From positions 1 to 35,791 of the forward strand of contig JAMONX010000086.1 in the NCBI GenBank assembly GCA_027066435.1: 35,791 nucleotides of DNA. Direction: 5' to 3'. The stretch is from Campylobacterales bacterium. GTDB lineage: Bacteria; Campylobacterota; Campylobacteria; Campylobacterales; QNZT01. Shown here in pieces: positions 1-35,791 of the stretch. The first letter of the stretch is position 1. Each line of letters opens with the position of its first letter. The notes under the pieces were generated by a model. The model did no database searches. It saw only the letters and a list, made by a program, of their open reading frames with translations, and was not told where the DNA came from. The translations under genes were made by a program, and so were the position numbers.

Positions 1-126
1 CCATAAGAGTTTAAAAATTAATAATGAGAACTATGACAAATTAGATAAAAATGTAGCATAAGGTAACATGAAATAAAGAGAATTAGATTTTAGAAAAAAT
101 TGTCTTGACTTTTTGGGGTGGTATAA
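1..126. other. AT-rich edge sequence, no gene recognised
   Basis: I see no supported gene here. It precedes the readable part of the IS256-type remnant and may be its more decayed upstream portion or unrelated flank; the reading frame is broken by stops. Confidence 0.4.
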
Positions 127-282
127 GCCTTTCCAAATAAAGATTCTCTATTAAAATTACTCTACATGGGTATAAAAAATGCAAAAGAAAAATGGATTCA
201 GCCAGTACACAATTGGAGTCAAACTATCTCACAATTAGTCATCATTTTTGAAGGTAGATTGGATGAATATTTAGAGCTGTAG
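127..282 (+). pseudogene. IS256-family transposase, C-terminal remnant
   Basis: Reading the frame from 127 gives about 51 residues ending at a TAG stop. They run AFPNKDSLLKLLYMGIKNAK, then a segment containing KWIQPVHNWSQ, and end in IFEGRLDEYLEL. The FPN..LLKLL, W..PV.NW and FEGRLDEY pattern is the usual C-terminal tail of mutator/IS256-type transposases, which are normally about 400 residues. The frame is closed just upstream by a stop, and no DDE catalytic core is present, so the gene is dead. A terminal-repeat-like sequence follows it. It lies downstream of the VTC gene on the opposite strand and marks the left boundary of the envelope block. Confidence 0.7.
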
Positions 283-300
283 CTAAGTGTTACTTTTGGT

Positions 301-328
301 AGCTGACACAGAATTTTTTACGCTCCCC
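301..328. repeat. Probable IS256-type right terminal inverted repeat
   Basis: The sequence starting agctgacacagaatttttta, about 20 bases after the transposase stop, resembles the GC-flanked (tgacacagaatt...) ends typical of IS256-family elements. The matching left end is not in the window, so the target duplication cannot be checked. Confidence 0.45.
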
Positions 329-383
329 ACTTAATGGGTACATAGCCGTTTTGTTTTCTTGGGGTATTATACATCTAATCTTT

Positions 384-1220
384 TTAGTAAAGGGTACTCT
401 TTCTATCATTAAAATTAAAAAATAGATTATGACTCTCGTCATACTCTTTAATTGTTAACATACTCATAGCATATTTTGAAAAAGAGGTTCTTGTAAGTTG
501 AAAATGTCTTATCATGTCAATCATCCACAATGGTACTTGATGAGGGTAGCATTTAAGCTCTAAAACCACGGAACTTCCTATGGGTCTGTTTGGCTCTTTT
601 ATATATACAAGTTCATTATCATAAGGTGTTAATTTTTTTGTATCTGGCTGTAGTGTATAGTCATTTTCAAGATAACAGCACATATCTATATCCATAGTAA
701 CTCTTACATACTCATCTACTTCCGAAACAAATGCTCTTCTTTTATATTGGGTAAATATTTTTGGAGTTGCTGCATATTTTAGTGCTGTTACATAAAATAA
801 CTCTTTGTTAACCATTTCAGACTCTTTACCTTGAAGATGTGTTCTGTATTCTATGTCTGTAAACATTCTTGACCACTCATCATCATCAATCATGCATCTA
901 TATTTATTTACACTATTTGCATCTTTATATTTTATCTCAAGAAAATATGGAGGAACTGGGTTATTCCCATAAGCTCTAGCTCTCATGTTGAATCTTGGAT
1001 TTTTTGTATAAAGACGATTTGTTAAAAAAGTATAATTTGGTGTATCATAATATAAACTATTTACAGGATAAAAAAAGTTTTCTGCGCTTTCTGAGTGACC
1101 ATCAAGCACACAATAATTCATTAAATAATCTGTCATAGGCTTAACTATCTCAAAGGGTATAATATATTTTAACTCATACCTATCTAGTTTTGATATGAAA
1201 GAACCGCCTAAATTTGCCAT
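384..1220 (-). CDS. VTC-domain polyphosphate polymerase
   Basis: A 278-residue protein that is almost entirely one VTC domain, the catalytic fold of the yeast vacuolar transporter chaperone (VTC4), which makes polyphosphate from ATP inside a basic tunnel. The expected landmarks are present in order: RYELKY near residue 14, a YYDT segment, MRARAY followed by FLEIKYKD, QYKRRAFV, RVTMDID, VLELKCY and SKYAMSM. The basic and acidic tunnel residues therefore look intact. There is no signal peptide or membrane segment, so it should work in the cytosol. It is the last gene of the minus-strand operon, starting 12 bases after the TolC-like stop. In other bacteria VTC-domain genes often sit beside DUF4956 and CotH genes, as here. 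Polyphosphate synthesis is the expected activity; coupling to export is inference. Confidence 0.88.
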   Translation of the reverse strand: MANLGGSFISKLDRYELKYIIPFEIVKPMTDYLMNYCVLDGHSESAENFFYPVNSLYYDTPNYTFLTNRLYTKNPRFNMRARAYGNNPVPPYFLEIKYKDANSVNKYRCMIDDDEWSRMFTDIEYRTHLQGKESEMVNKELFYVTALKYAATPKIFTQYKRRAFVSEVDEYVRVTMDIDMCCYLENDYTLQPDTKKLTPYDNELVYIKEPNRPIGSSVVLELKCYPHQVPLWMIDMIRHFQLTRTSFSKYAMSMLTIKEYDESHNLFFNFNDRKSTLY

Positions 1221-1232
1221 TTTTTATATACC

Positions 1233-2447
1233 TTATTTTTTAAGAAGTGAGTTAATAGTCAAATTATTAGTTCTATACAAAAGATCAATAAATTTACTAT
1301 ATAACTCCTTCTTTGTTTTAATTAAATTCCTTTTAATTTCTAAATGGTTATTTTCAAAAACAAGTAATTTAAGTGGATCAGAATTCTTAAATTCTTGATA
1401 AGCTTGAAAAAAACTATCATTTTCAATGCTCTCTTTAGCATACAATATATTTGAGTTTAAAATATCAATTTCTTTCATTATGGATAAGATTTGATATTTT
1501 AAATCTTCCTCTTTCTTATTCAATTTATTTTGTGCATCTAAAAATTTTATTTTTTCATTAACACTTTTTAATATATTACTTCCAGACCATGTTTTTTCTA
1601 GGCTTAATCCAACAGATAGTGACTTTTTAAATACATTTTCATTTTCATATTTTAAATCAATACTATTTATGTGAAATCCATCTGCTATTTTTGAAAGCTC
1701 CATTTTATCTTTAGCTAACAAAACTTCTATCTGCTCTTTTTCTAAAAATTTTAGAGATGTTTTATTGAAGTCATTTTTATTTTTATTGATAAAGCTAATT
1801 ATCTCTTGTACACTTATAAAAGCTCTCTTTTCAAATGCATTATCAATCTTTTCAATGTCTACATCTGGAATATATTGTCTAATTTTTAATAAATTATTAT
1901 AATACTTTTGTTTTTTCTTTAACAAACTATACTCTATCTTTTGCACTCTCTTTTTTATCTTTGCTAAATTAATAACATCTGTAACACTATCAGTAACGCT
2001 GAGTGCCAAATCTAGCTGTCTCTTATTAATATCTAATAAATTTTGCATATTTTGATAAGACTTTTTTTGAAAATTTGTATTAATGAGTAAATCATAGTGC
2101 CTTTTTAGGGCTTTAGATTTAGTATTTTCATAAGAGATATCAACTCTGTTTTTTGATAAGTTATAAATCTCCTCTTCTTTGTCTATTTGTGAAAATGTTT
2201 TAGGATAAAGTCTTAATTCAAAAGCAACATCAATATTTTCTTTATCAAACCTAGAGTAGCCGACATTAAACCTTGCTTTTTCAATCAAAGTTTTATTAAA
2301 TCCATTTTCAGCAAAAATTTCTTGCTTTGCTTCTATGTTTTTTAAACTTTGATATTCACTAAATGAGAGTAAAAACTTTTCTAAAATAGGCTCTGCCGAT
2401 AAACTACAGATACAAAACCAACCTATAATAATTAATTTTTTTTGCAT
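1233..2447 (-). CDS. TolC-like outer membrane efflux protein
   Basis: About 404 residues, with a signal peptide (hydrophobic run then CSLSA-E) and long helical, Lys/Asn/Leu-rich repeats such as DINKRQLDLALS and RAFISVQEIISFINKNK, which fit the outer-membrane-factor (TolC/OEP) fold. It is shorter and more diverged than typical TolC. I chose the ATG at 2447 over the TTG one codon upstream. With it the start overlaps the HlyD-like stop as TGATG, which suggests translational coupling. Together with the HlyD-like adaptor it should form a periplasm-spanning conduit. No ABC or MFS pump is encoded next to it; the only inner-membrane partner in the operon is the DUF4956 protein. Confidence 0.75.
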   Translation of the reverse strand: MQKKLIIIGWFCICSLSAEPILEKFLLSFSEYQSLKNIEAKQEIFAENGFNKTLIEKARFNVGYSRFDKENIDVAFELRLYPKTFSQIDKEEEIYNLSKNRVDISYENTKSKALKRHYDLLINTNFQKKSYQNMQNLLDINKRQLDLALSVTDSVTDVINLAKIKKRVQKIEYSLLKKKQKYYNNLLKIRQYIPDVDIEKIDNAFEKRAFISVQEIISFINKNKNDFNKTSLKFLEKEQIEVLLAKDKMELSKIADGFHINSIDLKYENENVFKKSLSVGLSLEKTWSGSNILKSVNEKIKFLDAQNKLNKKEEDLKYQILSIMKEIDILNSNILYAKESIENDSFFQAYQEFKNSDPLKLLVFENNHLEIKRNLIKTKKELYSKFIDLLYRTNNLTINSLLKK

Positions 2448-3505
2448 CAATTTAACTTTAAAAACTCTAGCAAAGCAATAACTTTTGTCTCAAAAATACT
2501 CTTCTTTTCTAGAGATGAATTAATCATCACTTTTTTACCTAATTGCAGACTATTTTCAGGAAGACTAATAAGTACTTTGTAGCCCCAAAGTGGAACAATT
2601 TTATATTTTTTAAGCTTAATGGGAATCTCTTCTATACGATTTTCGATACTTTCAATTGTTCCATAAACCATGTTTTTACTACTATTTGTTTTATTAAAAG
2701 CAAATACTTCAACCTTTTGTCCAACTTTGAGATCATTGATAATATCTTCATGGATATAGCCAGTTGCAAACTTCGGGTAAACAGAATGAATTGTCAAAAG
2801 AGTGTCATATGCTTTTATTGTGGCATTTCTATTATAGTTCATCGAACCTATTTCACCATCAATTGGAGAATAAACTATTAATTTCTCCTCTTTTTCACTC
2901 AAAATCTTTTTCTCTTCTAAAAGCTTATGTATTTGTGCTTCAAAAGGTGTATTAACATGTTCTAATTTTTGCATTAATTGTTTTTTATGACTCTCATATA
3001 CTATTTGTTTTGATTGCTTATCTTTTTTTAATGATTTTATTTTGTATTCTAAAGTTGCAAAAGAATTTCTATCTATATCTATAATTGACTGAAGTAACTT
3101 TTTATTCTCATTTAATTTTAATCTGCTCTGCTTGATTTGCATATTGAGTTTTTCTATTGCAATTTTATATTTTATATCAAGTATTTGAAGCTCTCCATTA
3201 ATATCATTAACTTTAATTAATTTTTTAGCTTGTGATTCACTTATTTTAGAATTTACAATACTTACTTTAGCAGATAAATTAGATCTAAATAGTTCTATAA
3301 GTAAATCACCTTTTTTTACTTCTTCACCCGGTAAAACATGCGTTTTAACTATCTGTACTGCGTATGGAAAATTTATCTTTTGCTCTTTATTTGAAGTAAG
3401 TCCAATAAATTTATCTACCTTTGCTTGATTAAAAACTGTAATAAAAACAAGTAACAAAATAGCACCAATCCATGCTGCCCAAAGTATCCATTTACCTGTT
3501 TTCAT
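2447..3505 (-). CDS. HlyD-family membrane fusion (periplasmic adaptor) protein
   Basis: A 352-residue protein with one N-terminal membrane segment (about residues 6-25, WILWAAWIGAILLLVFITVF). It has a biotinyl/lipoyl-like half motif (VQIVKTHVLPGEEVKKGDLL), a long coiled-coil hairpin (about 75-195), the second lipoyl half (EKLIVYSPIDGEIGSM) and beta-barrel segments ending GKKVMINSSLE. This is the standard adaptor layout linking an inner-membrane component to a TolC-type channel. Its ATG overlaps the DUF4956 stop by four bases, and its stop overlaps the TolC-like start, so the three are tightly coupled. The cargo is unknown; the operon suggests a polyphosphate- or CotH-related product. Confidence 0.85.
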   Translation of the reverse strand: MKTGKWILWAAWIGAILLLVFITVFNQAKVDKFIGLTSNKEQKINFPYAVQIVKTHVLPGEEVKKGDLLIELFRSNLSAKVSIVNSKISESQAKKLIKVNDINGELQILDIKYKIAIEKLNMQIKQSRLKLNENKKLLQSIIDIDRNSFATLEYKIKSLKKDKQSKQIVYESHKKQLMQKLEHVNTPFEAQIHKLLEEKKILSEKEEKLIVYSPIDGEIGSMNYNRNATIKAYDTLLTIHSVYPKFATGYIHEDIINDLKVGQKVEVFAFNKTNSSKNMVYGTIESIENRIEEIPIKLKKYKIVPLWGYKVLISLPENSLQLGKKVMINSSLEKKSIFETKVIALLEFLKLN

Positions 3506-4185
3506 AACTCTACCGTCGCTTCTTGCATCATAAAATGTATCCCTTTTATTGAGGGAATTTTGTTTAATGATTCTACAAAATCATCATGACGAGCACCTTT
3601 TTTTAACTTAACCTGATAAGCATAATCAATTCGATTACCTTGTGCCATATCTCGAAGAGTAATTAAAGCAAATGTTCTACAAGATTTCCGCATACACTTC
3701 TCCAAAGCCTCTTTATTATCAGACTCATTTTCAAGACTAAAACGAAGCATTCCATCAAAAAAGCTACTCTCTCCAAAAGGAGATACATACAATATAAAAG
3801 CAGCTATGATAAACATAGCTGTTCCTACTATTGCAATACTATAGCCATTTACACCACATGATACACCAACTGCTAAAGAAGCAAAAACAAAAACAATGTC
3901 ACGAGAATCTTTGAAATTTGTACGAAATCGAATCACTGCCATAGCCGCCATTATACCAAGCCCCCTAGCTAGATTATCACCAACTGCCTGCATAACAGTT
4001 GAAGCGACTATTGAAATCAAAATCAATGTTTGAACATAATTTCGAGAGTAAGAAAGTGCTCTATATGTCTTTTCATATGTAATAGCAATAAGTGTGGATA
4101 ATACAAATGCCAATAAAGATGAATACACCAAAGATATTATTGTAATATTTCCAGTTGTTGTTTGAAGTGTCATAAAATCTAACAA
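3502..4185 (-). CDS. DUF4956 multi-spanning membrane protein
   Basis: A 227-residue protein with four probable membrane segments in the first 145 residues. It has the conserved core motif RGLGIMAAMAVIRFRTNFKD, followed by DIVFVFASLAVGVSCG, which is diagnostic of DUF4956, and a soluble C-terminal domain of about 80 residues. The start is a TTG with a well-placed AAGGA seven bases upstream. It is the first gene of the operon DUF4956-HlyD-TolC-VTC. DUF4956 has no settled function, but it is repeatedly found with VTC and CotH genes. By analogy with the yeast VTC complex, where membrane subunits carry the new polyphosphate chain across, it could be the inner-membrane channel or anchor for the VTC enzyme. 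That role is inference. Confidence 0.85.
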   Translation of the reverse strand: MLDFMTLQTTTGNITIISLVYSSLLAFVLSTLIAITYEKTYRALSYSRNYVQTLILISIVASTVMQAVGDNLARGLGIMAAMAVIRFRTNFKDSRDIVFVFASLAVGVSCGVNGYSIAIVGTAMFIIAAFILYVSPFGESSFFDGMLRFSLENESDNKEALEKCMRKSCRTFALITLRDMAQGNRIDYAYQVKLKKGARHDDFVESLNKIPSIKGIHFMMQEATVEL

Positions 4186-4205
4186 TTGATTTTCCTTTAA
4201 TTATG

Positions 4206-4228
4206 TTTTATAGTGGTATACTATAAAA
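4206..4228. promoter_or_regulatory. 9-bp perfect dyad in the divergent promoter region
   Basis: TTTTATAGT and ACTATAAAA are perfect inverted arms around a 5-base spacer, about 20 bases upstream of the DUF4956 start. A weaker dyad, TTTAATA-5-TATTAAA, lies at 4246-4264. The 124-bp gap separates the minus-strand transport/VTC operon from the plus-strand lipoprotein genes, so this may be a shared operator. No regulator gene lies next to it. Confidence 0.4.
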
Positions 4229-4309
4229 TAAGTTTAATTTTTATATTTAATATATTGTATTAAACTTTATATTAAACCTATATTGTAATACATAAATAAA
4301 AGGAATAAC

Positions 4310-5119
4310 TTGTATAAAATTTTTAGTTTAATAATATTTATATTTCTACTTGGCTGTGGAAGTGAAAATAGCAAAAAAATTGAAAAAATTGAAAAAATTG
4401 GAACAATTGTATCAATAAAAGAAGCCTCTGGCATATGCTATGTAGCTAAAACTGATACACTTTTTGTTGTTGGTGACAATGGTTTTGTATATGAAATTGA
4501 TAAAAATGGTTTAGAATTGAATAAAAAAGATTTTAGATGGAGAAAAAATAATGATTTTGAAGGTATTACTTACGATGACCAGAGAGATTTACTCTATATC
4601 GCAATAGAAGGTGTAGATAATATATTGGTTCTAAATAGAACTTTAGACTATTTAAGAGAGGTTAATATAAAAAGGCAAGATAGTGATGGTAGAGATATCT
4701 TAGCAAATGGAGGTGAAGGATTAGAAGGCATCTCTATATATAATGGTCAAGTTTATGCATCTAATCAATCTTTTGTTAAGTTGATTGCATCTGAATCTGA
4801 CCCTTCAGTTTTAATTAAACTTGACTCAGTAACTAGCAACAAAGCTTCTATTGAAGAGGTAATTGATATAGGCTATATAAATATCTCTGGGATGACATTT
4901 TATAATAACCTACTATATCTGGTTAGTGATACTGATGACTTATTGATTAAATATGACATTATAAGTGATAAAGTGTTAGATGAACAACCTATAAAAGAGA
5001 TAAATAAAGTACTTGTTGATGTTTCATTAGAAGGTGTAGCTTTTGACAATGACAGGTATATATACTTTGCAATCGATGATAAAAATGAAGGAAAAATAGT
5101 AAAATATAAATTTTTTTAG
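4310..5119 (+). CDS. Lipoprotein, SdiA-regulated/YjiK-like beta-propeller
   Basis: A 269-residue protein. The start is a TTG with a good AAAGGA upstream. The lipoprotein signal ends FIFLLGC, placing the lipidated Cys near residue 16. The body has blocks such as EASGICY, TLFVVGDNGFVYEID, DFEGITYDD, EGLEGISIYNG, ISGMTFYNNLLYLVSD and LEGVAFDNDRYIYFAID, the repeating blades of the SdiA-regulated/YjiK (phytase-like esterase) propeller family. It heads the plus-strand set of surface lipoproteins, diverging from the VTC export operon. A propeller that binds a phosphorylated ligand or scaffolds a complex is possible, but no catalytic claim can be made. Confidence 0.75.
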   Translation: MYKIFSLIIFIFLLGCGSENSKKIEKIEKIGTIVSIKEASGICYVAKTDTLFVVGDNGFVYEIDKNGLELNKKDFRWRKNNDFEGITYDDQRDLLYIAIEGVDNILVLNRTLDYLREVNIKRQDSDGRDILANGGEGLEGISIYNGQVYASNQSFVKLIASESDPSVLIKLDSVTSNKASIEEVIDIGYINISGMTFYNNLLYLVSDTDDLLIKYDIISDKVLDEQPIKEINKVLVDVSLEGVAFDNDRYIYFAIDDKNEGKIVKYKFF

Positions 5120-5196
5120 ATTAAAGCATTTTTTTATATTTATTTAAGTATATTGGAAATTCAAAGTAAAAATATTTTAATATTGAGGTTATAGGC

Positions 5197-6435
5197 ATGA
5201 AAATTACAAATAGTATTATATCATTCTCAGCATCACTACTTCTGTTTTTATCAGGTTGTGGAGGCGGAAGTGGAGATACCCCTGATCCTGCTCCTATAGA
5301 GGGTTCAAAACTGGTTATTAGTGAAATTTTAGCAGAAAACAATAGTACCAATACAGATCCAGATTTAAATCTCTTTAGTGATTGGATTGAAGTACAAAAT
5401 ATATCTACAGAAGAGTTGGATATTAGCGGCTATGGATTAAGTGATACTAGCAAAGAGATAAAATGGAATTTTCCAAATGATACAAAAATTGCAGCAGGTG
5501 CATATTTGCTAATATGGGCTGATGATTTTAATGAGACTTTAAATCCAAATCCTACTGCTTTACATACTAACTTTAAAATCAAATCGAATGATGAAAGTGT
5601 TACCCTTTTTGACTCAGCCGGTGCTTTGATAAATCAAGTGAAATTAAAAGATCATAAAACGACAGAGTCTGACATATCTATTGCAAGAGGAGCTGACGAT
5701 ACCTTCACTCTAGCAATTACACCAACTCCTGGAAGGGCAAATGATTCAGCATCAGTGACTGTATCACAAAAACCAAGTTTTTCAATATCAGAAGGTGTTT
5801 ATTCAGTTGCATTTAGTGTAACAATTACTGCTGGAAATGGTGCGGATATATATTATACACTAGATGGAAGTGATGCGACCCAAAACTCTATGAAGTATAT
5901 AAGCCCCATATCGATTAACGAAAACAAAACAACACTAAAATCTATTGCTAAAGAGCAGGGAAGTACCAAGTTAATTAGCAAAGAAAAAAGTGTTACTTAT
6001 GTAATTGCACCGGCACATGATGTTGTTATCAATGAGCTGTTTGCAGATAACAATAACACAAGTATGCAAATATATGAAAAAGATGACTGGATAGAATTAT
6101 ATAATACTGCAGCAACTCCAGTTGTTTTAGACGGATACCGATTAAGTGATTCAAAGAAGCTTGAAAACTCAAATTGGGTAATACCAAATGGTACAACAAT
6201 AGGTGCAAATGGATATTTGATCATATGGGCTGATAATAACAACTCAACAACCCAACTTCGCACAGACTTTAAATTAAGCAATAAAGGAGATTCTGTTGTA
6301 CTTTATAATGATAGTGACTTTATTATTGATTTTATAGATTATGGCAGTCTAAAAAATGGTCAATCTTTATCAAAACAAGGTGACAATAACTTTACTAAAG
6401 CAACACCAACACCAAATGAAGTAAATAGCCAATAA
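5197..6435 (+). CDS. Lamin-tail-domain lipoprotein (LTD-CHB_HEX_C-LTD)
   Basis: A 412-residue protein. The signal ends LFLSGC (Cys21), followed by a Gly/Ser/Pro linker. There are two lamin-tail domains at about residues 36-160 (KLVISEILAEN...DWIEVQN...LSD...YLLIWADD) and 272-405 (DVVINELFADN...DWIELYN...YLIIWADN). Between them, at about 190-268, is a chitobiase-C-terminal-like domain (PSFSISEGVYS...YYTLDGSD). The same LTD and chitobiase-like modules occur in the two CotH proteins directly downstream, so the three genes probably share a domain pool and act at the same place on the cell surface. LTD domains are thought to be adhesive or protein-binding. No enzyme domain is present here; it could be a structural partner or a CotH substrate. 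Confidence 0.85.
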   Translation: MKITNSIISFSASLLLFLSGCGGGSGDTPDPAPIEGSKLVISEILAENNSTNTDPDLNLFSDWIEVQNISTEELDISGYGLSDTSKEIKWNFPNDTKIAAGAYLLIWADDFNETLNPNPTALHTNFKIKSNDESVTLFDSAGALINQVKLKDHKTTESDISIARGADDTFTLAITPTPGRANDSASVTVSQKPSFSISEGVYSVAFSVTITAGNGADIYYTLDGSDATQNSMKYISPISINENKTTLKSIAKEQGSTKLISKEKSVTYVIAPAHDVVINELFADNNNTSMQIYEKDDWIELYNTAATPVVLDGYRLSDSKKLENSNWVIPNGTTIGANGYLIIWADNNNSTTQLRTDFKLSNKGDSVVLYNDSDFIIDFIDYGSLKNGQSLSKQGDNNFTKATPTPNEVNSQ

Positions 6436-6451
6436 AAAGGAAAAATACAAT

Positions 6452-9400
6452 ATGAAAACTGAACTTAACTTACACCATTATGTTAAGATAACTCTCTTTA
6501 CTTTACTACTTTTACTAAGTGGGTGTGGAGGAAGCAACCAAACACAACGAACAGATAACAACCAAACACAACCAACAGATGGCAACCAAACACAATCAAC
6601 AATAAAAGATAAAATATCACCAGAAATTACTATATTAGGGGATAAAAAAGTTTTTCTTAGTGTTGGTGACACTTATCAAGATCCTGGTGCAATTGCAACC
6701 GATAGTATAGATGGAGATATATCCACATCTATACAAACAACCTCAAATATTAACTTTAACACACCAGGTGAATATACCATAACTTATCAAGTTTCAGACA
6801 AAGATGGCAACAGTGTTATTGTAACTAGAAAGATTATGATACAAGATATCATTACATCCCCGCAACCTCGAGCAGGACTAACTATAAATGAAATATTAAC
6901 CGCAAATACATATTCTGAACTTGATCCAAAGTTTAAACAGTTTTCAGATTGGATTGAACTCTATAACAATGATAATAGTGCAAAAGATATTGGAGGATAT
7001 TATCTAAGTGATGATGTAAACAATTCAAGAAAATGGAAAATTCCAAGTGGCACAATGATAGGTTCAAAAGATTATTTATTGATTTGGGCAGATAAAGAAG
7101 ATACTGGATTACACACTAATTTTAGTTTAAGTGCTGATGGTGAAATAGTAACTCTTTCAGATTTAAATGGAAATATAGTTGATAGTGTTGAATTTGATAA
7201 ACAAAGGAGTGATGTCTCTTGTAGTAAGATAAATGATAAAATATATTATATGAAGCCAACACCAGCAAATGCTAATGGCATAGCACATGGGGAGCTTTGG
7301 AGTTCTAAAAAACCAGATTTTTCACTGCAAAGTGGATTTTATGATGGTACTCAAACCATAGAATTAACACAAAAAAAACAAGGTGCTATTTACTATACAA
7401 CAAACGGTTCAATACCGACAAAAAATTCTACTAAATACACACAGCCAATTTCAATCAACAAAACAACAGTAATAAGAGCTAGAGCTTTAGAAAATGGAAA
7501 ATTTTTAAGTTCAATTAAAAATAGAACATATTTGATTAATGAAAATATTACTCTGCCTGTTGTCTCTTTGGCTATTGATGATAAATATTTGTATGATGAA
7601 AAAACTGGAATTTACACAGTAGGTACGGATGAAAATGGTAATCCACACCCTACACCTGAAGAGGATGATGATTGGGATAGTGCAAATTATTTTCGTAACT
7701 GGATGCGTCCTGCAAGTATTGAATATTTTAAAGACGGTAAATCTAAATTCTCTGAAAATGTAGGTCTTAGAATATATGGTGATGGAAGTAGAAAAAGAGA
7801 GCAAAAATCACTTGCTATTTTTGCAAAAGATAAATATGGTTCAAAATCTATAAATTACAAACTCTTTCCAGATAGGAATATTAAAAAGATAAAAAGTTTT
7901 ACACTACGAAGATCTGATGAGCGAACTAACTTAAGAGATGGGCTTTCACAAACTATTATCAAGGATGTTATGGATTTAGATTATCAATCTTATCATCCTA
8001 CAGTTGTATTTATCAATGGACAATATTGGGGTATACTGAATGTTCGAGAGAAATTAAATGAGGCTTATTTAGAAGCACACCACAATGTAGACCCAGATGC
8101 TATTAATATAATTACTCCTTATAGTGAAACAGTGTACAGAGCAACATCTGGTACAGCTACAGAATATACTCAACTTATCCAATACATAAAAGACAATAGC
8201 TCATCTGCATCTACTGATACATTCTATGAACATATTTCTTCAAAAATTGATTTGAAAAATTATCTAAATTATATTATTACACAAAATTTTGTAAATAATA
8301 CAGATTGGGCTATTAGAAATATAAAATTTTGGAAAGAGCAAAAAGAGGATTCAAAATGGAGGTGGATGTTATATGATTTAGATAGTGCTTTTTGGGATGT
8401 AAGAGATAACCCATTTGTATTTTCGTTGGCATTAGATGGAATAGGTTATATAAATCCAGCATGGTCAACTTATTTTCAAAGAAGCTTATTAGATAATAGT
8501 AAAATTCAAAATGAATTTATTAGCAAATTTACTTCTCATTTATATACAACTTTTCAACCATCAAGAATTGAAGGTATTATTGACAAGCTTGCTAATCAAC
8601 TTAAACCAGAAATTCAAAGACATTTTGCTAAATGGCCAGAAGATAATCCCGTTACAAATTTTGATAGTTCCTTATCTTCACTCTATGGTTTTGCACAAGA
8701 GAGACAAGACATTATGAGAGGACATTTGGCTTCACAATTTGGTGTATCTGGGAACAACATATTAGAGATTCAAAAAAACCAAAATGGGACAATTTACCTA
8801 GATGACATCAAACTTGATGATACATTTAGCGGACATTATTTTAATAATGCAAAAGTAACTATAAAAGCTGTAGCAAATATAGGATACAAATTTAGTAGAT
8901 GGACGGGAGACAATACAAGCAGTACATCTGAAATTAGTTTAACCATAAATTCAGATACAACTATTGGAGCAGTGTTTGAGGTAGTGCCTATGCCAAGTAT
9001 TGTCATAAATGAGATTAATTATAAATCATCTTCTGATTTTGATACAAAAGATTGGTTAGAATTATATAATTATGGAGATACTTCCATAAGTTTATCTGGA
9101 TGGGAAATTAAAGACAATAATGATAATAGTTCATTTATCATCCCAAATAATACAACACTTACTCAAAATAGTTATCTCATAATTTCCCAAGATAGAGCAA
9201 CTTTTCAAGTATACTATACAAATATAACAAATGTTTTGGGTGATTTTCAGTTTGGTTTAGGTAGAGATGGTGATACCGTGAGACTATACAACTCTGAAGG
9301 TACTTTAATAGATAGCGTTACATACAATCAAAGTTGGCCAAATGCAGATGCAAATGGAAAAACACTCTCTTTAGTAAATCCACAAAGTGATAATACTCTG

Positions 9401-9454
9401 CCTGATAATTGGATTGCAGATAATAATCATGGCACACCTGGAACTGATAATTAA
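6452..9454 (+). CDS. CotH-kinase lipoprotein with DUF5011, two lamin-tail domains and a B-repeat
   Basis: A 1000-residue lipoprotein (LLLSGC, Cys25). Order: an 8-residue tandem linker (three NQTQxTDx units), a DUF5011 Ig-like domain (about 53-130), LTD1 (about 142-280), a chitobiase-C-like domain (about 287-370), a CotH kinase domain (about 372-770), a B-repeat-like domain (FSRWTG...TIGAVFE, about 775-845) and LTD2 (about 848-1000). CotH enzymes are atypical secreted protein kinases. The likely catalytic pieces are visible: RIYGDGSRKREQKSLAI, NTDWAIRNIKFW (Asp618, Asn623) and YDLDSAFW (Asp642, Asp644). The start has AAAGGA about ten bases upstream and follows the LTD gene by 16 bases. It probably phosphorylates surface or periplasmic protein. 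Most of the N-terminal third is nearly identical to the next gene. Confidence 0.88.
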   Translation: MKTELNLHHYVKITLFTLLLLLSGCGGSNQTQRTDNNQTQPTDGNQTQSTIKDKISPEITILGDKKVFLSVGDTYQDPGAIATDSIDGDISTSIQTTSNINFNTPGEYTITYQVSDKDGNSVIVTRKIMIQDIITSPQPRAGLTINEILTANTYSELDPKFKQFSDWIELYNNDNSAKDIGGYYLSDDVNNSRKWKIPSGTMIGSKDYLLIWADKEDTGLHTNFSLSADGEIVTLSDLNGNIVDSVEFDKQRSDVSCSKINDKIYYMKPTPANANGIAHGELWSSKKPDFSLQSGFYDGTQTIELTQKKQGAIYYTTNGSIPTKNSTKYTQPISINKTTVIRARALENGKFLSSIKNRTYLINENITLPVVSLAIDDKYLYDEKTGIYTVGTDENGNPHPTPEEDDDWDSANYFRNWMRPASIEYFKDGKSKFSENVGLRIYGDGSRKREQKSLAIFAKDKYGSKSINYKLFPDRNIKKIKSFTLRRSDERTNLRDGLSQTIIKDVMDLDYQSYHPTVVFINGQYWGILNVREKLNEAYLEAHHNVDPDAINIITPYSETVYRATSGTATEYTQLIQYIKDNSSSASTDTFYEHISSKIDLKNYLNYIITQNFVNNTDWAIRNIKFWKEQKEDSKWRWMLYDLDSAFWDVRDNPFVFSLALDGIGYINPAWSTYFQRSLLDNSKIQNEFISKFTSHLYTTFQPSRIEGIIDKLANQLKPEIQRHFAKWPEDNPVTNFDSSLSSLYGFAQERQDIMRGHLASQFGVSGNNILEIQKNQNGTIYLDDIKLDDTFSGHYFNNAKVTIKAVANIGYKFSRWTGDNTSSTSEISLTINSDTTIGAVFEVVPMPSIVINEINYKSSSDFDTKDWLELYNYGDTSISLSGWEIKDNNDNSSFIIPNNTTLTQNSYLIISQDRATFQVYYTNITNVLGDFQFGLGRDGDTVRLYNSEGTLIDSVTYNQSWPNADANGKTLSLVNPQSDNTLPDNWIADNNHGTPGTDN
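6536..6607 (+). repeat. Tandem 24-bp coding repeat, three units
   Basis: Three 24-base units encode NQTQRTDN, NQTQPTDG and NQTQSTIK just after the lipidated Cys. It is a hydrophilic spacer between the membrane anchor and the first domain. The paralogue has four units. Confidence 0.75.
6557..7599 (+). repeat. Long direct repeat, copy 1 of 2 (about 1,043 bp)
   Basis: This matches 9598-10640 at a constant offset of 3,041 bases with no indel. The only difference I saw is C at 6683 versus T at 9724 (Pro to Ser). It covers part of the linker repeat, DUF5011, LTD1, the chitobiase-like domain and the first residues of the CotH domain, then identity stops abruptly after tgtatgatga. Outside it the two genes are only moderately similar, so this is a recent homogenised segment inside older paralogues. 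Confidence 0.9.
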
Positions 9455-9468
9455 AAATAGAGGCAGTA

Positions 9469-11976
9469 ATGAAAATACAAATAAATTTATACTATTATTT
9501 CAAAGCTATTTTCTTTACTTTACTACTTTTATTAAGTGGCTGTGAAGGAGGTAATCAAACACAGCCAACTGATGACAATCAAATTCAAATAATAGATGAC
9601 AACCAAACACAACCAACAGATGGCAACCAAACACAATCAACAATAAAAGATAAAATATCACCAGAAATTACTATATTAGGGGATAAAAAAGTTTTTCTTA
9701 GTGTTGGTGACACTTATCAAGATTCTGGTGCAATTGCAACCGATAGTATAGATGGAGATATATCCACATCTATACAAACAACCTCAAATATTAACTTTAA
9801 CACACCAGGTGAATATACCATAACTTATCAAGTTTCAGACAAAGATGGCAACAGTGTTATTGTAACTAGAAAGATTATGATACAAGATATCATTACATCC
9901 CCGCAACCTCGAGCAGGACTAACTATAAATGAAATATTAACCGCAAATACATATTCTGAACTTGATCCAAAGTTTAAACAGTTTTCAGATTGGATTGAAC
10001 TCTATAACAATGATAATAGTGCAAAAGATATTGGAGGATATTATCTAAGTGATGATGTAAACAATTCAAGAAAATGGAAAATTCCAAGTGGCACAATGAT
10101 AGGTTCAAAAGATTATTTATTGATTTGGGCAGATAAAGAAGATACTGGATTACACACTAATTTTAGTTTAAGTGCTGATGGTGAAATAGTAACTCTTTCA
10201 GATTTAAATGGAAATATAGTTGATAGTGTTGAATTTGATAAACAAAGGAGTGATGTCTCTTGTAGTAAGATAAATGATAAAATATATTATATGAAGCCAA
10301 CACCAGCAAATGCTAATGGCATAGCACATGGGGAGCTTTGGAGTTCTAAAAAACCAGATTTTTCACTGCAAAGTGGATTTTATGATGGTACTCAAACCAT
10401 AGAATTAACACAAAAAAAACAAGGTGCTATTTACTATACAACAAACGGTTCAATACCGACAAAAAATTCTACTAAATACACACAGCCAATTTCAATCAAC
10501 AAAACAACAGTAATAAGAGCTAGAGCTTTAGAAAATGGAAAATTTTTAAGTTCAATTAAAAATAGAACATATTTGATTAATGAAAATATTACTCTGCCTG
10601 TTGTCTCTTTGGCTATTGATGATAAATATTTGTATGATGATGATATCGGTATCTACACAGAAGGAAATCATATAAACTTTAAACACGATTGGATGCGTCC
10701 TGCAAGTATTGAATATATCAAAAATGGTGAATCCAAATTTTCTGAAAATATTGGTGTAAGAATTTATGGAGGAGGTAGCAGGGTTTATGCACAAAAATCA
10801 CTTGCTATTTTTGCTAAAGATAAATATGGTCCAAAATCGATTAAATACAAACTATTTTCTGATAAACCATTTATCACTAAAATAAAAAGTTTTGTTCTAA
10901 GAAATGGAGGAAATGAGTGGCAGCGTACTATGATGAAAGATGGGATGATTCATGACTTAATAAAAGATAATATGGATATTGATCGTCTATCTTATCATCC
11001 AACTATAATGTTTTTAAATGGAGAGTACTGGGGAATTCATAATATTCGTGAAAAAGCGAATGGAGATTATATAGAAGCAAATCATGGTATTGATGCAGAT
11101 AATATTGATATGCTAAAAAATCCAATGAAAGCTACTGCTATAGCAACTAAGGGAGATTCGAAAATATATACAAATCTACTTAAGTTTGTGGAAAATAATG
11201 ACCTTTCAATTCAAGTAAATTATGAGCAAGCTATTAAACAAATTGATTTAAGTGAGTATTTAAACTATCTATGTACTCAAATCTATATAGGAAATAATGA
11301 TTGGCCAGGTAACAATATAAAGTACTGGAGGGAGCGTAACAATCATGGAAAATGGAGATGGATACTTTTTGATACAGATTATAGTTTTGGGGGCTACACT
11401 CATAACTCTATTGATTCAGCACTGGATGATAATAGTTTAAGTGCAGACAATCCTCCTTGGTCAACGCTGTTATTCAGAAACTTAATAGAAAATGATGAAT
11501 TTAAAAATAAATTTGTCGGCAGATTTACATCTCATTTATATACTACATTTAATAAAGAGAGAATTGATAGTTACATTACTCAATATAAAAATGAAATAGC
11601 ACCTCAAATGCAAAGACACTATGAAAAATGGGGGCAAAAAAGTTTTAGTGAATGGGAAGAGTATATCGGCTATCTTTATAGATTTGCTAATAAGCGTCCA
11701 TCATACATAATGGGTTTTATATCTCAAAGGTTAAATGTAAACGGTAGCAATACCCTAACCATCCAAACAACACAAAATGGTACAATATATCTAGATAATA
11801 TAAAACTTACAGATATATTTAGTGAGGATTATTTCAATAATGCAAAAGTAACTATAAAAGCTGTACCAAATGCAGGATATGAATTTACTAGATGGAATAA
11901 CGGACAAACAAGCCAAACAATAGAAATAACACTTAATACCAATGTCACAATCAGTGCATTATACAAAATTAGATAA
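9469..11976 (+). CDS. CotH-kinase lipoprotein, second paralogue
   Basis: An 835-residue lipoprotein (LLLSGC, Cys25), 14 bases after the first CotH gene and with the same order: linker (four NQTQ-type units), DUF5011, LTD, chitobiase-C-like domain, CotH domain and B-repeat-like domain (FTRWNNGQTS...TISALYKIR). It stops there and lacks the final LTD of its neighbour. Candidate catalytic segments are RIYGGGSRVYAQKSLAI, NNDWPGNNIKYW (Asp611) and FDTDYSFGG (Asp635, Asp637), all retained. Residues up to about 390 are nearly identical to the first CotH protein, while the kinase domains have diverged clearly. The kinases may therefore have different targets but the same surface docking modules. It is the last gene of the plus-strand set. 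Confidence 0.87.
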   Translation: MKIQINLYYYFKAIFFTLLLLLSGCEGGNQTQPTDDNQIQIIDDNQTQPTDGNQTQSTIKDKISPEITILGDKKVFLSVGDTYQDSGAIATDSIDGDISTSIQTTSNINFNTPGEYTITYQVSDKDGNSVIVTRKIMIQDIITSPQPRAGLTINEILTANTYSELDPKFKQFSDWIELYNNDNSAKDIGGYYLSDDVNNSRKWKIPSGTMIGSKDYLLIWADKEDTGLHTNFSLSADGEIVTLSDLNGNIVDSVEFDKQRSDVSCSKINDKIYYMKPTPANANGIAHGELWSSKKPDFSLQSGFYDGTQTIELTQKKQGAIYYTTNGSIPTKNSTKYTQPISINKTTVIRARALENGKFLSSIKNRTYLINENITLPVVSLAIDDKYLYDDDIGIYTEGNHINFKHDWMRPASIEYIKNGESKFSENIGVRIYGGGSRVYAQKSLAIFAKDKYGPKSIKYKLFSDKPFITKIKSFVLRNGGNEWQRTMMKDGMIHDLIKDNMDIDRLSYHPTIMFLNGEYWGIHNIREKANGDYIEANHGIDADNIDMLKNPMKATAIATKGDSKIYTNLLKFVENNDLSIQVNYEQAIKQIDLSEYLNYLCTQIYIGNNDWPGNNIKYWRERNNHGKWRWILFDTDYSFGGYTHNSIDSALDDNSLSADNPPWSTLLFRNLIENDEFKNKFVGRFTSHLYTTFNKERIDSYITQYKNEIAPQMQRHYEKWGQKSFSEWEEYIGYLYRFANKRPSYIMGFISQRLNVNGSNTLTIQTTQNGTIYLDNIKLTDIFSEDYFNNAKVTIKAVPNAGYEFTRWNNGQTSQTIEITLNTNVTISALYKIR
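9553..9648 (+). repeat. Tandem 24-bp coding repeat, four units
   Basis: The units encode NQTQPTDD, NQIQIIDD, NQTQPTDG and NQTQSTIK. This is the spacer behind the lipidated Cys; the upstream paralogue has three units, a copy-number difference of one. Confidence 0.75.
9598..10640 (+). repeat. Long direct repeat, copy 2 of 2
   Basis: The partner of 6557-7599, in the same orientation and the same reading frame. Unequal exchange between the copies would remove about 3.0 kb and leave one chimeric CotH gene, so the locus could be unstable. Assemblies from short reads may also collapse here. Confidence 0.9.
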
Positions 11977-11990
11977 ATCCAGTATAGTTA

Positions 11991-12027
11991 AGAGAGTTCT
12001 AGTGGTTTCAGCTTCACCAAACTCTCT
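11991..12027. terminator. Hairpin between convergent genes, possible bidirectional terminator
   Basis: AGAGAGTT pairs with AACTCTCT, and TGGT pairs with ACCA inside it, with a 4-base bulge and a 9-base loop. It sits between the convergent ends of the second CotH gene and the DUF1566 gene. It lacks a clear U-tract on either strand, so classical intrinsic termination is uncertain. Confidence 0.4.
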
Positions 12028-12034
12028 GTGAAAG

Positions 12035-13669
12035 TTATAAATGCCCACCTCTTACACATCTACTTCTAACCGACTCATTATTTTCCTTTGATATAGTGAC
12101 ATCTTTTAAAGTATCTCTTGCATCAATTTCAGGATCGGCATCACGATAATCAAAATGCGATCGGTTTTCTATATACTTTGCTTTTGATAAATTATTATCC
12201 TCTGTTGATGACCAGTAAGGACCAGTAACATTATGTATTTCCACATTATCACCACCAAAAGTAAAATGATTGTCATGATCTGGTTTAATAGTATGAAGCT
12301 CATTAATATTTGGAAGTCTCCAATCACTTTTTTCTCCAAGAACAAGATTTTTACATCTAAGTTTTGCATCAAACCAAGATAATACTTGATTTACACCCTC
12401 AGTATCATTAGACCATTGTAAATTTGTACTACTATCTGAGATAATTGAATTATCACTACTCAGTGAAAAATCTCCATCAGGTATAACATCCCCCTTAACA
12501 CACCTTGCATGATGTCCATCTTCTTGTGTTTTTAAAATGGCAAAATCAACCCCATTTCTAAAAGATATAGCAAAACTTTGATTGTTCTCATTTCCAAGAT
12601 GACCAAATAGTGTTAATTGCTGCGAAGTCCAAAAATATCCATTATTTTTTTGTGTAAATGCGTTATCTATCATTGGATTAGCACCACTACCATCTTTACT
12701 ATAATTTACAATTTTGAAAAGTTCTCGTCTTGTTGGCAATCTCCAACCTCCACCACTTCCATCACAGTAAGACTCAGCATTATCAAAATTTCTATTAACC
12801 AGCACATCTTCATCATCTTTCCAAGTCAATCCATCAATTGTAACTTCACTATTAGCAACTGTTGTTTCTCTATCATCACCAAATGGCAACCCTGCAATAA
12901 CACCGTCATCAGAACCTGTTTTTAATACTCTTTTAGTTGCAGCACCAGCATCTGTATTGTCATCAGTAATTGTTATAGAAATATTTTGAGTCTCTTTGTT
13001 ATTTTGTGCATCAGTAGCACTAACAGTTATATTATAAATATTATCACCATTTACATCAGATTTATCTTCAAAATCAGGCGTAAAATGAGCAAATACCAAA
13101 ACCCCACTAGTTGCATTTATTTCAAACCTATTTTGATCTTGACTATTCTCAAGAGCATATGTAATAGGTGTACTATCATCCGTAGCTTTAACTATAAAAT
13201 TAAGTGATCCATTCTCTTGTATATTTTTACTAGTAGATGAAGTAAATACTGGATTTATTTCATCTATATCATCACTAACATCATTGGTTATGGTAATAAT
13301 TATAGTATGAGTCTTACTCTCACCGCCACTACTTGTAGCGGTTACAATCACTTCATAAGTATTATCTGTATCTACATCAGTTGGGTTTTCAAAATCTGGT
13401 GCAGTCATAAAAGTAATGGCTCCACTATTCTCATCTATATTAAATTTAGCACTATCTGCACCACCACTAATACTATAAGAGGTAGCATTTGTTGCTGATA
13501 CCGTCATAACTGCCAACTCACCTTCAACCAAACTTTTAGAAGTTGGAGTTGTTGTAAAATCCGGTGTTGTGTCGTCAGGAGTTTTGCCAGTAGAATCACT
13601 ACCACAACCTGAAAAAAGAGAAATTGCCAATAAGGTGGCAAAAGAGTATTTGAAATATTTTTGATGCAT
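12035..13669 (-). CDS. Cadherin-like/DUF1566 surface lipoprotein
   Basis: A 544-residue protein. The lipoprotein signal ends SLFSGC (Cys22). Two cadherin-type repeats at about 35-130 and 138-238 each carry the PDFE-P-DV..DN.Y.V.V.A pattern and end TITND or TITDD. Two DUF1566 (Lcl C-terminal, lectin-like) units follow, with GGGWRLPTRREL...WTSQQ and SDWRLPNINEL...YWSSTED, ending RSRCVRGG. DUF1566 domains are common in surface proteins and usually fold like C-type lectins. It is convergent with the CotH genes and monocistronic, so it is probably a separate transcription unit, though its surface location fits the neighbourhood. Binding or adhesion is likely; the ligand is unknown. Confidence 0.82.
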   Translation of the reverse strand: MHQKYFKYSFATLLAISLFSGCGSDSTGKTPDDTTPDFTTTPTSKSLVEGELAVMTVSATNATSYSISGGADSAKFNIDENSGAITFMTAPDFENPTDVDTDNTYEVIVTATSSGGESKTHTIIITITNDVSDDIDEINPVFTSSTSKNIQENGSLNFIVKATDDSTPITYALENSQDQNRFEINATSGVLVFAHFTPDFEDKSDVNGDNIYNITVSATDAQNNKETQNISITITDDNTDAGAATKRVLKTGSDDGVIAGLPFGDDRETTVANSEVTIDGLTWKDDEDVLVNRNFDNAESYCDGSGGGWRLPTRRELFKIVNYSKDGSGANPMIDNAFTQKNNGYFWTSQQLTLFGHLGNENNQSFAISFRNGVDFAILKTQEDGHHARCVKGDVIPDGDFSLSSDNSIISDSSTNLQWSNDTEGVNQVLSWFDAKLRCKNLVLGEKSDWRLPNINELHTIKPDHDNHFTFGGDNVEIHNVTGPYWSSTEDNNLSKAKYIENRSHFDYRDADPEIDARDTLKDVTISKENNESVRSRCVRGGHL

Positions 13670-13688
13670 AGTGAATCCTTAGTTTATT

Positions 13689-13718
13689 TATTCTATATAA
13701 TTTTTATTATATAGAATA
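13689..13718. promoter_or_regulatory. 12-bp perfect AT dyad upstream of the DUF1566 gene
   Basis: TATTCTATATAA and TTATATAGAATA are exact inverted arms around TTTTTA. The dyad lies 20-50 bases upstream of the minus-strand start, where a promoter should be, and may be an operator. AT-rich dyads also arise by chance at this base composition, though 12 exact pairs is long. Confidence 0.4.
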
Positions 13719-13809
13719 TTTGCTTAAATATTTTATAAGTTTAAATCTTCTGCAGGAAATCTATTATTGTGCCAATGTCTTAACAAATTTATACTAATAA
13801 TTGTAAGTA

Positions 13810-13865
13810 CCCGTCCAGATATAATTTCATATTTTAACGATAAGATAAAGGCATATCTGGATGGG
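13810..13865. other. 13-bp stem with 30-base loop in a 298-bp intergenic region
   Basis: CCCGTCCAGATAT (13810-13822) pairs with ATATCTGGATGGG (13853-13865), with one G-U wobble. The stem is GC-richer than its surroundings and has no U-tract. It lies between the divergent DUF1566 and pilus operons. It could be a structured RNA, an operator or the remains of a small mobile element. The rest of 13670-13967 holds a 12-bp AT dyad and the pilus promoter. Confidence 0.45.
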
Positions 13866-13950
13866 GGACTTATCTACCTATTCTCCTTAAAAAGAATTTA
13901 GTTTTGCATATTTCTCTATTCTACTATATCATAAATGATGGAATAGTATC

Positions 13951-13959
13951 TGCTATAAT
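13951..13959 (+). promoter_or_regulatory. Extended -10 promoter of the pilus operon (leaderless start)
   Basis: TGCTATAAT is a perfect extended -10 element (TGnTATAAT). It ends only 8 bases before the ATG of the first prepilin, which puts the predicted transcript start at or within about two bases of the ATG. There is no Shine-Dalgarno sequence and no good -35. The start codon is fixed by the short prepilin leader, so leaderless translation is implied. Confidence 0.55.
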
Positions 13960-13967
13960 ATCTAATT

Positions 13968-14597
13968 ATGAGAAATGCATTTAACTTAATAGAGTTGATT
14001 TTTACTATTGTTATTATGGCAGGAATCTTTGCTGTTATTCCAAAAATCATTTTTGTTACCAATAAAAGTGATACATTTGCGATAAAACAAGATGCACTTT
14101 TTAATGCTATCTCTCTTACAAATATCGCGTCTTTGCTCTCTTGGGATGAGAATAGTAGCCAAACACTCTCTATCTTAACAACATCTGATAACTCTATTGA
14201 GTGCAATACAACTACATTTTTAAGAGTTGGTGGTTTTTTGGGTTCAAATTCAAGAAACTGTAAAGAGAGTTTTTACGCATCTAGTATTGGAAGCGATGGG
14301 GAGAGTAATTATCTTTTTTTTAATGACATAGATGACTTTGATGGTGAGAAAATAGATGTAAATTTTAGCTCAAAAATAAAATATAAAATTTATACAGAGG
14401 TAAGATATTTAAATGACGCAATTTTCACAACAGATGGAGATATGATGACAATTGTTTTAGATAACTCTACTCGCTCAAACACATCAAATATCAAAAAATT
14501 TAAAGCAACAATCTCTTATAAAGATAAAAATATCTCTAGTTTTTCTTACTACTCAACCAATATCGGGCAAATTACTTTAAATAGTGAGGCTTGGTAG
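13968..14597 (+). CDS. Type IV minor prepilin (MshD-like position)
   Basis: A 209-residue protein starting MRNA|FNLIELIFTIVIMAGIF: a four-residue leader, the prepilin-peptidase site with Ala at -1, Phe+1, the conserved Glu+5 and a hydrophobic N-terminal helix. The rest is a globular domain with a Cys pair (NSIECNTTT...NSRNCKE) that could form a disulphide. It is the first gene of the long pilus operon. Minor pilins of this size prime assembly or sit at the tip. Its MSHA counterpart is uncertain; the position at the head of the minor-pilin group suggests an MshC/MshD role. The next gene overlaps it by one base. Confidence 0.8.
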   Translation: MRNAFNLIELIFTIVIMAGIFAVIPKIIFVTNKSDTFAIKQDALFNAISLTNIASLLSWDENSSQTLSILTTSDNSIECNTTTFLRVGGFLGSNSRNCKESFYASSIGSDGESNYLFFNDIDDFDGEKIDVNFSSKIKYKIYTEVRYLNDAIFTTDGDMMTIVLDNSTRSNTSNIKKFKATISYKDKNISSFSYYSTNIGQITLNSEAW

Positions 14598-15469
14598 TGA
14601 AAAGAGCTTTTACTATGGTGGAGTTAATTATGACTATCGTTATTATGGGGATACTTTCAGGTGGTACTTATATCTCGCTTTCTCATCTTTATACAAAAAG
14701 TGCAAAATCAAAAGCGATAAGTGAGCTCTCATTTGATACGACTCTTATATCAAATCAGATTTCAGCACTTTTATACCATAGAGTTCCTGCAACTGTTATC
14801 GGTTTTAAACCCTCAGATGGTAGTTTTGAGTCGATTTACAATTTAGGTAAAGAGTATGAAGTTGTAGAGTGGATAGGAACTGATTTTGAGAGTTATAGAG
14901 CTAAAAAATATAGCTCCTTTATAGATTTTGTAAAATCAGACAAAGATGCAAATATGACCTATTCTCCAGATACACAAATTCAAGATATAAATAGTACAGC
15001 TCTTATGTTTTCAGGTGCATATGATGAGGGTATTGTTTATGGAGTTGATTTTAATGACTCTTTTGGGTGGTATGGAAATGGAAGAAATCTTATCTATGAT
15101 ATCAATGAAACCTCAACAGGGAGTGAAATAATACTAACTAGCAAACCATCGATAATTTATGAAAAATATTATCTCTTAAAGAGTGCATATGCCATCACAA
15201 AGTATGAAGATATAAATGCAACTTGTTTAGTTGATTCAAATATCATTGCAACTGATAAAACATTACTATTTTTTTATGACTATTATCCATGGAGAGGTGA
15301 GACATTTTGTCAAGATGGGCGTGTAACAGTTCTTTCAAATGAAGCAAAAGGTTTTGAAATAGATTTTGTAAATGGAAATTTACAGTTTAACCTTACACTT
15401 GAGAGAGAGATACGAAAAAGAGGTAAAAACTTAAATATCCAAATTTCAAAACAAAAGGTTGTGTTTTGA
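14597..15469 (+). CDS. Type IV minor prepilin (MshO-like)
   Basis: A 290-residue protein starting MKRA|FTMVELIMTIVIMGILSG with Glu+5, followed by a large globular domain. I chose GTG 14597, whose TAGTG overlaps the previous stop, over a TTG two codons upstream because it gives the family's short leader. The length and order (large minor pilin followed by a short one) resemble mshO-mshP. Sequence beyond the N-terminal helix is not recognisable by eye. Confidence 0.78.
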   Translation: MKRAFTMVELIMTIVIMGILSGGTYISLSHLYTKSAKSKAISELSFDTTLISNQISALLYHRVPATVIGFKPSDGSFESIYNLGKEYEVVEWIGTDFESYRAKKYSSFIDFVKSDKDANMTYSPDTQIQDINSTALMFSGAYDEGIVYGVDFNDSFGWYGNGRNLIYDINETSTGSEIILTSKPSIIYEKYYLLKSAYAITKYEDINATCLVDSNIIATDKTLLFFYDYYPWRGETFCQDGRVTVLSNEAKGFEIDFVNGNLQFNLTLEREIRKRGKNLNIQISKQKVVF

Positions 15470-15879
15470 AAAGGGGTGGTTTTGGGATGATTCAAGTTAT
15501 CTTTTTTATGCTTATTCTCTCTGGTATATTATCTATCTCTATGAAGTATGCTTCTATTACTACCAAGCAGACTGAAGATTTGTATGTCAAAGAGCAGGCT
15601 TTACTTTTTATGCAGAGTGCTATTGAATTGACTTTACTTGGGATTAGTTCGCATGATTATAATGCTAGTGGATTTATAAATGATATTAGGGTTGTTTCTG
15701 ATGATAAAAGATTTATTGCAGATATCAATATCACAGATTATTATATTTTTGGCATAAATCTTGATACAGAGGCATCAAATGGAATGATAAGTTTGGATAT
15801 TGTTGTTGAAACAAATAGTTCGCATCCTAAAAATAGTCGAAAGATAAGAGTTTCAAAAAGGAGTTTGCAAAGATTATGA
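15466..15879 (+). CDS. Minor prepilin-like protein lacking Glu5 (MshP/GspK-like position)
   Basis: A 137-residue protein starting MKRGG|FGMIQVIFFMLILSG. It is prepilin-like, but the +5 residue is Gln instead of Glu. Tip pseudopilins such as GspK and PilX-type proteins may lack Glu5, so this could cap the fibre. TTG is the start, in a TTGA overlap with the previous gene. The C-terminus is basic (KIRVSKRSLQRL). Placement between an MshO-like and another minor pilin supports an MshP-type role; this is inference from order. Confidence 0.7.
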   Translation: MKRGGFGMIQVIFFMLILSGILSISMKYASITTKQTEDLYVKEQALLFMQSAIELTLLGISSHDYNASGFINDIRVVSDDKRFIADINITDYYIFGINLDTEASNGMISLDIVVETNSSHPKNSRKIRVSKRSLQRL

Positions 15880-16328
15880 GAAGAGCATTTTCTATGATTG
15901 AGTTGATTTTTATAATTATAATATTGGGTATTTTAGGAGCATCTATAAATATGAATATGCCTGATAATAGACACACTAATGATATCAACTTTATCATAAG
16001 CAAGATAAAACAAAAACAGATGCAATCACTCTCATATGATAACTTTGACTATAAAACCAATACTTTTATAGATGATAAAACTTGCATAAATATTGATAAA
16101 ACCTCTATAAATTCACTAGAATTTAATAGTACAAATTCAAATCCATACCAAATTAGCTCTAAAACCATTCTATCAATAGATGAACCAAATATCTGCTTTG
16201 ACAATCTAGGACGACCTTATAAATTAAATATTTTCGTAAAAATGCCGATAGAGTTAAATATAACCTATAAAAATAAAATAAAAACGGTAAATATCATGCC
16301 TTATAGTGGTCATGTTATGTTGAAATAG
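15876..16328 (+). CDS. Type IV minor prepilin (GspH/MshC-like)
   Basis: A 150-residue protein starting MRRA|FSMIELIFIIIILGILGA, with Ala-1, Phe+1 and Glu+5. It has a small globular domain with a Cys pair (DDKTCIN and EPNICFDN) spaced like the disulphide loop of GspH/FimT-type minor pilins, followed by GRPYKLNIFV. The ATG overlaps the previous TGA (ATGA). It is the fourth and last minor pilin before the assembly-platform genes. Confidence 0.78.
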   Translation: MRRAFSMIELIFIIIILGILGASINMNMPDNRHTNDINFIISKIKQKQMQSLSYDNFDYKTNTFIDDKTCINIDKTSINSLEFNSTNSNPYQISSKTILSIDEPNICFDNLGRPYKLNIFVKMPIELNITYKNKIKTVNIMPYSGHVMLK

Positions 16329-16339
16329 AGATGTAAAAA

Positions 16340-17782
16340 ATGATTAATTATCTAAACTTACAAAATAACAATGCAAACTTTAAAAACAGAAAAGATCCAG
16401 TAGGGGCTAGACTCCTTTATGGCGATGTTATCTCTCACAGTCTTAAAATATCTAATAACCTCTCCCATGAAGAGTTGCTTCTCAAAATTGAACTTAAGAT
16501 GTATCAAGATATTGGTTTAGACCCAACAAAAGAGTATAAGATAACATATGTTCAAAAAGATGTAGAGCTTGAAAACCAGATGCTTATAGAGGCATTTGCT
16601 ATAGATAAAAATTTGATTTTAGAAAAGTATCAAAAACATCTAAAGTTTACAAAACATATTGATTTTCTTGCACTCCCCTTTTTATCATTTGAAACTCTCT
16701 ATACAAATAAAATATTAATGCCTAAAAATGATATATTTATCTATATCTCAAGAGATGAAGCATTTACTACCTCTTTCCAAGATGGTCGTTATATCTCTTC
16801 AAAAAGGTTAAATCCTCTAGTCAAAATGGTAGAAGATTTAAATGCAAGAGATATTGTTTTAACTTGTGAAGAGTTAGAAGTTATAATTAGTCAAAAAGGG
16901 TTAGACAAGAGTAAATATGACCTTTTAGAGCAAGAGCTTTATGAGTATCTATTTGAAACATTTGGAGAACTCTTTTCTAAGATAAAAAATTTAAGTTTGC
17001 ATCACCGAAATGTATATAATTTTTCTCAAATTGATAGAATCTTTATAAGCTCTAGCGGTAAGCCGATAGAGCTTATAAATCCTCTAATTGAAAATTATAT
17101 AGAAGATGCCAAAGTTTTGACACTAAACTTTTTAAAATCTGAAACTTTAGATGTGCTAGATGCTATAAGCCAATCTTACATAAAAGATAAAATATCACAA
17201 AATGACAATAGACATAATCTCACAATATTTGAGAAAAAAGCACCATTTCATAAAAGTGAAGTTGGAAAATTTACTTTTGTTGTAGCTGCTAGTATCATAT
17301 TATCTTGCATCTATCCAATTTATCTAAATGAAAAAATAGGTGCTAAAACTATTGAAAATGAAGCTTTAAAAATAAGAGAGCAAAGTATCAGTAAAAGTTC
17401 TAAAAAGCTTAAAGTAGAGTTTAAAGCACTTAAAAGTAAATTAGCTCTTTTAAAGTCAAAGCAACAAGAAGATTTGAAAAAACTTCAAAAACTTCAATCA
17501 ATTGCAGATACACTTTTATCACTACAGTCAAAAGATACACAATATACAGCAATGTTTTTAGAGATAAACAGGGCTTTAAAAGCTCATAAATTGTCTATTG
17601 ATAAGATAACTCAATCAGATGCACATGTATTGGATTTAGAGCTTTTTTCACAAGAAAATAGAAGAGATTCGATAGCACTTTTTATGAAGGATTTATTAAA
17701 TGCTGGTTTTAATAGTGTTATCTCTGGTGAGATTACATCAAGTGATGATAGATACAAAAGTATTATTACGGTGAAGAGATAG
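16340..17782 (+). CDS. Assembly-platform protein, PilM-PilN-like (MshI-like)
   Basis: A 480-residue protein. Residues 1-300 form a soluble domain without signal peptide, placed like the cytosolic actin-like PilM/GspL domain. A single membrane segment follows at about 311-330 (FTFVVAASIILSCIYPIYL), then a Lys/Leu-rich coiled coil (about 335-390) and a small ferredoxin-like domain (residues 400-480), as in PilN. It therefore combines PilM- and PilN-type parts in one chain, as GspL does. In MSHA loci mshI stands first in the I-J-K-L-M-N-E-G series, exactly its place here. It links the ATPase to the periplasmic platform. Confidence 0.72.
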   Translation: MINYLNLQNNNANFKNRKDPVGARLLYGDVISHSLKISNNLSHEELLLKIELKMYQDIGLDPTKEYKITYVQKDVELENQMLIEAFAIDKNLILEKYQKHLKFTKHIDFLALPFLSFETLYTNKILMPKNDIFIYISRDEAFTTSFQDGRYISSKRLNPLVKMVEDLNARDIVLTCEELEVIISQKGLDKSKYDLLEQELYEYLFETFGELFSKIKNLSLHHRNVYNFSQIDRIFISSSGKPIELINPLIENYIEDAKVLTLNFLKSETLDVLDAISQSYIKDKISQNDNRHNLTIFEKKAPFHKSEVGKFTFVVAASIILSCIYPIYLNEKIGAKTIENEALKIREQSISKSSKKLKVEFKALKSKLALLKSKQQEDLKKLQKLQSIADTLLSLQSKDTQYTAMFLEINRALKAHKLSIDKITQSDAHVLDLELFSQENRRDSIALFMKDLLNAGFNSVISGEITSSDDRYKSIITVKR

Positions 17783-17784
17783 AT

Positions 17785-18402
17785 ATGAAGCAGTTTGAAG
17801 AGTATTTAAAAAAGCTTAAATTTTCACATAAAGTATTGATATATCTTATGCCTATGATAGTTGCTTTTGGGGTATCATTTGTTTATCTACTACCTTTACA
17901 GGAGGATGAGATTATAAATCTTGAAGACCAAAATAGTAAATTACAAGCAAATATAAAAAGAAAATCACCAAAAACAGTTAAAAGACAGATATTACAGATA
18001 AAAAATGAGGTTTTAACTCTCAAAGAGAAAAATGAGCAAGATTTTGATTCATTAAATTTTTTATATGCGAAGCTTACAAATTTGGAAATTTCTGAGTTTA
18101 GTGAAAAAGAGTGGACTCTAACACTAGATGAGATACTAAAAAAGTCATTAAATTTAAATATAGATATAAAACATATCAAAAACAGTAATTCTAAAAACCT
18201 AGATAAAACAAAGAGCATAGTTCCGAAGAAATATGTTGAGATTATAGGAAATGCAAAATTTAGTGACACTATGAAATATTTAAACTTTATAGAAAATCAA
18301 CAATTTTTAGTAGATATAAAAAATATCAAGATGCAAAAGAGTGAAAATTCAGAGAATATCGATTTTCATATAAATTTCACTATATATGGGGTCAATATAT
18401 GA
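17785..18402 (+). CDS. Assembly-platform protein, PilO/GspM-like (MshJ-like)
   Basis: A 205-residue protein with a short cytosolic tail, one membrane segment (about residues 15-36), a coiled coil and a periplasmic alpha/beta domain (KYVEIIGNAKFSDTMKYLNFIENQ...VDIKNIKMQ). This matches PilO/GspM architecture, including the typical strand before the FIENQ helix. It starts two bases after the MshI-like stop and overlaps the next gene by four bases. Its partner should be the PilN-like half of the previous protein. Confidence 0.78.
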   Translation: MKQFEEYLKKLKFSHKVLIYLMPMIVAFGVSFVYLLPLQEDEIINLEDQNSKLQANIKRKSPKTVKRQILQIKNEVLTLKEKNEQDFDSLNFLYAKLTNLEISEFSEKEWTLTLDEILKKSLNLNIDIKHIKNSNSKNLDKTKSIVPKKYVEIIGNAKFSDTMKYLNFIENQQFLVDIKNIKMQKSENSENIDFHINFTIYGVNI

Positions 18403-18812
18403 AAACTATTTTACTGCTTACCTCTGTTATTTCGCTTCTGATTTGTGATGATAAACTAGTATCAAGTATAGAAAAAACTCTTCAAGAGGTTATAAATCAA
18501 AGTAAAAATAAGAAGATATCAGATATCAAAATAGATTATGATCCTTTTAGTACAACCAAAGTAATAAAAGTTAAAAATAGTGAAAAAAAGAACAAAATCA
18601 TTAAAGATATACCAAAAAAACCAATTTTAAGTATGATCTTTAATAAAAATGCATTTATAAATGGCAAATGGTATAAAGTTAATGATAAATTTGCCGATTA
18701 TGTCATCAAGAAGATATATCAAGATATTGTAGTTTTAAAGAAAAATAATAGATATATGAGATTAAAACTTCCACAATCAAAGATGGTTTTAAAAATTCAA
18801 CAGAGGCAGTAG
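18399..18812 (+). CDS. Small periplasmic pilus protein, PilP/GspC-like (MshK-like)
   Basis: A 137-residue protein with a signal peptide (MKTILLLTSVISLLIC), a charged linker (DYDPFSTTKVI) and a small beta domain: LSMIFNKNAFINGKWYKVND, then FADYVIKKIYQDIVVLKKN. The pattern of an inner loop giving way to a beta-sandwich, with I-NGKWY-VGD-like spacing, resembles the GspC HR/PilP domain that docks on the secretin. Placement before the secretin gene is as for mshK. There is no lipobox with the expected spacing, although a Cys follows the hydrophobic run. Confidence 0.6.
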   Translation: MKTILLLTSVISLLICDDKLVSSIEKTLQEVINQSKNKKISDIKIDYDPFSTTKVIKVKNSEKKNKIIKDIPKKPILSMIFNKNAFINGKWYKVNDKFADYVIKKIYQDIVVLKKNNRYMRLKLPQSKMVLKIQQRQ

Positions 18813-18814
18813 AT

Positions 18815-20221
18815 GTGAAAAAATTAATGCTCATTATCCTTTTAGCATTTGGTTTAAACTTACATGCTGCTTGTCAAAGTAAATACTTCTCTTTTAAGGT
18901 AAACAGTACAAAAAGTGCTCCTGGAACAATTTTAAATGTATTGGAAAGTTTATCATCAGAGTGTAGAATGAGTATTATATTTACAGATGATGAAGCTAAA
19001 AAAAGGGTAGAAAAAAATATCAGCTATATAAATGTCAATGATTCAAATCTTGAAAATATTTTGAATCTGCTTTTGAGTGAAAATAATCTTTTTTATGAAT
19101 TAACAGATAGAAATGTTTTAAAAATATCATATTTGCAAACAAAAACATTTTTTATAGATTATGTTAGTTTTACAGATAGAAGTAGCACGACAAGTAAAAC
19201 AATTCAAACGGGTTCAAGTGATGGTGGAGATGGTTCGACTTCTCTTAGTTTTACTAGTAAGTTTAGCTTTTGGGATGAACTAAAAGATGAGTTACAAACC
19301 GTTTTATATAGAGATAAAAATGCATATAGTTCTGATAAAACTATCGTAAATCAAGATGCAGGACTTGTTACAGTAACAGGAACAAAAAAACAGCTAGACA
19401 GAATAGAAGAGTATATAAATACTATCATTTCAAGACTGCATAAACAGATTCTTATAGATGCAAAGATTATAGAGGTGACTTATGATAGCGATCAAACTGT
19501 AGGTATAGATTGGAGCAAGTTTGAAGCTACATTAAATGGAACTGCTGATGGAAATAAGGAAAAAGGACTTTTTAATACTTTAGCAGATCCAACTTATCTT
19601 GCAAAATATAACTTTACAATCACAGCTCTTGTAGATTTTTTAAAAACACAAGGTGATGTAAATATAGTTTCAAATCCAAAGATATTAACACTAAACAACC
19701 AACCGGCAATCATAAATGTAGGCGAAGAGAAAAATTATAAATATACAACAGGAACGACAACTACAACTACAGCAGCAGGAGCTATTCAAGAGCCACAGTT
19801 TGAAGTAGGTTCAACTTTTGTAGGAGTTACTTTGTCGATAGTGCCAGAAATCACCCAAAACGATTTTATAATATTAAAAATTAACCCAACTATCAGTGAG
19901 ATATCAAAACAGCATGTTGATGAAAATGGAAATCCAAATTTAGCTCCCGATATAAAAATAAAACAGTTGGCAACTGTGGTAAAAGTAAAAAATAATAAAA
20001 AAATATTACTTGGAGGGCTTATCCAAAATAGAAGTCAAAATAAAGTTACTCAGGTGCCAATTTTGGGAAGTATACCTCTTTTAGGAAATGCCTTTAAAAG
20101 CAGTAAAACAGTGAATACTAAGAGTGAATTGATTATAGTAATGACACCAAAACTTGTTCGGGGCGATGAAAATGAAGTAACCCTTGATGAGATAGAAAAA
20201 AGTGAACGAACCCAAGGCTAA
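18815..20221 (+). CDS. mshL: Outer-membrane secretin
   Basis: A 468-residue protein starting at GTG, with a signal peptide ending LHAAC. N-terminal secretin/TonB short domains lie at about 25-115. A Ser/Gly-rich linker follows, then the secretin core: a conserved N3-type domain (VTVTGTKKQLDRIEEYI), QILIDAKIIEVTYDSDQTVGIDW, NIVSNPKILTLNNQPAIINV, and the C-terminal ILLGGLIQNRSQ...VPILGSIPLLGNAF...ELIIVMTPKLV. It forms the outer-membrane ring through which the pilus emerges. It is shorter than PilQ, without AMIN domains, which agrees with MshL. Position between the MshK-like gene and mshM supports the symbol. Confidence 0.88.
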   Translation: MKKLMLIILLAFGLNLHAACQSKYFSFKVNSTKSAPGTILNVLESLSSECRMSIIFTDDEAKKRVEKNISYINVNDSNLENILNLLLSENNLFYELTDRNVLKISYLQTKTFFIDYVSFTDRSSTTSKTIQTGSSDGGDGSTSLSFTSKFSFWDELKDELQTVLYRDKNAYSSDKTIVNQDAGLVTVTGTKKQLDRIEEYINTIISRLHKQILIDAKIIEVTYDSDQTVGIDWSKFEATLNGTADGNKEKGLFNTLADPTYLAKYNFTITALVDFLKTQGDVNIVSNPKILTLNNQPAIINVGEEKNYKYTTGTTTTTTAAGAIQEPQFEVGSTFVGVTLSIVPEITQNDFIILKINPTISEISKQHVDENGNPNLAPDIKIKQLATVVKVKNNKKILLGGLIQNRSQNKVTQVPILGSIPLLGNAFKSSKTVNTKSELIIVMTPKLVRGDENEVTLDEIEKSERTQG

Positions 20222-20282
20222 AGTTACTCTCTAAAAAGTGTGACCTAAGTCTTTGGGTGAAACACTGTTAAAAAGAGGAAAA

Positions 20283-21089
20283 ATGAATCAATTTGCAGTA
20301 GCAAAAGAACTCTTTAGCGATGACTTTGATTTAGGTGGATATTTTGATTCTTTGACATTTGAATATGCTAAAAAAAGTCTTGTAGATGCGATTACAGCTC
20401 ACGATACACCTTTGATTTTTGTATTAGGTAATCCAGGAAGTGGAAAGAGTTTTTTACTGAATTTTATCACCAAAAAAGTTAAAAATGTTAAAGTTGCAAA
20501 ATACTTTACTCATCCATATTTCGATGATAAAGAATTTTTAGAAATTCTTTTAAGTCTTGCTGGTAAAAATGTTGAGCGAAATGTACATACAACTGAAGCT
20601 CTAATCTCTCACTTGAAAAGAAATTTTTCAAATCTTGAGTATACAATTTTTATAGATGAGGCACAGCTTTTAACAGAGGAGCAGGTAGAGCTTATCAGAA
20701 TTTTAAGTGATCAGAAAATTTTTCAATTTGTGTTGGCTATGCATAAAAAAGAGGGACATTATATACTTCAAAAAGATCACTTTAAATCACGAACAACAAG
20801 ACTTATAGAGATAGAATCTTTGCAAGACCATGAAGTTGCTAGATATATTGAGCATAGGCTTATCTCAAACAACCTTTCAGAACTTGCATCTATGTTTAAA
20901 AGAAGCCATATAAAGTTTATTAATACTTATGCAAAGAGAAATTTTAGAACAACTAAAAAATTTACCAAAACACTTTTTGAAATTATGAATATTGCGGAAA
21001 AAGAGGATTTAGGAAAGAGCTTCAAAAAAGTTAATTACAAAACACTTACGATGTCAGCAATCGATATAGGACTAATAGATGTTAAATAA
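20283..21089 (+). CDS. mshM: AAA ATPase of the ExeA/MshM type
   Basis: A 268-residue AAA protein. Walker A is GNPGSGKS (about 49-56) and Walker B is IFIDEAQ (Asp125-Glu126). ExeA-like proteins help insert or assemble the secretin. I chose ATG 20283, which has AAGAGGA just upstream, instead of a TTG ten codons earlier with no ribosome site. Unlike ExeA it has no peptidoglycan-binding domain, as expected for MshM. The end overlaps the next gene by 11 bases. Confidence 0.85.
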   Translation: MNQFAVAKELFSDDFDLGGYFDSLTFEYAKKSLVDAITAHDTPLIFVLGNPGSGKSFLLNFITKKVKNVKVAKYFTHPYFDDKEFLEILLSLAGKNVERNVHTTEALISHLKRNFSNLEYTIFIDEAQLLTEEQVELIRILSDQKIFQFVLAMHKKEGHYILQKDHFKSRTTRLIEIESLQDHEVARYIEHRLISNNLSELASMFKRSHIKFINTYAKRNFRTTKKFTKTLFEIMNIAEKEDLGKSFKKVNYKTLTMSAIDIGLIDVK

Positions 21090-21732
21090 TAATTTTAGTG
21101 AATTAGTAAAAAAATACAAAAAATATAGAAGTGCCAGAAGAGATAAAGTTCTTTTATCCATCATGGGGCTTATGGCTGTTGTAGGGGGAGGTTTTTTCTT
21201 AATCACTAAAAGTGATTTTGTGATGAAAAGCTTTCAAAAAACCTCACCAGAATCTCCCGCCAAAATAGTTGAAAAAACTATAATTAATGATGATAAAAAT
21301 GAGACAAGTAAAATTATTGCAGAAGAAAAGATAGTTCAAAGAGTCAAAGTTGAAACTCCAAAAGCAGAAGAGTTGCCAAATAAAGTCTATAATAGAACTA
21401 CACAAACCACTGAAAAAGAGAATACTTTTAAATTAAAAGTGAGTGAAAGAAAAAATCTATACAATCTATTAACAGATGATAAAAAGCAAAATAGTTACCA
21501 ATCTGCAATTAACATCGCAAAGTTTTATTTCGAAGAAAAAAATCATCAACAAGCTGTTATATGGGCAGTAAAAGCGAGTAAAAAAGATCCAAAAGAGAGC
21601 CTTCCTTGGATAATATATGCAAAAAGTAAAGCATCTTTAGGTAAAACAAAAGTTGCAACAAAGGCACTTTCAATTTATCTAAAACATACTGAATCAAAAG
21701 AGGTACGGGATTTGCTTAATACTTTAAAATAG
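21079..21732 (+). CDS. TPR membrane protein (MshN-like)
   Basis: A 217-residue protein with a cytosolic N-terminus, one membrane segment (about residues 24-43), a Lys/Glu/Thr-rich periplasmic linker and a C-terminal pair of tetratricopeptide-like helices (SAINIAKFYFEEKNHQQAVIWAVKASKKDP...PWIIYAKSKASLGKTKVATKAL). MshN proteins are TPR proteins with this layout but usually longer, so this is a reduced version. It overlaps mshM and precedes mshE, as in MSHA loci. It may connect the platform to the secretin. Confidence 0.72.
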   Translation: MLNNNFSELVKKYKKYRSARRDKVLLSIMGLMAVVGGGFFLITKSDFVMKSFQKTSPESPAKIVEKTIINDDKNETSKIIAEEKIVQRVKVETPKAEELPNKVYNRTTQTTEKENTFKLKVSERKNLYNLLTDDKKQNSYQSAINIAKFYFEEKNHQQAVIWAVKASKKDPKESLPWIIYAKSKASLGKTKVATKALSIYLKHTESKEVRDLLNTLK

Positions 21733-21755
21733 TCTATTTATTTTAAGGTAACAAG

Positions 21756-23420
21756 ATGCAAAAAACAGCCAAGATTGGTGATGCTCTCATTGATGAAGGA
21801 AAGATTACTCAAGAACAACTATCAAAGGCTCTCTTAATTCAAAAGGAGAGTAATTTTTCTAAAAAACTTGGTGAAATTTTTGTAGATGAAGGGCTTATAA
21901 GCGAAAAAGAGTTTGCCAAGATACTTGCATCTCAACTTGATTTTGAATTTATCGATCTCTACAATATCAATATCGACTTCTCTTTATTAAAAAACTTCTC
22001 TCTAAATATGCTAAAAAGTACAGACTCTATTATTATCAAAGAGGATGAAGATTTTATACATATTGCAATTTCAGACCCATTAAACTATGAATATATGGAG
22101 TTATTGGAGCGAAATATAGTCACAAAGCCTATAAAGTATTATATCTCTTTAAAATCAGATATAAAATATATTTTTGAGAGATTTGAGATTATAGAGACTG
22201 CTAGAACTCTTATGGAGAAGGTTAAAAATGAGATAAATTCAAAAGAGTTTAAGTTAGACAATAAACAAAGCTCTATCATGCTTTTGATAGAACAAATCAT
22301 AAAAAGTGCTATAAGAAATGGGGCAAGTGATATACATATAGAGCCAAATAATACTGATGTTTCTGTAAGAAATAGAGTTGATGGAGTTTTAAGAGAAGTT
22401 TTTGTCTTGGATATTGAGGTTTATAATGCTCTTGCATCTCGTATTAAAATCTTAGGAAATCTTGATATCTCTGAAAAAAGAAGATCACAAGATGGTAGGT
22501 TTTCAATGATTGTAAATAGTAATCAATATGATTTTAGGCTTTCAACTGCACCAACTCTTTATGGTGAATCGATAGTTATGAGAATTTTAGATCAACAAAA
22601 AATTCTTTTAAAATTAGAACAACTTGGCATGAGTGAAAAAAACCTTAAAAAGTTTCAAACACTTCTTGAAGCTCCATATGGAATTGTATTTGTAACCGGA
22701 CCTACTGGAAGTGGAAAAACAACAACTCTATACGCTGCACTAAATGATATAAAAGATATTGAACATAAAATCATCACTATCGAAGATCCTATCGAATATC
22801 AACTATCGCTTGTACAGCAAATTCAAATCAATGAAAAAATTGATTATAGTTTTAATAATGTTTTAAGATCGGTTCTAAGACAAGATCCAGATATTATAAT
22901 GATAGGTGAAATTCGAGATGAAGAGACACTAAATACCGCTGTTGGTGCATCCCTAACTGGTCATTTAGTCTTTTCAACTCTGCATACAAATGATGCTCCA
23001 AGTGCGATTACAAGGATGATTCAAATGGGGCTTCAGCCATATTTGGCAGCTGATTCTCTTGTTGGTATTGTTACTCAAAGATTAGTTAGAAAGATTTGTA
23101 AAAGTTGCAAAAGAGAGCATAAGCCACATCTCTCACTTACAAAAAAAGTATCCCAGTATTTACCAGAGAAGTATATATTTTACAATGGTAAAGGGTGTGT
23201 AAAGTGTAACTTTAGTGGTTATTTAGGAAGAGTTATGATTTGCGAAATTTTACAGATAAATGATGCTCTCTCTACAAAAATATCTCAAGAGAAAAATAGA
23301 TTTGAAATTCTTCAAGAAGCTCTTAAATATGGCTATGAACCTATGCTGATAGATGGAATTGATAAAGCCTTAAATGGAACCATTTCACTAGAAGAGGTAT
23401 TAAGAGTTGTTAAAGTATGA
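21756..23420 (+). CDS. mshE: Pilus extension ATPase with MshEN c-di-GMP domain
   Basis: A 554-residue GspE/PilB-type ATPase. The N-terminus (residues 6-29 and 37-60) holds two copies of the 24-residue MshEN pattern: KIGD/KLGE, then D-E-G, then a Leu-rich helix ending in Gln29 and Gln60. MshEN domains bind cyclic di-GMP. The first-motif Arg of Vibrio MshE is Lys here. The catalytic domain has Walker A GPTGSGKT (315-322), Asp box/Walker B DPDIIMIGEIRD (377-388, Glu385), a His box (STLHTNDA) and a zinc-binding CxxC pair (448/451 and 481/484). It powers pilus assembly with mshG, and c-di-GMP would be expected to favour it. RBS AAGGTAACAAG precedes the ATG. Confidence 0.9.
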   Translation: MQKTAKIGDALIDEGKITQEQLSKALLIQKESNFSKKLGEIFVDEGLISEKEFAKILASQLDFEFIDLYNINIDFSLLKNFSLNMLKSTDSIIIKEDEDFIHIAISDPLNYEYMELLERNIVTKPIKYYISLKSDIKYIFERFEIIETARTLMEKVKNEINSKEFKLDNKQSSIMLLIEQIIKSAIRNGASDIHIEPNNTDVSVRNRVDGVLREVFVLDIEVYNALASRIKILGNLDISEKRRSQDGRFSMIVNSNQYDFRLSTAPTLYGESIVMRILDQQKILLKLEQLGMSEKNLKKFQTLLEAPYGIVFVTGPTGSGKTTTLYAALNDIKDIEHKIITIEDPIEYQLSLVQQIQINEKIDYSFNNVLRSVLRQDPDIIMIGEIRDEETLNTAVGASLTGHLVFSTLHTNDAPSAITRMIQMGLQPYLAADSLVGIVTQRLVRKICKSCKREHKPHLSLTKKVSQYLPEKYIFYNGKGCVKCNFSGYLGRVMICEILQINDALSTKISQEKNRFEILQEALKYGYEPMLIDGIDKALNGTISLEEVLRVVKV

Positions 23421-24655
23421 AATATTTTGAGATAAATTATCTTATCAGTGGAAAAAAAAACAGAATCATAATCCAATCTGCCCATAAAATGGATGCACTA
23501 AGTCAGTTTGAAAATAGAGCTTTAGGGGTTTTAGTAGCTATTAATGAAATCAATGAACCTATCATTTATCGGATAAAAAATTTTAAAGAATCCTTAGCTA
23601 GAAATTCTTTGAAAAAAGAGATAAAATTAGAGCCTTATATCGCATCTCTAAGACAACTTGGTGTTATGTTAGATGCAGGTATTGCCGTAAACCAATGTTT
23701 TATGGAGGTTGTAAACACAACAGATAATAGACAAATAAGAGAGATTTTTAGGCAGATATCTTTGAAAGTTGAATCAGGAAGTAGTATGTCCGATGCATTT
23801 GAAGATTTTTCTTATGAACTTGGGAATCTTTCTGTATCTATGATATCTCTTGGTGAGCAAACAGGAGAGCTTTCAAATGCAGTCATAAAATTATCAAATA
23901 TTTTAGATGAAATTCACCAAAACCGTAAAAAACTAAAAAAAGCTCTTCGTTATCCTGGCATCGTTATAACAGTTATGATAATAGCATTTATAGCCGTTAT
24001 CAAGATGGTTGTACCTCAATTTAAAGAGATGTTTGAAGAGTATGATAGCGAGCTTCCTCTTCCAACACAGATGCTTTTGGGAATTGAAAGCTTTGTTAGA
24101 GAGAGTGGATTTTCTCTCCTTATGGGTATAATTGCCATAATAGTGACTCATATAATACTCTATCGGCAAAAAGGTAAATATAAATATTTGATAGATAAAT
24201 ATATACTAAAAGTATATCTTATCGGTAAAATTACCCGCCTTTCGATGACTGGAAGATTTATGTTTGTCTTTAATTCTCTTACAAACTCTGGAGTTCCTAT
24301 AATCAATGCACTGGCAATCGCTGTAAATATCGTTGAAAATGACTATCTTAAAGAGAGGTTTATGTTAATAGAGGGTGCAATAGAGGAGGGAAAAACTCTT
24401 ACTTCAGGCTTTGAAGAAAGCAATCAGTTTGAAAACATGACTATACAGATGGTAAAAGCAGGAGAATCAAGTGGCTCTTTAAACAAGATGCTTGAAAAAG
24501 TTGATGATTATTTCAGTGAGAAATACAACGATATAGTTGATAATATTTCAACTTATATTGAGCCTATAATGATAGCTTTACTTGCAATTTTTTTAACAAT
24601 TATGGCACTTGGCATCTTTTTACCGATGTGGTCAATGGCTGAAGTTATAACTTAA
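23417..24655 (+). CDS. mshG: Inner-membrane platform protein, GspF/PilC family
   Basis: A 412-residue protein with two T2SSF domains. Each has the family pattern: FLRQLGVMLDAGI-type (LRQLGVMLDAGIAVNQCF) near residue 78, VMISLGEQTGELS, then RYPGIVI and a membrane segment; and GRFMFVFNSLTNSGVPI, VKAGESSGSLNKML, then the terminal membrane segments. This is the rotor on which the ATPase acts. It overlaps mshE by four bases (ATGA). The final stop TAA lies within TTAA, shared with the convergent pilin gene. Confidence 0.88.
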   Translation: MKYFEINYLISGKKNRIIIQSAHKMDALSQFENRALGVLVAINEINEPIIYRIKNFKESLARNSLKKEIKLEPYIASLRQLGVMLDAGIAVNQCFMEVVNTTDNRQIREIFRQISLKVESGSSMSDAFEDFSYELGNLSVSMISLGEQTGELSNAVIKLSNILDEIHQNRKKLKKALRYPGIVITVMIIAFIAVIKMVVPQFKEMFEEYDSELPLPTQMLLGIESFVRESGFSLLMGIIAIIVTHIILYRQKGKYKYLIDKYILKVYLIGKITRLSMTGRFMFVFNSLTNSGVPIINALAIAVNIVENDYLKERFMLIEGAIEEGKTLTSGFEESNQFENMTIQMVKAGESSGSLNKMLEKVDDYFSEKYNDIVDNISTYIEPIMIALLAIFLTIMALGIFLPMWSMAEVIT

Positions 24656-25272
24656 GAACAAATTATAATACTTGAATCATAAGTGATAGTTGTTGTGCCA
24701 TTTATATCAATTAGAACGAAATCACCATTCATAATTTGTCTCTTTTTATTTGCACCTGTATCTACATAACATTTATTAGAAGAGTTTGTATCTACCATAT
24801 AAATCCAAAAGTCATTTTTATCAGGCTTTCCTTCAATGTCTTTTGAGCTATTTTGTGAAGTAAACTGAGTTCCGTTAGTAGGATTAGATGCTTTTGCTGT
24901 ATAAATTCTAAATGTACTACCAGAATCATTTGTGTACTGTTTAGTGAATCCACTTTTACTTGAAGACTTGATCAACGCTCCAATATCATCATCATTTCTG
25001 CTCAAATCAAAGGGATAACCACTAGATGCTAACTCTGTACTTATATCATCATCAACGCCATCATTATTCCAATCAAAATTTCCATCGCTTATACTCCAAG
25101 TTCCATGAATTGACTCTAATGCCACACCGATAGAAGATGCGGTTGCTAATTCCGTTGATTTGTTTGCTTGATCTTTGATCCCTGTGAATTTTGGTATTGC
25201 CACAGACGAGAGTATTCCAATTATGACGATAACAAATATAAGTTCGACCATAGTAAAAGCATTTCGTTTCAT
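24652..25272 (-). CDS. Type IV pilin-like protein, probable major pilin (MshA-like)
   Basis: A 206-residue protein: MKRNA|FTMVELIFVIVIIGILSSVAIPKFTG, the classic type IV pilin N-terminus with Glu+5 and Ala-1. The globular domain is Ser/Thr/Asn/Asp-rich and contains an EF-like DWNNDGVDDD loop. The only two Cys, in NKCYVD and near the C-terminus (IIICS), could form the pilin D-region disulphide. It has its own promoter (-10 TATAAT at 25300-25305 on the minus strand) and a strong AGGAAAA site, unlike the operon's minor pilins. That fits a highly expressed major subunit. It overlaps mshG tail to tail by three bases. Strand reversal relative to the rest of the locus is unusual for MSHA. Confidence 0.8.
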   Translation of the reverse strand: MKRNAFTMVELIFVIVIIGILSSVAIPKFTGIKDQANKSTELATASSIGVALESIHGTWSISDGNFDWNNDGVDDDISTELASSGYPFDLSRNDDDIGALIKSSSKSGFTKQYTNDSGSTFRIYTAKASNPTNGTQFTSQNSSKDIEGKPDKNDFWIYMVDTNSSNKCYVDTGANKKRQIMNGDFVLIDINGTTTITYDSSIIICS

Positions 25273-25377
25273 TAGTTTTCCTATTAAATATTACTTACTA
25301 TTATATCGACAAAGTAAACTAAACATAAACTTATGACTATAAATTAACTTTAATTTCTTCTATTATGTAAGGAATAG

Positions 25378-25407
25378 TTACAAATCTATAAAAATTTTAG
25401 TTATAAT
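25378..25407 (+). promoter_or_regulatory. Candidate promoter of the heptose operon
   Basis: TTACAA at 25378-25383, then 18 bases, then TATAAT at 25402-25407. The hldD ATG follows after 27 bases, preceded by AGGGAA. The 162-bp gap also holds the minus-strand pilin promoter. Confidence 0.45.
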
Positions 25408-25434
25408 AAGATTTTAATATAGGGAAAAAAATAG

Positions 25435-26442
25435 ATGAAATATACAGATTTAACATTAGCTGATAAAACAATTCTTATAACAGGTGGAGCTGGTTTTATT
25501 GGTAGTAACTTAGCTTTTTATTTTCAAGATAACCATCCAGATGCAAAAATAGTAATTTTGGATATTTTTAGAAGTGGAAAAACTTTTGAAAATGGTAACT
25601 TAAAAAGCTTTGGACACTTTAAAAACTTGATAGGTTTTAACGGCGAGGTAATCGCTGGGGATATAAATGATAAAGAGATTTTAGAGAAATTAAAAGCTTA
25701 TGATTTTGATTATATTTTTCATCAAGCTGCAATTTCAGATACAACTGTAGCTAATCAGGCTTTGATGATAGAGACAAATGTAAATGCTTTTAAAAACTAT
25801 CTCGATCTTGCACAAGATGCAGATGCTGTTATGGTATATGCATCTAGTGGAGCAACCTATGGAAATGCTCCTTCTCCTCAAACAGTAGGTAAAGAATCTC
25901 CCGAAAATGTTTATGGATTTTCTAAACTTATGATGGATAATATAGCTTATAAATATATGTCAAAATATCCACAGATGCATATCGTGGGGCTTAGATACTT
26001 TAATGTTTATGGACCTAGAGAGTATTTTAAAAACACAACCGCTTCTATGGTTTTACAACTAGGACTTCAGATACTATCTGGAAAAACTCCAAGACTTTTT
26101 TACGATTCTGATAAAATTTTGAGAGACTTTATTTATATAGAAGATATTATCCAAGCAAACATAAAAGCTATGGTGTCTGAAAATAGAGGGGTTTACAATG
26201 TAGGTACAGCAAAACCTAGAAGTTTTCAAGATATTGCAGATATTTTACAATGTGAGTTGGGTGTAGATTTGGGAACTGAGTATTTTAAAAATCCTTATGT
26301 CGGGTATCAGACACATACTGAAGCCAATATTTTGATGACAAAAGAGTATCTGGAGTTTGAGCCAAATTTCACTCTTGAAGATGGTATAAAAGCTTATGTT
26401 TGTGAAATTAAAAATATTTATGAAAAAGAGGTTAAATGCTAG
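25435..26442 (+). CDS. hldD: ADP-L-glycero-D-manno-heptose 6-epimerase
   Basis: A 335-residue short-chain dehydrogenase of the extended type: GGAGFIGSN cofactor loop (residues about 17-25), YASSGATYG active-site strand, and the catalytic Tyr160-x3-Lys164 pair in YGFSK. It performs the last step of ADP-heptose formation, converting ADP-D-glycero-D-manno-heptose to the L-glycero form for LPS inner core. It heads the hldD-hldE-gmhA operon and its stop overlaps the hldE start by seven bases. Length and motifs are typical of Campylobacterota HldD. Cytosolic. Confidence 0.92.
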   Translation: MKYTDLTLADKTILITGGAGFIGSNLAFYFQDNHPDAKIVILDIFRSGKTFENGNLKSFGHFKNLIGFNGEVIAGDINDKEILEKLKAYDFDYIFHQAAISDTTVANQALMIETNVNAFKNYLDLAQDADAVMVYASSGATYGNAPSPQTVGKESPENVYGFSKLMMDNIAYKYMSKYPQMHIVGLRYFNVYGPREYFKNTTASMVLQLGLQILSGKTPRLFYDSDKILRDFIYIEDIIQANIKAMVSENRGVYNVGTAKPRSFQDIADILQCELGVDLGTEYFKNPYVGYQTHTEANILMTKEYLEFEPNFTLEDGIKAYVCEIKNIYEKEVKC

Positions 26443-27842
26443 ATAAAAAACCAAATATTTTAGTCATTGGTGATTTGATGATAGATCACTACCTTTGGGG
26501 AAAATGTGACCGTATTTCTCCTGAAGCCCCAGTTCAAGTTGTTGATGTACAAAGAGAAGAATATCTTATGGGCGGAGCTGGAAATGTTATAAATAACTTG
26601 CTCTCTTTGGGTGCAAATGTAGGTGTATGTTCAGTTATCGGAGATGATGATAATGGTGAATTTATAGGGCAAAGAATTGGGCAAAAAGGTGTTAGAAAAG
26701 AGGGATTAACAATCCAAAAAGGGAGAAAAACCACTAAAAAAAGCAGAATCATAGCTCTCTCACAACAGATAGTAAGAGTTGATAAAGAGGATAAAGAGGA
26801 TATCTCAAAAGAGTCGCAAGAGTTGATTCTTCTTAGAGTCAAAATCATACTTGACTTTTACGATGCAGTTTTACTCTCTGATTATGCAAAAGGAGTATTA
26901 ACTCCATGGCTTACAAAGTCAATCATAGAGCTTGCAAATTCAAAACAAAAACCAGTTTTAGTTGATCCCAAAGGGAGTGATTATACAAAATACACAGGTG
27001 CAACACTCATCACTCCAAATAAAAAAGAGGCTTCAATCGCTTCAAATATTGATATTTCAGATGATAAAGAGCTATTAAAAGCTGGAACTTTATTAAAAAA
27101 TAATTTAAATCTTAGATATGCTTTGATTACACTTTCAGAAGATGGTATGGCTATATTTGAAGAAGGTATGACAAAAATCCCCACAGTTGCAAGAGAAGTT
27201 TATGATGTTACTGGTGCGGGAGATACTGTTTTGGCATCTCTTGGGTTTGCTCTTAGTATTGGAAAAGATATCTTTGAGGCTGCAAACTTTGCAAACTCTG
27301 CAGCTGCTGTTGTTGTGGGTAAGATTGGGAGTGCTACGGTTTCGCATGAGGAGATAGCACTGTATGAGCATAGTTTGCATAAACAAAGCAGTAGCTCTAA
27401 GATAAAAACTATTGATGAGATAACATCTTGTTTGAATGCTCAAGATAAAAAGATTGTTTTTACAAATGGTTGTTTTGATATCCTTCACACAGGTCATGTA
27501 AAGTATCTTGAAGAGGCTAAAAGTTATGGGGATATTTTGGTAGTTGGGTTAAACTCTAATGACTCTGTGAAAAGGCTAAAGGGAGAGAATCGTCCAATAA
27601 ATAGTTTATCTGATCGTGCAACTGTTTTGGCAGGTTTAGAGTCTGTTGATTTTGTGGTAGAGTTTAGTGATGATACTCCGTATAAACTCATAAAAAAGAT
27701 AGTTCCTGATATATTGGTAAAAGGTGGGGATTATGAAGGAAAAGAGGTAGTGGGAAGTGATATTGCAAAAGAGACAAGACTAGTAGAGTTTGTAGATGGC
27801 AAAAGTACAACAAAAATTATACAAAAGGCACAACAATCATGA
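26436..27842 (+). CDS. hldE: Bifunctional heptose-7-phosphate kinase / heptose-1-phosphate adenylyltransferase
   Basis: A 468-residue fusion. Residues about 1-310 are a PfkB-type kinase (MIDHYLWG near the start, GGAGNV loop, VTGAGD with catalytic Asp263). Residues about 340-468 are a nucleotidyltransferase with [13 protein letters not shown] (HTGH at 351-354) and VKGGDY. It makes heptose-1,7-bisphosphate and then ADP-heptose. The start lies inside the end of hldD, and the stop overlaps gmhA by four bases. The intervening phosphatase gene gmhB is not in the window. Confidence 0.93.
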
Positions 27843-28405
27843 TGGGAATGATAGATGACCAGATGCAAAGACATCTAAAAACAGCACAAAAAAGTACAGA
27901 TGAGATACAAAACTATATCTATACAGCATGTGTAATTATAACAGATACACTAGCAAAAGGAAACAAAGTAATGCTTTGTGGAAATGGTGGTTCAGCAGCA
28001 GATGCACAACACATAGCAGCAGAATTAACAGGACGATATAAAACAGATAGAAGAGGACTACCAGGTATTGCTCTTACTACTGATACATCAGCATTAACTG
28101 CTATTGGAAATGACTATGGATACGATAGAATATTTGACAGACAAGTAGAATCATTGGCAAAAGAGGGTGATTTACTCATAGGCATCTCAACAAGCGGAAA
28201 CTCAAAAAATGTAAACAATGCATTAAAAGCTGCCAAAAATTTAGGATGCAGAACTATAGGACTTAGTGGGCGTGATGGTGGAGGTATGAATGGACTTTGT
28301 GATGTAAATATTATTGTTCCATCAGATGATACACCTCGTATTCAGGAGATGCATATTTTGATAGGTCATATTATGTGTCAGGCGGTTGATGATTCGCTGG
28401 GTTAA
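27839..28405 (+). CDS. gmhA: Sedoheptulose-7-phosphate isomerase
   Basis: A 188-residue SIS-domain protein with [18 protein letters not shown] (GNGGS at 48-52, His58, Glu62), [10 protein letters not shown] and the C-terminal [12 protein letters not shown] helix that carries a catalytic/metal-site His. It makes D-glycero-D-manno-heptose-7-phosphate, the first step of the pathway finished by its two upstream neighbours. The ATG overlaps the hldE stop; a second ATG at 27842 is also possible. Confidence 0.92.
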
Positions 28406-28553
28406 ATCCAGAAAAAAAAGGAAGTAATAATATTTAGATAATGAGAATTTTCTATAGACAAGAGTTATATTAAGTTCAAAGTAGTGTCTTTCAAATTGCC
28501 AAGTGCAATATCAGGGTGTATAGAGATATCACAAAGATAAGCACTACCTGCAC

Positions 28554-28955
28554 CTATAAGTTTGTTGTTCTTAAAAATGAAAATAAAACAATTCCCACAA
28601 CATCAGCCAATAAATCTCCAAAATCAAAAGTACGAGAGGGGATGTAGTATTGTGTAAGCTCTTCAAATACTGCAAAGATAAGAACGATGATTGCTCCAAG
28701 TTGCAAAGGAAAACCAAAGAAGCGTATAGATTTAAAATTTAAACCAAAATTTAGCAAAAATGCCATCACTCCATAAAGTGAAGCATGAGCAATTTTATCT
28801 CCATAGGGAATATGCCCTACCATTTTAAACGCAAAATTATAATCTGCACTATCTGCTAAAAAGATAATTCTTAAAATAAAAAGGAAAAATGCTAGTGGTA
28901 GAATGATACGAATCAATAAAGTTTTACTCATTTTAACAGCTTTAATATTTCTCAT
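28554..28955 (-). CDS. VanZ-like membrane protein
   Basis: A 133-residue protein with three to four membrane segments and the family signature: DKIAHASLYGVMAFLLN, then EELTQYYIPSRTFDFGDLLA and a closing membrane helix. VanZ-family proteins are envelope-related but poorly understood. It is the last gene of the tetR-aarF-vanZ operon, and its ATG overlaps the aarF stop by four bases. An internal ATG (MSKTLL) eight codons later is an alternative start. Coding-like sequence continues out of frame past the stop. Confidence 0.82.
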   Translation of the reverse strand: MRNIKAVKMSKTLLIRIILPLAFFLFILRIIFLADSADYNFAFKMVGHIPYGDKIAHASLYGVMAFLLNFGLNFKSIRFFGFPLQLGAIIVLIFAVFEELTQYYIPSRTFDFGDLLADVVGIVLFSFLRTTNL

Positions 28956-30262
28956 ATTCTCTTTTCTTTAAACTCATTCATCAACTCTACTGCAAACTGA
29001 GTATTAATCTTTGCACCCATCTTTTCAAACAATGCATAGTATCCAAGCAGTGTCCTATCAAGAAATATAAAAGTTTCATTGAGCATATGTACAGAGTTAG
29101 TTTGCTTTTTTTGCACCTCAAAGACCATCTCAAAGCCACGCTTGGAGAAGTTACTATTTTCTTTAAAATCATAAGAGTTGTCAATCATAGGTTCGATATA
29201 TAATCGATCAAGCGGTTTAATAACTTCACAGTAAAATGCTAAAGCCTCTTTGGTGTTCATCTGTTTAGGGATCATTTTAAGTTTTTGATACTGTTTTACA
29301 ATGGCTTCATCTTCTTGGTTTTCAAGGATTGCAAGATGCAAATTTGTATAGAGTTTCAAAAACTCATCATCTACCTTCTTAACACAACCAAAATTTATAA
29401 GTCCCAATTTACCATCTTCCATAAACAAAAAGTTCCCTGGATTTGGATCTGCATGAATGTGTTTGAAGTGGTAAAGTGAGTAAAAAAAGCTATCGATGAT
29501 AAGTTGTGCATAGGCATCTTTTTGTTTTTGTGTAGGATTACTTGCTAAATATGTTTCAAAACTTACTCCTTTTAAAAGTGAAGTAGTGAGTACTTTGTCC
29601 GTTGAAAGTTTATGATATACTTTAGGTATAACAATGTTTTTATTGTCCATATTTTCTTTGAAAAAGTCACAATTTTGTGCTTCTAGTATGTAATCTACCT
29701 CTTCATAAAGTCTCTCTTCTATTTCAGTAATGATATGGTCAACATTTTTTCCTTTGGCAAAGCGTTTGAGTCCAAAATGTATGAGACTCATGTCTGACTC
29801 TATACTTTTTTTAATACCTGGGTATTGTACTTTTACAGCTAATTGTTGATTATCTTTTGAAGCTTTGTGAACTTGCCCTAAACTAGCAGCTGCAAATGCA
29901 CTCATATCAAAACTATCAAAAGCATCTTGTGGATATACTCCAAGCTCTGTTTTGATGATTTTCCGTACTAATGCTCTGTTTATAGAAGGAATTGCATTAA
30001 ATGATTTGCTTATCTTTTCCAAATATGCAGGTGGTAAAAACGGCATACCAAGGGCAACTTGTTGTGCTATTTTTACAGAGATGCCCTTAAGCTCTCCTAA
30101 TGCATCAAAGATGATATCAGCTATCTCCTCATGATTTTGCTCTTTGTTACCATTGGTGATGAAGCGTTTGCTTTTTTTTGCTCCTATCTTTAGCAGGGCT
30201 TTCCCAAGAACTTTCCCACGAGAGAATTTACTTACAGGTAGTTGCTTATCCATTGAGTACAT
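28952..30262 (-). CDS. AarF/UbiB (ABC1) family atypical kinase, altered DFG motif
   Basis: A 436-residue ABC1/UbiB-family protein: the KGISVKIAQQ motif (the family's KxGQ segment), the Ala-rich nucleotide loop AAASLGQVHKA, the lysine strand LAVKVQYPGI, an EEVDYILEA acidic motif and the catalytic loop HADPNPGNF. The DFG-like motif reads INFG (Asn290) instead of the usual DFG, so the metal-binding Asp appears lost. Family members are ATPases/kinases tied to quinone or lipid biology. An ATG three codons downstream would reduce the overlap with tetR from 17 to 8 bases. It probably stands under TetR control. Confidence 0.85.
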   Translation of the reverse strand: MYSMDKQLPVSKFSRGKVLGKALLKIGAKKSKRFITNGNKEQNHEEIADIIFDALGELKGISVKIAQQVALGMPFLPPAYLEKISKSFNAIPSINRALVRKIIKTELGVYPQDAFDSFDMSAFAAASLGQVHKASKDNQQLAVKVQYPGIKKSIESDMSLIHFGLKRFAKGKNVDHIITEIEERLYEEVDYILEAQNCDFFKENMDNKNIVIPKVYHKLSTDKVLTTSLLKGVSFETYLASNPTQKQKDAYAQLIIDSFFYSLYHFKHIHADPNPGNFLFMEDGKLGLINFGCVKKVDDEFLKLYTNLHLAILENQEDEAIVKQYQKLKMIPKQMNTKEALAFYCEVIKPLDRLYIEPMIDNSYDFKENSNFSKRGFEMVFEVQKKQTNSVHMLNETFIFLDRTLLGYYALFEKMGAKINTQFAVELMNEFKEKRI

Positions 30263-30983
30263 TCCCGAGTTTTCGTTTTATTTTGGTAAGTGTCTGTTTT
30301 TTTGTAGTAAATTTTTCTAAACTAGAGAGCATGTGGGTTTTAAAGAAAAACATTCCAAGATCTCTAGTTTTGTTGAGTATATCAGAGTGTAAAAGTGCTT
30401 CAGTTACACCTAAAGAGTGATCGATAAATTGTGTAGTATTTTCAAACATCTCACTATCATCTTTCACCCAGTAAGCTATGACCATGATATAGTAGTCCCA
30501 AAAGAGTTTAGGCAAATGCTCCCTAAATGGTGGCTTTTCTATCTCTTTGGCTTCTATGGCGATACTTAACATCTCTTCCACTGTCTCTATAAAAAGTGTG
30601 TTGGTTTCATAAAGCTTCCCCATCTTAAGCCCAGAGGAGTGAAAAACCATATCAGCTACCTGTATGATAAACTCTCTATCTTCTAAGTATAGTTCAAGTT
30701 CCGTCTCTATAAGTGTTTGAAGCTGCTCCCTTAGTGTATAGGTGTGAAAATCCTCTATCTCTTGTAAAATAGTTACAGCCTCTTTATGTTTTTGCTCTAC
30801 ATAAGCATAAAGTAGTTTCTCTTTAGATGGAAAATAGTTATAGATAGTTGGGTTACTCACCCCTGCATTTTTAGCCATCTCTCGTAAAGATGCATTTTCA
30901 AAACCTTTTTCGATGATAAGATTCACAGCACACTGGAGTATTTTGAGTTTTGTTTTTTCTTTTGCAGATTGAGATACTTTCAT
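30246..30983 (-). CDS. TetR-family transcriptional regulator
   Basis: A 245-residue protein with an N-terminal TetR helix-turn-helix: KLKILQCAVNLIIEKGFENA, then SLREMAKNAGVSNPTIYNYF and PSKEKLLYAYVEQ. The alpha-helical C-terminal ligand domain has no recognisable ligand. It is the first gene of the operon with aarF and vanZ. A strong dyad over its own promoter implies autoregulation and control of the operon. The ATG is preceded by AAGGATTTA on the minus strand. Confidence 0.88.
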   Translation of the reverse strand: MKVSQSAKEKTKLKILQCAVNLIIEKGFENASLREMAKNAGVSNPTIYNYFPSKEKLLYAYVEQKHKEAVTILQEIEDFHTYTLREQLQTLIETELELYLEDREFIIQVADMVFHSSGLKMGKLYETNTLFIETVEEMLSIAIEAKEIEKPPFREHLPKLFWDYYIMVIAYWVKDDSEMFENTTQFIDHSLGVTEALLHSDILNKTRDLGMFFFKTHMLSSLEKFTTKKQTLTKIKRKLGNVLNG

Positions 30984-31003
30984 GTTAAATCCTTAAATAT
31001 TTA

Positions 31004-31053
31004 ACACAGTATAATATAAATATGGATATTTGTCAATATATATTATACTGTGT
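31004..31053 (-). promoter_or_regulatory. tetR operon promoter inside a 15-bp inverted repeat
   Basis: Arms ACACAGTATAATATA (31004-31018) and TATATTATACTGTGT (31039-31053) are perfect inverted copies around 20 bases. On the minus strand TTGACA (31036-31031), 17 bases and TATACT (31013-31008) form a near-consensus sigma-70 promoter. The near arm covers the -10, and the far arm begins three bases upstream of the -35. This is a typical geometry for TetR autorepression. Confidence 0.75.
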
Positions 31054-31183
31054 AAAGTAAATTAATAAAAATTCTAAATATTGTTGTAATAAGGATTTAT
31101 ACTCTAATCTTAACTAGATTCCAACCAAAGGCAAACTATACAATATCTCTTTTACCTATGTTTGATTATCAGTATGTTGATTT

Positions 31184-32047
31184 CTACTCTATCGGTACAT
31201 AAATCTCAGTTAAGAGTTTATCTTCACTTACTTCTTGAGGAGTATTTAGGTACTTTTCAAAAGGTGGTGCATCTCTAAATTTATACTCATTTTGCTCTAT
31301 CCATTGATATACTCCACTCCAACCATCAACAGCTTTTTCATAACCTCCTTTATATAGAACTGTTACATATTTTTCACCTACTATCTCTTTAGTACTAAAA
31401 CCTTGCTCTTTTAAAAAATCTATCTCTTTTTTATCCCAAGCAATTGCTGCATCATATCGTATATTTTCCTCAGCTGTAACAGATGGATCATCATGGCAGA
31501 TGCCGATTAATTCTGCATTTTTTATATCAAGGCTTATACTTGCACAATTTTTCTTATCTTTTAGTTTTTCACATAAACCATTTAACTCTTTTGAAAGTTC
31601 TTCCCATGCTATATCTGCACTTTTTTCATACCCTCCATTTTTTCTCACAAATACAACAAATGCCTCATTTCTATCTACTATTTTTGGTGTTTGCATCATC
31701 TTATCCTTATATTTTTGAAGCAGAGCAATTTGTCTGCTTTTATACTCTGTTGGAGTCATTCCAAATATCTTTTTAAAAGCTTTGTTAAAACCATTTGGTG
31801 TTTCAAATCCAGCTTCAAGTGCAATCTGGATGATTGACCTATCGTTGTTCATCATCTTTAAAGAGGCTTTTTCAAGTCTAAGCCTTGTTGCATAAGATAT
31901 CACTGACTCGCCAACGCTTGCTTTGAAGGCTCTACAAAAATGATAAGTAGAGTACCCAGCAACTCTAGCTAATGTCTCTACATCTAAATCATCATCCAGA
32001 TGTGTTTCAATGTAGTATAGAGTTTTTTCAATATGCCTATTCAACAT
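31184..32047 (-). CDS. AraC-family regulator with GyrI-like effector domain
   Basis: A 287-residue protein. Residues 1-110 are a double helix-turn-helix AraC domain at the N-terminus: DLDVETLARVAGYSTYHFCR and SIIQIALEAGFETPNGFNKA, then FKKIFGMTPTEYK. Residues about 115-287 form a GyrI/SOUL-like ligand domain (VGEKYVTVLYKGGYEKAVDGW, IEQNEYKFRDAPPFEKYLN, LLTEIYVPIE). This is the Rob/BmrR-type layout that senses small hydrophobic compounds. It is monocistronic, and its target genes are not evident here. The ATG has GGAGA six bases upstream. Confidence 0.88.
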   Translation of the reverse strand: MLNRHIEKTLYYIETHLDDDLDVETLARVAGYSTYHFCRAFKASVGESVISYATRLRLEKASLKMMNNDRSIIQIALEAGFETPNGFNKAFKKIFGMTPTEYKSRQIALLQKYKDKMMQTPKIVDRNEAFVVFVRKNGGYEKSADIAWEELSKELNGLCEKLKDKKNCASISLDIKNAELIGICHDDPSVTAEENIRYDAAIAWDKKEIDFLKEQGFSTKEIVGEKYVTVLYKGGYEKAVDGWSGVYQWIEQNEYKFRDAPPFEKYLNTPQEVSEDKLLTEIYVPIE

Positions 32048-32397
32048 CTCTCCTTATCAGTTTTGATAGTATTATTATAGATAATTTTTAAGAGTTTGTC
32101 TTGTCCATGATTGCTAAAAAATAGGTTATTGGTGATAGAGTCTACTTTATGCTTAGTGTGAGGAGTTGTTTTTATATTGTTTTTTATCTACATAACCAAA
32201 ACCTTCTTGCCAAAGTATCTTTTAATCATCAATTAATGCTATAGAGCGTCCCACTATATCTTTTTCATTCATCTCATGTCCTCTTTGAGATAAGCATAAT
32301 CTGGGTTAAAAGTATAATAGAAAATAATGAGCTACCATTTTTTATAAAGACAAGCTACAATTAAAAACTATGATCAAGACAACCAGAAGGCAAAACA
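32048..32397. other. Intergenic region, no intact gene
   Basis: About 350 bases without a credible gene. A 16-codon frame (MNEKDIVGRSIALIDD, minus strand, 32222-32272) and fragments in other frames look like decayed coding DNA but match nothing I recognise. It ends at the collapsed Crp-type gene. Confidence 0.45.
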
Positions 32398-32498
32398 ATG
32401 CAAAATTTAAAAAAAGAGTTAGAAAATCATATCATATAGCTTCATATCTAGGGATCGCTCCACAGACTTTAAGTAAGCTTAGAAGAGAAAAGTTTTGA
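32398..32498 (+). pseudogene. Crp/Fnr-type regulator collapsed to its two ends
   Basis: The 5' end has a good site (AGAAGG, seven bases, ATG) and reads MQNLKKELENHII before a stop. The 3' end, in another frame, reads KSYHIASYLGIAPQTLSKLR, then REKF and a stop. IASYLGI.PQ.LS.LR is the recognition-helix tail of Crp/Fnr family cyclic-nucleotide-binding regulators, which are about 190-220 residues long. Start and tail are now separated by a few bases, so nearly the whole gene was lost in one internal, out-of-frame deletion. The junction lies near the repeat atcatatcata. No product is expected. Confidence 0.6.
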
Positions 32499-32546
32499 CA
32501 CTAAGGCTTTTTAAAGTTTAGATTTGTTTTCATAAACTCCAATACA

Positions 32547-33299
32547 CTACCAAAAATTTATTGAATCATTTTTTAAAAAGACAAATCCCAACTTCTCACA
32601 TAGCTTATGCGATAAAACTCTTTTTCCTTTGATCTCTTTATTTATAAAATTTGTCTTATCAAATCCAAACTTTTTAGCATTTTGATCATATATCTCTTTT
32701 TTTGATCTATGCAGAGGTGCAACTACATTGTAAATACCTCTGCTTATATTTAACTCTATAAGATGCTTTATGACTCTTATAGCATCATCTCTATGAACAT
32801 AGTTTGTATAGTTATCATATAAGATGCTTTTTGAAGCACTATATTTTCCAGCTACTCTGTCGTATCCCATAAGTCCACCTAAACGAAGTATCAATACATT
32901 TGTAAGGTTTTTAGATAAAAATCTCTCAACTTCAAGCATGGGTGATGGATCTTTTATATCGTAAGAATCCTCTTCTTTTATATCACCCTCTTTTTGTGTG
33001 TAGATAGATGTAGAGCTAAGAAGTATCACATCTGTATCTTTTTGTATATTTTTTAAAAGAGACTCTATGGCTTCTTTGTAGAAGTTTTTTGGAGGAATCG
33101 CAATAATCAATACATCTGTATCAAAAAAAGAGGGTGATGTTGAAATATTTTCTAAACTTAGCATATATCTTTTCTTGATACGAAGTTTATTATAAGAGGC
33201 GATTGATTGTACGGAACCTTTTACGATATATCTTTTTTCTAACTCTAAAGCAAGAGGCTCTCCTAACCAACCACACCCAAAAATGCTTATTTGTTTCAA
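32547..33299 (-). CDS. YeeZ-like NAD(P)-binding epimerase/oxidoreductase
   Basis: A 250-residue protein with an N-terminal Rossmann motif (ISIFGCGWLGEPLALEL, GxGxxG), VLIIAIPPKN, a VILLSSTSIY strand, an extended-SDR-like NILILRLGG-type segment (LILRLGGLMGYDRVAGKY) and YVHRDDAI...IYNVVAP. These match the YeeZ/NAD-dependent-epimerase-like family, whose substrate is unknown; a classical YxxxK is not evident. The start is TTG with no ribosome site of its own. It overlaps the stop of a 16-residue leader ORF, suggesting coupled translation. Confidence 0.78.
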   Translation of the reverse strand: MKQISIFGCGWLGEPLALELEKRYIVKGSVQSIASYNKLRIKKRYMLSLENISTSPSFFDTDVLIIAIPPKNFYKEAIESLLKNIQKDTDVILLSSTSIYTQKEGDIKEEDSYDIKDPSPMLEVERFLSKNLTNVLILRLGGLMGYDRVAGKYSASKSILYDNYTNYVHRDDAIRVIKHLIELNISRGIYNVVAPLHRSKKEIYDQNAKKFGFDKTNFINKEIKGKRVLSHKLCEKLGFVFLKNDSINFW

Positions 33300-33346
33300 T
33301 TTTTTGTTTCTAATAGTAACATCAAGGCATGTTGTAAAATTTTCAT
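33296..33346 (-). CDS. Short leader ORF upstream of the YeeZ-like gene
   Basis: It reads MKILQHALMLLLETKN with a strong AAGGAAAA site seven bases before the ATG. Its TGA overlaps the TTG start of the next gene (TTGA). A minus-strand -10 TATAAT lies at 33372-33367. It probably carries ribosomes to the downstream TTG; a role as a regulatory peptide is possible but unsupported. Confidence 0.45.
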   Translation of the reverse strand: MKILQHALMLLLETKN

Positions 33347-33396
33347 AGATTTTTCCTTGGGCTCATATTATAATACAAAAAAATGAATCTAAGTGA

Positions 33397-33425
33397 ATGA
33401 CAAATGTTTTTAAAATTGTTATGCT
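33397..33425 (+). promoter_or_regulatory. Candidate promoter of the DUF2834-alkA-ogt operon
   Basis: ATGACA (33397-33402), 17 bases, TATGCT (33420-33425). The first ATG is at 33453 with AAAGGA upstream. It diverges from the minus-strand promoter of the leader ORF. Confidence 0.5.
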
Positions 33426-33452
33426 TTGGCAACTCAATCTTAAAGGATTTCT

Positions 33453-33776
33453 ATGCCAATAAAAAATATCTATCTATTGTTAGCAATCTTAGGTTTACTT
33501 CTGCCTTACTCTCTCTTTCTACCTTGGCTTTTAGAGTATGGTTTTGATTTTGGTCTATTTTTTGGAGAGCTGTTTATTAATGATATCGCAGGAACAGGTG
33601 GTTTAGATGTTTTGGCTGTAAGTATTGCTATTGTAACTTTTATCATAATTGAGAGTAAAGGGCTTGGTATAAAATACTTTTGGATAGCTATTGTTGCAAC
33701 ACTAATAGGTGTTGGTTTTGGGTTACCTCTGTTTTTATATATGAGAGAAATAATATTAGAAAAAATAAATCGATGA
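33453..33776 (+). CDS. DUF2834 small membrane protein
   Basis: A 107-residue protein with three membrane segments. It matches the DUF2834 pattern: an N-terminal ILGLLLPYSLFLPWL helix, a central GGLDVLAVSIAIVTF helix with the conserved Asp, then GVGFGLPLFLYMRE at the end. The function of the family is unknown. RBS AAAGGA precedes the ATG. The stop overlaps the alkA ATG (ATGA), so it is co-translated with the repair genes, though no functional link is evident. Confidence 0.82.
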   Translation: MPIKNIYLLLAILGLLLPYSLFLPWLLEYGFDFGLFFGELFINDIAGTGGLDVLAVSIAIVTFIIIESKGLGIKYFWIAIVATLIGVGFGLPLFLYMREIILEKINR

Positions 33777-34519
33777 GAGAGTTCAAAATACCAATCCACC
33801 AACCATACAACTTTAAAACTGTTTTATCATTTTTAAAACGGCATGAAGCTTTTGGGATTGAAGAAGTTAGTGAAGAGTGTTATTTACGATATGTAAAAAC
33901 AGATGATGGCTGTAGAGTTATAAAAGTTACGATGAGCAGGTCCAATGATGCTTTGCAAGTTTTGTGCATAAGTGATGATTTAGAAAAAATCAGACATCTT
34001 TTTGATACAGATCACAACCCAAAAGTTTTACCAAAACCAACAGGAGTTAGAGTAGTTGGCTGTTATGACCCTTTTGAAGTAGCAGTCTCTATCATACTTG
34101 GGCAACTCATCTCTGTTAATGCAGCGACTAAAAAATTAGAACAACTCATAAAAGAGTTTGGTTCGCCTATAAAAGATAACATTTATGCTTTTCCCTCACC
34201 TAAAAAACTTATAGATGCAGAGCTTAAAAACTTAGGTATTACCAAAATAAAAGCATCTGCGATAAACTCTTTAGCTCTTAAGAGTTATCATGATGATATA
34301 TTTTTAGAAGATGATTTTGATAAAGCTAGAGAGAAACTACTCTCTATAAAAGGTATTGGTTCATGGACGAGCGAGATGATTATAATGCGATGTTTTAAAG
34401 ACAGAGATGCATTTGCTAAAAATGACCTTTTTATCCAAAAAAATTTGATAGATGAAAAGCCATGGATACCATATCGTGCATATCTTACACACTACATTTG
34501 GAACAAAGCAGTAGCATGA
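33773..34519 (+). CDS. AlkA-type DNA-3-methyladenine glycosylase
   Basis: A 248-residue helix-hairpin-helix glycosylase. The order is an N-terminal AlkA-like beta domain (RYVKTDDGCRVIKVTMS), PFEVAVSIILGQLISVNAA, then LLSIKGIGSWTSEMIIMRCF with the hairpin GIG (194-196), and RDAFAKNDLF, where Asp218 matches the catalytic Asp of AlkA. It removes alkylated bases from DNA. I use the ATG that overlaps the DUF2834 stop; the upstream extension in this frame lies inside DUF2834. It is shorter than E. coli AlkA (282). It overlaps ogt by four bases, making an alkylation-repair pair. Confidence 0.87.
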   Translation: MREFKIPIHQPYNFKTVLSFLKRHEAFGIEEVSEECYLRYVKTDDGCRVIKVTMSRSNDALQVLCISDDLEKIRHLFDTDHNPKVLPKPTGVRVVGCYDPFEVAVSIILGQLISVNAATKKLEQLIKEFGSPIKDNIYAFPSPKKLIDAELKNLGITKIKASAINSLALKSYHDDIFLEDDFDKAREKLLSIKGIGSWTSEMIIMRCFKDRDAFAKNDLFIQKNLIDEKPWIPYRAYLTHYIWNKAVA

Positions 34520-34995
34520 GTTTTTATTATCAAAAGATTAACTCTTTAGTTGGGTCTATTCATATAGCAACAGATACAAAAAGTCTAAGAGCTTTAGCAC
34601 TTGATGGCAATTGGGAAAAAGTACAAAAAAGACTACCTCATATGATTGAAAAAGCACACCCCATTTTGGATAAGGCTAAAAAACAGTTAGATGAGTATTT
34701 TGAACAAAAAAGAAGAATTTTTAAACTACCTATATATTTTGAAGGAACAGAGTTTGAGATTTTGGCTTGGAATGCACTTTTAAAGATTCCTTATGGTGAG
34801 ACTAGAAGTTACTTAGACCAAGCTAAGATTATTAATAATCCAAAAGCTGTTAGAGCCATAGGCAGAGCAAATGGAAATAATCTAATCTCTATCATTATCC
34901 CCTGCCATAGGGTTATCGGCAAGAGCGGAAAACTTACCGGTTTTGCTAGTGGACTTGATGATAAGAGATTTTTGTTGGAACTTGAGGGGTGTTAA
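34516..34995 (+). CDS. ogt: Methylated-DNA--protein-cysteine methyltransferase
   Basis: A 159-residue protein with the active-site IIPCHRVIG (Cys130), a helix-turn-helix segment (IPYGETRSYLDQAKIINNPK then AVRAIGRANGNN) and KLTGFASGLDDKRFLLELE. Cys130 takes the methyl or alkyl group from O6-alkylguanine in a suicide reaction. The start ATG overlaps the alkA stop. Size and motif agree with Ogt/MGMT rather than the larger Ada, as no Ada metal-binding domain is present. Confidence 0.92.
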   Translation: MSFYYQKINSLVGSIHIATDTKSLRALALDGNWEKVQKRLPHMIEKAHPILDKAKKQLDEYFEQKRRIFKLPIYFEGTEFEILAWNALLKIPYGETRSYLDQAKIINNPKAVRAIGRANGNNLISIIIPCHRVIGKSGKLTGFASGLDDKRFLLELEGC

Positions 34996-35008
34996 ATAAT
35001 CTCTTTTG

Positions 35009-35437
35009 CTATAATTTTTTTTGTAATATTTTAGCCCACACTCTATTTGGTTTAAACTTTTTAGGAGCTATCAGTTTTACATCTTTTTGTTTCAATACAC
35101 TTTTTTTATAGTGATACATAAATACTGAAACTCTATAGTTTTTGATACAGTGTATAAATATTTTCTTATCCTCTTTTTGTAAACTCTCTAATAGTTTTAG
35201 AAATAGCAAAAGCCTATCAAGCTCGGGATTTTTCCAAGTAATTGGGATGTGAATATATACCATGCCATTTTTAGAGACGATTTTATCTTCCTCTTTTAAT
35301 GCCCCTTTATTGTGCATAGCTAAGTTTATAACAACATTAAAACCCTCTTTTGCAATCTTTTTAAACTGCTTTTTTGTTGGTTGTCCTGATGTTGAAATGT
35401 TTTCATCTATTTTGATAAAATTTTTTATTGATGTGAT
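35009..35437 (-). CDS. Tyrosine-phosphatase-like protein without a standard start codon
   Basis: The first ATG (35317) gives 102 residues, but the same frame stays open for 40 codons upstream and reads like the missing front of the family: IDENISTSGQPTKKQFKKIA, then KEGFNVVINLA. The body continues MVYIHIPITWKNP...IFIHCIKNYRVSVFMYHY. HCxxNYR is the signature loop of a small DUF442/PTP-like family, one residue shorter than the classical CX5R. In the 142-residue form Cys is 97 and Arg 102. The frame is closed upstream by TAA with no ATG, GTG or TTG between. AAGGA at 35448-35444 lies six bases before an ATC codon (35437-35435), which I take as the likely or mutated start. Function: a phosphatase or sulfur-related hydrolase is possible. 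Confidence 0.6.
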   Translation of the reverse strand: MTSIKNFIKIDENISTSGQPTKKQFKKIAKEGFNVVINLAMHNKGALKEEDKIVSKNGMVYIHIPITWKNPELDRLLLFLKLLESLQKEDKKIFIHCIKNYRVSVFMYHYKKSVLKQKDVKLIAPKKFKPNRVWAKILQKKL

Positions 35438-35521
35438 GGTAAGTCCTTATTTAGCAAGAAAAAACCTAAATTTTCGCTTGGGTAACATGTTCCTCTTTCT
35501 GCTACTTTGTTATACTTTTTA

Positions 35522-35587
35522 TATAATTTATCATGATAACATTATAAACTGCATCTAAACTTATTACGATATTGATAAATATTATCA
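35522..35587 (+). promoter_or_regulatory. -10 element and two TGATAA dyads (possible Fur-type control)
   Basis: TATAAT at 35522-35527 is followed at once by the perfect 12-bp palindrome TTATCATGATAA (35528-35539). A second dyad, TGATAA-3-TTATCA, is at 35573-35587. Repeats of GATAA/TTATC half-sites are what Fur boxes are made of. The position over the expected transcript start fits repression of the outer-membrane gene downstream. The -35 is weak. Confidence 0.4.
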
Positions 35588-35608
35588 TTTTAATAATTCT
35601 CTAAGTCG

Positions 35609-35669
35609 TAAGTCACTAAAATCCTTTTCGATAACAATTTTCATTATTAAAAAGGATTTTAGTGACTTA
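35609..35669 (+). promoter_or_regulatory. 20-bp perfect hairpin covering the ribosome site of the last gene
   Basis: TAAGTCACTAAAATCCTTTT (35609-35628) and AAAAGGATTTTAGTGACTTA (35650-35669) are exact inverted copies around a 21-base loop. The right arm holds the only AAAGGA site and ends at the A of the downstream ATG. In RNA this stem would hide the ribosome site. No U-tract follows, so it is not an ordinary terminator. Confidence 0.7.
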
Positions 35670-35791
35670 TGAATTTTTTAGATAAAAAGATAAAACTAGG
35701 TATTGTGATAGTTGCAATTTTTAACTCGAATGTATCTGCTGATTTTCAAGATATTTTTTCTGACGCATCTTATAGTGGATATTTAAGAGCT
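35669..35791 (+). CDS. Secreted outer-membrane-type protein, N-terminal part (cut by window edge)
   Basis: 41 codons are visible: a basic start (MNFLDKKIK), a hydrophobic segment, a probable signal cleavage site (NVSA|DFQ) and then DIFSDASYSGYLRA. The last segment resembles the first beta-strand of OprD-type porins, which is common in Campylobacterota outer-membrane channels. The gene runs off the window, so the family is a guess. The AAAGGA site is 12 bases from the ATG and buried in the hairpin described above. Confidence 0.55.
   Translation, partial: MNFLDKKIKLGIVIVAIFNSNVSADFQDIFSDASYSGYLRA

Follow-up and report, generated by a model that had tools for sequence, protein, structure and literature searches.

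In the yeast VTC complex, synthesis of polyphosphate is coupled to translocation, and catalysis is impaired by the triple mutation R264A/R266A/E426N (PMC9911596). Genes of the same family also occur in bacterial clusters: VTC, CotH and DUF4956 lie in one cluster in Gram-positive Pel loci (PMC7112168), and VTC and CotH are clustered in NELoc-2 of Clostridium perfringens, in the description of which DUF4956 is not named (PMC2879425). In the literature searched, DUF4956 is seldom named, no paper with both 'VTC domain' and HlyD was found, and no dedicated apparatus bringing bacterial polyphosphate to the cell surface surfaced. To our knowledge, no such apparatus has been described.

The window analysed here is a whole contig of 35,791 nucleotides from a draft genome of about 2.4 Mb of the Campylobacterales, the order to which the closest named relatives of this genome belong, one of them a Sulfurimonas MAG. 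An operon on the minus strand (384–4185) encodes, in this order, a DUF4956 inner-membrane protein of 227 residues with a TTG start (4185–3502; PF16316, E = 1e-14, above the cut-off), a HlyD/EmrA-type periplasmic adaptor of 352 residues (3505–2447; PF16576/PF13437, above the cut-off), a TolC-type outer-membrane channel of 405 residues (2450–1233) and a VTC-type triphosphate-tunnel polyphosphate polymerase of 278 residues (1220–384; PF09359, E = 2e-38), with a 4-base overlap at two junctions and a 12-base gap at the third. About 125 bases from the operon, on the plus strand, begin four lipoprotein genes, each with a lipobox. They encode an SdiA-regulated/Phytase-like beta-propeller (4310–5119; PF06977, E = 9e-9; PF13449, E = 2e-6), a protein with two lamin-tail (LTD) domains (5197–6435; PF00932, E = 1e-38; lipobox LSGC) and two CotH kinase-like proteins that also carry LTD, A (6452–9454; PF08757, E = 1e-44; lipobox LSGC) and B (9469–11976; PF08757, E = 4e-48; lipobox LSGC). 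An earlier note on this DNA had described both the operon with its near-touching ends and the four divergent lipoprotein genes, with CotH in two and LTD in three, and all of these genes were recovered; the propeller gene is the one that it had left unnamed. Adjoining the CotH genes is a further lipoprotein gene with cadherin-like and Lcl_C domains (12035–13669), followed by an MSHA-type pilus operon (13968–24655; secretin, AAA protein, T2SSE ATPase, T2SSF) and then ADP-heptose genes. When a Pho box was sought upstream of the operon, matches were not above those in shuffled sequences, with the exception of one locus.

A profile search with the VTC family returned yeast Vtc4 as its best solved relative (E = 5e-16), and in an alignment of 31 type-B VTC homologues R80, R82, E221 and K223 are invariant, these R-x-R and E-x-K residues aligning with the Vtc4 motifs that are altered in the impaired yeast mutant. 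Judged by family and residues, the enzyme is predicted to polymerise polyphosphate from ATP. Since PPK1 is also encoded in the same genome, polyphosphate does not depend on the operon, and its intracellular form can be ascribed to PPK1. The channel scored below the cut-off for PF02321 (20.6 vs 22 bits), and its family profile found no relative by sequence among solved structures, so that we turned to fold prediction. The resulting AlphaFold model (mean pLDDT 88.9) consists of long helices with two beta-hairpins between them, which is the fold of a TolC protomer, and it was matched by Foldseek to TolC-family structures (ST50/TolC, E = 6e-11, TM 0.67). For the HlyD family profile, the nearest solved structures are EmrA and MacA; a tblastn search of the adaptor against plasmids gave no match.

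The DUF4956 protein was likewise modelled with AlphaFold (mean pLDDT 72, a moderately confident model), which yielded five predicted transmembrane helices and a C-terminal ACT-like domain. Besides PF16316 the protein weakly matches MgtC, and structural comparison likens its C-terminal domain both to ACT domains and to the corresponding domain of MgtC (E about 0.006); the likeness is confined to this domain, the membrane part has no solved relative, and a search by sequence found no relative in the PDB. R86, F87 and R88 are invariant in 35 DUF4956 homologues of both types. We propose that DUF4956, which is probably oligomeric in the inner membrane, may serve there as a conduit.

We surveyed 84,980 species genomes with a scan keyed on DUF4956 alone, so that the identity of the neighbouring genes is an independent result. 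It yielded 45 loci in eight phyla (Campylobacterota, Pseudomonadota, Thermodesulfobacteriota, Myxococcota, Fibrobacterota, Calditrichota, Nitrospirota and Bdellovibrionota), of which 44 are readable, one contig ending too early to judge. HlyD lies beside DUF4956 on the same strand in every readable locus (44/44), and the channel is present too in 43/44, the contig of the remaining one ending before it. The full four-gene core was found in 37 loci, arranged as DUF4956-HlyD-channel-VTC in 31 and as HlyD-channel-VTC-DUF4956 in 6. The sole locus truly without a local VTC gene is L055, which has DUF4956, adaptor and channel. A second candidate for such a locus, L031, was rejected as a contig break: its core is split over two contigs of the same genome, the second of which picks up within the same Pit gene before continuing with VTC and a propeller-like lipoprotein. 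Near-identical Fibrobacter genomes account for about a dozen of the 45 loci, which reduces the number of independent cases and makes the spread over eight phyla the stronger point. Fibrobacter loci, among them L064 (12566–14140), also have a second pair of OEP and HlyD genes, located a few kb downstream of the core.

Of 22 genomes in the family to which the window belongs, 4 carry DUF4956, and precisely these 4 carry the adaptor (Fisher p about 1e-4, kinship ignored). The HlyD/TolC loci form one clade in the DUF4956 tree (support 100/99) and in the VTC tree (97/96), and diderm VTC-DUF4956-CotH loci without HlyD/TolC fall outside it in both. Pairwise distances of the four core proteins are correlated (r 0.54–0.87), which may reflect only the inheritance of one operon. 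The earlier note had staked its proposal on conservation of HlyD/TolC with VTC-DUF4956 in relatives, and that conservation was found; these observations support the view that the VTC-DUF4956 set of this module includes HlyD and TolC as constant members. Two of the loci without HlyD/TolC carry, after DUF4956, a gene read from its sequence as a secreted inorganic-pyrophosphatase-like protein (L018, 10688–11335; L019, 2807–3460).

The pump gene that stands alongside the adaptor in classical tripartite efflux and type I secretion is absent here. The scanned ORFs of the window include no ABC, MFS or RND exporter gene, and no such exporter family is among the first 25 families recurring in the 111 proteins that flank the core loci; the earlier observation that no ABC or MFS gene lies near is upheld. 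What does lie in or beside the operon in other lineages are genes for phosphate transport, which fits a phosphate chain as cargo. A Pit permease (PF01384, E = 3e-94 and 2e-111) is found in this position in four gammaproteobacterial loci (L031, L049, L053 and L124), in L053, L124 and L031 between the channel and VTC genes; if the background is roughly guessed at 1.5 Pit genes per 3500, finding four of them so placed among 14 loci would be very unlikely by chance, although the estimate is approximate. L031 and L069 contain a PhoU-like accessory protein (PhoU_div), a PstS-PhoU-PstC run lies 3' of VTC in the Nitrospirota locus L051, with Pst permease and ATPase genes assigned by reading of the sequence, and in L046 a Phytase-like protein follows the core. 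Using a propeller HMM, we further found relatives of the protein encoded at 4310–5119 fused to the C-termini of HlyD in 21 other loci, which ties this divergent gene to the machine.

Considering these data together, we believe that the four minus-strand genes probably constitute a trans-envelope polyphosphate synthase-exporter, polyphosphate export being their likeliest function. Cytosolic VTC would make polyphosphate from ATP, and the growing chain would pass the inner membrane via DUF4956, much as yeast VTC passes its chain through its membrane part, to be taken over the periplasm and the outer membrane by the HlyD adaptor and the TolC-type channel; the engine would be the polymerase, in place of an ABC, MFS or RND pump. 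The propeller, a free lipoprotein here and fused to HlyD elsewhere, may act as a binding or processing subunit beyond the inner membrane. The fate of the product outside might depend on the lineage, with CotH/LTD lipoproteins binding or using it in some, and in others operon-borne phosphate permeases may feed its synthesis. We infer the cargo and its direction, as we do the channel role of DUF4956 and the use of the product. The earlier note had arrived at a similar interpretation, which gains from the fixed HlyD/TolC pair, the lack of an accompanying pump and the phosphate transporters nearby, and loses in that the CotH/LTD proteins prove optional. The broader claim that a polymerase-driven HlyD/TolC conduit represents an undescribed exporter class in at least eight phyla, the basis of surface polyphosphate and, in CotH lineages, a phosphate source for kinases outside the cell, is one that we find plausible and advance more tentatively.

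The same machine could have as its main purpose the supply of polyphosphate as a donor for secreted CotH kinases, and thereby for the modification of LTD proteins at the surface, a role that we consider unlikely to be the principal one; that polyphosphate acts as donor for surface kinases at all is speculation. LTD and CotH are the commonest flanking families of the core (16/111 and 14/111 proteins), and across the order CotH occurs in 7/10 genomes with VTC vs 20/388 others, an association tested with kinship ignored. The CotH family profile retrieves the solved structure of spore-coat CotH (5jd9, E = 3e-44), whose conserved active-site region both window proteins keep, one Asp being invariant in 16 sequences and an Asn nearly so. 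Anchoring of CotH tracks the conduit, since 11/12 CotH partners in loci without HlyD/TolC are anchored in the inner membrane, and 15/15 readable ones in loci with HlyD/TolC are lipoproteins or secreted, which fits delivery of a product to where the kinase resides; the N-termini were read by hand, and few independent evolutionary events stand behind the correlation. Where spore-coat CotH obtains its ATP has been described as an unanswered question (PMC7821199). Against a primary donor role, known CotH uses ATP in vitro, 10/37 operon genomes have no CotH, and many relatives have CotH without VTC or DUF4956 (10/22 genomes in the family of the window), this last finding leading us to reject a dependence of CotH on the operon. 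The link of CotH to the operon is real but optional. A 'CotH' label that a first home-made HMM had placed in L048 was dropped, as Pfam did not confirm it. In two loci, inner-membrane-anchored CotH proteins carry repeats that, judged by reading of the sequence, resemble a right-handed beta-helix (L021, 755–4297; L018, 6247–8829). In the window itself, CotH genes A and B share about 1065 bases near their 5' ends (6535–7599 and 9576–10640) at 99.2% DNA identity (blastn), whereas protein identity between the kinase domains is only about 45%; this points to a front module that was recently duplicated or gene-converted and is joined to different kinase modules.

Other readings alter the cargo itself. 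What is exported could be some other polymer bearing phosphate, or a small anion, or metal-phosphate, with VTC being a TTM enzyme of other specificity; metal-phosphate is what Pit permeases carry, and these are linked to the core genes. The activities of TTM enzymes are diverse (PMC4641920), but Vtc4 is the best solved relative and the polymerase residues are kept, and we regard a different cargo as improbable. Far less probable still is that DUF4956 with HlyD/TolC secretes the CotH/LTD proteins, whose genes diverge from or neighbour the core: these proteins bear their own lipoboxes or Sec signals, no ABC ATPase is present, and the core is also found where CotH is missing and where phosphate permeases take its place. 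The last reading, that the adaptor and channel belong to an ordinary drug- or metal-efflux system and stand beside VTC-DUF4956 by chance, would accord with the kinship of HlyD to the EmrA/MacA adaptors, but is largely refuted by conservation, the adaptor being kept in every readable locus over eight phyla with no pump, and can hardly be entertained. Because there is no pump and CotH is dispensable, we set the classical efflux and protein-secretion readings aside and retain polyphosphate synthesis and export as the preferred interpretation.

If this interpretation is true, it adds to the tripartite systems a class powered by polymer synthesis, and the combination of a polymerase with a tripartite conduit would make both the delivery of surface polyphosphate and the source of ATP for CotH directly testable, with the isolate Desulfonema magnum (L033) as one candidate organism. 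The module is built from known parts, and there is a fair chance that it constitutes a new exporter class. With the yeast VTC complex it shares the TTM-fold polymerase family, the catalytic residues and a membrane-protein partner, and synthesis-coupled translocation in yeast serves as our model; the partner here, however, is the MgtC-like DUF4956 and not a Vtc1-type transmembrane domain, the SPX domain is absent, and an adaptor and an outer-membrane channel are added. Bacterial VTC-DUF4956-CotH clusters, of which diderm examples were also found here, resemble it in uniting the VTC and CotH families, but they have no HlyD/TolC, and the diderm ones differ in their membrane-anchored CotH and their position in both trees. 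The tripartite exporters (EmrAB-TolC, MacAB-TolC and type I secretion) have in common with it an EmrA/MacA-related HlyD adaptor and a TolC-fold channel, whereas their MFS, ABC or RND pump is here replaced by the polymerase pair. A parallel in concept is synthase-dependent exopolysaccharide export (Pel, cellulose, alginate), in which the polymer passes from an inner-membrane synthase to an outer-membrane channel, although the proteins are unrelated and the polymer, a sugar chain there, would here be one of phosphate.
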